Made by a program: the position numbers and the translations under genes
Source of the DNA: Microbacterium sp. W4I20
Lineage (GTDB): Bacteria; Actinomycetota; Actinomycetes; Actinomycetales; Microbacteriaceae
Assembly (NCBI RefSeq): GCF_030816505.1
Contig: NZ_JAUSYB010000001.1
Coordinates: forward strand, 3,162,001 to 3,226,000
Direction: 5' to 3'
Length of the DNA stretch: 64,000 nucleotides
Shown here: one piece after another, positions 1-64,000 of the stretch
How positions within the stretch are numbered: position 1 is the first letter of the stretch
How the letters are laid out: each line of letters begins with the position of its first letter
Notes under the pieces: generated by a model
The model's database searches: none
Told to the model about the DNA's origin: nothing
What the model saw: the letters and a program-made list of their open reading frames with translations, nothing else

Positions 1-803
1 ACGCGCAGGTCGAGCAGCGGGTCCTTCGTGCGCAGCTGGTACCAGCCCCACACCAGCAGCACGACGACTCCGCCGATGATGCAGACGAGCGTGAGCGGCG
101 CGGTCCAGCCCCATTCGGCCCCACGGGAGACGAAGAGCAGGATGCCGGTCAAGCCGATCGCGAGACCGATGGCGCCGATCACGTCGAGGCGTCCGGGGAA
201 GCGCAGCACATCCTCCGGGACGATCGCGAGCACCAGGGCGAGTCCGATCACACCGAGAGCGGCGGCGAGCCAGAACAACATGTGCCAGTCGGCGTGCTCG
301 GCCAGCAGTGCGGCCACGGGCAGGCCGATCGCACCGCCGACGCCCATGGTGGCGCTCATCAGCGCGACGGCGGTGCCCAGCCGTTCCGGCGGCAGCACGT
401 CGCGCATGATCGCGATGCCGAGCGGCACGACACCGGTCACCGCTCCCTGCAGCGCACGGCCGATGATGACGCCGACGATCGAGCCGGACAGCGCGGCGAT
501 CAGCGAGCCGAGGATGAGGAGCGCGAGCAGCACGATCACGACGCGGCGTTTGCCATACATGTCGCCGAGGCGCCCCGAGATCGGCGTCGCGACCGCGGCG
601 ACGAGCAGGGTGATCGTGACGACCCAACTGGTGTCCTCGCGGGAGGCGTTCAGCAGCTGCGGCAGTTCGGCCTGCAGCGGCACGACGAGCGTGAACATGA
701 CCGACGAGCAGAGTCCGGCGAACGCGAGAACCGCGACGATCGCCCACTTCGGCGGGGTTCGGGAGAGGCGCTTCCTGGCTCTGTCGTTCTCGTTCGCACC
801 CAC
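1..803 (-). CDS. MFS transporter, partial (C-terminus off the window)
   Basis: The reverse strand encodes a hydrophobic protein of at least 267 residues that runs off the left edge. It begins VGANENDRAR and enters a first membrane helix (WAIVAVLAFAGLCSS). It carries the major-facilitator loop motif GRLGDMYGKRR between helices 2 and 3, then further helices in DHA2-like style (drug:H+ antiporter; family assignment is inference). GTG at 803 is the earliest start after an in-frame TAG 15 bases upstream. TAGCCT ends 6 bases before it, so the mRNA is probably leaderless. It is divergent from the GNAT gene. The substrate cannot be read from the sequence. Confidence 0.85.
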   Translation of the reverse strand, partial: MGANENDRARKRLSRTPPKWAIVAVLAFAGLCSSVMFTLVVPLQAELPQLLNASREDTSWVVTITLLVAAVATPISGRLGDMYGKRRVVIVLLALLILGSLIAALSGSIVGVIIGRALQGAVTGVVPLGIAIMRDVLPPERLGTAVALMSATMGVGGAIGLPVAALLAEHADWHMLFWLAAALGVIGLALVLAIVPEDVLRFPGRLDVIGAIGLAIGLTGILLFVSRGAEWGWTAPLTLVCIIGGVVVLLVWGWYQLRTKDPLLDLR

Positions 804-901
804 CGACCCAGGCTATCGGCGCCCGCGACATCGAGGGCCGATGGCGGGGCGTGATCGCGTCCGGTTTCCTCGAACGGGCGCAAGAGGGGCAGACTGGGTT
901 C

Positions 902-1591
902 GTGCGAACCATCCGTGATCTCGACACCGTTGAACTCATCATCGACGCGCAGGGTCTGCTCGACTCCATCAGGGGTCCGCAGCGCGTGATCGATGCCGGC
1001 ACGCTGCGCGCCCTGCAGCAGTCGGGCAATTACGTCGTCGGGCTCTTCGACGGCGACGGCGACGACGAGCGCATGGTCGGCGCGTCCATCGCCTTCTTCG
1101 GCGAGCCCGGCCGTCGGGCGATGCACTCGCACATCACCGCGCTGATCCCGGAGTACCGTGGGCGCGGCTGGGGGCGCGAGCTCAAGGAGCACCAGCGTCA
1201 GTGGGCCTTCTCCCGCGACGTCGGCCGCATCACCTGGACCTTCGATCCGCTCGTCGCCCGCAACGCGCACTTCTTCCTCACGGTGCTCGGCGCGCGCGTG
1301 ACCGGTTACTCGGTGAACCGCTACGGCATCTTCGGCGGCGGTGACGCGGGCGACGAGAGCGACCGTCTCGACGTCGCGTGGGCGCTCGCCGACATCGCCA
1401 AGGCCCCGGCATCCGACGCCGTCGTCGAGACGCTCGAGATCCCGGCGGACATCGAGGCCCTGCGGGTGACCGATGCGCCGGCCGCGCACGAATGGCGCAC
1501 GCGGTTGCGCGGCGAGATGGAGGAGCTGCTCGGGCGCGGTCTGCGCATCGCCGGCTTCGACGTCGAGCGGGGCTACCTCTTCACGGAGTGA
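902..1591 (+). CDS. GNAT-family N-acetyltransferase
   Basis: This is a 229-residue protein with a GNAT core. The acetyl-CoA-binding stretch is PEYRGRGWGRELKEHQ, followed by the F-N-A-H-F-F-like 'ARNAHFFLTVLGARV' segment typical of the fold's last helix and strand. It resembles the predicted acetyltransferases of COG3375; the acceptor is unknown. An upstream in-frame ATG at 851 would add 17 residues, but GTG at 902 is preferred because CAGACT ends exactly 6 bases before it (leaderless signature). The stop lies 3 bases from the convergent POT transporter gene. Confidence 0.8.
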   Translation: MRTIRDLDTVELIIDAQGLLDSIRGPQRVIDAGTLRALQQSGNYVVGLFDGDGDDERMVGASIAFFGEPGRRAMHSHITALIPEYRGRGWGRELKEHQRQWAFSRDVGRITWTFDPLVARNAHFFLTVLGARVTGYSVNRYGIFGGGDAGDESDRLDVAWALADIAKAPASDAVVETLEIPADIEALRVTDAPAAHEWRTRLRGEMEELLGRGLRIAGFDVERGYLFTE

Positions 1592-1594
1592 CGC

Positions 1595-3065
1595 TCAGCG
1601 CACATCCTTCATGAGCTTCAGCACCGGCTTCACGGCCAGGAGCAGGCCGACGCCGACGACGACGGCGATGCTGCCCAGGATCGCGAAGTAGGGCACCTCG
1701 TTCTCGGGGTCGTAGAACTGGACGAGCTCGCCCGAGATCGCGGTACCCAGCGCGATGGACAGGAAGAACAACGCCACCATCTGGGTCTGGAAAGCCGCAG
1801 GAGCGAGCTTGGTCGTGACCGACAGTCCCACCGGGGAGAGCAGCAGCTCCGCCACCGTGAACACGAACAGGATGCCGACGATCGCCAGCATCGGCGTGGT
1901 GTTCGCACCCCCGTTCGCGAACGGGAGGAACAGCAGGAACGCGGATCCCATGATGATCGCGCTGAGACCGAACTTCACCGGCGTCGAGGGCTGGCGGGTG
2001 CCGAGGGCGTGTCCAGATCGCCGCGAACACGCCGGACAGGATGATGATGAACACCGGGTTGATCGACTGCACGATGGACACGGGGACCTCGATGCCGAAC
2101 AGGTTGCGATCGAGGCGCTTGTCGGAGTAGATCGTGAGCACGGTGAACTGCTGCTGGTAGAGCGACCAGAACGCGACGCTCGTGACGAACAGGGGCAGGA
2201 ATCCCCAGACGCGCGAGCGCTCGGACGCGTCGATCCGGCGGCTGCTGAGGATGACCGCGAAGTAGGCGATCGCGGCGACGACCGTCCCCCCGATGACGAT
2301 GGTCGCGAGGTTGTCGGCGCGGATCACGCCGACCAGCACGAGCACGGCGATCAACACGATGGCGGCGACGGCGATGATCACGACGAAGCGGTAGCGCGAT
2401 GCGGGAAGCGGGTTCGGCACCTGCCGCGCGACCTCCGGCAGCGAGCGCCGACCGAAGGAGTACTGCACCAGCCCGAGCGTCATGCCGACGGCGGCCAGTC
2501 CGAATCCCCAGTGGAAGCCCAGGGTCGACTGCAGGATGCCGGTGAGGATCGGTCCGAGGAAGGCGCCGAGGTTGATCCCGAGGTAGAACAGCGAGAACCC
2601 GGCGTCGCGGCGCGGATCGTCGGGCTTGTAGAGCGTTCCGACGACCGACGTGGCATTGGCCTTGAGACCTCCGGAGCCGAGGGCGACGAGCACCAGACCC
2701 ACTCCGACGCCGAGCACGCCCGGGATCAGCGCGAGCGCGACGTGCCCGGCGACGATCACGATGGCGCTGAAGAACAGCACGCGCTCGGAGCCGAACAGGC
2801 GGTCCGCGAGCCACGCGCCCAGGATCGTGGACAGATACACCGACCCGCCGTACGCGCCGACGATGCCACCGGCCACCGCTTCGGGGATGCCGAGCCCGCC
2901 CTGCGTGGCCGAGTAGTAGAGGTAGATGAGCAGGATGCCCTGCATGCCGTAGAAGCTGAAGCGCTCCCACATCTCCACGCCGAAGATGTGGACCAGCGAG
3001 CAGGGCTGTCCGAAGAAGCGGGTGTTCTCGTCGCGACCCGGGCGGGCGGTCTGGGAAGTGCTCAT
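1595..3065 (-). pseudogene. POT/PTR2 proton-coupled oligopeptide transporter, frameshifted
   Basis: The N-terminal part reads FFGQPCSLVHIFGVEMWERF, with the E-x-x-E-R-F/S region and 'FSFYGMQGILLIYLYY' of POT family di/tripeptide:H+ symporters. The frame breaks near 2005-2007, where one extra base in a GGG run (CCC on the coding strand) shifts IWTR... into nonsense. The C-terminal third continues in the next frame as KFGLSAIIMG... to KLMKDVR at 1597. With one base removed the protein is 489 residues, the family's usual length. Either a sequencing/assembly error or a real inactivating insertion. ATG 3065 has TAGCGT 6 bases upstream and is divergent from glyS. Confidence 0.85.
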
Positions 3066-3071
3066 CCTCCG

Positions 3072-3097
3072 ACGCTACTCTTCCCCGCGGATAGAAT
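3072..3097. promoter_or_regulatory. Divergent -10 elements of the POT gene and glyS
   Basis: On the minus strand TAGCGT (3077-3072) lies 6 bases before the POT start. On the plus strand TAGAAT (3092-3097) lies about 50 bases before glyS, leaving a short leader that can fold as GCCCG-CCTTC-CGGGC. The -35 regions are not obvious. Inferred from sequence only. Confidence 0.5.
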
Positions 3098-3148
3098 GAC
3101 AGGGCCCGCCTTCCGGGCAATCTCCCGCATCCGACCATTGGAGCCACC

Positions 3149-4534
3149 ATGGCCGAACAGTCCCGCCTCGACAAGGTCATCGCCCTCGCCCGCCACCGCG
3201 GGTTCGTGTTCCAAGCGGGTGAGATCTACGGCGGTTCGCGTTCGGCCTGGGACTACGGGCCCCTCGGCACCGAGCTCAAGGAGAACATCCGACGGCAGTG
3301 GTGGCAGACCTTCGTCCGCGGTCGCGGCGACATGGTGGGCCTGGACTCGAGCATCATCCTGCCCAAGCGCGTGTGGGAGGCGTCGGGTCACGTCGCGACG
3401 TTCACCGATCCGCTGGTGGAGTGCCTGCACTGCCACAAGCGCTTCCGCGCCGACAACCTGATCGAGGACTTCGAGGCGCGCAAGGGCCGCAAGGCCGAGA
3501 ACGGTCTCGCCGACATCCCGTGCCCCAACTGCGGCACCAAGGGCCAGTACACCGAGCCGAAGGCGTTCTCCGGTCTGGTGAAGACCTACCTCGGCGTCGT
3601 CGACGACGAATCGGGCATGTACTTCCTGCGCCCCGAGACGGCGCAGGGCATCTTCGTCAACTTCTCGAACGTGCTCACCGCGAGCCGCAAGAAGCCCCCG
3701 TTCGGCATCGGCCAGGTCGGCAAGGCATTCCGTAACGAGATCACCCCCGGCAACTTCATCTTCCGTACGCGCGAGTTCGAGCAGATGGAGATCGAGTTCT
3801 TCACCCCGCCCGCCGAGGCGCAGCAGTGGTTCGAGCACTGGGTCGAGGCGTGCTGGAACTGGTTCATCGACCTCGGCATCGACCCCGAGAACATGCGGCA
3901 GTTCGACGTGCCGGAAGACGACCGCGCGCACTACTCCGCCGGCACGATCGACGTCGAGTACAAGTTCGGCTTCACGGGCAAGGAGTGGGGCGAGCTCATG
4001 GGCGTCGCGAACCGCACCGACTACGACCTGTCGAGCCACAGCGAGGCGTCCGGCACGAGCCTGACGTACTTCGACCAGGCCACCGGCGAGCGGTACACCC
4101 CGTACGTCATCGAGCCCTCGTTCGGCCTCACCCGCGCGATGATGGCGTTCCTGGTCGACGCGTATCGCGAGGAGGAGGTGCCGAACGCCAAGGGCGGCAC
4201 CGACGTGCGCACCGTGCTGAAGCTCGACCCGCGCCTCGCTCCGGTGAAGGCCGCGGTGCTGCCGCTGTCGCGCAACGAGAAGCTGTCGCCGCTCGCGCGC
4301 GAGGTCGCCGACACGCTGCGAAGCTCCTGGGCCGTCGACTTCGACGACGCGGGCGCCATCGGCCGTCGCTACCGCCGCCAGGACGAGATCGGCACCCCAT
4401 TCTGCGTCACGGTGGACTTCGACTCGCTCGACGACCGTGCGGTCACCGTGCGTGACCGCGACACGATGGCGCAGGAGCGCGTCGGGATCGACGAGCTGCA
4501 CGCGTACCTCGCGGAGCGCCTGCGCGGCGCCTGA
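3149..4534 (+). CDS. glyS: Glycine--tRNA ligase (alpha2 type)
   Basis: The 461-residue class II aminoacyl-tRNA synthetase of the single-chain dimeric type charges tRNA-Gly in the cytoplasm. Visible markers are the N-terminal [20 protein letters not shown], a zinc-ribbon-like insertion with two Cys pairs (ECLHCHKRF and CPNCG), motif 2 [19 protein letters not shown], motif 3 region [14 protein letters not shown] and a C-terminal anticodon-binding domain. The length matches bacterial glyQS-independent enzymes. GGAG at 3140-3143 is a normal ribosome binding site for ATG 3149. This is an essential housekeeping gene. Confidence 0.97.
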
Positions 4535-4550
4535 GGAGGTGGTGGCGGCT

Positions 4551-5513
4551 TCAGTCTGACGCGGAGCCCGCCACCGCCCGCGCGTAGCGCTCGGAGAGCA
4601 CCCGCAGCCGGGGGATCAGCTCGGGGGGACTCTCGACCGTGAAGTCCATCATCAGCATCCCGATGTACGCCGCGACGGTGTCGAGGCTGTCGGCGCCCGT
4701 CACCAGCACGCAGTGATCCTCGTCGATGGGCTCGACGACGCCGACCGCGGGGTGGATGCGGTCGAGAACGGCCTCGGTCGGCGCATCGATCAGCAGACGC
4801 GCGTGCACCTGCCACCCGCTCTCGGCGACCGTGCGCATCAGGAACGCGGTGTAGTCCCCGCCGGGCAGCGGCTGCGGATCGAAGCGCCGACGCGTCGGCA
4901 TCCGCAGGTCCATCCAGTCGACCCGGTACGTGGCCCATTCGCCGGACTGCGGATCGCGGGCGACGAGGTACCAGCGGCGGTGCCAGGTGAGCAGGCGGTA
5001 CGGCTCCACAAGGGCGGGGGCATCCTGGTAGTCGAAGCGCAGCCACTCCTCGTTGCGGATCGCGCTCGCGACGTCGCGCAGCACGCTCGGGTCGACCTCG
5101 GGATCCGGCGCATCCGTGTCGTTGTTCTCGGGGGCGCGATCGATCGAACGCAGCGCGTCGACGATGGGGCGCAGATGCGAAGGCAGCACCTGCTCGAGCT
5201 TCGCGAGCGCCCGCGCCCCGGATTCTTCCACGCCGGCGATTCCAGCGGCTGCCCGCAGACCGACCGTGACCGCGACCGCTTCCTCGTCGTCGAGCAGAAG
5301 CGGGGGCAGCTTCCCGCCCGCGCCGAGGCGATAGCCGCCCACGGCGCCGCGGGTCGCGTCGACCGGGTAGCCCAGCTCGCGGAGGCGATCGACGTCGTGC
5401 CGGACCGTGCGCGTCGAGACTCCCAGTCGCTCGGCGAGGTCGCGACCGGAACGCTCGGGGCCAGTCTGCAGAAGGGCGAGGAGGGACAGCAATCGAGCCG
5501 TGGGATCAGCCAT
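4551..5513 (-). CDS. YafY-type HTH/WYL-domain transcriptional regulator
   Basis: This 320-residue regulator has an N-terminal DeoR-like winged helix (DLAERLGVSTRTVRHDVDRLRELGYPV, residues about 30-55), then a linker and a WYL domain (LRFDYQDAPALVEPYRLLTWHRRWYLVARDP) with the typical C-terminal extension. ATG 5513 is chosen because GGGGGAG lies 6 bases upstream; a TTG start at 5528 would place that site inside the gene. It is divergent from the epoxide hydrolase across an inverted repeat, so it probably controls that gene and itself (inference). WYL domains are thought to bind small ligands or nucleic acid. Confidence 0.9.
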   Translation of the reverse strand: MADPTARLLSLLALLQTGPERSGRDLAERLGVSTRTVRHDVDRLRELGYPVDATRGAVGGYRLGAGGKLPPLLLDDEEAVAVTVGLRAAAGIAGVEESGARALAKLEQVLPSHLRPIVDALRSIDRAPENNDTDAPDPEVDPSVLRDVASAIRNEEWLRFDYQDAPALVEPYRLLTWHRRWYLVARDPQSGEWATYRVDWMDLRMPTRRRFDPQPLPGGDYTAFLMRTVAESGWQVHARLLIDAPTEAVLDRIHPAVGVVEPIDEDHCVLVTGADSLDTVAAYIGMLMMDFTVESPPELIPRLRVLSERYARAVAGSASD

Positions 5514-5539
5514 GAAAAACTCCCCCAAGGAGTCAGATT

Positions 5540-5562
5540 ATTAGGAACGAATCCAGCCTAAT
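5540..5562. promoter_or_regulatory. Inverted repeat ATTAGG-N11-CCTAAT, probable WYL-regulator operator
   Basis: Perfect 6-base arms (5540-5545 and 5557-5562) lie between the divergent WYL regulator and the epoxide hydrolase, upstream of the hydrolase -10 (TATCGT, ending 7 bases before ATG 5583). The position and dyad symmetry suit an autoregulatory operator. Confidence 0.5.
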
Positions 5563-5582
5563 GGCCTCGTATCGTCGGAGAC

Positions 5583-6734
5583 ATGAACAACACGAACCTC
5601 ACCTTCAGCCCCTTCACCGTCTCCGTCTCGGCCGCCGAGGTCCAGGATCTTCAGGACCGCCTCGCCCGCACCCGGCTGCCGCAGTCGGCGCCCACCGACG
5701 ACTGGGATGCCGGCACGCCGAACTCGTATCTCCGTGAGGCGATCGAGGCCTGGCGCTCGTTCGACTGGCAGGCTGCGCAGGAGCGGATCAACGCCGTCCC
5801 GCACTTCACCACGGAGATCGCCGGTCAGACGATCCATTTCATCCATGTGCGCTCGGCCCACGAGGGCGCGACCCCGCTGCTCCTCGCGCACACCTACCCC
5901 GGTTCGGCCGTCGACTATCTCGACGTGATCGATCGCCTCGTCGACCCGGTGGCGCACGGTGGCCGCGCCGAGGACGCCTTCGACGTCGTGATCCCGGATG
6001 CTCCCGGCTACGGCTTCTCGCAGCCGCTCGCCTCCGCCGGCTGGACGGTCGGCAAGGTCGCTGAGGCGTACGACACCCTGATGCGCGGTCTCGGCTACGA
6101 CAGCTACGGCATCCACGGCTCCGACAACGGCGCGATGGTCGCCCGGGAGCTCGGGCTGCTCAACCCGGAGGGCTTCCTCGGGCTGCACGTGCTGCAGCTC
6201 TTCTCGTTCCCGTCGGGCGACCCGTCGGAGTTCGAGCGTCTCGAGCCGCATGACTACGCCGGCCTCGAGCACATGCAGTGGTTCCAGTCGGTGGGCGGGT
6301 ACAACACGATGAACTCGTCGCGGCCGCAGACGGTGTCGGTCGGGATCAGCGACTCCCCGATCGGACTGCTGGCTTACAGCGAGCTGTTCAACTCGTTCGG
6401 CAACGGCACCTCGCTCGTGACGCTGGAGCAGATCCTGCTCGAAGTGAGCGTGAACTGGTTCGCGAACGCAGCATCCGGCATGAGCCGCAGCTACCTAGAG
6501 AACGCGCGGGCGGATGCCGGGGAGGGCGAGGATGCCGCGCCGCAGATCAACGCCGCCCCGACCGGGGTCGCCGTCTTCCAGGATGACTTCCAGACGATCC
6601 GGGTGTTCGCCGAGCGTGACAACTCGAACATCGTGCACTGGAGCCGCTTCGACGAGGGCGGGCACTTCGCCGCCCTCGAGCGTCCCGATCTCGTCGCCGC
6701 TGACATCCGTACTTTCTTCGCCGGGCTGCGCTGA
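5583..6734 (+). CDS. Epoxide hydrolase with EHN domain
   Basis: This 383-residue alpha/beta-hydrolase has the N-terminal epoxide-hydrolase domain (FTVSVSAAEVQDLQDRLART...) found in microsomal-type enzymes. The oxyanion motif is HTYPGS (about 103-108), the nucleophile elbow HGSDNGAM gives Asp181, and the base is the His of DEGGHFAALERPD near 359. It converts epoxides to diols through a covalent ester intermediate; the natural substrate is unknown and a detoxification role is likely. Start supported by TATCGT ending 7 bases upstream. It is followed by a large hairpin and the convergent DUF1801 gene. Confidence 0.88.
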   Translation: MNNTNLTFSPFTVSVSAAEVQDLQDRLARTRLPQSAPTDDWDAGTPNSYLREAIEAWRSFDWQAAQERINAVPHFTTEIAGQTIHFIHVRSAHEGATPLLLAHTYPGSAVDYLDVIDRLVDPVAHGGRAEDAFDVVIPDAPGYGFSQPLASAGWTVGKVAEAYDTLMRGLGYDSYGIHGSDNGAMVARELGLLNPEGFLGLHVLQLFSFPSGDPSEFERLEPHDYAGLEHMQWFQSVGGYNTMNSSRPQTVSVGISDSPIGLLAYSELFNSFGNGTSLVTLEQILLEVSVNWFANAASGMSRSYLENARADAGEGEDAAPQINAAPTGVAVFQDDFQTIRVFAERDNSNIVHWSRFDEGGHFAALERPDLVAADIRTFFAGLR

Positions 6735-6775
6735 CATCCTGCCGACCCCCTCTCCTGTCGACCGGCCCCCCTGTG

Positions 6776-6818
6776 GTCGAACCGGCCCCTTGCGAACGTC
6801 CGCAGGGGCCGGTTCGAC
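6776..6818. terminator. Long intergenic hairpin between convergent genes (family D)
   Basis: GTCGAACCGGCCCCTTGCG (6776-6794) pairs with 6801-6818 with one bulge and a 6-base loop. Flanking partial copies of the same GGCCGGTCGA-like sequence lie on both sides (6748-6840). There is no T tract. It sits between the ends of the epoxide hydrolase and the DUF1801 gene, so it may end transcripts from both sides. Confidence 0.6.
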
Positions 6819-6863
6819 GCGAAAAGGGGCGGCTCGACGGGGGTGTGGAGGGGCAGGGGTGGG

Positions 6864-7290
6864 TCAGCCGGTGACGGTGAGTTCGACGGTGGGGCTGCCA
6901 CCGGACTCGGCCCAGGCGAGCGAGCGCTGCAGGATGCCGCGCAGCACCTCGAGGTCGACCTGTTCGAGGTCCTTGATGTAGAGGCAGCTGACGGCCGTCG
7001 TGTGCGTGGCCGAGCTGGGCGAGCGCTTCGGCGTGGGCGTCGGTGCCGTCGAGCAGGTAGATCGTCGTCGAGGCCTTGCGGGGGGCGAAGGCCAGGAGGC
7101 CGGTGTCGCCCTCGGTGCCGGTGGGGTACCGGTAGTGGCACGAGCCGAAGCCGACGATCGTGCCCCAGGTCGCGGGCTCGCGCCCGGAGACCTCCTGCAT
7201 CAGCGCCGTGAGCGTCTCGGCATCGCGACGGCGCACCGCGGGGGAGGATCGGGCGATGAGTCCCGCGACGTCGGTGCCTGTGGGTTCCAT
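6864..7290 (-). pseudogene. DUF1801 (YdhG-like) protein gene, frameshifted
   Basis: The first part reads MEPTGTDVAGLIARSS..., with the family signature ATWGTIVGFGSCHYRYP and LLAFAPRKASTTIYLL. After QLG the frame is lost near 7003-7009 by one extra base. The conserved end SCLYIKDLEQVDLEVLRGIL...TVELTVTG follows in another frame to a stop at 6866. Restored, the protein has 141 residues, normal for DUF1801. Its ATG is 1 base after the stop of the HhH-GPD gene, so the two form an operon. Function of DUF1801 is unknown. Confidence 0.8.
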
Positions 7291-7291
7291 C

Positions 7292-7864
7292 TCAGGCCTT
7301 CTCCTTCGCGGCCGCCTTCATCGCCTTCTTGTGCTCGCGCACCTTCGTCAGCGACTCGGGGGACACGATGTCGGCGACGCTGCGGAAGGATCCGTCCTCG
7401 CCATAGGGTCCGGCCGCCTCGCGCCAGCCCTCGCCGGTGAAACCGTACTGCTTGCCGAGGAGAGCGAGGAAGATCCTCGCCTTCTGCTCGCCGAAGCCCG
7501 GGAGCGCCTTCAACCGCTTCAGCACCTCGGCGCCGTCGGGGTCGCCTTCGGTCCATAGGCGGGACGCATCCCCATCCCAGTCGTCGACAAGCGTCTGGCA
7601 CAGGGTCTGGACGCGCGTGGCCATCGATCCGGGAAAGCGGTGCACCGCGGGCGTCTGCTGGAATGCCGCGAGGAACTCGTCCGGTGCCATGCTCGCGATG
7701 GCGGCGGCATCCGTCGCTCCCGTGCGCTGCTCGATCTTGAGCGGCCCGGCGAACGCGGTCTCCATCGGAACCTGCTGGTCCAGCAGCATCCCGACCAGCA
7801 GAGCCAGCGGGTTGTCGGTCAGCAGGGCGTCGGCGGCGGTGTCTCCGGTGATGTGCAGGGCCAT
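7292..7864 (-). CDS. HhH-GPD-type base excision repair family protein
   Basis: The 190-residue protein has the helix-hairpin-helix stretch [19 protein letters not shown] (about 130-150) of the HhH-GPD DNA glycosylase superfamily, but it is shorter than Nth/MutY and lacks a C-terminal iron-sulfur Cys cluster. Such short actinobacterial members are annotated as base-excision repair proteins; the lesion is unknown. ATG 7864 has GACACT ending 6 bases upstream. It is cotranscribed with the DUF1801 gene. Confidence 0.8.
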
Positions 7865-7891
7865 GTTCCCAGTGTCCCACCGCGGGATGCG

Positions 7892-9214
7892 CTACGCGAT
7901 CGACGATCTCGGTTCTTCGGCGGCCGGCTCGACCGGCGTGATGCCGTACAGCGTGCCGAGGGCGGCGGCGAACTCGTCGGCACGTCCGGCGGCGGCGAGC
8001 TCGTGCGCGCGGGTCGTCGGTGTGTGCAGCAGCACTCCGGAGAGGTGGCGGAGGGCCTGCTCGATGCGGCCGTCCTCGTCGCCGCGGGCCCGGGCGCGGT
8101 CGATCTCGCTCTCCAGCAGGGAGAAGATGTGCGACCGCAGGGCGACGACCGAGGGGGTCACACTCTGGCGGGCGCCGACGACGTGGAAGGTGTCGGCCGC
8201 TTCGCGGACCACGCTGCGCGCAGCATCCGTCGCCTGAAGCTCTTCGAGCGGAGCGTGCAGCCGGATGGTCTCGAGGTCGAGCAGGGCGACACCCTCGAGC
8301 GTGGCGACCGCGGGGTCCACGTTGCGCGGCATGCCGAGGTCGACCACGAGCTGACTGTGCCGCTGCGCCCCGGGGCCGGTGGTCGGCACTGGGCAGCCGA
8401 CGGTCGCGAGCCCGACCGGGTGCTGCAGGTGCTCCGGGCCGAGCACGGGCTCGGTCGCGGTCGTGCAGGTGATGAGCAGGCTCGAGTGCGCGGCGGTGCG
8501 GGCGTACTCGTCGGCACTGACCGGACGGATGCCGTGCTTCGCGGCGAACGCCTCGGCGCGGCCCGACGGGGAGTAGACCGAGATGTTCACGGCGCCGCGC
8601 TCGCGCAGGGTGGCGAGGGTGACGGCGGCGTAGGCGCCCGTGCCGACGAGCAGCACACGCTCGGCCGACCAGTCGGCGATGCGGCTGTCGGCGAGCTCGA
8701 GCGCGAGGCGCACGAGCGACCGCCCGGCGCGACCGAGCGCGGTGACGTTCTTGACCTTGCGCTGCGCCTGGCTCGCGCGCTGGAAGAGGCGCTCGAGTTC
8801 GGGGGAGGTCGTGCCGTCCTTGCGGGCCGACTTCAAGGCGCGACGTACCTGGCCGGCGATCTCGCCCTCGCCGGAGACGACGGATTCGAGACCGGATGCC
8901 ACCGAGAAGAGATGCTCGGCGACGCGGCGCCCGGAGTGCACGGCGTAGGCGCCGTCGAACTCGGCAGCCGACACCCCGGTCGTGGACTCGATCGCCTCGA
9001 GGACCGCTTCGACGCCGATCGCGCCGGCCGCGGTGACGGGCTCATCCATCTCGACGTACGCCTCGAACCGATTGCAGGTCGCCAGAACGACCGCACCCTG
9101 CACGCACGGCGTCATGTCCACCACGGTGGAGGCGACGTCGTCGGGGGTGCGGCTCAGGCGTTCGAGCAATTCGAAGGAGGCGGTCTTGTGACTCGCCGTG
9201 ACACACAGCAGCAC
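7892..9214 (-). CDS. hemA: Glutamyl-tRNA reductase
   Basis: The 440-residue enzyme reduces glutamyl-tRNA to glutamate-1-semialdehyde, the first committed step of C5-pathway tetrapyrrole synthesis. The thioester Cys is in [11 protein letters not shown] (Cys47). Also seen are the catalytic-domain [23 protein letters not shown], the NADPH fold beginning [17 protein letters not shown] and the C-terminal dimerisation helix. GTG 9214 is supported by TAGAAT ending 6 bases upstream. It is divergent from hemE, with 72 bases between starts. The product feeds HemL, encoded 10 kb away. Confidence 0.96.
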
Positions 9215-9286
9215 CCCACGATTCTACCCGCCCGAGAGAGCAGGCGTCTCCGCGGACTCATAACGACCGGATGGGAGGATGGACGC

Positions 9287-10312
9287 ATGGCCCTCTCCGA
9301 TGCTCCGCTGCTGCGCGCCCTCGCCGGTGTCCGCCCCGAACGCACCCCGGTGTGGTTCATGCGTCAGGCCGGCCGGTCGTTGCCGGAGTACCGCGAGCTG
9401 CGCGTCGGCACGCGGATGCTGGACGCCTGCCTCACGCCCGAGCTCGCGGCCGAGATCACACTGCAGCCGGTGCGTCGTCATGGCGTCGACGCGGCGGTGT
9501 TCTTCAGCGACATCGTCATCCCGCTGCGTCTCGCCGGCGTCGAGGTCGAGATCGAACCGGGGCGTGGACCGGTGTTCGCGAACCCCGTGCGTTCGGCATC
9601 CGATGTCGACCGGATCACGGCCATCGACCCGGAATCGCTCGACGGCACGGCGATCGCCGAGGCCGTCGCCATCGTCACGGCCGAGCTCGGAGACACTCCA
9701 TTGATCGGCTTCGCCGGGGCCCCGTTCACGCTCGCCGCTTACCTCGTGGAGGGCGGACCGTCCAAGGAGCACCTGCGGGCACGGGCCATGATGCACGCGG
9801 ACCCCGATTCCTGGAACCGCCTGGCCGGCTGGCTCGCCCGCGTCTCCCGTCGGTTCCTCGAGACGCAGCGCGACGCCGGGGCATCCGTCGTGCAGCTCTT
9901 CGACAGCTGGGCCGGCTCGCTCAACCCGGCGGACTACCGCAGGTTCGTCGCGCCGCATTCGGTGGCCGCGCTCGAGGGCATCGGCGTTCCGGCGATCCAC
10001 TTCGGAGTCGGCACGGGACCGTTCCTGGCCGACATGCGCCTGGGTGGGATCGCCGACGGGGTCGGGGTCGACTGGCGGCAGCCGCTCGATGAGGCCGCCG
10101 CGATCCTCGGACCCGACGTGACCGTGCAGGGCAACATCGATCCGGCGCTCCTCGGAGCGCCCTGGCCGGTGCTGGAGGCGCATGTGCTCGACGTTCTCGA
10201 GCGCGGCCGCTCGGCACGGGCGCACATCCTCAACCTCGGCCACGGCGTTCCACCGGAGACCGACCCCGATCAGCTGACGCGCATCGTGGAGCTGGTCCAC
10301 GCGCAGCGCTGA
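9287..10312 (+). CDS. hemE: Uroporphyrinogen decarboxylase
   Basis: The 341-residue enzyme decarboxylates uroporphyrinogen III to coproporphyrinogen III. Markers are [19 protein letters not shown] (substrate-binding Arg pair), [30 protein letters not shown] and the C-terminal [13 protein letters not shown] much longer upstream open frame exists but is antisense to hemA; ATG 9287 with GGAGG at 9274-9278 is the supported start. Its last 43 bases overlap the end of the convergent SDR gene. Confidence 0.96.
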
Positions 10313-11193
10313 ATCCGTCGCGCGATCCGCAGGTCGGCGAGCCCGAAGCGCCCGTCCGGAAGGGCGGCGCGGATGCGCTCGTCGCTGAACGGACGGTGGG
10401 GGCGGATGCCGAGCGGCGCCTCCGGCGCGGGCGGCACGGCTTCGCTCACGCCTTCGGCGAGCATCCGCGCCTGCGCCTTCGCGACCAGCGGCACGACCAT
10501 CGCCCACTCGGTGAACTGCGCCAGGATGCGGATGGCCCAGGTGGGTACCGGCACGTAGGCGGGACGACGGCCGGCGACGCGGGCGATGCGGCGGACGGCC
10601 TCGCCGAGCGTCACCTCGTCGGCTCCCATGACCGCGACGGTCGGCTCTTCGATGCGTCCTTCGAGAGCGGCCACGAGCACATCCACCGCGTCGTCGACGG
10701 GGACGGGGCGTGCCGTGCGCTCGCGGTATCCGACCGTCCAGAAGAACGGCAGTGTCCGCACCGCGCGAGTGACGTGATCGACCATGTGGTCGCCCGGGCC
10801 GTAGATCATGCCGGACTTGAGGATCGTGTGCGGGATGCCGGAGCCCCGCACGATCTCCTCCGCCTCCCACTTCGACTCGTGATAGCCGGAACCGCAGTCG
10901 GGTCGCGCCCGCAGGAAGCTGACCAGGACGATGCGCCGCACCCCAGCGCGGCGGGCGGCTTCGACCACGGCTCTGGTGCCGTCGACATGCACGCGCTGGA
11001 ACGTCTGGTCGCCGATCTCGCGGTTGATCCCCGCGCAGTGAGCCACCGCGTCGCAGCCCTCGAAGGCGGCGGCGAGAGCGTCGACGTCGGTGATGTCGAC
11101 TCCACTGCGGCGCGAGATGACGACCGTGTCGTCGAGGCGCTCAGCGAGGTTCCGTCCGACGAATCCGGTGCCCCCGGTGATGGCGACTCTCAT
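10270..11193 (-). CDS. NAD(P)-binding atypical SDR / epimerase-like protein
   Basis: The 307-residue protein starts with the dinucleotide motif [16 protein letters not shown]. It keeps [18 protein letters not shown] (Y-x-x-x-K of the extended/atypical SDR class) and [17 protein letters not shown], resembling NDUFA9/NmrA-like sugar- or quinone-associated SDRs. The substrate is unknown. AAGGAG precedes ATG 11193. It is divergent from an ArsR-family gene across two TAGC-N6-GCTA sites and is probably its target. The 3' end overlaps hemE. Confidence 0.82.
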
Positions 11194-11210
11194 GTCGACT
11201 CCTTCGCTTG

Positions 11211-11252
11211 TTAGCTATCAGGCTAAAGAGTATCTAGCAAGAGTGCTATATT
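11211..11252. promoter_or_regulatory. Two TAGC-N6-GCTA operators and TATATT -10 for the ArsR/SDR pair
   Basis: TTAGC-TATCAG-GCTAA (11211-11226) and CTAGC-AAGAGT-GCTAT (11234-11249) share TAGC-N6-GCTA, and their centres are 23 bases apart. The second overlaps the -10 TATATT (11247-11252), which ends 6 bases before the ArsR ATG. Binding there would block both directions, fitting ArsR autorepression (inference). Confidence 0.65.
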
Positions 11253-11258
11253 GCAACC

Positions 11259-11591
11259 ATGACAGACAGCGCATCCGACATCTTCGCGGCGCTGGCCCAC
11301 CCGACCCGGCGCCAGATCCTCCAGGACCTCAAGGCCGGTGAACTCGCGGCCGGTGAGATCGCCTCGCGGTTCTCGGCGAGCGGACCCACGATCTCGCGCC
11401 ACCTGAGCGTGCTCCGTCAGGCCGGCCTCGTCAGCGAACGGCGCGATGCGAACCGCATCCTCTACTCCCTCGTCGGAGAGCGCCTGGCGCTCTCGGTCGG
11501 CGACTTCCTCTCCACCGTGTGCCCCGAGCAGATCGTGCTCCGAGAGGTCCGCAAGCGCGGCCGCGGGAGCGCGACCCCCGTCGAGGCCTGA
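11259..11591 (+). CDS. ArsR/SdpR-type HTH transcriptional regulator
   Basis: The 110-residue protein is almost entirely one winged-helix domain: IFAALAHPTRRQILQDLKAGELAAGEIASRF, recognition helix SGPTISRHLSVLRQAGLVSE and wing RRDANRILYSL. It lacks the CxC metal site of classic ArsR proteins, so it is closer to the SdpR-like group that senses other signals. It probably represses itself and the divergent SDR through the two TAGC-N6-GCTA sites. The leaderless-type start is TATATT plus 6 bases. Confidence 0.87.
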   Translation: MTDSASDIFAALAHPTRRQILQDLKAGELAAGEIASRFSASGPTISRHLSVLRQAGLVSERRDANRILYSLVGERLALSVGDFLSTVCPEQIVLREVRKRGRGSATPVEA

Positions 11592-11617
11592 TCCGCTCCG
11601 GTGCGAGAATTGACGGC

Positions 11618-13162
11618 ATGACCGCCGACTCCTCCCGCGCCGAGCGTGCCTCCCGCGCGGCGCCCGCCGACCTCGCGGCCCGCGCCGCTCGCAAGCATGT
11701 CGTCGTCATCGGTGGCGGCATCGGCGGGCTGATCGCCGCCCGCGAGTGCGCCAAGATCGGCATGCCCGTGACGGTGCTCGAAGCATCGGATGCCGTCGGC
11801 GGCGCGATCCGGCGGGCCGAACTCGACGGCGTGGTCGTCGATGCGGGAGCTGAGAGCTTCGCGACCCGAGGCGGGCACGTGCGCGCGCTCCTGGAGGAGC
11901 TCGGGCTCACCGACCGCATCGTGGCACCCGAGGCCGGCGGCGCCTGGCTGGCGGGCATTCCCGGTGTCGGTGCGGCTCCGCTCCCGGTGGGCGGAGTCCT
12001 CGGCATCCCGGCGAATCCGTTCCAGGACGACGTCCGTCGCGTGATCGGCTGGTCGGGCGCCTGGCGCGCGTACCTCGATCGGGTGCGGCCGCCGTTGACC
12101 ATCGGGCACCAGCTCAGTCTCGGCCGACTGGTCGCCTCGCGCATGGGTGCGAAGGTGCGCGACCGTCTCGTGGCGCCGGTCACCACGGGCGTCTACTCCG
12201 CCTCGCCCGACGACGTCGACGTCGACGTCGCGGCACCGGGGCTCAACGCCGCGCTCACCCGCGTCGGATCGCTGTCCGGCGCGGTGCAGGCGCTGCGTGA
12301 AGAGGCCGCGGCGCGTGCGGCGAAGGCCGGCGGCACCGAGGTCGCGAAGGCGCCGGGTGCTGCCGTCGAGGGACTCTCCGGCGGCATGGGTGTGCTCGTC
12401 GACGCGCTGGTCGCGGATCTGGCGAAGCTGGGCGCGAAGGTGCGCACCGGTGCGCGGGTTCTGTCTGCGACGAGGGCGGGCGAAGGATGGACGATCGAGG
12501 TCGAGGCGGATGCCGAGACGGACGAGTCTCCGGACGAAGCCACGGACGCGGACGAGATCACCGCCGACGCACTCATCGTCGCGACATCCGAATCGGTCGC
12601 CCGCGCGCTGCTCGAGGCCGGCATCCCCGCGCTCGCGGCGGCCGAGTCGTCGTCGGCGCCCGAGATCGAGGTCATCACCCTGCTGCTCGACGCCCCGCAG
12701 CTGGCGGCGGCGCCGCGCGGCACCGGGGTGCTCACCGTGCCGGGGAGCCACACCGCCAAGGCGCTCACGCACTCGACCGCGAAGTGGCGCTGGCTGCGGG
12801 AGGCCGCGGGTGACCGGGAGATCGTCCGGGTCTCGTTCGGCGCCCAGGGTGAGCCCGCTGCCACGGCAGGCCTGAGCGACGAGGCCGCCGCCGCTCTGGC
12901 CCTCGAGGAGGCCGGCGCGCTGCTCGGCACGCCGCTGACACCGGACGCGCTCCTGGCCGCGCACCGCGCACGATACGTGCAATCGCAGCCGGCCTCGATC
13001 ATCGGGTCCGGCGAGAGGCGCACCTCCGCCCGTGCCGCCGTGCAGGCGGTGCCCGGGCTCGCCGTCGTCGGCGCCTGGCTTGCGGGAACCGGCCTGGCGC
13101 AGGTCATCCCGGATGCGACCGCCGAGGCGGATCGGCTGCGGCGCGCCCTGTTGTGGGACTGA
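11618..13162 (+). CDS. hemY: Coproporphyrinogen III oxidase (HemY/CgoX-type flavoprotein)
   Basis: The 514-residue FAD enzyme has the N-terminal dinucleotide motif VVVIGGGIGGLIAARECAKIG (about 28-48), AGAESFATRGGHVRALL and the C-terminal PGLAVVGAWLAGTGLAQVIPDA that closes the FAD site. In actinobacteria this family oxidises coproporphyrinogen III to coproporphyrin III; the HemQ gene 1.3 kb downstream supports that route. About 60 residues in the middle are Ala/Asp/Glu-rich. ATG 11618 has GAGAAT ending 7 bases upstream; it starts 26 bases after the ArsR gene. Confidence 0.93.
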   Translation: MTADSSRAERASRAAPADLAARAARKHVVVIGGGIGGLIAARECAKIGMPVTVLEASDAVGGAIRRAELDGVVVDAGAESFATRGGHVRALLEELGLTDRIVAPEAGGAWLAGIPGVGAAPLPVGGVLGIPANPFQDDVRRVIGWSGAWRAYLDRVRPPLTIGHQLSLGRLVASRMGAKVRDRLVAPVTTGVYSASPDDVDVDVAAPGLNAALTRVGSLSGAVQALREEAAARAAKAGGTEVAKAPGAAVEGLSGGMGVLVDALVADLAKLGAKVRTGARVLSATRAGEGWTIEVEADAETDESPDEATDADEITADALIVATSESVARALLEAGIPALAAAESSSAPEIEVITLLLDAPQLAAAPRGTGVLTVPGSHTAKALTHSTAKWRWLREAAGDREIVRVSFGAQGEPAATAGLSDEAAAALALEEAGALLGTPLTPDALLAAHRARYVQSQPASIIGSGERRTSARAAVQAVPGLAVVGAWLAGTGLAQVIPDATAEADRLRRALLWD

Positions 13163-13196
13163 TGAATCCCCATGTGTCAACCCCTGCGCCTTCTAG

Positions 13197-13225
13197 ATGC
13201 CGAAATCGGCATACGGAGCTACGCT
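13197..13225 (+). promoter_or_regulatory. Promoter of the envelope trio with palindrome over the -35 region
   Basis: ATGCCGA-AA-TCGGCAT (13197-13212) is a perfect 7-base-arm inverted repeat. TACGCT (13220-13225) is a likely -10, placing the palindrome where the -35 should be. The leader to ATG 13307 is about 75 bases and contains a GCCC-ATTC-GGGC hairpin. An unidentified regulator probably acts here. Confidence 0.45.
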
Positions 13226-13306
13226 GAGTACCTGGCAGGCGGGCCTCGCGGCCCCCGGTCGGTGCCCATTCGGGCGAATGAAGCCGGAACAACGTGAGGA
13301 GACCCC

Positions 13307-13711
13307 ATGAAGGGGAAGATCGGACTCGTCGTAGGACTCGGCGTCGGCTATGTCCTCGGCACCCGTGCCGGACAGGAACGCTACGAACAGATCAAGAAGC
13401 AGTGGCTGAAGGTCTGGAACACCGATCCGGTGCAGGACCAGGTCGAGAAGGTCAAGGATTTCGTCGGTGACAAGGCAGCGGCCGTTCCCGGCGCACTGTG
13501 GACCGGCGCGGTGAAGGTGGTCAAGTCGGTCAAGGGCAACGGCAGCCCCGGCCAGAAGCTCGACGCCGTGATCGCCTCGGGCAAGGAGGCCGCCGAAGAG
13601 GTGGCCGACGCGACGGACGACGCCGTCGACGAGGTCAAGGCGAAGACCGCCAGCGGCTCCTCCTCCGCCGGCGCCGTCAAGAAGCCGACCCCGAAGAAGC
13701 CCGGCGCCTGA
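13307..13711 (+). CDS. YtxH-like membrane-tethered protein
   Basis: The 134-residue protein opens with a Gly-rich hydrophobic segment (KIGLVVGLGVGYVLGTRAGQERYEQI), the YtxH signature, followed by an amphipathic Lys/Ala/Asp-rich region and a KKPTPKKPGA tail. YtxH-like proteins are envelope stress proteins of unclear function. GAGGAG precedes ATG 13307. It is first in a tight operon: the next gene starts 1 base after its stop. Confidence 0.78.
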   Translation: MKGKIGLVVGLGVGYVLGTRAGQERYEQIKKQWLKVWNTDPVQDQVEKVKDFVGDKAAAVPGALWTGAVKVVKSVKGNGSPGQKLDAVIASGKEAAEEVADATDDAVDEVKAKTASGSSSAGAVKKPTPKKPGA

Positions 13712-13712
13712 C

Positions 13713-14120
13713 ATGCCTCGCGGATACCGGGATCGCGCGGACGACAGTCTGCTGACACTGCTGGGCGACCTGCCCGAACTGGTCACGAAGCTCGTCAAGG
13801 CCGAGATCGATGCGGCCAAGGCGTGGATCTCGAAGACCGCGAAGGACGCCGGGATCGGTTCGGTCTGGTTCCTCGTCGCGCTGTTCTTCCTGTTCTGGGC
13901 TGTCCCGGTCATCCTGGTCTTCGCGATCGCCGGGCTCTCGTCGTGGTGGCCCGTGTGGCTCTCCGCGCTCGCCGTGTTCGGCATCCTGATCGTCGCGGTG
14001 CTGCTGTTCGCACTGCTCGGCATCCTGAAGTTCCGCAAGCTCCTCAAGCGGCAGAACCCTGCGCAAGCGGTCGCCGAGGACATCCGAATCGTGAAGGAGG
14101 CCGGCGATGACCAGTTCTGA
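13713..14120 (+). CDS. Actinobacterial holin-like/DUF1469 membrane protein
   Basis: The 135-residue protein has an N-terminal amphipathic region (LLGDLPELVTKLVKAEIDAAKAW), two membrane helices (VWFLVALFFLFWAVPVILVF; WLSALAVFGILIVAVLLFAL) and a basic KFRKLLKRQNP end. It matches the chromosomal 'phage holin family' seen with YtxH and DUF3618 genes in actinobacteria. No phage genes are nearby, so lysis is unlikely; an envelope role is more plausible. Confidence 0.75.
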   Translation: MPRGYRDRADDSLLTLLGDLPELVTKLVKAEIDAAKAWISKTAKDAGIGSVWFLVALFFLFWAVPVILVFAIAGLSSWWPVWLSALAVFGILIVAVLLFALLGILKFRKLLKRQNPAQAVAEDIRIVKEAGDDQF

Positions 14121-14382
14121 CTCTCTGGTGCCGCGCACCGTGGTGCCCGCCGGGATCGTCGACGATCGGGCATCGGCCCGCGCCGAGCTGAAGGCGGCGC
14201 TGGCCGCGATCGAGATCAAGGGCAACATCCCCCGCCGTGTCGAGAAGGCGTCGACGCGGGCGATCGCTCGTGCGCGTGTCTTCGCCGACCGCAACCCGAT
14301 CGGTGCGGCTGCGGCCGCGGTCGGCATCGCCGCCACCGTCGGCGGAGTCGTCTGGATCATCGCTCGCGCGATCGCGCGCTGA
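14107..14382 (+). CDS. DUF3618-like small membrane protein
   Basis: This 91-residue protein has an N-terminal soluble part (SARAELKAALAAIEIKGNIPRRVEK) and one C-terminal membrane helix (GAAAAAVGIAATVGGVVWIIARAIAR). The arrangement matches DUF3618. It overlaps the holin-like gene by 14 bases, so the two are translationally coupled. It is third of the YtxH/holin/DUF3618 trio placed inside the heme cluster. Confidence 0.75.
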   Translation: MTSSDSLVPRTVVPAGIVDDRASARAELKAALAAIEIKGNIPRRVEKASTRAIARARVFADRNPIGAAAAAVGIAATVGGVVWIIARAIAR

Positions 14383-14444
14383 GTTCCGTCGGCGTGGCCG
14401 GCCCCGCGTTCGCGACCCCTCCGCAAAGGGGGCAGACTGGAGAC

Positions 14445-15122
14445 ATGTCCGAAGAGCGCGAAGACAACCCGTCCGGATTCACCCTCTGGGCGGTCTGGCG
14501 ACGCAACCCCGACGTCCCGGTCACCGAATCCGACTCGACCGAGCTCGAGACGATCGTCTCCTACGTCGAGGACTCCGGGGTGACCGTCCGCGGGTTCTAT
14601 GACGTCTCCGGGCTCAAGGCCGACGCGGACCTCATGGTGTGGCTGCACGGACCCACGGCCGAAGAGCTGCAGAAGGCCCTGCGGCGACTTCGCCGCACCG
14701 AGCTGCTGCGATCGCTGCTCCCGGTGTGGAACGTGATGGGGGTGCACCGCGATGCGGAGTTCAACCGAGCCCACGTGCCCGGATTCCTCCGCGGTGTCGA
14801 GCCCAAGGACTGGCTCTGCCTCTACCCGTTCGTGCGGACGCCCGAGTGGTATCTCGCGCCGGAGGAGGAGCGTCGGAAGATGCTCGCCGACCACGGACGC
14901 AAGGGTGCGGCGTTCACCGGCGTCATCGCGAACACCGTGGCCGCCTTCGCGCTCGGCGACTACGAGTGGCTGCTTCCGCTCGAGGCCGATGAGCTCACCG
15001 AGCTCGTCGACCTCATGCGCGACCTCCGCTACACCGATGCGCGTCTCTACGTGAAGGAGGAGGTGCCCTTCTACACGGGGCGCCGCCTGCGCTTCGACGA
15101 GATCGCGGACGTACTGCAGTAG
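14445..15122 (+). CDS. hemQ: HemQ, coproheme decarboxylase
   Basis: This 225-residue chlorite-dismutase-family enzyme oxidatively decarboxylates coproheme III to heme b, the last step of the coproporphyrin-dependent pathway. The proximal heme ligand is His150 in MLADHGRKGAA, and CLYPFVRTPEWY holds the catalytic Tyr (about 127) and conserved Trp/Tyr. ATG 14445 is chosen over 14394 because CAGACT ends 6 bases before it. hemC follows after 8 bases. Confidence 0.94.
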   Translation: MSEEREDNPSGFTLWAVWRRNPDVPVTESDSTELETIVSYVEDSGVTVRGFYDVSGLKADADLMVWLHGPTAEELQKALRRLRRTELLRSLLPVWNVMGVHRDAEFNRAHVPGFLRGVEPKDWLCLYPFVRTPEWYLAPEEERRKMLADHGRKGAAFTGVIANTVAAFALGDYEWLLPLEADELTELVDLMRDLRYTDARLYVKEEVPFYTGRRLRFDEIADVLQ

Positions 15123-15130
15123 GTCGAGCG

Positions 15131-16126
15131 ATGAGCACCTCGATCCGCCTGGGAACCCGGCGCAGCGCTCTCGCGCAGGCGCAGTCGGGTCATGTCGCCG
15201 CCGCCCTCGAGAAGGTGTCGGGCCGTCGCGTCGAGCTGGTCCCGATCACCAGCGAGGGCGACACGAATCGAGCGTCGCTCTCCGAGATCGGCGGGCAGGG
15301 CATCTTCGCCACCCGCCTGCGCGAGGCGCTTCTCGCGGGCGAGTGCGACTTCCTCGTGCACTCGCTGAAGGACCTGCCGACCGCGATCCCCGAGGGGCTG
15401 GTCATCGCTGCGACGCCGCCGCGGGTGGACGCCCGCGACGTGGTGCTCACCCGGGACGGGGTTCCGCTCCACGAACGGCACTCGGGAAGCACGATCGGCA
15501 CGGGCTCGCCGCGTCGGATCGCGCAGGTGCGCCGCCGGTCGCCGCACGCCGAGGTCGTGGACATCCGCGGCAACGTCGACTCCCGGCTCGCGCGGGTCGC
15601 CTCCGGAGAACTGGACGCGGTCATCCTCGCCGCAGCAGGGCTGTCGCGGTTGGGATCGGACTCGCCGCTGCATCGCGAGGAGCTCGGCCTCGCCGAATGG
15701 CCGACCGCTCCGGGGCAGGGTTCGCTCGCGGTGGAGACGAGGGCGGATGCTCCGGCAGAACTGCTCGCGGCGCTCGCCGAGCTCGACGACGCGAAGACGC
15801 GGCTGGCCATCACGGTCGAGCGCGCGATTCTCGAAGGTCTGGATGCCGGTTGTCAAGCCCCCATGGCCGCGCACGCCGTCGTCGAAGGGGCCTCGATCCG
15901 CGTCAGGACGGTCGTCTACGCGGTGGATGGCAGCCGCCGGATCGGCCTCGACGTCACGGAAGCCCTGAACGGGGAGTATATTCGTCGGAACGGCAGTGGC
16001 AATGGAGCGAATGCTGCCGATGGTGCAGACCCGATGAGCGCAGCGCGCGAGTTCGGGTTCACTGTTGCCCGTCGGCTGCTCGATCAAGGGGCGGCTGGAC
16101 TCGTCACCCGAGAGCATTCCTCATGA
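15131..16126 (+). CDS. hemC: Porphobilinogen deaminase (hydroxymethylbilane synthase)
   Basis: The 331-residue enzyme polymerises four porphobilinogens. It begins IRLGTRRSALAQAQSGHVA. HSLKDLPT is the catalytic loop, GTGSPRR holds the cofactor-contacting arginines, and Cys241 in DAGCQAPMAA anchors the dipyrromethane cofactor. The C-terminal domain has an NGSGNGANAADGAD insertion of low complexity. The stop overlaps the hemD start (ATGA), so the two are coupled. Confidence 0.96.
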   Translation: MSTSIRLGTRRSALAQAQSGHVAAALEKVSGRRVELVPITSEGDTNRASLSEIGGQGIFATRLREALLAGECDFLVHSLKDLPTAIPEGLVIAATPPRVDARDVVLTRDGVPLHERHSGSTIGTGSPRRIAQVRRRSPHAEVVDIRGNVDSRLARVASGELDAVILAAAGLSRLGSDSPLHREELGLAEWPTAPGQGSLAVETRADAPAELLAALAELDDAKTRLAITVERAILEGLDAGCQAPMAAHAVVEGASIRVRTVVYAVDGSRRIGLDVTEALNGEYIRRNGSGNGANAADGADPMSAAREFGFTVARRLLDQGAAGLVTREHSS

Positions 16127-16917
16127 CATCCGATTCGAAGCAGGACCGACCGTTGGACGGCTGGCGCATCCTCGTGCCCCGGGGCGGGCCGTGGGGCGAC
16201 GGCGTCGCCGCGAGCCTCCGCGCCCAGGGAGCCGTGCCCGTCGTCGCACCCCTCATCAACTTCGCTCCGACCACTGACCAGGCCGGCCTCGACGGCGCGC
16301 TCGAGCAGCTGGCCGCCGGAGCCTTCGACTGGTTGACCGTCACGAGCGCCACCACGGTCGATGTGCTGTTCGCGCATCGCGCCGTCGTTCCGCGCTCGAC
16401 GCGGATCGCAGCCGTGGGCGAGACGACCGCAGCCGCGCTGCAGGCCGTGGGCTACGAGGTGGCCCTCGTTCCCGAGCAGGACAACTCCGCCGAGGGCATG
16501 GCCGAGCAGCTGATCGCTCTCGAGTCCGAGCCGCGCCGCATCCTGGCCCTGCGCAGCGAGATCGCGAAGCCGGTGCTCAGCACCCTGCTGTCGGATGCCG
16601 GGCACGATGTGGCCAGTGTCGTGGCGTACCGCACGGTCGGAGTGCCCGTCACCGAGCGCATCCGCCGTGATGTCGAGAACGGCCGGATCAACGCGATCCT
16701 CATCACGAGCGGGTCGGTCGCCCAGCAGGTGCGCGAGCAGTTCCCCGAGATCCCGGATGAGACGCTGCTCGCGGCGATCGGCCCCCGTACCGCGCAGGAC
16801 GCCCGCAAGGCCGGGTTGTCGGTGTCGGTCGTGGCAGACCGCCAGACGGTCGACGCGCTGATCGATGCGGTCTCGCACTTCACGCTTCCGCACGCGGCCG
16901 ACGAGTTCGCCCCGTGA
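16123..16917 (+). CDS. hemD: Uroporphyrinogen-III synthase
   Basis: The 264-residue protein cyclises hydroxymethylbilane with inversion of ring D. The family is poorly conserved. Recognisable parts are WRILVPRGGPWGDGVAASLRAQG at the N-terminus, WLTVTSATTVDVLF, IAAVGETTAAALQAVGYEV and the second-half ILITSGSVAQQVREQF...IGPRTAQDARKAGLSVSVVA. Position between hemC and hemB confirms it. ATGA overlap with hemC and GTGA overlap with hemB indicate a coupled operon. Confidence 0.93.
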   Translation: MTSDSKQDRPLDGWRILVPRGGPWGDGVAASLRAQGAVPVVAPLINFAPTTDQAGLDGALEQLAAGAFDWLTVTSATTVDVLFAHRAVVPRSTRIAAVGETTAAALQAVGYEVALVPEQDNSAEGMAEQLIALESEPRRILALRSEIAKPVLSTLLSDAGHDVASVVAYRTVGVPVTERIRRDVENGRINAILITSGSVAQQVREQFPEIPDETLLAAIGPRTAQDARKAGLSVSVVADRQTVDALIDAVSHFTLPHAADEFAP

Positions 16918-17909
16918 GCTTCCCCGAAATGCGGATGAGGCGCCTGCGGCAGTCGCCCGCGGTGCGCGGTCTCGTGCGCGAGACGTCGCTGGAGCCGCGT
17001 CAGCTGGTGCTGCCGATGTTCGTGCGAGAGGGGCTGACCGAGCAGGTCGCCATCGGGTCGATGCCCGGCGTGGTCCAGCACTCGATCGACTCCCTGCGGT
17101 CCGCCGCCGTCGAGGCCGCGGAGGCCGGCGTCGGGGGAGTGATGCTGTTCGGTGTGCCGGCGGTGCGCGATGCGCGCGGTTCCGGCGCCGATGACCCGCG
17201 CGGCATCCTCAACGTCGCCACGGAGGCCCTCGCGGCTGAGGTCGGCGACGCGCTCGTGGTGCAGACCGACCTGTGCCTCGACGAGTTCACCGATCACGGA
17301 CACTGCGGCGTGCTTGCCGCGGACCCTTCGTCGAGCTCAGGGATCAGAGTCGACAACGACGCGACCCTCGAGCGGTACGCGGCGATGGCGCTCGCGCAGG
17401 CGCGGGCCGGATCGCAGCTGCTCGGACTGTCGGGGATGATGGACGGCCAGGTCGCCGTCGTCCGTGCCGCTCTGGACGCCGAGGGCTTCACCGACACCCT
17501 GCTGCTGGCCTACGCCGCGAAGTACGCGAGTGCGTTCTACGGGCCGTTCCGCGAAGCGGTCGACTCTCAGCTCACGGGCGACCGGCGCACGTACCAGCTC
17601 GACCCGGGCAACCGACGCGAGGGCGTTCGCGAGGCTCTCGTCGATGAGGCGGAGGGCGCCGACATCGTGATGGTGAAGCCGGCGATGTCGTTCCTCGACG
17701 TGCTGCGCGAGGTGCGCGATGCCGTGCGTATTCCGGTATGGGCATACCAGGTGTCGGGCGAGTACGCGATGATCGAGGCCGCGGCGGCGAACGGCTGGAT
17801 CGATCGCCGGGGCGCGGTGCTGGAGTCGCTGCTGTCGATCCGCCGCGCCGGCGCCGACGCCGTTCTGACGTATTGGGCGACCGAGGCCGCCCGCTGGCTG
17901 CGCGACTGA
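16914..17909 (+). CDS. hemB: Delta-aminolevulinic acid dehydratase (porphobilinogen synthase)
   Basis: The 331-residue enzyme condenses two 5-aminolevulinates. Schiff-base lysines are Lys203 (YAAKYASAFYG) and Lys255 (MVKPAMSF). The metal loop DLCLDEFTDHGHCG has Cys121 and Cys131 but Asp123 instead of the middle Cys of the three-Cys zinc site. Right after it, DPSSSSGI is encoded by a CCCTTCGTC...GCTCAGG repeat copy (17321-17345). Start is GTG 16914, overlapping the hemD stop. Confidence 0.95.
   Translation: MSFPEMRMRRLRQSPAVRGLVRETSLEPRQLVLPMFVREGLTEQVAIGSMPGVVQHSIDSLRSAAVEAAEAGVGGVMLFGVPAVRDARGSGADDPRGILNVATEALAAEVGDALVVQTDLCLDEFTDHGHCGVLAADPSSSSGIRVDNDATLERYAAMALAQARAGSQLLGLSGMMDGQVAVVRAALDAEGFTDTLLLAYAAKYASAFYGPFREAVDSQLTGDRRTYQLDPGNRREGVREALVDEAEGADIVMVKPAMSFLDVLREVRDAVRIPVWAYQVSGEYAMIEAAAANGWIDRRGAVLESLLSIRRAGADAVLTYWATEAARWLRD
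17321..17345. repeat. In-frame CCCTTCGTC...GCTCAGG repeat, copy 1 (in hemB)
   Basis: CCCTTCGTCGAGCTCAGGGA lies within hemB and is translated as DPSSSSGI after the metal-site loop. It shares the CCCTTCGTC...GCTCAGG core with copies at 35396-35429 and 61616-61655. The CCCT and AGGG ends are complementary. Confidence 0.6.
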
Positions 17910-17939
17910 CTCTCGTCGCGCATCATCGAGGAGAGTGCT

Positions 17940-19265
17940 GTGACCGACCGCAATGACGACCTGTTCTCCGCTGCCCGCGCGGTGATCCCCGGCGGGGTGA
18001 ACTCGCCGGTGCGCGCGTACGGCTCGGTCGGCGGTACGCCGCGTTTCCTCGCCTCCGCGAAGGGCGCGACGGTGACGGATGCCGCGGGGCGCTCGTACGT
18101 CGACCTCGTCGCCTCGTGGGGCCCGGCGCTGCTCGGCCACGCGCACCCGGAGATCGTCGCCGCGGTGCAGGAGGCGGCGGCGCGCGGACTGTCGTTCGGT
18201 GCGCCGACCGAGGGCGAGGTCGAACTCGCAGAGCTGATCGCGGATCGGGTGCGGTTCGGCGAGGTCCGGCCGGTGGAGCGCGTGCGCCTGGTGTCGACCG
18301 GCACCGAGGCGACCATGACGGCGATCCGTCTGGCCCGCGGCGCGACGGGACGCGACCTGCTGGTGAAGTTCGCGGGTCACTACCACGGTCACTCCGATGG
18401 GCTGCTCGCCGAGGCGGGTTCCGGAGTCGCGACCCTGGCCCTTCCCGGGTCGGCGGGCGTGCCGGCGCCGATCGCTGCGCAGACGCTCGTGATCGGCTAC
18501 AACGACCCGGAGGCCCTTGCGGCGGTCTTCGCGGAGCACGGCCCGCGCATCGCGGCGGTCATCGTCGAGGCGGCGGCTGCGAACATGGGAGTGGTCGCAC
18601 CGCTCCCCGGGTTCAACCGTCTGATCGCCGACACCGCCCACGCGCACGGCGCCCTGATGATCCTCGACGAGGTGCTCACCGGATTCCGCGTGCACCCGGC
18701 GGGTTTCTGGGGGCTGCAGGCTGCGGCGGGCGAGACGTACGTGCCCGACATCATCGCCTTCGGCAAGGTCGTCGGCGGAGGGATGCCGTTGGCCGCGCTG
18801 GGCGGTCGCGCCGAGATCATGGATCTGCTCGCTCCGCTGGGCCCCGTGTATCAGGCGGGGACGCTCTCCGGCAATCCGCTGTCGGTCGCAGCCGGTCTCG
18901 CGACGCTTCGCCTCGCGACGCCGGAGGTCTACGCGGCCGTGGATGCGGCATCCGCTCGTCTCGCCGCGCGCCTCGATGCTGCGCTGGCGGACGCGGGGGT
19001 GACGCACGCGGTCGCGTCCGCGGGGAGCCTGTTCAACCCATCGTTCCGTGCCTCTGCGCCGCGCGACTACGCCGAGGCTCAGGCGCAGGAGTCGTTCCGC
19101 TACGCGCCCTTCTTCCACTCCATGCGCGAGCAGGGCGTGGCGCTCCCGCCGAGCGTCTTCGAGGCCTGGTTCCTCACCGCGGCACACGGCGAGGAAGAGC
19201 TCCAGGTCATCGAGGCGGCGCTTCCGGCGGCTGCCGCTTCCGCTGCAAGCGCGGTGCGCGTCTGA
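17940..19265 (+). CDS. hemL: Glutamate-1-semialdehyde 2,1-aminomutase
   Basis: The 441-residue PLP enzyme turns the HemA product into 5-aminolevulinate. Features are [26 protein letters not shown]-like [30 protein letters not shown], the [10 protein letters not shown] pyridine-binding Asp, and Lys276 in [16 protein letters not shown]. Start is GTG 17940 with GAGGAGAG upstream. It is last of hemQ-C-D-B-L; a heptamer tandem repeat follows its stop by 1 base. Confidence 0.96.
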
Positions 19266-19266
19266 G

Positions 19267-19392
19267 CTGATCGCTGGTCGCTGGCCGCTGATCGCTGATC
19301 GGTGATCGCTGATCGGTGATCGGTGGGCGCAGATCGGTGGGCGCAGATCGGTGATCGCTGATCGCTAATCGGTGATCGCTGGGCGCAGATCG
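19267..19392. repeat. Eighteen-copy heptamer tandem repeat
   Basis: The 126 bases divide exactly into 18 seven-base units of consensus (C/G)TGATCG, with variants CTGGTCG, CTGGCCG, GTGGGCG, CAGATCG and CTAATCG. GTGGGCG-CAGATCG occurs as a higher-order 14-base pair twice in tandem, and CTGGGCG-CAGATCG once at the end. It fills most of the space between convergent hemL and the HNH gene. It is readable as a short ISDHR/SDQR-type open frame on the minus strand, which I do not regard as a gene. Confidence 0.9.
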
Positions 19393-19414
19393 CTGAGGTG
19401 ACTGACGGGCGTGC

Positions 19415-20929
19415 TCAGACGAACATGACCCTGCGCGGCACGGCATCCGTGTAGACCCGACCGAGGGGGCTGATCCACTCGATGTCTCCTCCGGGGAGTT
19501 GTCGGGCCGACCATCGAAACCGGTCGGGGATGTCGGGATGCTTCAGCACATGGTGCCCGGTGCAGAAGTGGGCGAGGTTGTCGTTCGACGTTCTGCCGCC
19601 CTTGGCGTGATCGTGGTTGTGGTCGATCTGGCAGCGGTGCACCGGCACGCGGCACCCCGGGAACCGGCAGTGCTGGTCTCTCGCCCGCAGGTGTCGACGC
19701 ATCGCCTCGGTCGGGGAGTAGGTGTCGGTGGATGTCACCATTCCGGTGCGGTCGAGGAACAGTCGTGACCAGGAGCCGCCCAGACCGGCGATCGAGCGGG
19801 CGATGTCAGGGTGCAGGGGGCCGACTCCGTCGAGCTGTGCCGGGCGATCATCGGCACCGGCGAGCGTCGATGCGGCGATCGTGACCTGGACTCGGGCCTT
19901 GATGCCCTCGAGGCCGGTTCCGCAGGCGGCGCTGGGGTCGCTGGCGAGCAGCAGATCGGCGAGCAGGTCGGCCCGCACCTGATCGATCGTGCGCTCATCG
20001 GAGGGCACGTGCTCGATATCGAAACTCGGGTCGAGCGCGAACGTGCCGCCCTCCCCGTGGATGATGTGCTCTTCGCCGACTCCGGGCTGTGCGCGGTGGT
20101 GAGCCTTGTGTCCTGCGCCGTCGTGGGCGCCATCCTCTGCGCGGCACCGCGTGCCGTGCTCGTTGAGGATCTCGTCGTCGCGGCGAGGATCGTCCGGCAT
20201 CAGATCGGTGAGGAAGATCGCGTCGGGGCCGAAGTCGCGAGCGCCGGACGGGCGTACGGGGTCGGCGTCGTCGCGGGTGGCGATCAGCTGCTGCGCGAGG
20301 GCGGTGAGGCGGTCGATGATCGCCGCGGCAAGGTACTCGGGCAGCACGACCTGGATCATGGCGAGGCCGTCGTCGAGCGAACGCATCGTGACGGTTCTCT
20401 CGCCGGCCGCCCGACGGTGTCGCTCGTTCACTGTCTCTCCGGCAAGAGCCGCAGCGATCTGCCGCAGCAACGCACGCGTGCGCATCGGGGAGTCGCGTTC
20501 CGCCACGACCAGGGCCGCAGTGTCGTAGAGTCCGAGAGTCGCGGCATCCACGCGTCCGTCGCGGACAGCCTGACGCACGATCGCCCCTGCCCGGACGATC
20601 TCTCTCACATGTGCGGCGGTGATGTCGCCGCGCCGGAAAGATTCGCGCACCGCCGGATGGTCGGCATCGAGGAAGAGCGCATCGGCGAACGCATACTCCG
20701 TGCCGCCCTTGGACAAGTGGCCCGCGGCGGAGTACTCCGCGATCATCGAGCGGTGGATCGCGTCGCGGTGATGCGGGTGCTCGCGCACATCGTCGTCGAA
20801 GACCCGCACCCGCTCGGCGAGGAGCGTCGACGCCTGGGCCTCGAGCGAGGCGATCTGACGTCGCTTCGCCACCCACGCATCGAGCAGCGCCTGTCGCTGC
20901 TCGATGTCGTCGATGTGAAGGGAGGTCAT
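19415..20929 (-). CDS. DUF222 / HNH endonuclease domain protein
   Basis: The 504-residue protein has the long helical DUF222 region typical of actinobacterial paralogues and a C-terminal HNH nuclease motif CRFPGCRVPVHRCQIDHNHDH...NLAHFCTGHHVLKH (about 425-470) with zinc-type Cys and His. A His/Gly/Asp-rich spacer lies near 265-300. These proteins are abundant in actinobacteria and of unknown biology. ATG 20929 is chosen because TACACT ends 6 bases upstream; longer starts would include this promoter. Not an intron-type homing context. Confidence 0.87.
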   Translation of the reverse strand: MTSLHIDDIEQRQALLDAWVAKRRQIASLEAQASTLLAERVRVFDDDVREHPHHRDAIHRSMIAEYSAAGHLSKGGTEYAFADALFLDADHPAVRESFRRGDITAAHVREIVRAGAIVRQAVRDGRVDAATLGLYDTAALVVAERDSPMRTRALLRQIAAALAGETVNERHRRAAGERTVTMRSLDDGLAMIQVVLPEYLAAAIIDRLTALAQQLIATRDDADPVRPSGARDFGPDAIFLTDLMPDDPRRDDEILNEHGTRCRAEDGAHDGAGHKAHHRAQPGVGEEHIIHGEGGTFALDPSFDIEHVPSDERTIDQVRADLLADLLLASDPSAACGTGLEGIKARVQVTIAASTLAGADDRPAQLDGVGPLHPDIARSIAGLGGSWSRLFLDRTGMVTSTDTYSPTEAMRRHLRARDQHCRFPGCRVPVHRCQIDHNHDHAKGGRTSNDNLAHFCTGHHVLKHPDIPDRFRWSARQLPGGDIEWISPLGRVYTDAVPRRVMFV

Positions 20930-21027
20930 GTTCCGAGTGTAGTACATATATTCGAATAATGGAAGCAGAGATTCGAGCGAACTGGCGCCTTCCCACAACG
21001 GATCGTTGCCTTCCTGTGAGCAACTTC

Positions 21028-21064
21028 CAGACATCTGGCAGGGGTGCGCTGGCAGACTGGGAGC
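21028..21064 (+). promoter_or_regulatory. Leaderless promoter and CCAGA-CA-TCTGG dyad
   Basis: CAGACT (21053-21058) ends 6 bases before ATG 21065. A CCAGA-CA-TCTGG inverted repeat (21028-21039) sits near the -35 position and could be an operator. Confidence 0.4.
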
Positions 21065-21514
21065 ATGGTGACGTTGCTGCTGGACCAGACGCAACTGGAG
21101 GTCGTGCTCTCGCCGATCGAGCGTGCCGCCACCTTCCACCGCGAGAACGTCCGCATCGCCCGAGACACCATCACCAAGGTGCAGCTCACGGAAGACGCCT
21201 GGACCTGGCTGCGCGGTGTCCCGAACCCCGGAACGCACATCCCCGGCGTCCTCGCTGCGGGCAGTTGGAAGGCGGCGGGAAGCCTCGACTTCGTGCTCAT
21301 CCGGCGTCGGCGCCCGAGTGTCGTCATCGACCTCGAGGGCGACGAGCAGTACCGACGGCTGATCCTGACCACCCGTCACGGCCTGTCGCTCACTCAGGCG
21401 CTGCGCCTCGACGTGTCGACGGAGCCCGCCGACGTCGAGGAGATCGTGGCCACCGCGCCGGTCCCCGTCTCCAAGGGCAGCCGGCGTCCGGTCATCCGAC
21501 CGCGTCCGGCCTGA
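21065..21514 (+). CDS. Small conserved actinobacterial protein, PH-domain-like
   Basis: The 149-residue protein is rich in beta-prone segments (VTLLLDQTQLEVVLSPIERAATFHRENVRI...WTWLRGVPNPGTHIPGVLAAG...VIDLEGDEQYRRLILTTRHG). It resembles small bacterial PH-fold proteins; no catalytic motif is visible. Function is unknown. ATG 21065 rather than 21044 because CAGACT is 6 bases upstream. A strong terminator follows. Confidence 0.7.
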   Translation: MVTLLLDQTQLEVVLSPIERAATFHRENVRIARDTITKVQLTEDAWTWLRGVPNPGTHIPGVLAAGSWKAAGSLDFVLIRRRRPSVVIDLEGDEQYRRLILTTRHGLSLTQALRLDVSTEPADVEEIVATAPVPVSKGSRRPVIRPRPA

Positions 21515-21546
21515 TCGACTGACGCCTCAGCCCCGACATCACAGAG

Positions 21547-21580
21547 AAGCCCTCCACACGTTCCGTGCGGAGGGCTTTCT
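21547..21580. terminator. Bidirectional intrinsic terminator
   Basis: AAGCCCTCC (21547-21555) pairs with GGAGGGCTT (21569-21577), followed by TCT; the opposite strand also ends in a short T-rich run. It separates the convergent small protein gene and the ABC ATPase gene. Confidence 0.8.
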
Positions 21581-21595
21581 CGTCAGTGGGGGCGC

Positions 21596-23743
21596 TCAGC
21601 CGTGGTGGTGCTCATCCCCGTGGTGCTCGCCGTGCTGGTGTTCGCCCTCGTGGCGGTCACCTTCGTGGTGCTCGCCCTCGCCGGACGCCTGGTCCTCGGC
21701 GACAGAAGGCTCCTCGCCCGCACCTTCATCGGATCCCTCGTCGCCCGACGACTCCGACTCCGACTCCGCGGCGAGCGGAACCGTGTCGATCACACCGGTG
21801 GACGCGACGCTCCACTGCGCGCCGTCGTCGCCGGCCGCGTCATCGGTGGCCGCCTCGCCGAGCGGGTAGTCCTTCGGCTCGTCCTCGTAGTAGGCGCGCG
21901 CTGCGGCCGCGAGCATGGTGCTCACAGCGGCCGAGCGGGGATCGTCCTCGCCCTGCGCCGCATGATTCTCGCCGTCACCGTCGGCGGCAGAGTCGGTCGC
22001 TCCGTCCTGCGTGGTGGCATCGACGGATGCTGCGTCCTCAGCCGCTTCTCCCTGCCCCAGCTCGGCGAAGAATTCCACACCTACGGGTTCCTCCGAGCTC
22101 TCGGAAGTCTCGGACTCGGCATCCGCCGAGTCGCCGCTCTCCGCCTCGGATGACACCTCGCCGGCCGCCTCACCCTGCTCGGGAGTCGCGAAGACCTCGG
22201 CGACGTCGTGGCGGTTCTCGCCGGCAGCATCCTCGGTCGGTGAGGCAGCGGGTGCCGGCGCGGCCGCGCCGAACAGGATCTCGTCGAACGAGCGCACCGG
22301 CGCATCCGACTGCTCATCCTGCGTCTGGTCGGTCGCGGTATCCGTCGCGGTCTCGTCGTCACCGGATGCCGTGGCACCGAGTTCATCGGCGGCGGCGCTC
22401 TCGTCGACGGAGTCGGCGTCGACACCGTTCTCGTCGACACCGTTCTCTTCGGCGGAGTTGTCGTCGACACCGTTCTCGTCGATACCGTTCTCTTCGGCGG
22501 AGTTGTCGTCGACACCGTTCTCGTCGATACCGTTCTCATCGACAACGTTCTCGCCGGCGTCTGCGTCAGTCTCTTCCGAGTTCACTTCCACCGTCGCGCC
22601 CTCGGCAGCGTCTTCGGCAACGGCGCCCTCGGCAGCGGCCTCTTCGGCAACAGATCCGTCATCGACGCTGCCCTCGTCGGCAGCATCCGCCGTCTCGCTC
22701 TCCCCGACGACCCCCGGCACCCCGGCAGCGCCCGCGAGCGCAGCCGTGACCCCGGCAGCCCCCGCAACAGTTCCGGCATCCGCCTCGGCCGCTTCGGCAT
22801 CCCGCGGGACCACCACCTGCTGCGCGGCACCCTCGCTGCGCGGCGCGAACTTGCCGCCGCGCACCAGGTCGATGAACACGTCTTCCAGAGTCGGGCCGCG
22901 CTGCACGAGAGTGCTCAGCGCAATGCCGGCCTCTGCGGCGACGGCGCCGACCGTTCCCGCATCCCCGCCGCGGACGGTGAGCCCGGAGCGCAGCACCTCG
23001 ACGTCGAAGCCGGCCGTCGTCAGTGCGACGGTGAGCGCAGCGCGATCCGCGGCATCCACCACCACGGAACCGGCCTTCGGATCGGCCAGGGTCTCGATGC
23101 CGCTCGCGAGGACCAGCTTGCCCTTCGACAGCACGAGCACGTTGTCGGCGACCTGCTCGATCTCGCTCAGCAGATGCGACGACACCAGCACGGTGCGACC
23201 CTCGTCGGCCAGGCGGCGCATCAGCAGACGCATCCAGCGGATGCCTTCGGGGTCGAGGCCGTTCGCAGGCTCGTCGAACACGAGCGCACCGGGGTCGCCG
23301 AGGAGGGCGTTCGCGACGCTGAGCCGCTGACGCATCCCGAGCGAGAAACCGCCGATGCGGGAGTCGGCTTCGCTGCCCAGACCGACCTGCGCGAGCACCT
23401 CGTCGACGCGTGCGAGGGGAATCCCGTTCGCCTTCGCCGCGATCGTCAGCTGACGGTTGGCGGTGCGGCGGGGACGGTAGGCCGTCTCCTCCAGGACCGA
23501 GCCGATCGTGCGCAGCGGCTGGCGGAGCTCCGCGAAGGCGGTTCCGCCGATCGTCGCGGTACCGGATGTGGCTCGCACCTGACCGAGCAGGATGCGAAGA
23601 GTCGTGGTCTTGCCTGCTCCGTTCGGGCCGAGGAAGGCTGTGACAGCACCGGGCTCGACGCGGGCGGAGAAGTCCGAGACGGCGGTCACCTCATTGAAGC
23701 GCTTCGTCACATTCGTGAACTCGAGCACCTGTCCGTCGGGCAT
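21596..23743 (-). CDS. ABC transporter ATPase with long acidic, repeat-bearing, His-rich tail
   Basis: Residues 1-305 form a complete CcmA/ABC-2-type ATPase: Walker A GPNGAGKTTT (39-48), signature FSLGMRQRLSVANALL, Walker B ALVFDEPANGLDP and switch LVSSHLLSE. The remaining about 410 residues are Ala/Asp/Glu/Ser-rich and look disordered. They include tandem D/E-NG-(V/I)-D pentapeptides (DNA 22424-22546) and end in a run of about 27 residues of His, Glu, Gly and Asp. Such tails occur in metal-binding proteins, so metal chelation is an inference. No permease gene is adjacent. Start ATG 23743 has GAGAGG 6 bases upstream. Confidence 0.88.
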   Translation of the reverse strand: MPDGQVLEFTNVTKRFNEVTAVSDFSARVEPGAVTAFLGPNGAGKTTTLRILLGQVRATSGTATIGGTAFAELRQPLRTIGSVLEETAYRPRRTANRQLTIAAKANGIPLARVDEVLAQVGLGSEADSRIGGFSLGMRQRLSVANALLGDPGALVFDEPANGLDPEGIRWMRLLMRRLADEGRTVLVSSHLLSEIEQVADNVLVLSKGKLVLASGIETLADPKAGSVVVDAADRAALTVALTTAGFDVEVLRSGLTVRGGDAGTVGAVAAEAGIALSTLVQRGPTLEDVFIDLVRGGKFAPRSEGAAQQVVVPRDAEAAEADAGTVAGAAGVTAALAGAAGVPGVVGESETADAADEGSVDDGSVAEEAAAEGAVAEDAAEGATVEVNSEETDADAGENVVDENGIDENGVDDNSAEENGIDENGVDDNSAEENGVDENGVDADSVDESAAADELGATASGDDETATDTATDQTQDEQSDAPVRSFDEILFGAAAPAPAASPTEDAAGENRHDVAEVFATPEQGEAAGEVSSEAESGDSADAESETSESSEEPVGVEFFAELGQGEAAEDAASVDATTQDGATDSAADGDGENHAAQGEDDPRSAAVSTMLAAAARAYYEDEPKDYPLGEAATDDAAGDDGAQWSVASTGVIDTVPLAAESESESSGDEGSDEGAGEEPSVAEDQASGEGEHHEGDRHEGEHQHGEHHGDEHHHG
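22424..22546. repeat. 15/45-base coding tandem repeat in the ABC ATPase tail
   Basis: Two exact 45-base copies (22439-22483 and 22484-22528) are flanked by 15-base subunits of type ACCGTTCTCGTCGAC. On the coding strand they give repeated DENG(V/I)D and DNSAEENG blocks. Exact nucleotide identity suggests recent slippage or recombination expansion. Confidence 0.9.
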
Positions 23744-23853
23744 CCGCGACCTCTCGTTGCAATGAACAGTTCCCCCTATCCTGCCGGAAAAGCCCCCGGA
23801 TCGCGTATTTCATGCGGATTCCGACCCCGCGGCGACGGGGTAACGTGGCACGC

Positions 23854-24915
23854 GTGACCGACTCCACGCCCCCATCCCGCGTCCTCGTCCGCAAGGAAGG
23901 AGCGCTCGGCCGACTCACGTTGAACCGCCCCGAGGCGATCAACGCCCTCGACTACGGCATGATCGAGCAGCTCACCGAGGCGCTCACGGCGTGGGTCCAC
24001 GACACCGACGTGCAGATCGTGTTGATCGACGGCGCCGGCGACCGAGGGATGTGCGCGGGTGGCGACGTTCGCGCACTGCACGCCCAGATCGTGGCCGGCC
24101 ACGCCGAGCAGACGGCCGAGTTCTTCCGCGCCGAGTACTCCCTGAACGCGCTGATCGCGGAATACCCGAAGCCGGTCGTGGCGCTCGCCGACGGCATCAC
24201 CATGGGCGGGGGCATCGGGTTGGCGGGGCACGCGGCCATCCGCATCGTCACGGAGCGCTCGAAACTCGCGATGCCCGAGACGCGCATCGGCTTCACGCCC
24301 GACGTCGGCGGCACCTGGCTGCTCGGCCGCACGCCGGGGCGGTTCGGCGAATACTTCGGCCTCACCGGCTCGACGATGAGCGGAGCGGATGCCGTGCACC
24401 TCGGGTTCGCCGACCACTTCGTGCCCTCCGATCGGCTGGACGCGCTGCGGGAGGCGCTCGCCTATCGCGCCGACCCCACCGGCCCCAGCGAGATCGTGCT
24501 GCTGTTCGACGAGACGCCCGAACCGTCGGAGCTGCCCGCATCGCAGGACTGGATCGACGACGCGTTCTCGGCGCCGACGGTCGTCGAGATCGTCGAGCGC
24601 CTGCGGGAGAGCGGATCGACGGATGCCGCGGCCGCGGCCGACCTCCTCGAGGGCCTCGCCCCGACCGCGCTCGTCGTGACGCTCGATGCGGTGCGCGAGG
24701 CCAGGGACCTTCCGAGTCTCCGCGCGGCCCTGGAGGGCGAGTACCGGCGGGTGCTGTGGTTCGTGAACGAGCACCCCGACCTGGTCGAGGGTATCCGCGC
24801 GCAGCTCGTCGACAAGGATCGCAATCCGCGGTGGGATCCGCCCACTCTCGGCGAACTGGCATCGGATGCCGGAGCCGGCGCGCGCGAGTACGCGCCGCCG
24901 CATCCGCTCTTCTGA
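23854..24915 (+). CDS. Enoyl-CoA hydratase/isomerase family, 3-hydroxyisobutyryl-CoA hydrolase-like
   Basis: The 353-residue crotonase-fold protein has ALGRLTLNRPEAINAL, GMCAGGDVRALH (oxyanion loop), GITMGGGIGLAGHAAIRIVTE and the HIBCH-type PETRIGFTPDVGGTWLLGR. Its length and extended C-terminus (FVNEHPDLVEGIRAQLVDKDRNPRWDPPTL) match 3-hydroxyisobutyryl-CoA hydrolase of valine breakdown rather than simple hydratases. GTG 23854 is supported by TAACGT ending 7 bases upstream. Confidence 0.87.
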   Translation: MTDSTPPSRVLVRKEGALGRLTLNRPEAINALDYGMIEQLTEALTAWVHDTDVQIVLIDGAGDRGMCAGGDVRALHAQIVAGHAEQTAEFFRAEYSLNALIAEYPKPVVALADGITMGGGIGLAGHAAIRIVTERSKLAMPETRIGFTPDVGGTWLLGRTPGRFGEYFGLTGSTMSGADAVHLGFADHFVPSDRLDALREALAYRADPTGPSEIVLLFDETPEPSELPASQDWIDDAFSAPTVVEIVERLRESGSTDAAAAADLLEGLAPTALVVTLDAVREARDLPSLRAALEGEYRRVLWFVNEHPDLVEGIRAQLVDKDRNPRWDPPTLGELASDAGAGAREYAPPHPLF

Positions 24916-25027
24916 CCCGGCCGATCGGCGATACCCGCGCGACTCGTTCTTCGCCCGCGTGTAGAAACCGCAGGCCGCGGGTGAAAAGGTTCGCTGTCAG
25001 CGAAGGTCCCCCGAGAGAGGGATACGA

Positions 25028-25114
25028 ATGTCCCCGGTTCGTGGCACTCTTTGTTGTGGCCGTTCGTCGGTCGGCAGCCGTCAGCCGAGAGATCCGCCGC
25101 TTCACCCTTCCTAG
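25028..25114 (+). CDS. Possible 28-residue leader peptide upstream of the ABC exporter
   Basis: ATG 25028 follows a good site (GAGAGG, 25014-25019) and opens a frame MSPVRGTLCCGRSS... ending at TAG 25112-25114, 11 bases before the exporter GTG. It contains adjacent TGT-TGT Cys codons and an AGA Arg codon, unusual in this genome. The exporter itself has only a weak site (AGAAAG), so translation could be coupled to this peptide. Heterodimeric exporter BmrCD of Bacillus uses a leader peptide, which makes attenuation plausible but unproven. Could be chance. Confidence 0.35.
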   Translation: MSPVRGTLCCGRSSVGSRQPRDPPLHPS

Positions 25115-25125
25115 AAAGTGCGCCT

Positions 25126-26853
25126 GTGCTGGGAAAAATACTCGTCCGCTATCTGTCCCGTTATAAGTGGCTCCTCCTCGGCGTGCTGATCTTCCAGCTC
25201 GCCAGCGTGGCCGCGACCCTCTTCCTTCCGCGCCTCAACGCCGACATCATCGACAAGGGCGTCGCCCAGGGCGACACCGGCTACATCTGGAACACCGGTC
25301 TGTTCATGCTCGCCGTCTCGCTGGGGCAGATCATCGCCTCGGTGATCGCGACCTATTTCGCTGCCCGTGCCGCGATGGGCGCCGGCCGCGACATCCGCGC
25401 CGACGTCTTCGGCAAGGTCAGCGGGTTCTCCGAGCGCGAGGTGTCGGTGTTCGGCGCCGGATCGCTGATCACCCGCAACACCAACGATGTGCAGCAGGTG
25501 CAGATGCTCGCGATGATGGGCGCGACGATGCTCGTCACCGCACCTCTGCTCGCGATCGGCGGCATCATCTTCGCGGTGCAGACGAACGTCGGCCTCAGCT
25601 GGCTCATCGCCGTCGCGGTGCCCGCGCTGTTGATCCTCGCCGCGCTCGTGATCGGGCGCATGGTGCCGCTCTTCCGCACGTACCAGGGCAAGCTCGACAA
25701 CGTGAACCGCATCATGCGCGAGCAGCTCACCGGCGTCCGCGTCGTGCGCGCGTTCGTGCGCGAGCGCATCGAGGAGGAGCGCTTCCGCGGAGCCAACACC
25801 GACATCATGGTGGTCGGCCGCAAGGTCGGCTCGCTGTTCGTGCTGCTGTTCCCGCTGTTCATGCTCATCCTCAATGTCACCGTCGTCTCGGTCATCTGGT
25901 TCGGCGGCATCGAGGTCAACAACGGCACGGTGCAGGTCGGAACGCTGTTCGCCTTCATGCAGTACATCGGCCAGATCATGGGCGGCGTCATCATGGCGAG
26001 CTTCATGGCGATGATGATCCCGCGTGCTGCGGTCTCGGCCGAGCGCATCGGCGAGGTGCTGGACTCCGAGTCCACGATGGAGCGCCCGGAGAACGGCGTC
26101 ATCGACTTCCCCGCCCCCGGATCCGTGGCGCTCGACGGTGTCGAGTTCACCTACCCCGGCGCCGACGCCCCGGTGCTCAAGGGCATCAGCTTCGCGGCGC
26201 AGCCGGGCGAGACGGTCGCGATCGTCGGATCGACCGGCTCGGGCAAGACGACTCTCGTGTCGCTCATCCCGCGACTCTTCGATGTGTCCGGAGGGTCGGT
26301 CCACGTCGGGGGAACCGACGTGCGCGAGGCCGACGTCGAGGCCCTCTGGGACAGCATCGGCCTCGTGCCGCAGCGTCCGTTCCTGTTCACCGGGACCGTC
26401 GCCTCGAACCTCCGCTACGGGCGTGAGGAGGCGACCGACGAAGAGCTCTGGCACGCCCTCGAGATCGCGCAGGGGCGCGACTTCGTCGAGGAGATGCCGA
26501 ACGGCCTCGAGTCGCGCATCGCCCAGGGCGGCACGAACGTGTCCGGCGGTCAGCGCCAGCGTCTGGCGATCGCCCGTGCGATCGTGCACCAGCCGCAGGT
26601 GCTCATCTTCGACGACTCGTTCTCGGCGCTCGACCTGACGACGGATGCCCGATTGCGCCAGGCCCTGTGGCGGGAACTCCCGCACGTCACGAAGATCGTG
26701 GTCGCACAGCGCGTGTCCTCGATCACGGATGCCGATCGCATCGTCGTCCTCGACGGCGGAACCATGGTCGGCGTCGGCACGCACGAGCAACTGCTGCAGA
26801 CGAGCGACACCTACCGGGAGATCGTCGAATCGCAACTGGGGGTGGACGCATGA
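25126..26853 (+). CDS. Heterodimeric ABC exporter, subunit 1 (degenerate ATP site)
   Basis: The 575-residue protein has six membrane helices and one nucleotide-binding domain (type IV, multidrug/lipid exporter-like). Walker A is VGSTGSGKTT and the signature NVSGGQRQR is canonical. Walker B, LIFDDSFSALD, has Asp in place of the catalytic Glu, and the switch IVVAQRVSSI has Gln in place of His. These are the marks of the non-hydrolysing site in TM287/288- and BmrCD-type heterodimers. Start GTG 25126; ATGA overlap with subunit 2. Substrate unknown. Confidence 0.92.
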   Translation: MLGKILVRYLSRYKWLLLGVLIFQLASVAATLFLPRLNADIIDKGVAQGDTGYIWNTGLFMLAVSLGQIIASVIATYFAARAAMGAGRDIRADVFGKVSGFSEREVSVFGAGSLITRNTNDVQQVQMLAMMGATMLVTAPLLAIGGIIFAVQTNVGLSWLIAVAVPALLILAALVIGRMVPLFRTYQGKLDNVNRIMREQLTGVRVVRAFVRERIEEERFRGANTDIMVVGRKVGSLFVLLFPLFMLILNVTVVSVIWFGGIEVNNGTVQVGTLFAFMQYIGQIMGGVIMASFMAMMIPRAAVSAERIGEVLDSESTMERPENGVIDFPAPGSVALDGVEFTYPGADAPVLKGISFAAQPGETVAIVGSTGSGKTTLVSLIPRLFDVSGGSVHVGGTDVREADVEALWDSIGLVPQRPFLFTGTVASNLRYGREEATDEELWHALEIAQGRDFVEEMPNGLESRIAQGGTNVSGGQRQRLAIARAIVHQPQVLIFDDSFSALDLTTDARLRQALWRELPHVTKIVVAQRVSSITDADRIVVLDGGTMVGVGTHEQLLQTSDTYREIVESQLGVDA

Positions 26854-29093
26854 GCGACAACGAGAAGCGCGGCCGCGGCCGCGGCAAGGCAGCGGTCGAG
26901 ACCGTCGAGCCCGAACTCACCGAAGAAGAGAAGTACGAGGCCGAGCTCGCCGAGCAGGCGCGCCAGAACTCCGGCGACTGGGACAGCGTCGCACCGGGCA
27001 AGGCCGACAACTTCGGCGCGAGCTTCAGCCGCATGATCGGACTGCTGAAGCCGTCGGCGGTGTGGTTCGTCTTCGTGTCGATCCTCGGCGCGCTCGGCGT
27101 CGTGCTGACGGTCGCCGCACCCAAGGTGCTCGGCGAGGCGACGAACATCGTCTACCGGGGTTTCATCTCCATCCAGCTCGGGCAGCCGAACGGCGACTTC
27201 CCCGGGTTCCCGGCCGGCACCCCGCAGGACGTCGTCATCGACGCGCTGCGCGACGCCGGCCAGGACGACTTCGCGAACCAGCTCGGCGCGCTCGGCGACT
27301 TCACGGTCGGTCAGGGCGTCGACTTCGACGCGCTGCGATGGATCATCGCCGCCGTGCTCGCGATCTACGTGGTGGCGGCGTTCCTCACCTGGATCCAGGG
27401 TTACGTCATCAACGTGATCATGGTCCGCACGATGTGGCGTCTGCGCGAGTCCGTCGAGGCGAAGATCAACCGTCTGCCCTTGTCGTACTTCGACAAGGTG
27501 CAGCGCGGAGAGCTGATCTCCCGCGTCACGAACGACATCGACAACATCACGCAGACGATGCAGCAGTCGCTGTCGGGCGCCCTGACCTCGGTGCTCACGG
27601 TCATCGGCGTCCTGTTCATGATGTTCACGATCTCGTGGCAGCTCGCACTGGTCGCACTGGTCACCCTGCCTCTGATGGCTGTCATCTTCGGTGTCATCGG
27701 ACCGCGCTCGCAGAAGGCCTTCGGCACGCAGTGGCGCAAGGTCGGGCGTCTGAACGCCCGCGTCGAGGAGGCGTTCTCCGGCCACGCGCTGGTGAAGGTG
27801 TTCGGTCGCGAGAAGGATGCGCTGGCCAAGTTCCAGGTCGAGAACGAAGAGCTGTTCCAGGCCAGCTTCAAGGCGCAGTTCCTCTCCGGCATCATCATGC
27901 CGGCGATGATGTTCGTCGGCAGCCTCAGCTACGTGGGCATCGCGGTGCTCGGCGGGCTGATGGTCGCGAGCGGCCAGCTCCGTCTCGGCGACGTGCAGGC
28001 GTTCATCCAGTACTCGCAGCAGTTCACGCAGCCGCTGTCCGAGCTGGGTGGCATGGCTGCGGTCGTGCAGTCCGGCACCGCCTCCGCCGAGCGCGTGTTC
28101 CAGCTGCTCGACGCCGACGAGCAGGAGGCGGACGACTCCGACGCTCCGGAGCTCGCCGACGGCAAGGGCGTCATCGAGTTCGAGAACGTCGCGTTCTCGT
28201 ACACGCCCGATCGTCCGCTGATCCAGGACCTCTCGTTCCGGGTCGAACCGGGACAGACCGTCGCCATCGTCGGACCGACCGGTGCGGGCAAGACCACGCT
28301 GGTCAACCTCATCATGCGGTTCTACGAGCTCAGCGGCGGCCGGATCATGCTCGACGGTCAGGACACCGCCGAGATCACGCGCGACGAGCTGCGCTCCCGC
28401 ACGGGCATGGTGCTGCAGGATCCGTGGCTCTTCGCCGGCAGCATCCGCGAGAACATCCGATACGGCCGCTCCACCGCGACCGACGACGAGATTCTCGAGG
28501 CGGCAAAGGCGACATACGTCGACCGGTTCGTGCATGCCCTCCCCGAGGGGTACGACACCGTGCTCGACGAGGACGCGTCGAATGTCTCAGCGGGTGAGCG
28601 CCAGCTCATCACCATCGCTCGAGCGTTCGTCGCCCAGCCGTCGATCCTGATCCTCGATGAGGCGACGTCGGCGGTCGACACCCGCACCGAGCTGCTGCTG
28701 CAGCACGCGATGGCCGCGCTCCGTCAGGGACGCACGTCGTTCGTGATCGCGCACCGTCTGTCGACCATCCGCGACGCGGACCTCATCCTCGTGATGGAGC
28801 ACGGCGACATCGTCGAGAAGGGCACGCACGACGAGCTGATCACGGCGCAGGGCGCCTACTGGCGCCTGTACCAGTCGCAGTTCGAGCAGGCGGCGACCGA
28901 CATCGACGCGGAGGTCGCCCTCACCGGCTCGACGCCCGTCGTCGCACAGGATGACGAGGTCGACGCGGCCCAGTCCGAAGCGGAAGACGCCGTCCACGGG
29001 GTCACCGTCGGGGCGCAGGCTCCGGTCTCCGAAGCCGCAGCCGCTCAGGCGCTGGTCGAGGACGGCTCCGACGACTCGGCTCGCCGGAGCTGA
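26850..29093 (+). CDS. Heterodimeric ABC exporter, subunit 2 (catalytic ATP site)
   Basis: The 747-residue partner has a charged N-terminus, six membrane helices with a large first outer loop (about 110-165), and a nucleotide-binding domain. Walker A VGPTGAGKTT, Walker B ILILDEATSAVD and switch FVIAHRLSTI are intact, while the signature NVSAGERQL is altered. Paired with subunit 1 this gives one full and one degenerate ATP site. About 85 C-terminal residues are Ala/Glu/Asp-rich and probably disordered. Translationally coupled to subunit 1. Confidence 0.93.
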   Translation: MSDNEKRGRGRGKAAVETVEPELTEEEKYEAELAEQARQNSGDWDSVAPGKADNFGASFSRMIGLLKPSAVWFVFVSILGALGVVLTVAAPKVLGEATNIVYRGFISIQLGQPNGDFPGFPAGTPQDVVIDALRDAGQDDFANQLGALGDFTVGQGVDFDALRWIIAAVLAIYVVAAFLTWIQGYVINVIMVRTMWRLRESVEAKINRLPLSYFDKVQRGELISRVTNDIDNITQTMQQSLSGALTSVLTVIGVLFMMFTISWQLALVALVTLPLMAVIFGVIGPRSQKAFGTQWRKVGRLNARVEEAFSGHALVKVFGREKDALAKFQVENEELFQASFKAQFLSGIIMPAMMFVGSLSYVGIAVLGGLMVASGQLRLGDVQAFIQYSQQFTQPLSELGGMAAVVQSGTASAERVFQLLDADEQEADDSDAPELADGKGVIEFENVAFSYTPDRPLIQDLSFRVEPGQTVAIVGPTGAGKTTLVNLIMRFYELSGGRIMLDGQDTAEITRDELRSRTGMVLQDPWLFAGSIRENIRYGRSTATDDEILEAAKATYVDRFVHALPEGYDTVLDEDASNVSAGERQLITIARAFVAQPSILILDEATSAVDTRTELLLQHAMAALRQGRTSFVIAHRLSTIRDADLILVMEHGDIVEKGTHDELITAQGAYWRLYQSQFEQAATDIDAEVALTGSTPVVAQDDEVDAAQSEAEDAVHGVTVGAQAPVSEAAAAQALVEDGSDDSARRS

Positions 29094-29108
29094 CCGCCGC
29101 ACGTCCGC

Positions 29109-29160
29109 CACATCGCAGACGCCCCATCCCGGACCATCGGGGTGGGGCGTCTGCGATGTG
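29109..29160. terminator. 18-bp perfect-stem hairpin between convergent genes
   Basis: CACATCGCAGACGCCCCA (29109-29126) pairs without mismatch with 29143-29160; the 16-base loop can pair further (CCCG/CGGG). No T tract follows. It lies between the exporter operon and the convergent S11-like gene, a likely bidirectional terminator. Confidence 0.75.
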
Positions 29161-29175
29161 CGGGGACGGCGGGCG

Positions 29176-31041
29176 TCAGGAGCCGTCGTCCAGGCCGAGC
29201 AGGTCGAGCGGGTGCGTCAGACGCCACCACGCACTCGGTCCCTCGACATCCTGGGCCAGCGTCAGCGGCGTCGTGGTCGTACCGAGCGGGCCCACGGTCG
29301 TGAGCGTGCCGACCTCGCCGTTCTCCGCGCGCTCGCTGCCCAGATCGAAGGCGGGAGTCGCCGTCGCGAGTGCGCCGTTCCAGAGCACGACATCCGCGTC
29401 GGCGCCCGCGATGACGTCGACCTTCGTGCCCCACAGGGTGGTCACCTCGCCGACGACCGTGCCTTCGGCGACCGCCGGCTCCTGCGCCTGCAGGGCTGCC
29501 TCGGTCTCGGCGAACAGTGTCCGTGTGGCCGCGAGGCGCTGAGCATCATTGCCCTGATCCAGAACGGCCGCATACAGGTGCACGGTGGTGTCTCCGACCG
29601 CCACGTCCTTCGCGGTGAGGAGGTTCCAGCCGACCAGCGTGCCGGTCTTGATGCCGACGACACCGGGATCGGCGAGCATCCCGTTCGTGTTCACGACGTT
29701 GCCGGCACCCGGCAGGTCGACAGACTTCGTTCCGACGATCTGCGCGAACACCGGATTCTTCATCGCCCATTCGCCCAGCTCGACCAGCGCCTGCGGAGTG
29801 GCCACGTTGCGCTCGTCGAAACCGGAGGGTGTCACGACGGTGATCCCGTCGAGCCCGCGCTCCCGCAGCCAGACCTCGGCGGCAGCGGCGAACTCGTCGT
29901 CAGAGCCCCAGATCTCAGAGGCGAGGCGATCGATGTAGTTGTTCGCCGAGCCGAGCAGCGTGCCCTGCAGCAGCTGATACTCCGTCAGAACGCCGTCGAC
30001 GGGGACGTCGAGCGCGGACTGGTCGGCTCTGCGATAGTTCCAGTAGTCGATGCTGTCCCCGAAGGTGAAGCCGAACTCGGGCCCCTGCTCGCCAAGCGCG
30101 AGCGGCATCCGGTCGAGCACCATCAGACTGCTGACGACCTTGGTGACGCTGGCGATGCTCACGGCGTTCGAAGCGGATGCCGCGATGCTCACACCCCCGA
30201 TGCCCACCGCGGCGCTGCCGCGTCCCGGCCAGGTGAGGGCCGCCGCCGGGGCGGGCGTGGTGGCGAACTCGACGGCCTGCACGGTGGGCTGCACCGCGTG
30301 CAGGGGGATCAGCAGGGTGGTTCCGGCATAGGCCGCGACGAGACCGGCGAGCACGCAGAGAGGGACCAGCACGCCGGGACGGGTGAGCACCGGCCGAAGG
30401 TGCGCCCCGCGCATCAACGCCTCCGAGTCTTCTGCCTCGGCCGTCGTGTCGAGGGTCGCGGTGGGTGAAGTCCGGGCGACCGCGCCGGCGTCGACCCAGG
30501 TCAGCGCGGTGGCGGGCGCCTTCTCATCCGCCCATTGCGCCTCGAGCGGCTCGAGGATCGCGATCGATTCGACGGAGTCGGAGTCGGAGTCGGAGTCGGA
30601 GACGAGGGCGGGGTCGGAGCCGGCGTCGTCGACGGAGTCGGCGCCGGGTTCGGAGTCGGCATCGGCGTCCGGCGCGGGGGACACCAGCTCGGCGTCGGTG
30701 GCTTCTGCGGTGGCGGCAGCCTCGGCGTCAGTCGGTGTGGCGGGAAGCAGCTCGGCAACGGACAGCTCATCCGCGTGCTGATCGGTCCTGCTCTCCGTGC
30801 GGAACAGCGAGTCGACCTCGGTAGCGGAGACCGGGAGAACGGGAGCGATGGCCGGAGCCGGAGGCGGAGCATCGCCGGCGAAGAGCGCATCGGCCGCGAA
30901 CCCTGAATGCTCGGAGTCTTCTGCGGTGGCATCCGCTCCGAACGGCAGATCGTCGACGCCCTCGACAGCGGAGGGGGCGGTCGACCGGGTGTCGTCGCCG
31001 ACGACTCCCGTCGCCTCATCGGTGGGATCGGAAGCGCTCAC
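29176..31041 (-). CDS. Membrane-anchored D-Ala-D-Ala carboxypeptidase-like protein (peptidase S11)
   Basis: The 621-residue protein has a 220-residue acidic, Ala/Asp/Ser-rich N-terminus with an SDSDSDSD run, a single membrane helix (VLVPLCVLAGLVAAYAGTTLLI, about 224-245) and an outer catalytic domain. Penicillin-binding motifs are S298-x-x-K301 (IASVTK), S365-A-N367 and K465-T-G. These trim cell-wall stem peptides. With the helix after the acidic segment, that segment is probably cytoplasmic. GTG 31041 is supported by TACCGT ending 6 bases upstream. Confidence 0.87.
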   Translation of the reverse strand: MSASDPTDEATGVVGDDTRSTAPSAVEGVDDLPFGADATAEDSEHSGFAADALFAGDAPPPAPAIAPVLPVSATEVDSLFRTESRTDQHADELSVAELLPATPTDAEAAATAEATDAELVSPAPDADADSEPGADSVDDAGSDPALVSDSDSDSDSVESIAILEPLEAQWADEKAPATALTWVDAGAVARTSPTATLDTTAEAEDSEALMRGAHLRPVLTRPGVLVPLCVLAGLVAAYAGTTLLIPLHAVQPTVQAVEFATTPAPAAALTWPGRGSAAVGIGGVSIAASASNAVSIASVTKVVSSLMVLDRMPLALGEQGPEFGFTFGDSIDYWNYRRADQSALDVPVDGVLTEYQLLQGTLLGSANNYIDRLASEIWGSDDEFAAAAEVWLRERGLDGITVVTPSGFDERNVATPQALVELGEWAMKNPVFAQIVGTKSVDLPGAGNVVNTNGMLADPGVVGIKTGTLVGWNLLTAKDVAVGDTTVHLYAAVLDQGNDAQRLAATRTLFAETEAALQAQEPAVAEGTVVGEVTTLWGTKVDVIAGADADVVLWNGALATATPAFDLGSERAENGEVGTLTTVGPLGTTTTPLTLAQDVEGPSAWWRLTHPLDLLGLDDGS

Positions 31042-31080
31042 CCGCTTACGGTACCGAATCTCTGCGGTGATCTGCGCCGA

Positions 31081-31120
31081 ACCGCCCCCGAGGCGGTCGG
31101 GTGTCGGGAGGCGATAGGAT
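31081..31120 (+). promoter_or_regulatory. Promoter region of the thiamine operon
   Basis: TAGGAT (31115-31120) is a likely -10 about 10 bases before the riboswitch. ACCGCC-CCCGA-GGCGGT (31081-31097) is an inverted repeat just upstream, between this promoter and that of the divergent carboxypeptidase-like gene. Confidence 0.4.
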
Positions 31121-31129
31121 CGTCAACAC

Positions 31130-31218
31130 AACCACGGGAGTCCGGCGAGCCGGGCTGAGAGGGAGCGAATCGCGCTTCGACCGTCGAACCTGATCTGGGT
31201 CATGCCAGCGCAGGGAGG
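31130..31218 (+). ncRNA. TPP riboswitch (THI element)
   Basis: The conserved aptamer blocks are present in order: GGGCTGAGAGGGA (31157-31169), ACCTGAT near 31188, then CTGGGTCATGCCAGCGCAGG (31196-31215). The 3' end reaches GGGAGGAG, the ribosome binding site of ykoE, so thiamine pyrophosphate binding probably hides this site and blocks translation. It directly precedes a thiamine importer. Confidence 0.96.
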
Positions 31219-31225
31219 AGTTCAG

Positions 31226-31882
31226 ATGAGTACATCCACGTCCACATCAACGAAGACGTCGGGTTCCGCACGCGAAGGCCTGGGCGGTCCGCAGGTCTGG
31301 CGCTGGCGCGTCGTCGACATCGTCGTCGCCGCTGTCCTCGGCGTCGCGATCGGCCTCGTCTTCTGGGGCTGGAACATCATCGGCGGTGCCTGGTTCGGCG
31401 CGGCCGACGCCCTCACCCCGGGGCTCGGCGGGGTCGCCGTCGGCATCTGGCTGATCGGCGGCGTCATCGGTGGCCTGGTGATCCGCAAGCCCGGTGCGGC
31501 GCTGGTGGTCGAGATCGTGGCAGCAGTGATCTCGATGCTGATCGGCAACGTCTGGGGCGTCTCCACCGTGCTGTCCGGCATCGTCCAGGGGTTCGGCGCG
31601 GAGCTCATCTTTGCTCTGTTCTTCTACCGACGGTTCGGCATCGTCGTGGCGGCCCTCTCAGGTGTCGGCGCCGCCGCCGCGGCATGGGTGTTCGAGCTGT
31701 TCTACGGCAGCTCGCCCAACATCCTCAAGTCGTTCGAGTTCAACACGATCTACCTGGTCAGCGTCGTCGTCTCGGGGGCGATCCTGGCCGGCGTCGTCGG
31801 CTGGCTGCTCGTGCGCGCTCTCGCGGTGACCGGCGCGCTTAACCGCTTCGCCGTCGGGCGAGAGCACGTGCGCGAGGTCTGA
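31226..31882 (+). CDS. ykoE: ECF transporter S component, thiamine (YkoE family)
   Basis: The 218-residue protein has a Ser/Thr-rich N-terminus (STSTSTSTKTS) and about six membrane helices: VVDIVVAAVLGVAIGLVFWGW, the TPGLGGVAVGIWLIGGVIGGLVIRKPGA segment typical of YkoE, and GNVWGVSTVLSGIVQGFGAELIFALF. It should bind thiamine or its pyrimidine precursor at the membrane. ATG 31226 follows GGGAGGAG. It is the first gene under the TPP riboswitch, with the ATPase and T component behind it. Confidence 0.92.
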   Translation: MSTSTSTSTKTSGSAREGLGGPQVWRWRVVDIVVAAVLGVAIGLVFWGWNIIGGAWFGAADALTPGLGGVAVGIWLIGGVIGGLVIRKPGAALVVEIVAAVISMLIGNVWGVSTVLSGIVQGFGAELIFALFFYRRFGIVVAALSGVGAAAAAWVFELFYGSSPNILKSFEFNTIYLVSVVVSGAILAGVVGWLLVRALAVTGALNRFAVGREHVREV

Positions 31883-31884
31883 GC

Positions 31885-33336
31885 GTGACCCTCGCCGCCC
31901 CGGCCCGAGTGCAGGCTGCGGGCTGGGGATGGCGATACGCCGGGCGGAAGCGACCGGCGGTCGCCGACGTGAGCTTCACGATCGAGCCCGGCGAGCGCGT
32001 GCTCCTGCTCGGTGCCTCCGGCGCGGGCAAGTCCACGCTGCTCGCGGGGCTCGCCGGCGTGCTCGGTGGCGACGACGAAGGCGACCGGACCGGCTCTCTG
32101 CTCGTCGACGGCGCGGCGCCCGAGTCGCGGCGCGGTCAGGTGGGTCTGGTCCTGCAGGATCCGGATGCCGGGATCGTGCTGTCCAAGGTGGGCGACGACA
32201 TCGCGTTCGGGTGCGAGAACCTCGGCGTCGCGCCATCCGACATCCCCGGCCGTGTCGCCGAGGCGATGGATGCTGTCGGTCTCGACGTGCCGTTGGAGCG
32301 CCCGACCAAGGCGCTCTCGGGTGGGCAGAAGCAGCGGCTCGTTCTCGCGGGGGTGCTGGCGATGCGCCCGGGTCTGCTGCTGCTCGACGAGCCGACCGCG
32401 AACCTCGATCCGGAGGGTGTACGCGAGGTACGGGCGAGCGTCGAGCGCGCCGTCGCTGCGACCGGGGCGACGCTGATCGTCGTCGAGCATCGCACCCCGG
32501 TCTGGGTCGACCTGATGGATCGGGTGATCGTGCTCGCCGCGGACGGCGGTCTCCTGGCCGACGGCGCCCCGGGGCGGGTCTTCGCCGAGCACGGCACCGC
32601 CCTCGCCGACGCCGGGGTGTGGGTGCCCGACCGGGGCATCGACCTGCCCGTGCTGCAGCAGGTGACGGCATCCGCTGCACTCACCGCGACGGGGCTCGCC
32701 GTCGCCAGGGAGCCGGCTGTCGTCGTGCAGTCGGGCCTCGAGGTGCGGGTGCCGCGGGCGAACGCGACCGTGATCACCGGACCGAACGGCGCCGGCAAGT
32801 CGACCCTCGCGCTCACCCTCGCGGGGCTCATCCCGGAGCACGCGGGAGAGGTGCAGGCCGCGCCGGAACTGGCCGGTCGGCGGGGACTGCGGCCGATCCG
32901 CTGGACGTCCCGCGAACTGCTGACCCGCATCGGGATGGTGTTCCAAGAGCCCGAGCACCAGTTCCTCGCCCAGACGCTGCGCGACGAGCTGGCCGTCGGC
33001 CCGCGCGCTCTCGGGTGGACGCCGGCGCGGACGGATGCCGTGGTCGATGAGCTCCTGGACCGCCTCGGCCTCGCCCCCCTCGCGCTGGCGAATCCGTTCA
33101 CGCTCTCCGGGGGGCAGAAGCGACGCCTCTCGGTGGCGACCGTGCTCGCCGGAGCACCCGAGGTGATCGTGCTCGACGAGCCCACGTTCGGGCAGGACCG
33201 CCGCGGGTGGATCTCGCTCGTGGCCCTGCTGCAGGAGGAGATCGCCCGCGGACGCTCGGTCGTCGCCGTCACGCACGACGACGCCGTGATCCGACACCTG
33301 GGCGGCCACCGGATCGAGCTGGGGGCGGCGGCATGA
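31885..33336 (+). CDS. ykoD: ECF transporter duplicated ATPase (YkoD)
   Basis: The 483-residue protein fuses two ABC ATPase domains. The first has GASGAGKSTLL, LSGGQKQRLVLAGVLAM and LLLLDEPTANLDP; the second has GPNGAGKSTLALTL, LSGGQKRRLSVATVLAG and VIVLDEPTFGQD. Both Walker and signature motifs look intact. It powers YkoE/YkoC. GTG 31885 starts 2 bases after ykoE; its stop overlaps the ykoC ATG. Confidence 0.93.
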   Translation: MTLAAPARVQAAGWGWRYAGRKRPAVADVSFTIEPGERVLLLGASGAGKSTLLAGLAGVLGGDDEGDRTGSLLVDGAAPESRRGQVGLVLQDPDAGIVLSKVGDDIAFGCENLGVAPSDIPGRVAEAMDAVGLDVPLERPTKALSGGQKQRLVLAGVLAMRPGLLLLDEPTANLDPEGVREVRASVERAVAATGATLIVVEHRTPVWVDLMDRVIVLAADGGLLADGAPGRVFAEHGTALADAGVWVPDRGIDLPVLQQVTASAALTATGLAVAREPAVVVQSGLEVRVPRANATVITGPNGAGKSTLALTLAGLIPEHAGEVQAAPELAGRRGLRPIRWTSRELLTRIGMVFQEPEHQFLAQTLRDELAVGPRALGWTPARTDAVVDELLDRLGLAPLALANPFTLSGGQKRRLSVATVLAGAPEVIVLDEPTFGQDRRGWISLVALLQEEIARGRSVVAVTHDDAVIRHLGGHRIELGAAA

Positions 33337-34112
33337 CCGCGACGGACACCGCGCGGACGGTCTGGCTCGACGGCGTCAACCCGGTCACCAAGCTCGTGCT
33401 CGCGATCCTGCTGTCGGTGCCGCTGTTCGCCTCGATCGATGTGACGAGCGCCGTCGTCGCAGTCGCGCTGCAGCTCCTCTGCCTTCCTCTGACCGGCCTG
33501 CGCCTCACGACCGTGCTGAAGCGTCTGCTGCCGATCGTGATCTTCGCACCGATCGCCGGGGTCAGCATGCTGCTCTACGCGGAGCCCGCCGGCCGGATCT
33601 ACTGGTCGTTCGGCTTCGCCACCATCAGCGAGGGATCGATCGTGCTCGCGATCGCGGTGAGCCTGCGCGTGATCGCGCTCGGACTGCCCACCATCCTGCT
33701 GTTCGGTGGCACCGACCCCACACAGCTCGCCGACGCGCTCTCGCAGGTCGCGAAGCTGCCGAGCCGCTTCGTGCTCGGCATCCTGGCCGGCACCCGGATG
33801 CTGGGGCTGTTCCTCGACGATTGGCGCACTATGGGTCTGGCTCGCCGCGCACGCGGCGTCGGCGACCGCGGGGTGCTGCGCCGGTTCTTCTCGATGGCCT
33901 TCGTGCTGCTCGTCTTCGCGGTGCGTCGCGGCTCGAAGCTGGCGTTGGCGATGGAGGCGCGCGGCTTCGGCTCCGGCATCCCTCGCACCTGGTCGCGGCC
34001 GTCGCGCCTGCATCCGCGCGACGCCGTCGCGGTGCTCGGCGGGCTCGCGATCATGGCCCTGGCGCTCGCGGCGGCTGTCGCTCTCGGCACGTTCCGGTTC
34101 GTGTGGAGCTGA
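33333..34112 (+). CDS. ykoC: ECF transporter T component (YkoC/CbiQ family)
   Basis: The 259-residue integral membrane protein opens with VNPVTKLVLAILLSVPLFAS. It keeps the two Ala-Arg-Gly-type coupling signatures of the family (LARRARGVGDRG and LAMEARGFGSG) that dock onto the ATPases. Start ATG 33333 overlaps the ykoD stop (ATGA). Completes the thiamine importer. Confidence 0.92.
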   Translation: MTATDTARTVWLDGVNPVTKLVLAILLSVPLFASIDVTSAVVAVALQLLCLPLTGLRLTTVLKRLLPIVIFAPIAGVSMLLYAEPAGRIYWSFGFATISEGSIVLAIAVSLRVIALGLPTILLFGGTDPTQLADALSQVAKLPSRFVLGILAGTRMLGLFLDDWRTMGLARRARGVGDRGVLRRFFSMAFVLLVFAVRRGSKLALAMEARGFGSGIPRTWSRPSRLHPRDAVAVLGGLAIMALALAAAVALGTFRFVWS

Positions 34113-34137
34113 GCCCCGCTGGCTCCGCTCCGGCTCA
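34110..34137. terminator. Short hairpin whose tips are the two convergent stop codons
   Basis: TGAGCC (34110-34115) and GGCTCA (34132-34137) pair. The first contains the ykoC TGA and the second contains, on the other strand, the TGA of the phosphotransferase-like gene. Confidence 0.45.
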
Positions 34138-34869
34138 GGTCGCGTTCCACAGCTCCCGGTAGTACGCGAGCCGCTCGCGGTCGGGCTCGACGCCGTAGGC
34201 CGCGATCAGCGCGTCCTCCCAGCCGGGGCCGTAGTTCCACTCGGTGCTCATCGAGGCGACGGCGAGGTCGGCCCAGCGGTCGGCGGTGCCGAGCAGCGCC
34301 AGGTCGACGTGCGCCAGCCAGCGGCCGCCGTGGCCGATCAGCGTGTTCGGGCAGCAGGCGTCGCCATGGCTGACCACGAGACGGTCGATCTCCGGCGGCG
34401 TGCGGAACGCCTCGGGCACCTCGATGCCGCGCCGCTCGGCGTTCGCGAGGCGGGACGGCACGCTCCACTCCCACGGACATTCCTCGACGGGCAGGGTGTC
34501 GTGCATCGCGCGGAGCGCCTCGCCGACGGCGCGCACGGCGACCGCGGGTTCGGCCACCCACCGCGGATCCACGGCGCTGAGGCCGTCGATCGCGGCGGTC
34601 ACGAGCCACTCGTGCGTCTCGTCCTGCCCCTGTTCGAGCACGGTCGGCACGGTGATCCAGCGAGACGCCCACGTCATCCGCTCGGCCTCGTCCTGGAGGG
34701 TGAACTCGAGGTTGCGCGGGCCCCACTTGATGTAGAACGGGTCGCCCGCGCCGGTGGCGCGGAACGTCAGGCCGCCGTAGTCGTTGTCCCAGACGCACAC
34801 GAGGTCGGCGCCGTGCGCGAGGAGGCGCACCTTCTCGGGCACGGAGACGGGTTCGGTCGGGAAGGTCAT
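34135..34869 (-). CDS. Aminoglycoside phosphotransferase-family kinase-like protein
   Basis: The 244-residue protein has the APH fold: VSHGDACCPNTLI (Brenner-type H-G-D...N catalytic loop, near 170-183), HVDLALLGTADRWADLA (the metal-binding D and the conserved helix) and an upstream N-lobe (LVCVWDNDYGGLTFRATG...FYIKWGP). It resembles APH(3')-like small kinases, but no substrate can be assigned and resistance is not implied. ATG 34869 has CAGGAT ending 6 bases upstream. Confidence 0.8.
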   Translation of the reverse strand: MTFPTEPVSVPEKVRLLAHGADLVCVWDNDYGGLTFRATGAGDPFYIKWGPRNLEFTLQDEAERMTWASRWITVPTVLEQGQDETHEWLVTAAIDGLSAVDPRWVAEPAVAVRAVGEALRAMHDTLPVEECPWEWSVPSRLANAERRGIEVPEAFRTPPEIDRLVVSHGDACCPNTLIGHGGRWLAHVDLALLGTADRWADLAVASMSTEWNYGPGWEDALIAAYGVEPDRERLAYYRELWNAT

Positions 34870-34945
34870 GGGTACATCCTGGCCCACGGGAGGTGGTCGG
34901 CGCCCGGTGGTCGCGGCCGGCTTCGTGACTGCACGGAGAACCACG

Positions 34946-34951
34946 TAGGCT
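34946..34951 (+). promoter_or_regulatory. -10 element TAGGCT of the two-SDR operon
   Basis: TAGGCT lies 55 bases before ATG 35007, giving a leader with GGGAGAA as ribosome binding site. Unlike most genes here this operon is led. Confidence 0.35.
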
Positions 34952-35006
34952 GAGACTGCGTTCCACGTCGCCGGGGCGCACGACGACGTTCGAGGGAGAA
35001 CTTCCG

Positions 35007-35783
35007 ATGCAGATCAGCGGACAGGGTGCGCTCATCACCGGCGGAGCCTCCGGGCTCGGCCTCGCCACGGCTCGTCGGCTGACGGCCGCCGGCGCTCACG
35101 TCACCATCGTCGACCTCGCGTCGTCGAAGGGCGCCGAGGTCGCGGAGGAGCTCGGCGGGATCTTCGTGCCCGCCGACGTCACGAACGTCGAGGAGGTGCG
35201 GGCCGCCGTCGCCGCGGCCCAGGCTGCCGCCCCGCTGCGCGTCGTCGTCAACTGCGCCGGCATCGCCCCGCCCGCCAAGGTGCTCGACCGCGAGGGCGTC
35301 CCCGCCGTACTCGGCGACTTCGAGCGCGTGATCCGCATCAACCTCCTCGGCACGTTCAACGTGCTGTCGCAGGCCTCCGCCGTCATCGCGAAGAACGCCC
35401 TTCGTCAGGCTCAGGGACCGGGTTCTGAGGAGCGCGGGGTCATCGTGAACACCGCCAGCGTTGCGGCCTTCGACGGCCAGATCGGGCAGGCGGCCTACTC
35501 CGCATCGAAGGGCGGCGTCCACGCGATGACCCTTCCGGTAGCGCGCGAGCTCGCCCGCCACGGCATCCGCGTCTGCACGATCGCCCCCGGGATCATGGAG
35601 ACGCCCATGCTCATGGGACTGCCGCAGGCCGCGCAGGATTCGCTCGGTCAGCAGGTGCCGTTCCCGTCTCGCCTCGGCCGCCCCGACGAGTACGCCGCCC
35701 TGGTGCAGCACATCGTCGAGAACTCCTACCTGAACGGTGAGACGATCCGCCTCGACGGCGCGATCCGCATGGCACCGAAGTAA
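35007..35783 (+). CDS. SDR oxidoreductase, 3-hydroxyacyl-CoA dehydrogenase type II-like
   Basis: The 258-residue SDR has [15 protein letters not shown] (NAD site), [36 protein letters not shown] (Ser...Tyr-x-x-x-Lys catalytic set) and [15 protein letters not shown], matching the HSD10/3-hydroxy-2-methylbutyryl-CoA dehydrogenase group. An extra [11 protein letters not shown] stretch is encoded by an in-frame repeat copy. The operon partner starts 27 bases downstream. Confidence 0.88.
35396..35429. repeat. In-frame CCCTTCGTC...GCTCAGG repeat, copy 2 (in SDR)
   Basis: CCCTTCGTCAGGCTCAGGGA forms the core and is translated as [11 protein letters not shown] in a surface loop before the catalytic Ser strand. 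Same core as copies in hemB and the fuconate SDR. Confidence 0.65.
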
Positions 35784-35810
35784 ACCGACCCGCACATTCG
35801 AGGAGCACCC

Positions 35811-36641
35811 ATGTCACTGGCAGGCAAGACCATTCTGATGTCGGGCGGAAGCCGCGGCATCGGCCTCGCGATCGCCCTGCGCGCGGCCGCCGACGGCGCC
35901 AACATCGCCATGCTCGCGAAGACCGACACCCCGCATCCGAAGCTCGAGGGCACGGTGCACTCCGCGGCCGAGCAGATCCGTGCGGCCGGCGGCCAGGCGC
36001 TGCCGATCGTCGGCGACGTGCGCGACGACGACGACATCACCGAGGCCGTGCTGAAGACACAGGCCGAGTTCGGCGGCATCGACATCGTGATCAACAACGC
36101 CAGCGTCATCGACCTCTCGCGTTCGCTCGAACTCGGTGCGAAGAAATACGACCTGATGCAGGACGTCAACGTGCGCGGCACGTTCATGCTCTCGCGTGCC
36201 GCGGTGCCGATCCTGAAGGATGCCGAGAACCCGCACATCCTGTCGCTCTCGCCACCGCTGAACCCGAGCCCGAAGTGGCTGGGTGCGCACACCGGCTACA
36301 CGCTGGCGAAGTTCGGGATGACGATGGTGACGCTCGGGCTCGCCGCGGAGTTCGCGCGCGACGGCATCGCCGCGAACACCCTGTGGCCCCGCACCACGAT
36401 CGCGACTGCCGCCGTGCAGAACCTGCTCGGCGGCGACAAGGTCATGGCGGCGAGCCGCACGCCCGACATCTATGCGGATGCCGCCTACGCGGTGCTGCTC
36501 AAGCCGGCCGCGACGTACACCGGACAGACGCTCATCGTGGAGGACGTGCTCGAGGCCGACGGCGTGACCGACTTCTCGGGCTACGCCGCGATCCCCGGAA
36601 CCCCGGACTCGGCGCTGTTCCCCGACATCTTCCTCGACTGA
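35811..36641 (+). CDS. SDR oxidoreductase, HSDL2-like
   Basis: The 276-residue SDR reads LAGKTILMSGGSRGIGLAIALRAAADG, INNASVIDLSRSLEL, HILSLSPPLNPSPKWLGAHTGYTLAKFGMT (Y-x-x-x-K) and NTLWPRTTIATAAVQNLLGG. This combination is typical of the HSDL2 group, here without a C-terminal SCP2 domain. Substrate unknown; fatty or hydroxyacyl compounds are likely given the partner SDR. GAGGAGC precedes ATG 35811. Confidence 0.86.
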   Translation: MSLAGKTILMSGGSRGIGLAIALRAAADGANIAMLAKTDTPHPKLEGTVHSAAEQIRAAGGQALPIVGDVRDDDDITEAVLKTQAEFGGIDIVINNASVIDLSRSLELGAKKYDLMQDVNVRGTFMLSRAAVPILKDAENPHILSLSPPLNPSPKWLGAHTGYTLAKFGMTMVTLGLAAEFARDGIAANTLWPRTTIATAAVQNLLGGDKVMAASRTPDIYADAAYAVLLKPAATYTGQTLIVEDVLEADGVTDFSGYAAIPGTPDSALFPDIFLD

Positions 36642-36663
36642 GGGCGGCGGGCCTGATCGGCGG

Positions 36664-37413
36664 TCAGAACAGCAGGTACACCGCGCCGACCACGGTGAGC
36701 ACGATCACGATGCGGTCGAACAGGCGCTGATCCATGCGCTTCGCCAGACGGATGCCGGTGAGTGCGCCGATCACCACCAGGGGTGCGAGCACGGCATCCA
36801 TCAGCAGCACCGGGCCGTGGAACAGCCCGAGCCCTGCGAGGAACGGCACCTTCACCAGGTTGATGATCGCGAAGAACCACGCCGAGGTGCCGAGGAAGAC
36901 CTGCACCGGAGTGCGCGTCGCGAGGAAGTACATCGACATCACCGGGCCGCCGGCGTTCGCCACCATCGTGGTGAATCCGCCGAGGGTGCCGTAGGCGCCG
37001 GCCAGTGCCAGGCCGCCGCGAACCGGGGCGACAGCATCCGATCTCTCCTGCCGCCAGCGGCGCCACAGGGTGACCGCGATCATGAGGAGCAGGATCACGC
37101 CGATCGCACGCCGGACGATACCGTCGTCGGCGAACGCCAGGAACGCGAATCCGACGAGGAGTCCGGCCACGACCGCGGGTGCGAGGCGCAGCAGCGTCGG
37201 CCAGTGCGCGTGCCGCCGATAGGCGATCAGCGCGAACACGTCGCCGACCATCAGCAGCAGCAGCATCGCGGCGGTCGACGTGCGCGCCGGGAGGACGGCC
37301 GCGAACAGGGCGATCGCGAGGATGTTTCCGCCGGGGATCGCGGTCTTCGAGATGCCGATCGTGACGGCGGCGACGCCGAGCGCCGCCCACGCCCACGTGT
37401 CGAGGAGGATCAC
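36664..37413 (-). CDS. TSUP-family permease (TauE/SafE)
   Basis: The 249-residue membrane protein has the duplicated TSUP pattern: WAALGVAAVTIGISKTAIPGGNILAIALFAAVLP and later GGFTTMVANAGGPVMSMYFL, with about eight helices. The family exports sulfite or organosulfonates or related anions; the substrate here is unknown. Start GTG 37413 overlaps the stop of the ankyrin gene (GTGA), so the two are translated together. Confidence 0.87.
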   Translation of the reverse strand: MILLDTWAWAALGVAAVTIGISKTAIPGGNILAIALFAAVLPARTSTAAMLLLLMVGDVFALIAYRRHAHWPTLLRLAPAVVAGLLVGFAFLAFADDGIVRRAIGVILLLMIAVTLWRRWRQERSDAVAPVRGGLALAGAYGTLGGFTTMVANAGGPVMSMYFLATRTPVQVFLGTSAWFFAIINLVKVPFLAGLGLFHGPVLLMDAVLAPLVVIGALTGIRLAKRMDQRLFDRIVIVLTVVGAVYLLF

Positions 37414-38111
37414 CGCTCGAGCTCGGCGACGATCGCGTCGTAGCCCCGGTCGGCGGCGAGGTCGCGCGGAAGGGTGCCGTCGCCGTCGCGGATCGTCGGG
37501 TCCGCACCCCCGTCGATGAGCGCGCGGACGACGTCGACGTAGGCGCCGGACCCGTCGCCGAGCACGATCGCCTCGTGGAGCGCGGTCCAACCCAGGTCGT
37601 TGACGTGATCCGGATCGACGCCCGCCTCGAGCAGGATTTCCACCGTGGGGAGGAGCCCCCGCTCGGATGCCGGGATGAGCGCGGTGCCGCCGAAGCGGTT
37701 CGTGCTCGCCAGATCGGCTCCGTGCGAGAGCGTGAGACGGAGGATCTCGTCGTGACCGCGAGCTCCCGCGTAGAGGAAGGCCGAGTCCTGGATATCGTCC
37801 TGGGTGTTCACGTCGGCGCCTGCCTCGATGAGCACCCGGGCCGCGGCGAGGTCGTCCGCCTTGGTCGCGATCACCAGGGCCGTCATCCAGCCCTCTCGGT
37901 GGGCCTCGATGTCGGCGCCGGCCTCGACGGCGGCGGAGATCGCCGCCGTGTCTCCGGCGAGGGCGGCGGCGAGCAGATCACGGGTGGCGTCGGACACGGA
38001 GGGCTCCTCGGAGGATGTCGGGGGATCGACGGCGGCGCTGCACGCGGTCGCTCCCAGCGCCATGCTCGCTGCGAGGGCTGTCGCGAGCAGCATCCGTCTC
38101 ATCCTCATCAT
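37410..38111 (-). CDS. Exported ankyrin-repeat protein, probable lipoprotein
   Basis: The 233-residue protein has a basic start, hydrophobic segment and Cys (LLATALAASMALGATACSAA); the lipobox is weak (Ala at -3) but plausible. Four to five ankyrin repeats follow (GDTAAISAAVEAGADIEAHR, DLAAARVLIEAGADVNTQD, GLLPTVEILLEAGVDPDHVN, YVDVVRALIDGGADPTIRD). It likely binds a partner outside the membrane; coupling to the TSUP permease suggests they act together. Start 38111, or ATG 38102 after CAGAAT plus 7 bases. Confidence 0.82.
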   Translation of the reverse strand: MMRMRRMLLATALAASMALGATACSAAVDPPTSSEEPSVSDATRDLLAAALAGDTAAISAAVEAGADIEAHREGWMTALVIATKADDLAAARVLIEAGADVNTQDDIQDSAFLYAGARGHDEILRLTLSHGADLASTNRFGGTALIPASERGLLPTVEILLEAGVDPDHVNDLGWTALHEAIVLGDGSGAYVDVVRALIDGGADPTIRDGDGTLPRDLAADRGYDAIVAELER

Positions 38112-38113
38112 TC

Positions 38114-38123
38114 TGGTATACCA
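38114..38123. promoter_or_regulatory. TGGTATACCA palindrome, FadR/GntR-like operator
   Basis: A perfect 10-base palindrome fits the T-N-G-T...A-C-N-A pattern of FadR-subfamily GntR operators, and resembles the TGGTATACCA core known for UxuR/ExuR sites. It lies between the end of the KDPG aldolase gene and the ankyrin gene, over the latter's probable promoter. Confidence 0.5.
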
Positions 38124-38142
38124 AACCAGTCTGAGGAAGCGA

Positions 38143-38781
38143 TCAGCCTCGCGCGGCGTCGAGAGCGGCTGCGAACCGGGCCGCGCGCTGCTCGATGTCG
38201 GCCCAATCGGATGCCGCGATCGACGCGCCGTTGGCGAGGTCGCCGCCGGCGCCCACCGCGACCGCTCCGGCCGCGAACCACGCCGCGAGGTTGTCGGGGC
38301 TCACCCCGCCGGTCGGCATGAGGGGTGCATCGGGGAACGGCCCGCGCAGAGCGCCGAGGTACGCCGGACCGCCGAGCGACGCGGGGAAGATCTTGACGAC
38401 GTCGACGCCCAGTCCGAGAGCCGACATGACCTCGGTCGGCGTCATCGCGCCGGTCATCACCACGCGGTCGGTGTCGAGCATGGCCCGCGTCAGGTCGGGG
38501 AGGGTGCCGGGGCTGACCAGGAACTCGGCGCCGGCCTCGGCCGAGAGGGTCGCCTGCTCGGGTGTCGTCACGGTACCGGCGCCGATGTACGCGGCGTCTC
38601 CGTGGCGGGCGATCAGCTCACGGATGACCGCGGGTGCGTCGGGGGTGGAGAAGGTCACCTCGATGCCCGCGACACCGCCGCGGATGATCGCCTCCGCCGC
38701 CTCCAGCGCAAGCTCGGGGGAGGGGGCGCGGAGCACGGCGAGGATGCCGGTGCGGCGGGCGCGGGCGAGACGATCAGCCAT
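38143..38781 (-). CDS. eda: KDPG/KHG aldolase
   Basis: The 212-residue class I aldolase has AGIEVTFSTPDA (Glu41), GAGTVTTPEQATLSAEAGAEFLVSPG and the Schiff-base Lys130 in VVKIFPASLGG, plus MPTGGVSPDN for phosphate binding. It splits 2-keto-3-deoxy-6-phosphogluconate or 4-hydroxy-2-oxoglutarate. AGGAG precedes ATG 38781, with an AGCGT-GGGGG-ACGCT hairpin (38793-38807) just upstream. No kinase or dehydratase is adjacent. Confidence 0.92.
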   Translation of the reverse strand: MADRLARARRTGILAVLRAPSPELALEAAEAIIRGGVAGIEVTFSTPDAPAVIRELIARHGDAAYIGAGTVTTPEQATLSAEAGAEFLVSPGTLPDLTRAMLDTDRVVMTGAMTPTEVMSALGLGVDVVKIFPASLGGPAYLGALRGPFPDAPLMPTGGVSPDNLAAWFAAGAVAVGAGGDLANGASIAASDWADIEQRAARFAAALDAARG

Positions 38782-38820
38782 CGAGGGCTCCTAGCGTGGG
38801 GGACGCTGCCATTCTCGACG

Positions 38821-38835
38821 ACCGCGGCCCGCGGT
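38821..38835. terminator. ACCGCGG-C-CCGCGGT hairpin
   Basis: A perfect 7-base-arm palindrome after the L7/L12-like gene (minus strand) and before eda, probably ending the upstream transcript. No T tract. Confidence 0.45.
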
Positions 38836-38849
38836 CACAAGCCGAGCGG

Positions 38850-39398
38850 TCAGCCCCGCCAGGCGTCGACGATGTTCTTCGACTCGCGGAGACCGAGCCC
38901 GGTCTGCTCTCGGACCATCTTGATCGCGACGATCTGCTGATTGCCGGCGACCAACCGGTCGATCTCCGCAGCCACCGGGGCGGGGAGCGAAGCACGGACG
39001 GACGCGGGCGTGTGGGTGGTGGGGGTGATCGACGAGTACGCCGCCGATGCGTTGGAAACCGCTGCCAGGTGCGGGGCGGTCGTGCTGATCGACCAGTGCT
39101 CGACCCGGTCCTTGGCCTCCTTCAGCCCGACGCCGGTCGCACCGCGGAACAGCTTGATGGCGTGGATCTTCTGCCCGGCTCCGATGAACCGGTCGATCTC
39201 GGCGACGACCTGCGGGGTGAGTCCCGAGGCGGTCGATGCCGCGGAGGATGCCGGGAGCGAGCGCGCCGTCGTCGGCGACGGAGTGAACACCTGCGGCTCC
39301 GGCAGCTTGGGCCGCATGCCGCGGAGCGCCGCGGAGACGATCACCACGATCACGATGAGGCCGACGACGAGCCCGATGATCCAGACGATGTCCATCAT
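38850..39398 (-). CDS. Membrane-anchored protein with two ribosomal L7/L12 C-terminal-like domains
   Basis: The 182-residue protein starts with a membrane helix ([22 protein letters not shown]). A Ser/Ala/Thr-rich linker follows, then two L7/L12 CTD-like repeats: [35 protein letters not shown] (about 67-102) and [35 protein letters not shown] (about 144-178). In ribosomal L7/L12 this domain recruits translation GTPases; a role here is unknown. ATG 39398 has TAGACT ending 6 bases upstream. Confidence 0.83.
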
Positions 39399-39469
39399 GG
39401 GCTCAGTCTAGGGAGCAGGAGTCCCGCGCCCCAGGGCCTTCCCACCCGGCACCCCGTACCCTTAGAGGT

Positions 39470-40771
39470 ATGACCGATACTCCCCGCACGCGCGAGACGC
39501 GCCCCGCAGCATCCGCGTCCGCCCCGCAGGGACGACCCGCTCAGGGCAAGATCCGCTCCACGAAGCCTGCACAGGTGCGCCCGGCGACCGAGGGCTGGAC
39601 GCAGCAGAAGGATGCCACGGGGCGTCCGCTGCTGCAGTTCGCGAGCCCGAAGCGCGGCAAGCCGCCCGTGCACCTGGCCGACCTCACTCCCGCCGAGCGC
39701 ATCGAGAAGGTCAAGGAACTCGGGCTCCCCGGCTTCCGCGCGAAGCAGCTGTCGACCCACTACTTCCGGCACTACACGTCGGACCCGGCCGAGATGACCG
39801 ACCTTCCGGCTGACACCCGAGAACAGCTCGTCAGCGGCATGCTGCCCCCGCTGCTCACCGAGGTGCGCCGGCTCGAGACCGACCGCGGCGACACGATCAA
39901 GTTCCTCTGGCGCCTGCACGACGGCGCGCTCGTGGAGTCGGTGCTGATGCGCTACCCCGGCCGCATCACGCTGTGCGTGTCGAGCCAGGCCGGCTGCGGC
40001 ATGAACTGCCCGTTCTGCGCGACCGGCCAGGCAGGTCTCACCCGCAACATGTCGACCGCCGAGATCATCGAGCAGATCGTGCGAGCGAACCGCCTCATCG
40101 CCGACGGCGGACTGGGCGGCAAGAAGTCCGACGACCACAGCATGGAGCGCGTCTCGAACATCGTCTTCATGGGGATGGGCGAGCCGCTCGCGAACTACAA
40201 GCGCGTGATGGATGCCGTGCGCTCGATGGTCGCACCCCAGCCCGACGGCCTCGGCATGAGCGCCCGCGGCATCACCGTGTCGACGGTCGGCCTCGTGCCC
40301 GCGATCAAGAAGCTCTCCGACGAGGGCATCCCGGTGACCTTCGCGCTCTCGCTGCACGCTCCCGACGACCACCTGCGCGACGAGCTCATCCCGGTGAACT
40401 CGAAGTGGAAGGTCGACGAGGCGCTCGATGCCGCGTACGAGTACTACGAGAAGACCGGCCGCCGTGTCTCGATCGAGTACGCGCTGATCAAGGACATGAA
40501 TGACCACGCCTGGCGTGCCGATCTGCTGGCGGAGAAGCTCAACCAGCGCGGACGGGGCTGGGTACACGTGAACCCGATCCCGCTGAACCCGACGCCCGGC
40601 TCGATCTGGACCGCGTCCGAGCGCGACGTCACGAACGAGTTCGTGCGCCGCCTCAACGACGCCGGCATCCCGACGACCCTCCGCGACACCCGCGGCAAGG
40701 AGATCGACGGGGCCTGCGGGCAGCTGGTCGCGACGACCGAGGACGAAGCGGCGTCGGCCGCGATGGCCTGA
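39470..40771 (+). CDS. rlmN: 23S rRNA (adenine(2503)-C(2))-methyltransferase / tRNA A37 methyltransferase
   Basis: The 433-residue radical SAM enzyme has the C-x3-C-x2-C cluster motif in [36 protein letters not shown], the [16 protein letters not shown] segment and the C-terminal catalytic Cys in [10 protein letters not shown]. The N-terminal 80 residues are a charged extension not needed in shorter homologues. Methylates A2503 of 23S rRNA. Start: TACCCT ends 7 bases before ATG 39470. Followed by a family A palindrome. Confidence 0.95.
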
Positions 40772-40777
40772 CCCCGG

Positions 40778-40838
40778 GTTCCGGTCGCGAAAACGCAGCG
40801 ATCCGACGCCGACCGGGGTGCATTTTCGCGACCGGAAC
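40778..40838. repeat. Family A intergenic palindrome, copy 1
   Basis: Arms 40778-40797 (GTTCCGGTCGCGAAAACGCA) and 40819-40838 are inverted with one mismatch, loop 21 bases. Located between the ends of convergent rlmN and the LysR gene. Same arms recur at 44531-44592 and 45816-45873. Confidence 0.8.
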
Positions 40839-40840
40839 AG

Positions 40841-41749
40841 TCAGTTCTCGCCCAACAGCTGGGGGCGCACGGCCTTGACCCGCTCCTGAAGGGCCTCGAC
40901 GAAGGCCATGACGGCGGGTTGGCGCAGTGCATCGGGTCGCGCGACCAGCCAGTAGGGCAGTCGAGCCTCGACCGTGTCGGGCAGCACGCGCACCAGGTCG
41001 TCGTGCGGGTCGGCCAGGAAGGCCGGAAGCAGCCCGAAGCCGGCGCCACCGCGGGTGGCGTCCACGTGCACGTACACGTTCGTGCTCGCGACGGCACCCG
41101 TCATCCCCGGCACGACCCGACGCGCGTCGTCGAGCGAGTCGACGTGCAGCATCGACTCGATGAAGTACACCAGCGGCCTGCCGACGAGATCCTCGGGCGT
41201 TGCGGGAGTCGGATGCCGACGCAGATAGTCGCGGCTGGCATAGAGCCCCAGCGCGTAGTGCGCGAGGTGCACGGCCCTCGCCCGACGCACCTGCGGTCGC
41301 CCGACGACGACCTCCAGATCGGCGCCGGCCCGCTGCTGGGACGCCTGCCGGGTGCCGGTGACGATCTCGAGCCGCACGTCGGGATGTTTCGCCTGCAGCT
41401 GCGCCATCGCGGGAGCGGCGATGAAACCGCTGAAGCCGTCGGTGGCGGAGAGGCGGATGAGCCCCTCGATCCGCGCGGTGTCGCGCTCGTCGAGGCCGCT
41501 CAACGCGCGCTCGACCTCTTCGGCCGCCGCGATCGCCCTGGCGCCGAGCGGCGTCAGCTCCCATCCGCCGTCGGCGCGCGACAGGACTCTCCCGCCGAGC
41601 TGGGCCTCGAGCGCGGCGATGCGACGGGCGATCGTGGTGTGGTTGAGGCCGAGCTGCTGTCCCGCCGACGTGTACCGCCCGGTGCGCGCGACGGCGAGTA
41701 GCACGAGCAGGTCGTCCGCGCTCAGCGGAGGTGTGGGGAAATGCGCCAT
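40841..41749 (-). CDS. LysR-family transcriptional regulator
   Basis: The 302-residue protein has a LysR winged helix (LLVLLAVARTGRYTSAGQQLGLNHTTIARRIAALEAQLGGRVLSR, about 14-57) and an effector domain (LEIVTGTRQ...LVVGRP). It is divergent from hbdH-abh-abh and probably controls that operon through the TGCA-N4-TGCA site. ATG 41749 is used; the long upstream open frame is antisense to hbdH. Confidence 0.9.
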   Translation of the reverse strand: MAHFPTPPLSADDLLVLLAVARTGRYTSAGQQLGLNHTTIARRIAALEAQLGGRVLSRADGGWELTPLGARAIAAAEEVERALSGLDERDTARIEGLIRLSATDGFSGFIAAPAMAQLQAKHPDVRLEIVTGTRQASQQRAGADLEVVVGRPQVRRARAVHLAHYALGLYASRDYLRRHPTPATPEDLVGRPLVYFIESMLHVDSLDDARRVVPGMTGAVASTNVYVHVDATRGGAGFGLLPAFLADPHDDLVRVLPDTVEARLPYWLVARPDALRQPAVMAFVEALQERVKAVRPQLLGEN

Positions 41750-41755
41750 CACGTG

Positions 41756-41767
41756 TGCAGTTTTGCA
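41756..41767. promoter_or_regulatory. TGCA-GTTT-TGCA, candidate LysR binding site
   Basis: A symmetric element lying 7-18 bases upstream of the LysR ATG, between the regulator and hbdH. LysR boxes usually have T-N11-A symmetry; this one is close. Confidence 0.4.
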
Positions 41768-41815
41768 TACTCGAAGCCCTAGGTGGTGTGCCATCTCCTG
41801 AACTACTCTGACGGG

Positions 41816-42589
41816 ATGGTGACGCAGCTGGGGACGGTGCGCGGCACTGATCTGAAGGGCAGGACCGCGCTGGTGACGGGCGCGGCGAGTGGGATCGGTG
41901 CGGCGTGCGCCGAGGCGCTGGCAGGTGCGGGGGCACATGTGCTGGTGGCCGATCGCGATGCCGACGGTGCTGAGCGGGTCGCCGCGAGGGTGGGCGGCGA
42001 GCCGCTCGTCATCGACCTCGCCGATCTCGATGCGCTCGCCGAGCGGTCGTTCGACGCCGACATCCTCGTCAACAACGCGGGCATCCAGACGGTCGCCCCG
42101 ATCGTGGACTTCGACCCTGCGGACTTCCGACGGATGCTGGACATCATGGTCACGGCGCCCTTCCTGCTCGCGAAGGCCGTGCTGCCGGGCATGTACGACC
42201 GCGGCTGGGGCCGCGTCGTGAACATCAGCTCGGTGCACGGCATCCGCGCCAGCCCGTACAAGTCGGCCTACGTCACCGCGAAGCATGCGCTCGAGGGGCT
42301 GTCGAAGGTCACGGCGCTCGAGGGCGCGGAGCACGGGGTCACCAGCAACTGCCTGAATCCCGGCTACGTGCGCACCCCGCTCGTCGAGAAGCAGATCGCC
42401 GACCAGGCGCGCGTGCACGGCATCCCGGAGTCCGAGGTGATCGAGAAGGTCATGCTCGTCGAGTCGGCCGTCAAGCGGCTGCTGGAGCCCGAGGAGGTCG
42501 CCGACCTCGCGCTCTGGCTCTGCGGCGAGACGGCCGCCTCGGTCACCGGGTCCTCGTACGCGATGGACGGCGGGTGGTCGGCGCGATGA
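41816..42589 (+). CDS. 3-hydroxybutyrate dehydrogenase (SDR)
   Basis: The 257-residue SDR has VTGAASGIGAACAEALAGAGA, ILVNNAGIQTVAPIVDF, VNISSVHGIRASPYKSAYVTAKHALEG and NCLNPGYVRTPLVEKQI. The last is the sequence typical of D-beta-hydroxybutyrate dehydrogenase, including the QI...DQA helix. It interconverts 3-hydroxybutyrate and acetoacetate with NAD. TACTCT ends 6 bases before ATG 41816. ATGA overlap with the next gene. Confidence 0.88.
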   Translation: MVTQLGTVRGTDLKGRTALVTGAASGIGAACAEALAGAGAHVLVADRDADGAERVAARVGGEPLVIDLADLDALAERSFDADILVNNAGIQTVAPIVDFDPADFRRMLDIMVTAPFLLAKAVLPGMYDRGWGRVVNISSVHGIRASPYKSAYVTAKHALEGLSKVTALEGAEHGVTSNCLNPGYVRTPLVEKQIADQARVHGIPESEVIEKVMLVESAVKRLLEPEEVADLALWLCGETAASVTGSSYAMDGGWSAR

Positions 42590-43461
42590 GCACCGCGGAC
42601 GGTGGGCTCGCGACGACGGTCTTCGGCCCGTCGGACGATGAGCGCGCTCTGCTCGCGATCCACGGCATCACCGCGAACGGCCGCTCGTGGGACACGGTCG
42701 CCGCTCTGCTGGCGCGACGGCGCATGATCGCGCCCGATCTGCGCGGGCGCGGCCGCAGCAACGCCTTGCCGGGTCCCTACGGCCTCCGTACGCACGCCGC
42801 CGATCTCGCCGCGCTGCTGGATGCCGACGGCGGTGCGCCGCGCACGGTGATCGGCCACTCCATGGGCGCTTTCGTCGCGGTGGCGCTCGCCGGTGCGCGC
42901 CCCGACCTCGTCGACCGGCTCGTGCTCGTCGACGGCGGACTGCCGCTGGCCCTGCCCGCGGACGTCGCCCGGGTCGAAGACCTCGACCTCGGAGCCCTTC
43001 TCGGTCCGGCTGCGCAGCGGCTGTCGATGGAGTTCGCCGACGACGACGCCTACCTCGCGTTCTGGCGTGCGCACCCGGCCTTCGCGCGCGACTGGTCGCC
43101 CGCGGTCGAGGCCTACGCCCGGTACGACCTCGACGGCGAGGTGCCGCACCGCCGAGCATCCGCCGTCGCCGCGGCGATGTTCGAGGACGGCGCCGAGCTG
43201 TACGGACCCGACTGGTACCTCGACGCGCTGCGCTCGCTGCGGATGCCGGTGACCGTGCTCCGGGCGCCGCGGGGGCTGACCGACGCCGAGCCGCTGTATC
43301 CGGCCGGCGCTCTCGAGGGCTTCCGCGAACTCGTGCCTCAGCTCGAAGTGGTCGAGGTCGACGACGTGAACCACTACACGATCCTGTTCGCCGACCGCGG
43401 TGCCGTGCGCGTCGCCGCGGCGGCATCCGCTCATCCGAACCCGACGAAGGAGTCGACATGA
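42586..43461 (+). CDS. Alpha/beta-fold hydrolase
   Basis: The 291-residue protein has LLAIHGITANGRSWD (oxyanion HG), LRGRGRSN and the nucleophile elbow IGHSMGAFVAV (Ser near 89). The catalytic His is in DVNHYTIL. Ester or lactone substrate unknown; coupling to hbdH suggests hydroxyacid esters. Starts at ATG 42586 inside the hbdH stop (ATGA). Confidence 0.85.
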   Translation: MSTADGGLATTVFGPSDDERALLAIHGITANGRSWDTVAALLARRRMIAPDLRGRGRSNALPGPYGLRTHAADLAALLDADGGAPRTVIGHSMGAFVAVALAGARPDLVDRLVLVDGGLPLALPADVARVEDLDLGALLGPAAQRLSMEFADDDAYLAFWRAHPAFARDWSPAVEAYARYDLDGEVPHRRASAVAAAMFEDGAELYGPDWYLDALRSLRMPVTVLRAPRGLTDAEPLYPAGALEGFRELVPQLEVVEVDDVNHYTILFADRGAVRVAAAASAHPNPTKEST

Positions 43462-44522
43462 CCACTGCCCTTTTCGACGGCATCCGTTCGCACCGCATCG
43501 AGACGCCGCGCTACACCGCGAACGTGCTCGAGCGTGCGGCTGCCGATCCCGAGGCGCCGACATCGACCGTGGTGTTCGTGCACGGGAACGTGTCGTCGTC
43601 GCACTTCTATCAGCCGACCATGCTCGCCCTGCCCGCGGGAGTCCGCGCGCTCGCGATCGACCTCCGCGGCTTCGGCGACAGCGAGACGAAGCCGGTCGAC
43701 GCGACCCGTGGGCTGCGCGACTTCGCCGACGACGTGCGCGCCGTGCTCGACGCCCTCGGCCTCGACGCCGTGCACCTCGTGGGCTGGAGCATGGGTGGCG
43801 GCGTCGCGCTGCAGGTGCTGCTCGACGCGCCCGAGCGGGTGCTCTCGCTCACGCTCGAGTCACCCGTCTCGCCGTACGGGTTCGGCGGCACGCACGGTGC
43901 GGACGGCATCCGCAACGACGCCGACGGCGCCGGGACAGGAGGCGGGGGAGCGAACCCCGACTTCGTGGCCCGGCTCGAAGCGGGCGACACGACCGACGAG
44001 GCGCAGGCCTCTCCGCGCACGGTCTACCGCACCGCGTATGTCGCCCAGCCCGAGGGGCAGACCGCGCACGAGGACGCCTGGGTCGCGTCGATGCTCACCA
44101 CGCGCACCGGAATCGACAACTACCCGGGTGACGGCGTCGCCTCGGAGAACTGGCCGGGCTTCGCCGCCGGCACCAGGGGCGTGCTGAACACGATGGCGCC
44201 GCAGCATCTCGACCTCTCGGGGATCGTCGACCTGGAGGTGAAGCCGCCGATCCTCTGGATCCGCGGGGAGAAGGACGCGATCGTCTCGGATGCCTCGTTC
44301 TTCGACCTGAACCAGCTCGGCCTGCTCGGCGTCGTGCCGGGGTGGCCCGGTGCCGACGTCGCGCCGCCGCAGCCGATGGTCACCCAGACCCGGGCCGTCC
44401 TCGAGCGCTACTCGGCGGGTGGCGGCACGTACCGCGAGATCGCCCTGCCGGATGCCGGTCACGCGCCGCACCTCGACGAGCCGGAGGTCTTCGACACCGA
44501 GCTCGCCGCGCACATCGGCTGA
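43458..44522 (+). CDS. Alpha/beta-fold hydrolase
   Basis: The 354-residue protein has VVFVHGNVSSSHFYQPT, LRGFGDSETKPVD, the elbow VGWSMGGGVALQVLL and the His in PDAGHAPHLDEPEVF. A 100-residue cap (SPYGFGGTHGADGIRNDADG...) is longer than in its neighbour. ATGA overlap with the preceding hydrolase and AAGGAG make it the third gene of the hbdH operon. Substrate unknown. Confidence 0.86.
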   Translation: MTTALFDGIRSHRIETPRYTANVLERAAADPEAPTSTVVFVHGNVSSSHFYQPTMLALPAGVRALAIDLRGFGDSETKPVDATRGLRDFADDVRAVLDALGLDAVHLVGWSMGGGVALQVLLDAPERVLSLTLESPVSPYGFGGTHGADGIRNDADGAGTGGGGANPDFVARLEAGDTTDEAQASPRTVYRTAYVAQPEGQTAHEDAWVASMLTTRTGIDNYPGDGVASENWPGFAAGTRGVLNTMAPQHLDLSGIVDLEVKPPILWIRGEKDAIVSDASFFDLNQLGLLGVVPGWPGADVAPPQPMVTQTRAVLERYSAGGGTYREIALPDAGHAPHLDEPEVFDTELAAHIG

Positions 44523-44530
44523 GAGATTCG

Positions 44531-44592
44531 GCTCCCGTCGCGGAAAAGCATCCATTCCGACCGCCGATCGATGACTTTCTGCGACCGGAACT
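44531..44592. repeat. Family A intergenic palindrome, copy 2 (degenerate)
   Basis: CTCCCGTCGCGGAAAAGCATC (from 44532) pairs imperfectly with 44570-44592, which on the other strand reads TTCCGGTCGCAGAAAG. It lies between the convergent hydrolase and quinone-reductase genes. Arms resemble those at 40778-40838. Confidence 0.6.
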
Positions 44593-44597
44593 CGCGG

Positions 44598-45170
44598 TCA
44601 GTGCGCTGAGCGGCCGGCGTCCTTGGCGCCGAGAGCCTCGGCGCGCTCGAGCCAGCGGGTGATCGTGGGCTCCTTTGCGTCCTTGACGCCCAGCATCCGG
44701 TGCGTGCGCACGGTGCGGATGCCGCAGAGCCGCATCGTGTTGCGGGCGACGTGGGTCTGCGCGGGGAGTCCGGTCAACGGAGCGGCGAACCACGGGGTGT
44801 CGGCGAGCAGCAGCAGGCGCCCGCGCCGAGCGGGCAGCAGGCCCTCGGGGAGCCCGAGCTTCGAGTAGCGGTACTCCTGCTGCGGGAGCAGAGCGCGGTC
44901 GAAGAAGCCCTTCAGGACGGCGGGGACCGATCCCCACCACAGCGGCGTCGTCACCACCACGGTGCTCGCCTCGCTGAGCGCCCGCTTCGCGTCGACGAGG
45001 TCGGGTTCGAGCAGCATCCGCTCCCGATAGCCGAACCGCAGGTGCGGATCGAAGTCGAGGTCGCGGAGCGCGAGCACGCGGGCATCGCCGTGCCCATCCG
45101 CGTAGCGCTGCGCGAGCGCGGCCGTCAGAGAGCGGGCATCGGGGTGGCCGTCGATCACGAGTGCAGTCAT
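44598..45170 (-). CDS. NAD(P)H dehydrogenase (quinone), flavodoxin-like fold
   Basis: The 190-residue protein matches the NQO1/KefF family: ALVIDGHPDARSLTAALAQRY, FDPHLRFGYRERMLLEPDL, VVVTTPLWWGSVPAVLKGFFDRALLP (flavin site) and WFAAPLTGLPAQTHV. It probably reduces quinones with FMN/FAD. Divergent from a TetR gene over two copies of a TGGACACTGTCAAG sequence, so likely its target. Confidence 0.87.
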   Translation of the reverse strand: MTALVIDGHPDARSLTAALAQRYADGHGDARVLALRDLDFDPHLRFGYRERMLLEPDLVDAKRALSEASTVVVTTPLWWGSVPAVLKGFFDRALLPQQEYRYSKLGLPEGLLPARRGRLLLLADTPWFAAPLTGLPAQTHVARNTMRLCGIRTVRTHRMLGVKDAKEPTITRWLERAEALGAKDAGRSAH

Positions 45171-45185
45171 GGCGTCATTCCTATC

Positions 45186-45217
45186 TGGACACTGTCAAGC
45201 TGGTGGACACTGTCAAG
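45186..45217. promoter_or_regulatory. Two TGGACACTGTCAAG direct repeats, TetR operator
   Basis: Exact 14-base copies at 45186-45199 and 45204-45217, offset 18 bases, each holding a GACA-C-TGTC dyad. They sit between the divergent quinone reductase and TetR genes, just upstream of GATAAT (45224-45229), the TetR -10. Confidence 0.7.
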
Positions 45218-45236
45218 ATAAGAGATAATGTTGCTC

Positions 45237-45806
45237 ATGTCAAGTTCGAAAGACGGCTACCACCACGGCGACCTCGCCCGCGCGCTCGAAGACGCCGCCA
45301 TGCAGCTCCTGGAGCGGATGCCGGCTGCCGAGATCAGCCTTCGCGAAGTCGCGCGCGCCGCGAACGTCAGCCACAACGCGCCCTACCACCACTTCGCCGA
45401 CCGGCTCGGGCTGCTCAAGGCGATCGCCGAGCGCAGCATGGCCGACCTCCTCGACGAGGTGCGCGCCGCGGCCGCCTCGGCCCGCACCCCGCGCACCGTG
45501 CTGATCGCGGGGGGCTCCGCCTACATCCGCTTCGCCGTCGAGCATCCGCACGCGTTCGACGCCGTCTACGACCCGACCGTCTGCATCCCGGGCTCGCCGA
45601 CCGCCACCATGGCGCCGCTCATCGAGGGGCTCGAGAACGTGCTGGCCGAGGCCGCGATCTCGGCCGGGCTCGACGGTCCGGCCGACGTCGTGGCGCTCTG
45701 GGGTCTCATCCACGGCCTGGGCACGCTCGCCGCCGCGGGGCACTTCACGCTCGACGACGCCATCGCCGCCCACATCGGGACCGTTGATCGGCTGCTCGCC
45801 GGGTGA
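45237..45806 (+). CDS. TetR-family transcriptional regulator
   Basis: The 189-residue protein has the N-terminal HTH (YHHGDLARALEDAAMQLLERMPAAEISLREVARAANVSHNAPYHHFADRLGLLKAIAE) and a TetR_C-like domain. GATAAT ends 7 bases before ATG 45237. It probably represses itself and the divergent quinone reductase via the paired sites. Inducer unknown. Confidence 0.9.
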   Translation: MSSSKDGYHHGDLARALEDAAMQLLERMPAAEISLREVARAANVSHNAPYHHFADRLGLLKAIAERSMADLLDEVRAAAASARTPRTVLIAGGSAYIRFAVEHPHAFDAVYDPTVCIPGSPTATMAPLIEGLENVLAEAAISAGLDGPADVVALWGLIHGLGTLAAAGHFTLDDAIAAHIGTVDRLLAG

Positions 45807-45815
45807 TTCTCCGGC

Positions 45816-45873
45816 TCCGGTCGCGATAACGCATCGAAATGAGCCCCGGATAGCGGTATTTCCGCGACCGGAA
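45816..45873. repeat. Family A intergenic palindrome, copy 3
   Basis: TCCGGTCGCG (45816-45825) and CGCGACCGGA (45863-45872) form the core; flanks pair imperfectly. Unlike copies 1 and 2 it lies between two same-direction genes (TetR and DUF4407). Confidence 0.65.
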
Positions 45874-45954
45874 CGGCCGACCATGGACCGATTCCGGGCT
45901 GGCACGCAGGACTCTCGCAACCGATCCACAGGCGACCTTTCGTAGATTGTGCGG

Positions 45955-47550
45955 ATGCCCTATTCCGCCCATCGACCGGGTCGCTTCGACTCGCAGGGTC
46001 GGATCATCCTCGACAGCGACCCGAACGCCGAGACGGATGACCTCGACTTCCTGCGCGAGTTCGAGCCCGCCGGTTCCGACGACGAGCCCTTCCTCGCGTC
46101 GCCCGCCGACACCCTGACGTCACCGCGTCGACCCGCCGGATCGGATGCTGACGCCGAGGCTTCCGCGGGGTCCGCGGCCGAGTCTCCCTCCGAGTCCGCC
46201 GGTCCTGCGAAGCCCCGTCGACAGCCGCGCGTACGTGCGCCGCGTCGGCCGCGTACGCCGGGATCGCGCGCCCGCAGCCTCGCGATCCTCGGCGGTGCGG
46301 AGGGCGAGATCCTCGACCGCGTCCCCGGTGAGACGCCGCGGTTCGTGCAGATGTTCTTCGTGCTGGCCGGTACCGCCCTCGTCTCGGCGATCTCCATGCT
46401 GTTCGCGCTGACCACCGGTGTGCAGGCGGCGATCTGGCTGGCCGTGCCGCTCGCGCTCGTCTGGGCGCTCATCATCTTCAACCTCGACCGCTTCCTGACG
46501 TCGACGATGACCTCGACCAAGAACGTGTGGCGACTCATCGGTCTGGCGATTCCGCGAGTGATCATGGCCGCGATCATCGGCTTCGTCGTCGCCGAACCGC
46601 TCGTGCTGCAGGTCTTCCACAACGACATCGCCCGCGAGGTCGCGTCGACCAACATCACCCAGTCGCAGTCCGACCAGGAGGCCCTCGAGACCGGTCCGGA
46701 GAAGATCGCTCTGGATGCGGCATCCGCTCGCGTTGCCGAGCTCGAGAACCAGGCGGCCACCGGCATCGTCGCCGGTACAGAGTCGTCCTCGGCGACCGAG
46801 TCGGCCGCGCAGGCGACCGTCGACGACCTGACCGCGAAGATGGCCGAACAGCAGAAGGTCATCGATCAGGCGCGCGCGCTCTACCAGTGCGAGTTGACGG
46901 GCGAGGGCGCGGGGACCGTGCCCGGATGCACCGGCGTGAACGGCGAGGGCGCGAGCTCGGATGCCGCCGAGGCCCAGCTCGCCGAAGCGCAGCAGACTCA
47001 GGACGCCCTCGCCGCGCAGCTGCGCACCGCGAACGAGGAGCTCGCCGCGGCCGGCACCGCCGCCAAGGAGAACACCTCCACCTCGGAGTCGCAGAACCGC
47101 GAGCAGGCGAAGACCCAGCTGCCCGGCGCACGCGACACCTACGACCAGGCACTCGCCGCGTACAACGAGCGGGCGGATGCCGTGGCCCAGGGCAACGCGG
47201 GAGCCGTCGGTCTCCTCAGCCAGATCAGCGGGCTCAATCGGCTGAGCGAGAAGGAGCCCACGATCCTGTGGGCGCACATCCTGATCGCTGCGCTGTTCTT
47301 CATGATCGAGCTGCTGCCGGTGCTGGTGAAGGTGCTCACGAGTTACGGTGAGCCGAGCCTGTACGAGAAGGCCATGGCGATCCGCAAGCAGGTCGCGCTG
47401 GACCGGGTGACCGCCGAGGGCTTCCGGGACCGTGCCGCCATCGTGACGACGCCGGTGCCAGAGCCTCCGGCGGCTGCGCCCGCGGCTGCGTCCGCTGCGC
47501 CTCCGGCACCGGCGCCGGCACCGGCACCGGCACCGGTTCAGGCGACCTGA
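45955..47550 (+). CDS. DUF4407 membrane protein
   Basis: The 531-residue protein has an acidic/basic disordered N-terminus (about 1-115), helices at about 123-145, 150-170 and 190-215, a long Ala/Gln/Glu-rich probable coiled coil (about 235-415), a fourth helix (LWAHILIAALFFMIELLPVLVKVL) and an Ala-Pro repeat tail (APAPAPAPAPVQ). This is the DUF4407 layout; function unknown. ATG 45955 follows TAGATT plus 6 bases. Confidence 0.85.
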   Translation: MPYSAHRPGRFDSQGRIILDSDPNAETDDLDFLREFEPAGSDDEPFLASPADTLTSPRRPAGSDADAEASAGSAAESPSESAGPAKPRRQPRVRAPRRPRTPGSRARSLAILGGAEGEILDRVPGETPRFVQMFFVLAGTALVSAISMLFALTTGVQAAIWLAVPLALVWALIIFNLDRFLTSTMTSTKNVWRLIGLAIPRVIMAAIIGFVVAEPLVLQVFHNDIAREVASTNITQSQSDQEALETGPEKIALDAASARVAELENQAATGIVAGTESSSATESAAQATVDDLTAKMAEQQKVIDQARALYQCELTGEGAGTVPGCTGVNGEGASSDAAEAQLAEAQQTQDALAAQLRTANEELAAAGTAAKENTSTSESQNREQAKTQLPGARDTYDQALAAYNERADAVAQGNAGAVGLLSQISGLNRLSEKEPTILWAHILIAALFFMIELLPVLVKVLTSYGEPSLYEKAMAIRKQVALDRVTAEGFRDRAAIVTTPVPEPPAAAPAAASAAPPAPAPAPAPAPVQAT

Positions 47551-47900
47551 GGCTCCGTCTCTCGTTCGAATCGCGCAATTGGGCGATTTGCCACCGGTTT
47601 AGCCCCCAGTTGCGCGATTCGAACGTCGAGCGGGTGGCCGAGCAGGTCGTCGAGTCGCATGTTCCGCAGGCGCGGGGCGGTCTGGACCGCTGAGGCGATC
47701 GAGCGGACGAGCGCGATCGTCGACGGCTCCTGCTGCCACGAGGTGCCGGTCAGGGCCGCGTCGATCACGCTCAGCGGACGTCGGAGTGCGTCGTCGTGCG
47801 TGCGGGAGTCGTCGCCGAGCCATTCCAGGAGATCGCGGATGGTCCAATCCGAGATAATTGGCTCAAGAAGGTCGTCGAGACTGGTGCGCAGAGAGGTCAT
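47538..47900 (-). CDS. Hypothetical protein, divergent from the MocR gene
   Basis: The 120-residue frame MTSLRTSLDDLLEPIISDW... has codon use typical of real genes here (GC-rich third positions) and no known motif. Its last 25 codons run through a family B palindrome and overlap the DUF4407 end by 13 bases, so the true C-terminus may be fortuitous. Start ATG 47900 is tentative. Confidence 0.5.
   Translation of the reverse strand: MTSLRTSLDDLLEPIISDWTIRDLLEWLGDDSRTHDDALRRPLSVIDAALTGTSWQQEPSTIALVRSIASAVQTAPRLRNMRLDDLLGHPLDVRIAQLGAKPVANRPIARFERETEPQVA
47564..47624. repeat. Family B intergenic palindrome, copy 1
   Basis: GTTCGAATCGCGCAATTGGG (47564-47583) pairs with 47605-47624 with one mismatch; loop 21 bases. 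It overlaps the 3' end of the minus-strand hypothetical gene. Same arms at 50476-50534 and 55880-55940. Confidence 0.8.
47840..47865. promoter_or_regulatory. Imperfect TGGTCCAAT...ATTGGCTCA pair, possible second MocR site
   Basis: TGGTCCAAT (47840-47848) and ATTGGCTCA (47857-47865) match the MocR box TTGGTCCA/TGGACCAA with two mismatches. It lies inside the start of the divergent hypothetical gene. Confidence 0.4.
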
Positions 47901-47952
47901 TGGTACAGAATCGGTTGTCATGACCCTCACCGACAGTGCCAATGGACGGCCA

Positions 47953-47994
47953 CTGGACCAAGGATCGGTCATACCGTCGAAATTGGTCCAGGCT
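47953..47994. promoter_or_regulatory. MocR box pair CTGGACCAA...TTGGTCCAG and -10 CAGGCT
   Basis: CTGGACCAA (47953-47961) and TTGGTCCAG (47983-47991) are perfect inverted 9-mers 21 bases apart. The second overlaps CAGGCT (47989-47994), which ends 6 bases before GTG 48001. Fits autoregulation by the MocR protein. Confidence 0.6.
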
Positions 47995-48000
47995 GGCGAG

Positions 48001-49404
48001 GTGGCGTCGCAGGCGCTCGCCGCCCGACTCGGACGGTGGACTCAGGGCGACGGCACGCTCGCAGGTCGTCTCGCTCGCGGTATCGCCGGGCTCATCGAGA
48101 CCGGCGAGCTGCATCCGGGCGATCGACTGCCTCCTGAGCGCGCGCTCGCCGTGGCCGGATCCGTGTCGCGGGGGACTGTCGTCGCTGCATACGCCGATCT
48201 GGCGGAGCGCGGGCTGGTGGAACGTCGACAAGGGAGTGGTACGCGGATCGCCGGCTCCGCAGCATCCGCCACCCCGATCCAGCGACCCGGACGCGGCGAG
48301 GCGCTGTTCTCGGCGCTGCCCAACGCGATCGACCTGCTGCGCACCGTGCCCCAGATCCCCGAGCTCGCGGTGCAGCTCATCCGCGACCATCAGCCCCGCC
48401 TCGACCTCGCGCTGCTCCCCGAGACCGACCCTGCCGGGCTCCCCGTGCTGCGCGAGCTCATCGCCGAGATGTACCGCGGGGAGGGGACCCCGACCACCCC
48501 CGAGCAGATTCTCGTCACGCACGGCGCCCAGCAGGCGATCAGCCTCGTCGTGAACGCGCTGGTCGGCCCGGGCGATGTCGTGCTCGCCGAGGAGATCACC
48601 TGGCCGGGCGTCACCGACTCGGTGGGCCTGCGCGGCGGCACCGTGCACGGCATCCCGATGGGCCCCGACGGGCTCGACGTCGATGCCCTCGAGCAGGCGC
48701 TCGCGCGACTGCGTCCGGTGCTCGTCGCTGTCAATCCGCACCACCAGAACCCCACCGGTACCCGACTGCCCGCTGCGGCGCGCCATCGTGTCGCCGAACT
48801 CGCCGCGCAGTACGGCGTGCCCGTGATCGAGGATCGCGTCGTCGCCGGCATCTCGTTCGACGGCGTGGTGCCTCCCACGCTCGCGGCCGAGCGGCCGGAC
48901 GCGCCGATCATCGTCGTCGAGTCGGTGTCGAAGTGGGCCTGGGCGGGACTGCGGATCGGCTGGCTGCGCGCCGACCCCGTGCTCGTGCGGCGACTTCGTG
49001 GCGCGCGGCAGCTCGCCGACCAGTCCACCAGCGTGCCGGGCCAGCTCATCGCGCTCGACCTCATCGCCCATGCCGAGGAGCTGCGACGGGCGAACAGCCG
49101 CATCCATCAGGAACGCCTGCACCTCCTCCAGCGGCTGATGGCCGAGCATCTGCCCGACTGGCGCGTCGAGCCGCCCCGCGGGGGCCTTTCGCTCTGGGTC
49201 GCGCTGCCCCTCGGTTCAGCCGAGGCGCTGGCCAGGGTCGCCGCCGCGCACGGCGTCTCGATAGCCGGAAGCGCCGCGTTCGCGGCATCCGTCTCTTCCG
49301 ACGACCACATCCGCATCCCGTTCACAGCCCCCGACGACGTGCTCGCCGAGGGGATCCGCCGGCTCGGCGAGGCGTGGCGGGAGTATCGGGAGACACTCGG
49401 GTGA
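48001..49404 (+). CDS. MocR/PdxR-type GntR regulator with aminotransferase domain
   Basis: The 467-residue protein fuses a GntR HTH (LARGIAGLIETGELHPGDRLPPERALAVAGSVSRGTVVAAYADLAERGLV) to a class I aminotransferase-like domain with HGAQQAISLVV, PHHQNPTGTRLP, EDRV and the PLP Lys in ESVSKWAWAGLRIGW. It would sense PLP or an amino compound. GTG 48001 is preferred to ATG 47920 (494 residues), because the latter would put the MocR boxes inside the gene. Confidence 0.87.
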   Translation: MASQALAARLGRWTQGDGTLAGRLARGIAGLIETGELHPGDRLPPERALAVAGSVSRGTVVAAYADLAERGLVERRQGSGTRIAGSAASATPIQRPGRGEALFSALPNAIDLLRTVPQIPELAVQLIRDHQPRLDLALLPETDPAGLPVLRELIAEMYRGEGTPTTPEQILVTHGAQQAISLVVNALVGPGDVVLAEEITWPGVTDSVGLRGGTVHGIPMGPDGLDVDALEQALARLRPVLVAVNPHHQNPTGTRLPAAARHRVAELAAQYGVPVIEDRVVAGISFDGVVPPTLAAERPDAPIIVVESVSKWAWAGLRIGWLRADPVLVRRLRGARQLADQSTSVPGQLIALDLIAHAEELRRANSRIHQERLHLLQRLMAEHLPDWRVEPPRGGLSLWVALPLGSAEALARVAAAHGVSIAGSAAFAASVSSDDHIRIPFTAPDDVLAEGIRRLGEAWREYRETLG

Positions 49405-49457
49405 GACCGGTCACGGAAACCTGCCCCTGCGGTCGTGACAGCCAGTAGCGTTGATCC

Positions 49458-50471
49458 ATGGTCAACTATCGCTTCCTCGGAAACAGCGGTCTCAAGGTCT
49501 CGGAGATCACCTACGGCAACTGGGTCACGCACGCCTCGCAGGTGGGCGACGACGCCGCCGTCAAGACGGTCCACGCAGCCCTCGATGCCGGCATCACCAC
49601 GTTCGACACGGCAGACACGTACGCCAACACAGCGGCCGAGGTCGTGCTCGGCAAGGCCCTCGAAGGGCAGCGCCGCGAGGGCCTCGAGATCTTCACGAAG
49701 GTCTACTTCCCGACCGGCCCGAAGGGCCCGAACGACACCGGCCTGAGCCGCAAGCACATCCTCGAGTCGATCAACGGCTCGCTGACGCGCCTCGGCACCG
49801 ACTATGTCGACCTGTACCAGGCGCACCGCTTCGACTACGAGACTCCTCTCGAGGAGACCTTCCAGGCGTTCGCCGACGTCGTCCGCCAGGGCAAGGCGCT
49901 CTACATCGGCGTCTCCGAGTGGACCGCGGAGCAGCTCCGCGAGGGTCACGCGCTCGCGAAGCAGCTCGGCATCCAGCTCATCTCGAACCAGCCGCAGTAC
50001 TCGATGCTGTGGCGCGTCATCGAGGGCAAGGTCGTGCCGGCGTCGGAAGAGCTCGGCATCTCGCAGATCGTCTGGTCGCCGATGGCGCAGGGCGTGCTCA
50101 GCGGCAAGTACCTCCCCGGCCAGCCGGTGCCCGAGGGATCCCGCGCGACCGACCCGCACAGCGGAGCGGACTTCATCAAGAGCTTCCTGCAGGACGACAT
50201 CCTGACCGCGGTGCAGCGCCTGAAGCCGATCGCCGAGGAGGCGGGCCTGTCCATGCCGCAGCTCGCGATCGCGTGGGTGCTGCAGAACCCCAACGTCGCC
50301 GCCGCCCTCGTCGGCGCGTCGCGTCCCGAGCAGCTGGCCGAGACCGTCAAGGCCTCGGGCGTGAAGCTCGACGCCGACACGCTCGCCGCGATCGACACGG
50401 CTCTGGGCGACGCGGTCAACCGCGACGCCGAGGCCACGTACTCGACCTCGCCGAAGTCGCGCCTGGTCTGA
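49458..50471 (+). CDS. Aldo/keto reductase, potassium-channel-beta-like
   Basis: The 337-residue protein has RFLGNSGLKVSEITYGNW, the catalytic set D-T-A-D-x-Y (FDTADTYANTAAEVVLGKAL), the Lys in EIFTKVYFP and DYVDLYQAHRFD, with NADPH-binding ALVGASRPEQL near the end. It belongs to the KCNAB/YghZ-like AKR group. TAGCGT ends 6 bases before ATG 49458. Followed by a perfect palindrome. Confidence 0.9.
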   Translation: MVNYRFLGNSGLKVSEITYGNWVTHASQVGDDAAVKTVHAALDAGITTFDTADTYANTAAEVVLGKALEGQRREGLEIFTKVYFPTGPKGPNDTGLSRKHILESINGSLTRLGTDYVDLYQAHRFDYETPLEETFQAFADVVRQGKALYIGVSEWTAEQLREGHALAKQLGIQLISNQPQYSMLWRVIEGKVVPASEELGISQIVWSPMAQGVLSGKYLPGQPVPEGSRATDPHSGADFIKSFLQDDILTAVQRLKPIAEEAGLSMPQLAIAWVLQNPNVAAALVGASRPEQLAETVKASGVKLDADTLAAIDTALGDAVNRDAEATYSTSPKSRLV

Positions 50472-50475
50472 CCTG

Positions 50476-50534
50476 TTCGAATCGCGCAAATGGGGCCATC
50501 CGCGACGCGGATGGCCCCATTTGCGCGATTCGAA
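50476..50534. repeat. Family B intergenic palindrome, copy 2 (perfect, 29-base arms)
   Basis: Positions 50476-50504 and 50506-50534 are exact reverse complements with one central base. Outer 19 bases (TTCGAATCGCGCAAATGGG) are the family B arm. It lies between the convergent aldo/keto reductase and ABC permease genes and could end both transcripts. Confidence 0.9.
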
Positions 50535-50539
50535 GGTGG

Positions 50540-51445
50540 CTACTCCTTGACCGCACCGGCCGTCAGACCCTGCACGATCCAGCGGCTCGCGAGCGCGAAC
50601 ATCGCCATGGTCGGCAGGATCGTCAGAACCGCCGCGGCGCTCATCGAACCCCAGTCGATGTTGAACGTCGAGATGAACCCGTTCAGCGCCGACGGCACGG
50701 TGCGGTTCGCGTCGGTGTTCATCAGCACCACCGACAGGAACAGCTCGTTCCAGCAGTTGACGAAGTTGAAGATGAACGCCGCGATGATGCCCGGGGTCAT
50801 GACCGGCACCAGCACCCGGAACAGGGCGCCGAGGCGGGAGCATCCGTCGATCATCGCCGCTTCCTCCAGGGCATCCGGCACGTTCTCGAAGAAGCCGCGC
50901 AGCATGACTGTGGAGAACGGGATGCAGATCGCGATGTAGACCAGGATGAGTCCGGGTTTGGTGTCGACCAGACCCAGTTCGGTCATCATCGAGTACAGCG
51001 GTCCGAGCGCGATGAACGCCGGGATCATCTGCGTGAGCAGGAACGCGACCAGCACCGCTCCCTTGCCGCGGAACTCGAAGCGCGCGATCACGTAGGCGCT
51101 CAGCAGCGCGATCAATGTCGCCACCCCGCCGGCGACGACCGCCACCAGGGCGGAGTTGCCGAGGAAGACCGCGAACTGGCTCTGCTGGAACAGCTTCACG
51201 TAGTTGTCGAACGAGGGCTCGCTCGGCCAGTACTCGATGGGGAACCTGTTGATCGTGCCCGGCGACTTGATCGACGTCAGCGCGATCCAGTACAGCGGGA
51301 AGAGCGTGATCACGAGCCACAGCGCCAGACCCACGACGCGGACCACGCCGCCGACGGTGACGCGCGCCTTCGGGCGGGGCGACTTCGCGATGTCCGGCAC
51401 GGTGAGACGTCGGGTCTCCGTGACCGTCGTTCCGGTGATCGTCAT
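50540..51445 (-). CDS. Sugar-type ABC transporter permease (MalG-like)
   Basis: The 301-residue inner-membrane protein has six helices and the permease EAA loop (ENVPDALEEAAMIDGCSRLGALFRVLVPVMTPG), with LWLVITLFPLYWIALTSIK at the first helix. It pairs with the MalF-like gene; ATG 51445 overlaps that gene's stop. Last gene of the aminotransferase-ABC operon. Confidence 0.93.
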   Translation of the reverse strand: MTITGTTVTETRRLTVPDIAKSPRPKARVTVGGVVRVVGLALWLVITLFPLYWIALTSIKSPGTINRFPIEYWPSEPSFDNYVKLFQQSQFAVFLGNSALVAVVAGGVATLIALLSAYVIARFEFRGKGAVLVAFLLTQMIPAFIALGPLYSMMTELGLVDTKPGLILVYIAICIPFSTVMLRGFFENVPDALEEAAMIDGCSRLGALFRVLVPVMTPGIIAAFIFNFVNCWNELFLSVVLMNTDANRTVPSALNGFISTFNIDWGSMSAAAVLTILPTMAMFALASRWIVQGLTAGAVKE

Positions 51446-52401
51446 CGCCGTGCCCTCCGCATCGCCATCAGGTAGAACGCGCAGAACACGAACAGGAACG
51501 CGACGACGATCAGGCCGATCGCGCTGGCTATGCCGTAGTTGCCCTGCTGGGTGTAGTTGATCATCCAGGTCGTGATGATGTGCGTCTGGTTCGCCGGCCC
51601 GCCGTTCGTCATCGCGTAGATGATGTCGGGGAAGTTGAAGATCCAGATGATGCGCAGCAGGATCGTGAGCAGCAGCGTCATCGAGATGTACGGGATGATG
51701 ATCGAGAACAGCTGCCGCACCTTGCCGGCGCCGTCGAGGCTCGCCGCCTCCAGCATCTCGTCGGGCACAGACTGCAGCGCCGCGAGGATCATGATCGCGA
51801 AGAACGTGACGCCGTACCAGACGTTCGCCACGATCACCGCGAACATCGCGAGCTTCGGATCGGCCAGCCACGGCAGCGGTGCATCGATCAGGCCGGCCTT
51901 CATGAGCAGGTCGTTCACGACGCCGAACTCGGCGTTGAACATCCAGCGGAACAGCATCCCGATCAGGAATCCCGACACCGCCCACGGGAAGAACACGAGC
52001 GCCTGGTAGAGCCCGCGGAAGCGGAACCGCTTGCGCAGCGCGAGGGCGATCAGGAAGCCGATCACCAGCTGCGGCACGAGCGACCCGACGACCCAGAGGA
52101 TCGAGTTCCACGCCACGACCGGGAACGCCGGATCCTGGAACACCGTGACGAAGTTCTGGAACCCGACCCAGGGGGTGGACGTCAGGTCCCACAGGTTCCA
52201 GTCGTGGAAGGCCATGCGGGCGCCCTGCAGCATCGGCCAATAGGTGAACCAACAGACGAACACGATCGCCGGCGCCATGAACGCCAGGAGCGTCAGCGCG
52301 TGGCGGCCGCGGAACGGCCGGCGGCGAGGGCCGGGGGAGGCACCGGCAGCTGCTCTGTCAGGAGCAGTGCCGACGCCTCCCTCACGAAGGGCGGATGCCA
52401 C
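51442..52401 (-). CDS. Sugar-type ABC transporter permease (MalF-like)
   Basis: The 319-residue permease has LLAFMAPAIVFVCWFTYWPMLQG, an EAA loop (SVPDEMLEAASLDGAGKVRQLFSIIIPYI) and helices to LFVFCAFYLMAMRRARR. Start GTG 52401 lies 4 bases after the binding-protein stop. Partner of the MalG-like permease. Confidence 0.92.
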   Translation of the reverse strand: MASALREGGVGTAPDRAAAGASPGPRRRPFRGRHALTLLAFMAPAIVFVCWFTYWPMLQGARMAFHDWNLWDLTSTPWVGFQNFVTVFQDPAFPVVAWNSILWVVGSLVPQLVIGFLIALALRKRFRFRGLYQALVFFPWAVSGFLIGMLFRWMFNAEFGVVNDLLMKAGLIDAPLPWLADPKLAMFAVIVANVWYGVTFFAIMILAALQSVPDEMLEAASLDGAGKVRQLFSIIIPYISMTLLLTILLRIIWIFNFPDIIYAMTNGGPANQTHIITTWMINYTQQGNYGIASAIGLIVVAFLFVFCAFYLMAMRRARR

Positions 52402-52405
52402 GGGC

Positions 52406-53716
52406 TCAGCCCTTCTCCGCGGCGTACTTCTCCGTCCAGAAGACGTCCCACGACTCCAGCAGCTCACTGGTCGACATGTTGCCGAGCAGCACGTTCTGCA
52501 CATCCTGGTCGGACTTCTGGATCCACTCGGTCCACCAGCTGACGCCGCGCGGCTGGCGCACGTTGACGTAGGTGTCGGGGTCTTCGGTCATCGTGACGTA
52601 GCTCGTCCACGGGCCGGTGGAGTAGAACTCGTCGTCGGCGGCCTCGGTGATGATCGGCACCAGGCTGTTCGCCTGCGCGAACTCGGTGGCGGGCTCGGCC
52701 GACGAGAGGAACTCGACCAGCTTCACGGCCGCCTCGGTGTTCTCGCTCTTCTCGGCGACACCCCATCCGGCGACGGCCAGCGGCTGCGCGGCCTTGCCCG
52801 AGGGCCCGGTGAGCAGCGGAGCGGTGTCCCACTGGTCCTCGGTCAGCGAGGAGTCCTGCACGGTCGCGATGACCTCGGGGTCCTGCAGCAGGAACGCGGT
52901 GGTGCCGTTGGTGAAGCCGGCGACCATCTCGGGGTAGCCCCACGACACGGCGGACGGCGGGGATGCTTCCTTGAACAGGTCGAAGTAGTCGTCGACAGCC
53001 TCCTGCGCCTCCGGGGCGGCGAAGATCGTCGAGCCGTCCTCCATCAAGAAGGCATCGTCGACGTTCAGCCCGTCGATCGTGTACGCCTCGATGGCGGCCA
53101 CCACGTTGCTGTTGGCGTTGGGACCGCCGCGGAAGGCGTAGCCGTAGACGTTGTTCGACGGGTCCTGGATGGCGGATGCCTGCTCGAGCAGGTCCTTCCA
53201 GCTGTTCGGCGGTCCGTCGAAGCCGGCCTTCTCGACGAGGTCGGTCCGGTAGAACAGCGAGAGGCCGTAGAAGCCGTAGGGGACGAAGTAGCTCTTGCCG
53301 TCCTCGGCGACGGATGCGGACTTCGCGTTGTCGGTGAGGGCGTCCCAGCCGTCCCACTTCTCGAGGTCGGAGCCGAGATCGTGCAGCCAGCCGTTGTTCG
53401 CGAACGGACCGACGGTGATGTCGCGCACCTCGAGCACGTCGACGCCCTTGCCGGACTGCAGCATCTGCTGGATCTTCGCGTCGGCCTGCTCGGTGGGCGG
53501 CGAGACCAGGTTGACCTTGATCTTCGGGTTCTCCTTCTCGAACTCGTCGAGGAGTCCCCGGATGAGCTCGGTGCGCGCCGGGTTGGTCAGGCTCTCGACC
53601 ATCTGCAGGGTGACGGTGCCGTCGGCGGACGGGCCGCCGCCGGACGAGCAGCCGGTGAGCGCCAGGACGGCGACGGTGCCGATGCCTGCTGCTGTCGTCA
53701 AGATCTTGTTCTTCAC
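52406..53716 (-). CDS. ABC transporter substrate-binding lipoprotein (family 1, sugar-type)
   Basis: The 436-residue protein has a signal peptide with lipobox LTGC (ILTTAAGIGTVAVLALTGCSSGGG) and a family 1 solute-binding fold (LQMVESLTNPARTELIRGLLDEFEKENPKIKVNLV...). The ligand is unknown; linkage to an aminotransferase suggests an amino-bearing compound. GTG 53716 follows GAGAGG by 6 bases. The leader has two CACCCGAAAC direct repeats (53736-53763) before the start. Confidence 0.92.
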   Translation of the reverse strand: MKNKILTTAAGIGTVAVLALTGCSSGGGPSADGTVTLQMVESLTNPARTELIRGLLDEFEKENPKIKVNLVSPPTEQADAKIQQMLQSGKGVDVLEVRDITVGPFANNGWLHDLGSDLEKWDGWDALTDNAKSASVAEDGKSYFVPYGFYGLSLFYRTDLVEKAGFDGPPNSWKDLLEQASAIQDPSNNVYGYAFRGGPNANSNVVAAIEAYTIDGLNVDDAFLMEDGSTIFAAPEAQEAVDDYFDLFKEASPPSAVSWGYPEMVAGFTNGTTAFLLQDPEVIATVQDSSLTEDQWDTAPLLTGPSGKAAQPLAVAGWGVAEKSENTEAAVKLVEFLSSAEPATEFAQANSLVPIITEAADDEFYSTGPWTSYVTMTEDPDTYVNVRQPRGVSWWTEWIQKSDQDVQNVLLGNMSTSELLESWDVFWTEKYAAEKG

Positions 53717-53783
53717 GATGTGCCTCTCAGTTGGTGTTTCGGGTGTGATGCGGGTTTCGGGTGCGGTTCGGATGGGGCGCGGG

Positions 53784-55019
53784 TCAGGGGATGATGACGG
53801 ATTCGGTGGAGCGGATGCCCGCGCGCTGGAGGATCTGCGGGATGCAGCGCTCGACGAAGGCCTCGAAATCGGATGCTTCGCTGTACAGGTGCGCCGACAG
53901 GCGGAAGTAGCCGATGCCGCGGAAGCTGGTGAACGCCGTCTCGACGCCGACCTCGTCGAGCAGGTCCATGCGCAGGGCGTCGGCCTCTTCCCTGGTCGCG
54001 CCGAGGCCGAGCGGGAGGCGGACGAGCCGCATCGACGGGACGGGCGAGGGGAGAGGGGTGAGGGGGTCGGCATCCGCGTAGGGGCGGAAGCCCTCGGCGA
54101 TGATCTCGGCACCGGCATCCGCCATCCGCGTCATGGTCTCGCGCGCCTGCTGCCAGCCGAACTCCGTCTCGATGAAGTCGATCGCCGCAGGGGTGGCGAG
54201 GTAGGTCGTCGCGTCGATCGTGCCCTGGGTGTCGAAGCGCGCGGGGTACGGCTCGTTCGCGGCCCAGGAGTCGATGAGGGGCCAGAGCTCGTCACGGTCG
54301 GGGGCTTGGGTCACGAGCAGCGCGGAGCCGCGCGGGGCGCAGGGCCACTTGTGCAGGTTGCCGAACCACCAGTCGCCGCCCGCGACGGCCGCGGCATCCG
54401 GAATCAGGCCGGGGGCGTGGGCGCCGTCGACGAGGGTGCGCACACCGCGGGCGGCGGCGAGTTCCGCGATGCGGCGGGTGGGCAGCAGGCGGGCCGTGGG
54501 TGAGGTGATCTGGTCGACGACGATGAGCCTTGTGCGCGGGGTGAGGGCATCGGCGAAGAGCTCGACGATCTCGTCGTCGGAGCCCAACAGGGGGAGCTCG
54601 ACGACCCGGACGGTCGCGCGGAACCTGCGGGCGAGGCGCTGCGCGCCCATGGTGATCGCGCCGTAGCCCTGGTCGGTGACGAGGATCTCGTCGTCGCCGT
54701 CGAGCTGCAGCGCGTTGTAGACCACGGTCGCCGCGGCGGACGCGTTGGGCACGAAGGCGGCGTCCTCGGGGCGTGCGCCGACGAAGGGCGCGGTGCGCTC
54801 GCGGGCCTCGAGCACCCGCTCGGCGATGCGCGGGAACCACTCGACCGGGCTGAGGTCCGCCTGTCGTCGCAGTGCGTCCTGGTGGGCGACGACGGCCGAG
54901 GGGACGGCCCCGAACGAGCCGTGGTTGAGGTGGACGATCTGCGGATCCAGCGGCCAGGCATCTCGTGCGCGCGCGAACGACTTCAGTCGGAGCGGTGCGG
55001 GGAAGTCGGTGGCCTGCAT
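53784..55019 (-). CDS. Class V aminotransferase, isopenicillin-N-epimerase-like
   Basis: The 411-residue PLP enzyme has VHLNHGSFGAVPSAVVAHQ, DQITSPTARLLP, VDGAHAPG (Asp198) and Lys224 in GNLHKWPCAPRG. This is the NifS/CefD class; the N-H-G-S-F-G motif is typical of isopenicillin-N epimerase and related desulfurases or racemases. The actual reaction is unknown. First gene of an operon with the ABC importer, divergent from a FadR-type regulator. Confidence 0.88.
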   Translation of the reverse strand: MQATDFPAPLRLKSFARARDAWPLDPQIVHLNHGSFGAVPSAVVAHQDALRRQADLSPVEWFPRIAERVLEARERTAPFVGARPEDAAFVPNASAAATVVYNALQLDGDDEILVTDQGYGAITMGAQRLARRFRATVRVVELPLLGSDDEIVELFADALTPRTRLIVVDQITSPTARLLPTRRIAELAAARGVRTLVDGAHAPGLIPDAAAVAGGDWWFGNLHKWPCAPRGSALLVTQAPDRDELWPLIDSWAANEPYPARFDTQGTIDATTYLATPAAIDFIETEFGWQQARETMTRMADAGAEIIAEGFRPYADADPLTPLPSPVPSMRLVRLPLGLGATREEADALRMDLLDEVGVETAFTSFRGIGYFRLSAHLYSEASDFEAFVERCIPQILQRAGIRSTESVIIP

Positions 55020-55044
55020 GGATCCTCATCAGCGAAGTCGGGGG

Positions 55045-55059
55045 AGTTGTTGCACAACT
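55045..55059. promoter_or_regulatory. AGTTGT-TGC-ACAACT, FadR-type operator 1
   Basis: Perfect 6-base arms; core TTGT-TGC-ACAA fits T-N-G-T-N3-A-C-N-A of FadR-subfamily sites. Placed 26 bases upstream of the aminotransferase start. Confidence 0.65.
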
Positions 55060-55109
55060 TTGCCACAGCGCGGTGCTGTGCACCAGAAAACGCGCATAAT
55101 TTAACAAAG

Positions 55110-55120
55110 TCGTCATACGA
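55110..55120. promoter_or_regulatory. TCGT-CAT-ACGA, FadR-type operator 2
   Basis: A second T-N-G-T-N3-A-C-N-A dyad, 63 bases from the first, upstream of the GntR gene. CATAAT (55095-55100) just before it is a possible -10. Confidence 0.55.
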
Positions 55121-55182
55121 GTTGGTTGCGCGGTGCGCGTCCGACAGACTCGCAGGAGATCCGAGTGCCAGAGGAGAACACC

Positions 55183-55866
55183 ATGAGCGCGTTGGACAAA
55201 GCGCTGCACGGACTGCGGGCACTCATCGCCGACGGCGTGCTGCAGCCGGGCGACCGACTGCCGAGCGAGGGCGAGCTGTGCGAGCGGCTCGGGGTCTCCC
55301 GCGGTTCGCTGCGCGAGGCCATCCGCACACTCGGTGCCCTGGGCGTGCTCGAGACGCGGCACGGATCCGGCAGCTACGTCAGCGAGCTGCGGGCGGCCGA
55401 TCTGATCGGGAGCCTCTCACTCACGGTCGGCCTGCTGCCGATGGCCGGTGTGCTCGAACTCACCGAGCTGCGTCGGGTGCTCGAGCCGCACGCCGCCGCG
55501 CTCGCCGCCGCGCGGATCGACGCCGAGACGCTGGAGAAGCTGGATCGCGTGCTGGATGAGATCGAGGCGAGCGACGACTTCGAGGACCACTCGCGGCTCG
55601 ACCACCAGTTCCACATGACCATCTCGCGGGTCGCGGGCAACGACGCGCTCACGAGCCTGATCGACGTGCTGCGCTCGCGGTCGCGGGCCTACCGGATCCC
55701 GGACGCGGGCGACGCCGCAGAGCTCAAGCTGCACTCGGATGCCGGGCACCGCGCGATCCTTCGCGGACTTGCCGCCGCCGATCCGGTCGCGGCATCCGCT
55801 GCCGCGTCGTCACACGTGGCGTACACGGAGTACTGGGTGCGGCGCTACACCGACGTCGAGGGGTAG
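55183..55866 (+). CDS. FadR-subfamily GntR regulator (of the aminotransferase-ABC operon)
   Basis: The 227-residue protein has the GntR HTH (LRALIADGVLQPGDRLPSEGELCERLGVSRGSLREAIRTLGALGVLETRHGSGSYV) and an FCD ligand domain with metal-type His (DHQFHMTISRVAGN, and HSDAGHRAIL). It probably senses the imported compound and represses the divergent operon. GAGGAG precedes ATG 55183. Confidence 0.92.
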   Translation: MSALDKALHGLRALIADGVLQPGDRLPSEGELCERLGVSRGSLREAIRTLGALGVLETRHGSGSYVSELRAADLIGSLSLTVGLLPMAGVLELTELRRVLEPHAAALAAARIDAETLEKLDRVLDEIEASDDFEDHSRLDHQFHMTISRVAGNDALTSLIDVLRSRSRAYRIPDAGDAAELKLHSDAGHRAILRGLAAADPVAASAAASSHVAYTEYWVRRYTDVEG

Positions 55867-55879
55867 CTGCGCTTACCCT

Positions 55880-55940
55880 TTTCGAATCGCGCAATTGGGG
55901 GTGAATCGACCCTGTATCGCCCCAGTTGCGCGATTCGAAA
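55880..55940. repeat. Family B intergenic palindrome, copy 3
   Basis: TTTCGAATCGCGCAATTGGG (55880-55899) plus one G pairs with 55920-55940 with one mismatch; loop 19 bases. Between convergent GntR and ACT-protein genes. Confidence 0.8.
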
Positions 55941-55952
55941 GCCAGGGCGTGG

Positions 55953-56468
55953 TCAGGCGAGGGTGATGTCGACCTGGATCTCGGCGGCGATCCGCTCGAG
56001 GTCGGCGCGGAGGGCGTCGAGATCGACGGATGCCGGAACGCGTGCGGTCACCGATGCCTCGAACAGGCGGCCGCCGGCCATCGCGGCGTCGCGAGTCTCG
56101 GTCGCCAGCTCCTCGATGCTCAGGGCGTGCGCACTCAACACCGTCGAGATCTCGCGGACGATGCCGTGGCGGTCGTTGCCGAGCACCTGGATCGACAGGA
56201 GCTGCTCGTCTTCGGGGTCGGCGGCAGCGCTGCCGGTGAGGACGGCGAGGGTCAGCAGGCCCTGACCCTGCAGAGTGCGCAGCGCGGTCTGCAGTTCGGC
56301 CGCGCGGTCGTCGGCGACCGACACCTCGATGACTCCGGCGAACGTGCCGGCGAGTTCGGCCAGGGAACTGTTCTCCCAGTTGCCGCCGTGCGCATCGACG
56401 ACATCGGCGACGGCGGCGACGAGGCCCGGGCGGTCCGCGCCGGCGACGGTGAGGATCAGAGTAGTCAT
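55953..56468 (-). CDS. Double ACT-domain protein, GcvR-like
   Basis: The 171-residue protein is two ACT domains: TLILTVAGADRPGLVAAVADVVDAHGGNWENSS (1-80) and LLSIQVLGNDRHGIVREISTVLSAHALSIEELATET (about 95-171). GcvR-type proteins regulate glycine cleavage by protein contacts and bind amino acids. ATG 56468 has TACGCT ending 6 bases upstream. Confidence 0.87.
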   Translation of the reverse strand: MTTLILTVAGADRPGLVAAVADVVDAHGGNWENSSLAELAGTFAGVIEVSVADDRAAELQTALRTLQGQGLLTLAVLTGSAAADPEDEQLLSIQVLGNDRHGIVREISTVLSAHALSIEELATETRDAAMAGGRLFEASVTARVPASVDLDALRADLERIAAEIQVDITLA

Positions 56469-56481
56469 GCGGCCAGCGTAG

Positions 56482-56570
56482 CCGTTCACAATTCAGCCAG
56501 AATGGCCGGGATCGGGACGGAAACCGCCTCGTCTGGCCTTCCCGGCGAAAACCGACTGAGTTGTGAACGG
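56482..56570. repeat. Long-loop palindrome (family C)
   Basis: CCGTTCACAATTCAG (56482-56496) pairs with CTGAGTTGTGAACGG (56556-56570) with one mismatch; the loop has inner CCCGG pairing. Located between two same-strand genes. Confidence 0.6.
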
Positions 56571-56583
56571 ACGCAGCCGAGGC

Positions 56584-57642
56584 CTATTCGGCCCAGATGC
56601 CCGTCGCGAGGAAGTGCTCCAACCGCGCGCGGTGCGGGGCGAGGTCCCAGCCTTGCGCTGCGACCCACTCATCCGAGTAGTACGTGCCGGCGTAGCGGAT
56701 GCCGCTGTCGCAGATCAGTGTCACGACGCTGCCGGTCTCACCCGCGGCGCGCATGCGTGCGATGAGCTGGAACGCGCCGTAGAGGTTGGTGCCGGTCGAG
56801 CCGCCGGCCCAGTGCAGGGTGCGGTCGCGCAGCACGCGGATCGCGGCGACGGATCCGGCATCCGGCACGCGGATCATCTCGTCGATCACGCTCGGCACGA
56901 ACGAGGCCTCGAGGCGCGGGCGGCCGATGCCCTCGATGCGGCTCGGACGCCCGGCGGGCGGGTCGACAGTGCCGGCCCAGCCGTCGTAGAACGCGGACCC
57001 TTCCGGATCGACGACCGCGATCTGCGTCTCGTGGCGGCGGAATCTCACATAGCGGCCGAACGTCGCACTCGTGCCACCGGTGCCGGCGCCCACGACGATC
57101 CAGCGGGGGATCGGATGCCGCTCCTGCGCCAACTGGCTGAACACGCTCTCCGCGATGTTGTTGTTGCCGCGCCAGTCGGTCGCGCGCTCCGCGAACGTGA
57201 ACTGGTCGAGGTAGTGGCCGTGGCAGTCCGAGGCCAGCCGCTGCGCCTCCGGCGACATGTCCTCCGCACTGTCGACGAAGTGGCAGCGTCCGCCATAGAA
57301 CTCGATGAGGTCGATCTTCTCCTGGCTGGTCGAACGCGGCACGACCGTCACGAACGGCAGGCCGAGCATCCGCGCGAAGTACGCCTCGGAGACAGCCGTC
57401 GATCCGCTCGACGATTCGACCAGCGTGGTGTCCTCGTGGATACGGCCGTTGACCAGCCCGTACAGGATGAGCGACCGCGCGAGGCGGTGCTTGAGCGAGC
57501 CGGTCGGATGCACCGACTCGTCCTTCAAGTACAGGTCGATGCCCCACTCGGGCGGAAGCGGGAACAGGTGCAGGTGCGTGTCCGCGCTGCGATTGGCGTC
57601 GGCTTCCAGCAGGGCGATCGCGGTGCTGGTCCAGGAGGTCAC
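56584..57642 (-). CDS. PLP-dependent cysteine synthase family protein (Cds1-like)
   Basis: The 352-residue fold II enzyme has [23 protein letters not shown] with the PLP Lys, [34 protein letters not shown] (phosphate loop) and [12 protein letters not shown]. It matches actinobacterial Cds1-type L-cysteine desulfhydrases or PLP synthase paralogues more than CysK. GTG 57642 has TACGCT ending 6 bases upstream. Confidence 0.88.
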
Positions 57643-57715
57643 CGCTCGAGCGTATCCCGTCGCCGTCGGCCGGTGCAGCAGACCACTGCAGCCGGCCGGA
57701 GGACGGTGCCACCCG

Positions 57716-58561
57716 TCACTTGTCGGTGTAGCCGCCCTCGCCCGTCTCGCCGTCGTAGGTGAAGATCTTGTCCTCGAGGGTGATCTTGATGTCGTCGCCG
57801 AGCGGCTCCTGCGCGAGCAGACGCTCCTCGAGCATCGCCATCCGCTGGTCGTACTCCTGCGCCTGCTGCTCGTCGACACCCCAGATCGTGGCGACCTTCA
57901 TGTCGGTCATCAGGTAGAGGAACGCCGAGACGGCGGTGCGGTTGTACTCGCTGTCAGGGATCTTCTCCCAGAGCGCCCCCGAATCCCGCAGTCGCTTGTA
58001 CTCGTCGATCTTGGCGTCGAGCCGCTCCGCGATGCCCGTCGCGTCGCCGTCGGACGGCGGGTCCTCGGACGGCGCGCCCGGTTCCTCCGCCTGCGACGTC
58101 GAGGTCGGCGCGGGCGGCGGGGAGGCCTCGTCCGGAGACGCGGTCAGGAGACCGATGAGCGTGGCGACGCCGACCACGGCGAGCACGACGACCGCACCGA
58201 CGACGGCCAGCACGATGCCGAGGACTTTCGAAGAGCTGGCCGGCTGGGCCGCGGCGGGATAACCGGCGGCCGGATAGCCAGCGGCCGGACCCGGCGGCAT
58301 CCCCGCCGCATACGGCGGACCCGGCGGCATCCCCGCCGCATACGGCGCAGCCGGCGGCATCCCCGCGCCGTAGGGCGGAGCCGGCGGCATCCCTGCGGCA
58401 TAGGGGGGCAGGGGCGGGTTTGGTCCCGCAGGCGAGGGCGGGCTCAGCGGCGGCGCCAGCGGCACGACCGGGGGGAACTGCGTCGCCGCATCGCCGGCGG
58501 CGTTCATCGGCGGAGGCGGGACGACTCGTTCCGGCTCGGCGCCGTGCTGCTCGTCCGTCAT
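57716..58561 (-). CDS. Pro-rich single-pass membrane protein
   Basis: The 281-residue protein has a Pro/Gly/Tyr/Ala-rich N-terminus with four near-identical 10-residue repeats of type [10 protein letters not shown] (DNA 58291-58410), a membrane helix ([27 protein letters not shown]) and an extracellular acidic domain ([26 protein letters not shown]...). Similar N-termini occur in many actinobacterial DUF4190/DUF4352-type proteins. Function unknown. Confidence 0.8.
58291..58410. repeat. Four 30-base coding tandem repeats
   Basis: Units at 58291, 58321, 58351 and 58381, starting CCGGCGGCATCCC; the first two differ at no or few bases. They encode [12 protein letters not shown] repeats of the Pro-rich protein. 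Confidence 0.85.
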
Positions 58562-58716
58562 CGACTCCCCCTCGATCCGAGGCACCCGTCCGGGGCCTCC
58601 TCCGAACGGTATCGCCTCAGCGGTCGAGCAGGCGACACGCTCCCGTGCCTGGCGCGCGACGGTGGATGCTGTCGGCGCTCGGCACTGCGGAGAAGAGCGG
58701 CAGCAGCGCGTCGAAG
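58562..58716. other. Noncoding gap of 155 bases
   Basis: Between the cupin stop and the Pro-rich protein start (both minus strand). No gene, clear hairpin or repeat seen. Confidence 0.5.
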
Positions 58717-59067
58717 TCAGGCCGGGCGCTCCGGCCCCAGGGTTCCGGTGGTCTGCTCGCCCGCCGCCGCGCCCCGCAGCTCGATGAGGATCGTATGCGT
58801 CGGCGTTGTCCCGGTGTTCTCGCCGGAGTGACGCTGCGCCGGTAACCACACGGCCTGCCCCGAAGGCAAGGACGTGTCGAAAGTCCGCTCACCGGCGCTG
58901 AGTCGACGGGAGAAGTCGCTGAGCGTGACCATCACACTGTTCGGGTGGTCGTGCGGCGTCGTCTTGTCGCCGGGCAGATCGGTGTACTCGAGCACGCGCA
59001 CGTGCTCGTTCTCCCAGAGGGTGCGGTAGTGATCGGGGTTGGTCAGAGTGGGATCGTCGGTGATCAT
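58717..59067 (-). CDS. Small cupin-domain protein
   Basis: The 116-residue protein has a single cupin barrel: LPGDKTTPHDHPNSVMVTLSDF (HxH...) and SGQAVWLPAQRHSGENTGTTPTHTILIEL. It keeps two or three of the usual metal His. Function unknown. ATG 59067 has TACCGT ending 6 bases upstream. Confidence 0.82.
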   Translation of the reverse strand: MITDDPTLTNPDHYRTLWENEHVRVLEYTDLPGDKTTPHDHPNSVMVTLSDFSRRLSAGERTFDTSLPSGQAVWLPAQRHSGENTGTTPTHTILIELRGAAAGEQTTGTLGPERPA

Positions 59068-59144
59068 GCGGTGACGGTACACCCGGCTGCGCGCCCGCGG
59101 CAGTCCCTCTTCAGGCGAGCAGGATCAATCGAGGCGACCCGGGA

Positions 59145-59822
59145 TCACGCGGTCGCGGCCTGCCGCAGCCAGCGTTCGACGCCGGCGATATGAGCGGTGA
59201 CCAGCGAGGTCGCCAGCATCGAGTCGTGCTGCGCGATCGCGTCGGCGATGGCCCGGTGCTCGGACAGTGTCCGCTCGACGACGCCGCCCTCGGTGAGTCC
59301 TCGCCAGACGCGCGCACGGACGGTCTGACTGCTCAGGTGCTCGATCAGGCTGGCGAGGTAGGCATTGCCGGACATCGCGACGATGTCGCGGTGGAAGCGG
59401 ATGTCGTGCTCGACCAGCTTCTCGATCGAGACGGAGGCGTCGACGCTGTCGACCTCGCGGGAGAGCGCATCGATGGCCTCGGATGTTCCGAGGGTGGCGG
59501 CGAGACCGGTCGCCTGGGATTCCAGCATCCGTCGCACGGCGAAGATCTCGAGCATCGAGTCGTCGTCGTGCATGTCGACCACGAACGAGATCGCCTCGAG
59601 GAGCAGATGAGGCTCCAGGCTCGTGACATAGGTGCCGTCTCCGCGCCGCACGTCGAGCACGCGGATGACCTCGAGCGCCTTGACCGCCTCGCGCATCGAG
59701 TTGCGAGAGAGGCCGAGCCGTTCCGACAGTTCCTTCTCGGGCGGCAGGCGGTCGCCGGGACCCAGTTCACCGGACACGATCATCGCCTTGATCTTCTGGA
59801 TCGCCTCGTCTGTGACTGCCAT
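59145..59822 (-). CDS. FadR-subfamily GntR regulator, probably of L-fuconate genes
   Basis: The 225-residue protein has IKAMIVSGELGPGDRLPPEKELSERLGLSRNSMREAVKALEVIRVLDVRRGDGTYV (HTH) and an FCD domain (HDIRFHRDIVAMSGN; LSEHRAIADAI). ATG 59822 has TAGGAT ending 7 bases upstream. It is divergent from the fuconolactonase gene and likely recognises the ATCGGATGT-type sites in this cluster. Confidence 0.9.
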   Translation of the reverse strand: MAVTDEAIQKIKAMIVSGELGPGDRLPPEKELSERLGLSRNSMREAVKALEVIRVLDVRRGDGTYVTSLEPHLLLEAISFVVDMHDDDSMLEIFAVRRMLESQATGLAATLGTSEAIDALSREVDSVDASVSIEKLVEHDIRFHRDIVAMSGNAYLASLIEHLSSQTVRARVWRGLTEGGVVERTLSEHRAIADAIAQHDSMLATSLVTAHIAGVERWLRQAATA

Positions 59823-59840
59823 GGCCGTCATCCTAGCCAT

Positions 59841-59863
59841 TGATCGGATGTCTGGTGCAGGAT
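59841..59863. promoter_or_regulatory. Operator-like TGATCGGATGT and -10 CAGGAT
   Basis: TGATCGGATGT (59841-59851) matches the fuc palindrome at 9 of 11 positions. It sits between the regulator's -10 (TAGGAT, 59835-59830) and CAGGAT (59858-59863), the -10 of the lactonase gene 6 bases from its ATG. Confidence 0.5.
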
Positions 59864-59869
59864 GGTCGC

Positions 59870-60832
59870 ATGCGCGTAATCGATTCACATCTGCACCTCT
59901 GGGACCCGGAACTCCTGCGCTACACCTGGCTGGAAGGGCCGCTCGCCGGACGATTCTCCGAGGTCGAACTGGAGCAGGCCCGACTGAACGCCGCGTCCGA
60001 GGAGAAGGCCGTGTTCGTGCAGGCCGAGTGCGAGGAGGAGCAGTTCCTCGAGGAGGTGGCCTGGGTGCAGAGTCTGTCCGAGGTGCTGGGGGTGACCGCG
60101 ATCGTCGCCGGCGCGCGGCTCGACCGCGGAACCGACACGACCACGCACCTCGAGGGACTCGCCGCGCATCCGCTCGTCGTCGGCGTGCGGCACATCCTGC
60201 AGGGCGAACCCGACGGACTCGCGGTCTCCGCGGCCTTCATCACCGGCGCACGCGAGGTCGCCGCCCGGGGATGGACGTTCGACGCCTGCATCCGCGCCTC
60301 GCAGCTGCCCGAGATCGCGCGGCTGGCCGGAGCAATCCCGGAACTGCCGATCGTGCTCGACCACCTCGGCAAGCCGGCGGTCGGAACGGCGGATGCTCCC
60401 CTCCCACCCACACCGGAGTGGGTGCGGGATCTCGACGAGCTCGCGCGGCATCCGAACACCTTCTGCAAGCTGTCGGGGTTGCCCGCCGAAGCCGGCGGCG
60501 ACTGGACGCCCGGGCAGTTCGAGCCGTTCCTCGACGTGGCCGCCGACGCGTTCGGGGTGGAGCGGCTGATGTGGGGCAGCGATTGGCCCGTCTCGGCGAT
60601 CGGGCCGGCGGAGCCCGGGGACCTCGACGCATTGCAGGACGGCTCCGCCGCCTACCAGCCGACCGCCCGCTCTCGGTGGCTCGACGACGTGACGGCCTGG
60701 GCGCGCACGCGGGGACACGACATCGACGCGATCCTGTGGGCCAACGCCGATGGGTTCTACCGCGGCGCGGATGCGACGGATGCCGAGCGGCCCCCGCGCC
60801 GCGGCATCCGGGGCTGGCTGCGCGGAGAGTAG
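59870..60832 (+). CDS. L-fucono-1,5-lactonase (amidohydrolase family)
   Basis: The 320-residue protein is an amidohydrolase: MRVIDSHLHLWDPELLRYTWL (HxH metal site), VFVQAECEEEQ, VLDHLGKPAVG and RLMWGSDWPVSAIG (metal Asp). Sugar lactonases of COG3618 have this pattern; the surrounding fuconate genes point to L-fuconolactone (or L-rhamnono/galactonolactone). ATG 59870 follows CAGGAT plus 6 bases. Confidence 0.86.
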   Translation: MRVIDSHLHLWDPELLRYTWLEGPLAGRFSEVELEQARLNAASEEKAVFVQAECEEEQFLEEVAWVQSLSEVLGVTAIVAGARLDRGTDTTTHLEGLAAHPLVVGVRHILQGEPDGLAVSAAFITGAREVAARGWTFDACIRASQLPEIARLAGAIPELPIVLDHLGKPAVGTADAPLPPTPEWVRDLDELARHPNTFCKLSGLPAEAGGDWTPGQFEPFLDVAADAFGVERLMWGSDWPVSAIGPAEPGDLDALQDGSAAYQPTARSRWLDDVTAWARTRGHDIDAILWANADGFYRGADATDAERPPRRGIRGWLRGE

Positions 60833-60872
60833 CGAGCGCGGGCCGGTCGGGTTCGCGACCGGCCCGCGGCCG

Positions 60873-61670
60873 TCACTCCGGGCGGATGCGCAGCTGCACC
60901 ATCCCGCCGTCGACCTCGATGAAGGTGCCGGTCGTGGAACCGGCCTCCGGCGAGACGAGGTAGGCGACGGCCGCCGCGACCTCCTCGGGCTTGACCAGCC
61001 GTCCGTGCGGCTGCCTCGCCTCGAGCGCGGCGCGCTCGGCGGCGGGGTCGGCTGCCGAATCCAGCAGCCGCCCGACCCACGGGGTGTCGGCCGTGCCCGG
61101 GTTGACGGCGTTCACCCGGATGCCCTCGCGCAGGTGATCGGCGGCCATCGCCCGGGTCAGAGCGGAGACCGCGCCCTTGGAGGCGCTGTACAGGGCGCGC
61201 TGCTGCAGCCCGACGGTGGAGCCGATGGATGCCGTGTTGCAGACCGCGGCGGCCGGTGACTTCCGCAGCCACGGCAGCGCCGCACCGGTGACGCGCGCGA
61301 TGCCGGTGACGTTGATGGAGAGCACGCGAGCCCACTCGTCGTCGTCGTTCGCGGTGATGTCGCCCTGAGCGCCGACGCCGGCGTTGTTGACGACGATGTC
61401 GATTCGGCCGAACCGCTCGGCGACCGCGGCGACGGCGGCATCCACGCTGGCGCGATCCGACACGTCGGCGGCGAATGCGGCGAACGCGGCATCCGCCCCC
61501 GAGGTGTCGCGGTCGAGGACGGCGATCTGCGCGCCGTCCGTATGCAGACGCCGCGCGATCGCGGCGCCGATGCCGGATGCTCCGCCGGTCACGATCGCGA
61601 CCAGCCCTTGAAGCGGTCCCTGCCCTTCGTCTCGCTGCGCTCGCTCAGGAACCGGGGTCGTCTCGGTCAT
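60873..61670 (-). CDS. 2-keto-3-deoxy-L-fuconate dehydrogenase (SDR)
   Basis: The 265-residue SDR has VTGGASGIGAAIARRLHTDG, VVNNAGVGAQGDI, NTASIGSTVGLQQRALYSASKGAVSAL and NPGTADTPWVGRLLD, the last typical of the dehydrogenase acting on 2-keto-3-deoxy-L-fuconate. An in-frame repeat copy forms residues about 6-18 (PVPERAQRDEGQG). Its ATG overlaps the stop of the hydrolase gene (ATGA). Confidence 0.85.
   Translation of the reverse strand: MTETTPVPERAQRDEGQGPLQGLVAIVTGGASGIGAAIARRLHTDGAQIAVLDRDTSGADAAFAAFAADVSDRASVDAAVAAVAERFGRIDIVVNNAGVGAQGDITANDDDEWARVLSINVTGIARVTGAALPWLRKSPAAAVCNTASIGSTVGLQQRALYSASKGAVSALTRAMAADHLREGIRVNAVNPGTADTPWVGRLLDSAADPAAERAALEARQPHGRLVKPEEVAAAVAYLVSPEAGSTTGTFIEVDGGMVQLRIRPE
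61616..61655. repeat. In-frame CCCTTCGTC...GCTCAGG repeat, copy 3 (N-terminus of SDR)
   Basis: Begins GGTCCCTGCCCTTCGTCTCG on the plus strand and ends GCTCAGGAACCGG; a longer variant with an internal CGCTGCGCTCG. It is translated from the minus strand near the protein's start, before the NAD motif. Confidence 0.6.
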
Positions 61671-62527
61671 CTCTGTGCCTCCCATGCCACGAACTCCTGT
61701 CGTTGACGGCCGAGGCCGTCGATCTCGATCTCGACCACGTCGCCGGCGGCGAGGTAGGGGTAGTTGCCCGACAGCGCGACGCCCTGGGGCGTGCCGGTCA
61801 GGATCAGATCGCCCGGCTCGAGCACCACGTACTGCGACAGGTGGTGCACGATGTGCTCGACCGTGAAGATCATGTCGCTGGTGTTCGAGTCCTGCCGCGG
61901 CTCGCCGTTCACGAAGCTCCGGAGGCCCAGCGCCCGGTGATCGACCTCGTCGGGGGTGACCAGCCAGGGACCGGTGGGGTTGAAACCGGCGGCGATCTTG
62001 CCCTTCGACCACTGACCGCCCGAGACGGCCATCTGGAAGTCGCGCTCCGAGACGTCGTTGGCGGCCACGAACCCGGCCACGTGCGCCATCGACTCCTCGG
62101 GGGAATCGAGGTACGAGGCGCGGGCGCCGATCACGATGCCGAGCTCGACCTCCCAGTCGGTCTTCTCACTGCCGCGCGGGATCGTGACGGTATCGTTCGG
62201 GCCGACCACCGTGTTCGGCGTCTTCAGGAAGATGATCGGGATGGTCGGCGGCTCCGAACCCGATTCGGCGGCGTGTGCGGCGTAGTTCATGCCGACGCAG
62301 ATCACCGCGCTAGGCCGGGCGATCGGGGCACCGATGCGGAGCGCCGCGGCACCCTCCAGCTCGGGCAGCTCGCCGGCATCGCGTGCGGCGGTGACGCGGG
62401 CGACGAAGTCACCGGCGAGGAAATCACCGTTCACATCGGATGTCACGGAGCGGAGGTCGAGATAGCGATCGTCCTCGATGAGGACGGGGACCTCGGTCCC
62501 AGGGGTGCCGAGCCGCGCGAACTTCAT
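61667..62527 (-). CDS. 2,4-diketo-3-deoxy-L-fuconate hydrolase (FAH family)
   Basis: The 286-residue fumarylacetoacetate-hydrolase-fold protein has VICVGMNYAAHAAESG, IFLKTPNTVVGPNDTV, DWEVELGIVIG (metal Glu-x-Glu), FVAANDVSERDFQ and GDLILTGTPQGVALS. With its neighbours it should cleave 2,4-diketo-3-deoxy-L-fuconate to pyruvate and lactate. AGGAGAA precedes ATG 62527. An exact ACATCGGATGT lies within its start. Confidence 0.87.
   Translation of the reverse strand: MKFARLGTPGTEVPVLIEDDRYLDLRSVTSDVNGDFLAGDFVARVTAARDAGELPELEGAAALRIGAPIARPSAVICVGMNYAAHAAESGSEPPTIPIIFLKTPNTVVGPNDTVTIPRGSEKTDWEVELGIVIGARASYLDSPEESMAHVAGFVAANDVSERDFQMAVSGGQWSKGKIAAGFNPTGPWLVTPDEVDHRALGLRSFVNGEPRQDSNTSDMIFTVEHIVHHLSQYVVLEPGDLILTGTPQGVALSGNYPYLAAGDVVEIEIDGLGRQRQEFVAWEAQR
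62433..62443. promoter_or_regulatory. Internal ACATCGGATGT, possible auxiliary operator
   Basis: An exact copy of the promoter palindrome, 155 bases away, inside the hydrolase gene about 30 codons from its start. Suggests DNA looping or a roadblock if bound. Confidence 0.45.
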
Positions 62528-62575
62528 GATTCTCCTGATCCGTCATGTGCGGCCGCCTCTCTGCGGCCCGTCTCG

Positions 62576-62605
62576 TTGACAGTATAGACATCGGATGTTT
62601 ACACT
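62576..62605. promoter_or_regulatory. Overlapping divergent fuc promoters with central operator
   Basis: Plus strand: TTGACA (62576-62581), 18-base spacer, TACACT (62600-62605). Minus strand: TATACT (62586-62581) with TTGGAG 17 bases upstream. The palindrome ACATCGGATGT (62588-62598) lies in both spacers, a classic repressor position. Confidence 0.75.
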
Positions 62606-62654
62606 CCAAGTGATCCGCGTGAGGAAAACGATCCCGCGCTTCGAGAGGAACACT

Positions 62655-63950
62655 GTGAGCCGTATCGTCGCCGTCGACACCACCGACATCCGCTTCCCGA
62701 CATCGCTGAGCCTCGACGGCTCCGACGCCATGAATCCCGACCCCGACTACTCGGCGGCTTACGTCGTCGTGCGGACGGATGCCGGGGACGACCTCGAGGG
62801 GCACGCCTTCGTGTTCACGATCGGGCGCGGCAACGACGTGCAGGTGGCCGGCATCGACGCGCTCGCCGGGCACCTCGTCGGACGGGAGCTCGAGCCCCTC
62901 CTCGACGACATGGGCGGCACGTTCCGCGCGATCATCGGCGACTCGCAGCTGCGCTGGCTCGGTCCCGAGAAGGGCGTCATGCATATGGCGATCGGTGCCG
63001 TCATCAACGCGCTGTGGGACCTCAAGGCCAAGCGCGCCGGACTCCCGCTGTGGCAGCTGCTGGCGCGGATGACGCCGGAGGAGCTCGTCGACCTGGTCGA
63101 CTTCCGCTACCTCTCGAACGCGTTGACCCGTGACGATGCGCTCGAGATCCTGCGCGCCGCCGAACCGGGACGCACCGAGCGGGAGCAGCAGCTGATCGCC
63201 ACCGGCTACCCCGGGTACACCACCAGCCCCGGCTGGCTCGGGTACTCCGACGAGAAGCTCGAGCGTCTCGCCCGAGAGGCCATGGATGCCGGCTTCACGC
63301 AGATCAAGCTCAAGGTCGGCGCCGACCTCGACGACGACATCCGCCGATTCCGCAAGGCGCGCGAGGTGTGCGGTCCGGACTTCCCGATCGCGATCGACGC
63401 GAACCAGCGCTGGGAGGTGTCCGAGGCCATCGAGTGGGTGCAGGCGCTCGCCGAGTTCCATCCCGCCTGGGTCGAGGAGCCGACGAGTCCCGACGACGTG
63501 CTCGGGCACGCCGAGATCGCCCGGGGCATCGCACCGATCCGCGTCGCCACGGGCGAGCACGCCCAGAACCGGGTGATCTTCAAGCAGCTCCTGCAGGCGG
63601 AGGCCATCTCGGTCATGCAGATCGACGCCGTGCGCGTGGCCGGCGTCAACGAGAACATCGCGAACCTGCTGCTCGCGGCGAAGTTCGGCATCCCCGTCTG
63701 CCCGCATGCCGGCGGCGTCGGTCTGTGCGAGGCCGTGCAGCACCTGTCGATGTTCGACTTCGTCGCCGTGACCGGCACCCGCGAAGGGCGGATGATCGAG
63801 TTCGTCGACCATCTGCACGAGCACTTCGTCGTGCCCACCGACATCCAGGGCGGGTCGTACATGCCGCCGACCGCGCCGGGCTCCGGCATGGAGATGAAGC
63901 CCGATACCATCGCGACGTACACATGGAGGGGTGAGCATGTCAGCGTCTGA
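62655..63950 (+). CDS. L-fuconate dehydratase (enolase superfamily)
   Basis: The 431-residue enzyme dehydrates L-fuconate to 2-keto-3-deoxy-L-fuconate. GRGND and [10 protein letters not shown] are family marks. From GTG 62655, catalytic Lys218/Lys220 (IKLKVG), metal ligands Asp248, Glu274 and Glu301, and His351 fall at the numbers I recall for the Xanthomonas FucD, which supports both function and start. GAGAGG lies 6 bases before GTG. It stops 14 bases into the next gene. Confidence 0.92.
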
Positions 63951-64000
63951 GGTCGGGTCGCACAGCACGGGGGCCGACACGCCAGATGTCGGACAGAAGG
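63937..64000 (+). CDS. Start of an unidentified gene, runs off the window
   Basis: ATG 63937 follows GGAGGGG and overlaps the fuconate dehydratase end by 14 bases. Only [21 protein letters not shown] is visible, a hydrophilic N-terminus. By context it could be an L-fucose dehydrogenase or transporter, but nothing in the 21 residues shows this. Confidence 0.5.

Follow-up and report, generated by a model that had tools for sequence, protein, structure and literature searches.

Dispersed palindromes and the enzymes that go with them are a long-standing puzzle, which has been studied mainly by way of REP sequences and the Y1 transposase. REPINs are described in PMC3116915 as inverted doublets, conserved at the ends and less so in the middle; a genome holds several families of them, each beside its own single-copy enzyme, and the phylogeny of the RAYT enzyme follows that of the species. 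Two proteins that bind unusually long sites are also relevant here. According to PMC3985639, AbiEi binds a dyad in its own promoter, which is composed of two conserved 11-bp arms 27 bp apart (49 bp in total). The target of the EDxHD homing endonuclease I-Bth0305I, on which the enzyme forms a dimer, is nearly 60 bp long (PMC3943268). Endonucleases of the Vsr/DUF559 type are described together with cytosine methyltransferases and mismatch repair; the excerpts consulted describe no dispersed palindromes for them.

Here we describe a family of 59-bp dyads in Microbacterium sp. W4I20, its sister families and a nuclease gene that is often found between two such dyads. The elements are real, have a fixed length, are scattered through the genome and are associated with one particular nuclease family. 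They resemble the REPIN-RAYT system in being dispersed inverted doublets that are better conserved at the ends than in the middle, and in occurring as several families per genome; they differ in that the associated enzyme is of the Vsr fold rather than Y1/HuH (Y1 is absent), the dyad of two 29-bp half-sites is fixed at 59-60 bp, and the enzyme gene lies between two copies. Resemblance to AbiEi consists of an AbiEi-like front (the likeness is weak) and a long dyad upstream of the gene, in which some 11 outer bases are conserved and the interior only loosely so; unlike AbiEi with its 49-bp promoter dyad, the present system has a fused nuclease domain, a second dyad past the gene and many dispersed copies. 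Unlike I-Bth0305I, which among homing endonucleases has the nearest fold, the nuclease is encoded by a free-standing chromosomal gene that is bracketed by dyads, and its presumed sites are dispersed over the genome. We regard it as probable that the dyads are the recognition sites of this AbiEi-like/Vsr-fold nuclease family, in a REPIN-RAYT-like system with an unrelated enzyme.

Dyads in the analysed window

The window (the whole stretch of 64,000 nucleotides that was analysed) contains three family B dyads, none of which is assigned to a strand. All three have the ends TTCGAATCGC...GCGATTCGAA, are exactly 59 bp long and are located at gene 3' ends. Copy 1 (47565..47623) follows a DUF4407 gene on the plus strand and is overlapped by the 3' end of a small minus-strand ORF (47538-47972), which reads through the palindrome. 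Copy 2 (50476..50534) lies between the convergent genes for an aldo-keto reductase (+) and an ABC permease (-), at 4-5 bp from the stop codon of each, and its 29-base arms pair perfectly around one central base. Copy 3 (55881..55939) is located between the convergent genes for an FCD/GntR regulator (+) and an ACT-domain protein (-). The 21-base arms of copies 1 and 3 are 95% complementary. Within the family B arms 14 bases (TTCGAATCGCGCAA) are identical and are followed by a degenerate stretch. The first-pass annotation had recognized all three palindromes, including the perfect pairing of copy 2; its ranges for copies 1 and 3 contain one extra paired base per side.

Three further 59-bp dyads in the window, missed in that first reading, belong to a sister family A, whose ends in the window follow the pattern [CT]TCC[CG]GTCGC; they too are assigned to neither strand. 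The first (40779..40837, TTCCGGTCGC ends) is located between the ends of a plus-strand ORF (39470-40771) and a minus-strand ORF (40841-42418), the second (44532..44590) has CTCCCGTCGC and TTCCGGTCGC ends, and the third (45815..45873, CTCCGGTCGC and TTCCGGTCGC ends) lies after a TetR-type gene (45231-45806).

Distribution in the genome and across genomes

The 14-mer TTCGAATCGCGCAA occurs 36 times in the W4I20 genome and the reversed control pattern not at all, which bears out the claim that the arms are more similar than expected by chance. When the whole genome was searched for TTCGAATC-N43-GATTCGAA with up to 2 mismatches allowed, 24 places were found, all with 0 mismatches in the outer 8 bases (control: 0); further copies, as expected of a dispersed element, thus do exist. 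A looser pattern yielded 42 places in the whole genome, comprising the 24 of family B, 16 of family A and 2 that fit neither. A scan that used no end sequence revealed a third family, C, with CTCCCGTGGC ends. Six copies of it are scattered over 284 kb rich in dyads, and another 18 kb contain a pair that surrounds a nuclease gene; ends of this type were absent from 160 kb from the far side, where only four weak palindromes were present. A single genome can hold several parallel dyad families, here A, B and C. The copies of families A and B all (40/40) lie within 1.40 Mb of dnaA (C1:2575380), and 34 of the 40 are in the dnaA-nearer half of the 4.18-Mb contig. A terminus marker of the matS kind was also considered and was rejected on account of this origin-side position.

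Family B is present in 25 of 149 genomes of the genus Microbacterium. A model built from 34 gapless elements of several dialects gave matches at E≤0.001 in 69 of the 149 genomes; at most 37 candidates were scored per genome and both strands were counted, so that the per-genome counts saturate. A loose end pattern matched in 60 of 299 Microbacteriaceae genomes. Many of these gave a single match, a number that the reversed control also reaches (0-3 per genome), but several matches with palindromic interiors were obtained in some other genera. Strings of 59 bp in Rhizobium (L137, L138, L157) lie inside called genes and look like chance, and were discarded. Strings from Gastranaerophilales are 60-62 bp long.

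Some gene junctions carry a dyad in seven different genomes. One of them is the histidine-phosphatase junction, located with tblastn, at which the seven genomes have the dyad. Among 30 genomes without family B, one (G021) carries at this junction a 59-bp dyad of another dialect, TTCGAGTCGC, and no such dyad was found there in the close genome G029 or in the 28 others. A few weaker palindromes of other lengths were seen at the junction among those 28.

Length and conservation of the dyad

Dyad length was determined by a scan of the named genomes in which the gap was free to vary between 24 and 54 bases (at least 120 stretches). Among the matches listed, 107 of the 112 distinct Microbacterium strings are exactly 59 bp long, the others measuring 57, 58, 58, 60 and 64 bp. 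Counting palindromes by length with nesting allowed (284 kb) gave 34 at 59, 38 at 61 and 31 at 57 bp and did not single out 59 bp; this count and a second length histogram are smeared because the arms nest and pair outward. The claim of a 59-bp length is based on the free-gap scan and on the strict bracket test described below, not on the nested-palindrome counts. Between the copies that bracket nuclease genes, identity is still 0.98 at a distance of 28 bases from the axis; it falls to 0.75 at 29 bases and to 0.21-0.43 from 32 bases outward, and this drop marks the boundary of the element.

Genomes G148 and G442 were compared in alignments of 93-97% identity. All of the 20 orthologous elements aligned without gaps, with 2 changes in 400 sites in the outer 10 bp, 48 in 640 at positions 11-26 and a difference of about 4% in the flanks. 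The match between left and right halves exceeded that of shuffled halves modestly at positions 11-15 (4, 71, 88 and 271 of 2000 shuffles reached it in G148, G443, W4I20 and G442, respectively); at positions 16-20 it lay above the shuffles in G148 only (29/2000), among these four genomes. When right halves were shuffled among the elements of one genome, the half match changed little. In the main, then, the palindrome consists of one degenerate half-site, specific to the genome, that is repeated in inverted orientation, an arrangement that speaks for a protein dimer.

Gene context

Gene context was assigned with a home-made codon-hexamer gene caller. Among 220 family B elements, 109 are located between codirectional, 62 between convergent and 26 between divergent genes, 16 fall within a called gene and 7 at an edge. 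In a smaller set, the element starts at a median of 11 bp past the upstream stop codon in 86 codirectional cases, 74 of which lie nearer to this stop than to the following start, and at a median of 13 bp after the stop in convergent cases.

Such positions, the 62 convergent cases among the 197 elements with a clear context, and the long hairpin that would form in any transcript suit bidirectional transcription terminators or mRNA 3'-end hairpins. We nevertheless hold this explanation to be improbable. A U-tract is absent at the dyads (no T-run in the flanks of the window copies), and a terminator consensus gave three matches in 40000-57000, none of them a dyad followed by a T-run, where shuffled sequences give 3.9. 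The mismatches on the transcript strand (116 codirectional cases) comprise 169 G-T against 194 A-C and show no preference for G-T, the length is fixed at 59 bp, and pairing of the inner stem is not kept beyond the half-site consensus, apart from the modest excess at positions 11-15 and that at 16-20 in G148 only. The 26 of 197 elements between divergent genes likewise count against a terminator. The first-pass annotation had suggested a dispersed element or a shared protein-binding terminator instead of three independent terminators; the dispersed family with a shared protein as the likely cause was upheld and the terminator role was not, although the dyads may have a side effect on termination. 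An RNA element was rejected as well; three Rfam matches were obtained at E≤1, all under their gathering scores, and there is no wobble signal.

As in REPINs, the copies are dispersed extragenic inverted pairs with conserved ends (24 copies, mostly by gene 3' ends), and this likeness, including the bias to 3' ends, would suit ordinary REP/REPIN elements that owe their mobility to a Y1 (RAYT) transposase. This explanation was rejected and is given hardly any credence, because a search of 50 Microbacterium genomes, of which half carry family B, found Y1_Tnp (PF01797) in none; the control search was positive in 5 of 14 well-known genomes. The earlier comparison with REP/BIME sequences is retained for the dispersed elements and dropped for the REP-associated tyrosine transposase.

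The bracketed nuclease

The advice to look for a dedicated enzyme led to a gene for an AbiEi-like/Vsr-fold (DUF559) protein, which is often bracketed by dyads, one typically within about 50-200 bp before the start and the other shortly after the stop. On sequence evidence the protein appears to be an AbiEi-like DNA-binding front, with a weak likeness to AbiEi, fused to a Vsr-fold (DUF559) endonuclease domain. For the L245 protein, Pfam gave nothing at E≤0.001, NCBIfam nothing above cut-off and a PDB sequence search only 3hrl_A (E 0.94). Foldseek gave no match at E≤0.001, so that the Vsr assignment rests on a second look, in which a Vsr-like catalytic fold was recognized. The columns E, D, E, H and D are conserved in 42 of 42 closer proteins; among the 20 distant ones, the first D column holds D in 11 proteins and E in 9. 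These columns may correspond to the E-D-H-D catalytic motif of EDxHD endonucleases.

A protein profile applied to the 149 genomes distinguished two groups, a closer set of 42 genes, found in 35 genomes, with scores above 300 bits, and distant paralogs with scores of 236 bits or less. A strict bracket test, in which a gene counts as bracketed if its start is preceded and its stop followed by palindromes that resemble each other, was passed by 35 of 62 nuclease genes (29/42 closer, 6/20 distant) and by 3 of 764 control genes, one of the three being a neighbour gene between real elements. Of the 35 bracketed genes, 28 have dyads of odd length and 7 have an even axis (about 60 bp). The displayed bracket pairs of L363 and L378 fit poorly. 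Among further distant paralogs, taken from genomes with 0-2 matches to the dyad model, 9 of 20 are bracketed. A looser flank test found a 59-bp palindrome on both sides of 27 of the 42 closer genes, on one side of 5 and on neither side of 10, and for the 20 distant genes the corresponding numbers were 8, 7 and 5; the strict test is preferred, as some weak matches of the looser one look like chance. Inspection by eye of three Arthrobacter homologs revealed matching palindromes on both sides in two and on one side in one. At 30 loci with elements from other genera, no adjoining nuclease-like gene was found.

The combination of AbiEi-like and restriction-like domains could indicate defence or self-recognition, with the Vsr-fold protein cutting DNA that lacks or carries dyads and the chromosomal copies serving as marks or regulatory sites. 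This is very unlikely in our judgement, considering that 50,697 phage records contained no homolog and that plasmids contributed only 3 large-plasmid matches, in Arthrobacter records at 29-33% identity.

Matching of enzyme and dyad dialects

Over the outer 10 bases, agreement is 9.5/10 within gene brackets versus 5.9 between genes. Protein identity is correlated with half-site similarity (Mantel r 0.544, 0/5000 permutations, n=35), and paralog and dyad, as far as sequence comparison can tell, change together. When the inner dialect of the B brackets was compared with that of the scattered copies, five of six genomes matched themselves best (rank 2 of 720), and the best match of the sixth was its close relative. 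At least five dyad-model matches are present in 33 of 35 genomes with a closer enzyme versus 18 of 114 others, counts that are uncorrected for kinship.

The missing unit and mobility

A B-type unit of dyad, gene and dyad (about 1.2 kb) occupies the same locus in L285 (G443), L147, L190 and L270 (G442), where it is flanked by a gene for methylmalonate-semialdehyde dehydrogenase (identity read from the sequence) and a conserved neighbour. In the W4I20 genome the same two neighbours are about 310 bp apart with neither dyad nor nuclease gene between them, and the break coincides, by eye, with the outer dyad ends to within about 20 bp. The absence in W4I20 represents either a loss or an empty site; a missing whole unit would fit EDxHD-type homing. 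Neither the protein profile nor this locus revealed a B-type enzyme in the W4I20 genome, despite the perfect B ends there, so either the enzyme was lost recently or another protein holds the sites.

Recent copying is suggested by the bracket pairs of L357 and L380, each 57/59 identical and agreeing at 17 and 16 of 17 central bases, respectively, versus at most 14 between different genes. Centre identity is weak as proof of copying, because scattered copies in G148 and G442 also reach 16/17. Of 26 comparable dyads, 25 are common to G148 and G442, which counts against simple mobility; the exception is replaced by another, partly palindromic sequence.

The dyads could instead be domesticated sites, to which a host protein, or else a retired relative of the nuclease, binds in the service of a host function such as gene insulation or origin-side chromosome organisation; the spreading of the dyads would be over and selection for that function would preserve their ends. 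The perfect B ends of W4I20 in a genome where no B-type enzyme was found, the identical gene junctions occupied in up to seven species, the 25 of 26 dyads shared by two species and the concentration in the dnaA-nearer half of the chromosome all agree with this explanation, which we rate as rather unlikely while giving it appreciable weight. Pure host function predicts neither the dialect-matched bracketing of nuclease genes nor the 26 positions between divergent genes, and no host reader protein was identified.

Proposed mechanism and significance

Under the preferred reading, of dyads as nuclease recognition sites, each dyad of about 59 bp would consist of two 29-bp half-sites, to which the nuclease would bind as a dimer via the outer arms. 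The upstream dyad would allow the nuclease to regulate its own gene, the Vsr domain would nick or cut at the dyads, and repair from another copy would have spread and maintained the sites, with dialect copies scattered as satellites mostly 5-15 bp past stop codons. An AbiEi-like reader joined to an I-Bth0305I-like catalytic domain, encoded between 59-bp dyads, fits both published binders of long sites. More tentatively, and with somewhat less than even confidence, we propose that the dyad-nuclease-dyad arrangement may represent a chromosomal element of a class not described before, mobile or drive-like and widespread among Actinobacteria. Its AbiEi-Vsr nuclease would act as a dimer and cut at its own sites of 59-60 bp, and new gene ends would acquire dyads, or on rare occasions the complete unit, through copying by repair.

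Literature searches, whose coverage mostly excludes subscription journals, found no work joining REPIN, RAYT and Actinobacteria, none on Microbacterium intergenic palindromes between convergent genes and none joining VSR endonucleases with REP; no title or abstract start linked DUF559 or AbiEi-type proteins to dispersed palindromes. Within this coverage the pairing of dyad and nuclease is rated as new, whereas its parts have known relatives.

It would be surprising if the puzzle of dispersed palindromes had a second solution, based on an unrelated nuclease and on sites whose length is exact. The dyads would then provide presumed target sites for a common family of proteins whose function is unknown (DUF559 with an AbiEi-like front), and the idea is directly testable, since many genes are flanked by their presumed target and the paralog dialects offer ready comparisons of specificity. 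If the drive-like reading holds, the REPIN-RAYT way of life would have been invented a second time independently, and many DUF559 proteins that lack an explanation would be accounted for.

Other palindromic sequences

No inverted repeat in the window is longer than the one at 29090-29179, whose two 42-base arms are separated by 6 bases and show 79% complementarity. Elsewhere in the Microbacterium sp. W4I20 genome (G000), two near-identical 59-bp palindromes with GCCGACACGCC ends occur at C1:3284073 and C1:3284313 (18073 and 18313 of the extracted stretch L417), a spacing of 240 bp, and these possibly represent another family. A palindrome with CGAGCCACCCC ends is located at C1:3303823 of the same genome (17823 of stretch L418). 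In the Microbacterium genome G148 (stretch L435), a partly palindromic sequence resembling this CGAGCCACCCC-ended palindrome occupies the position at which G442, also a Microbacterium genome, carries a family B dyad. Near position 1560 of the short contig L328, the 10-base dyad end occurs a second time 13 bases onward, which may reflect either incomplete tandem duplication or an artefact of the assembly end.

Outside Microbacterium, G372, a genome of another genus, contains 59-bp dyads at C1:1559504 and C1:1561789, 2.3 kb apart; they differ at only 2 of 59 bases, a near-identity that suggests recent copying. Metagenome-assembled genomes of Gastranaerophilales (L081, L106 and L149) carry TTCGAATCGC palindromes of 60-62 bp with an AT-rich interior, three of them within approximately 650 bp in L106.

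Overlap with a coding sequence

The 3' end of the small minus-strand gene at window positions 47538-47972 is encoded by the palindrome, as is that of the orthologous gene in G148 (L282, 1248-1577), and the dyad thus contributes part of the tail of the protein.
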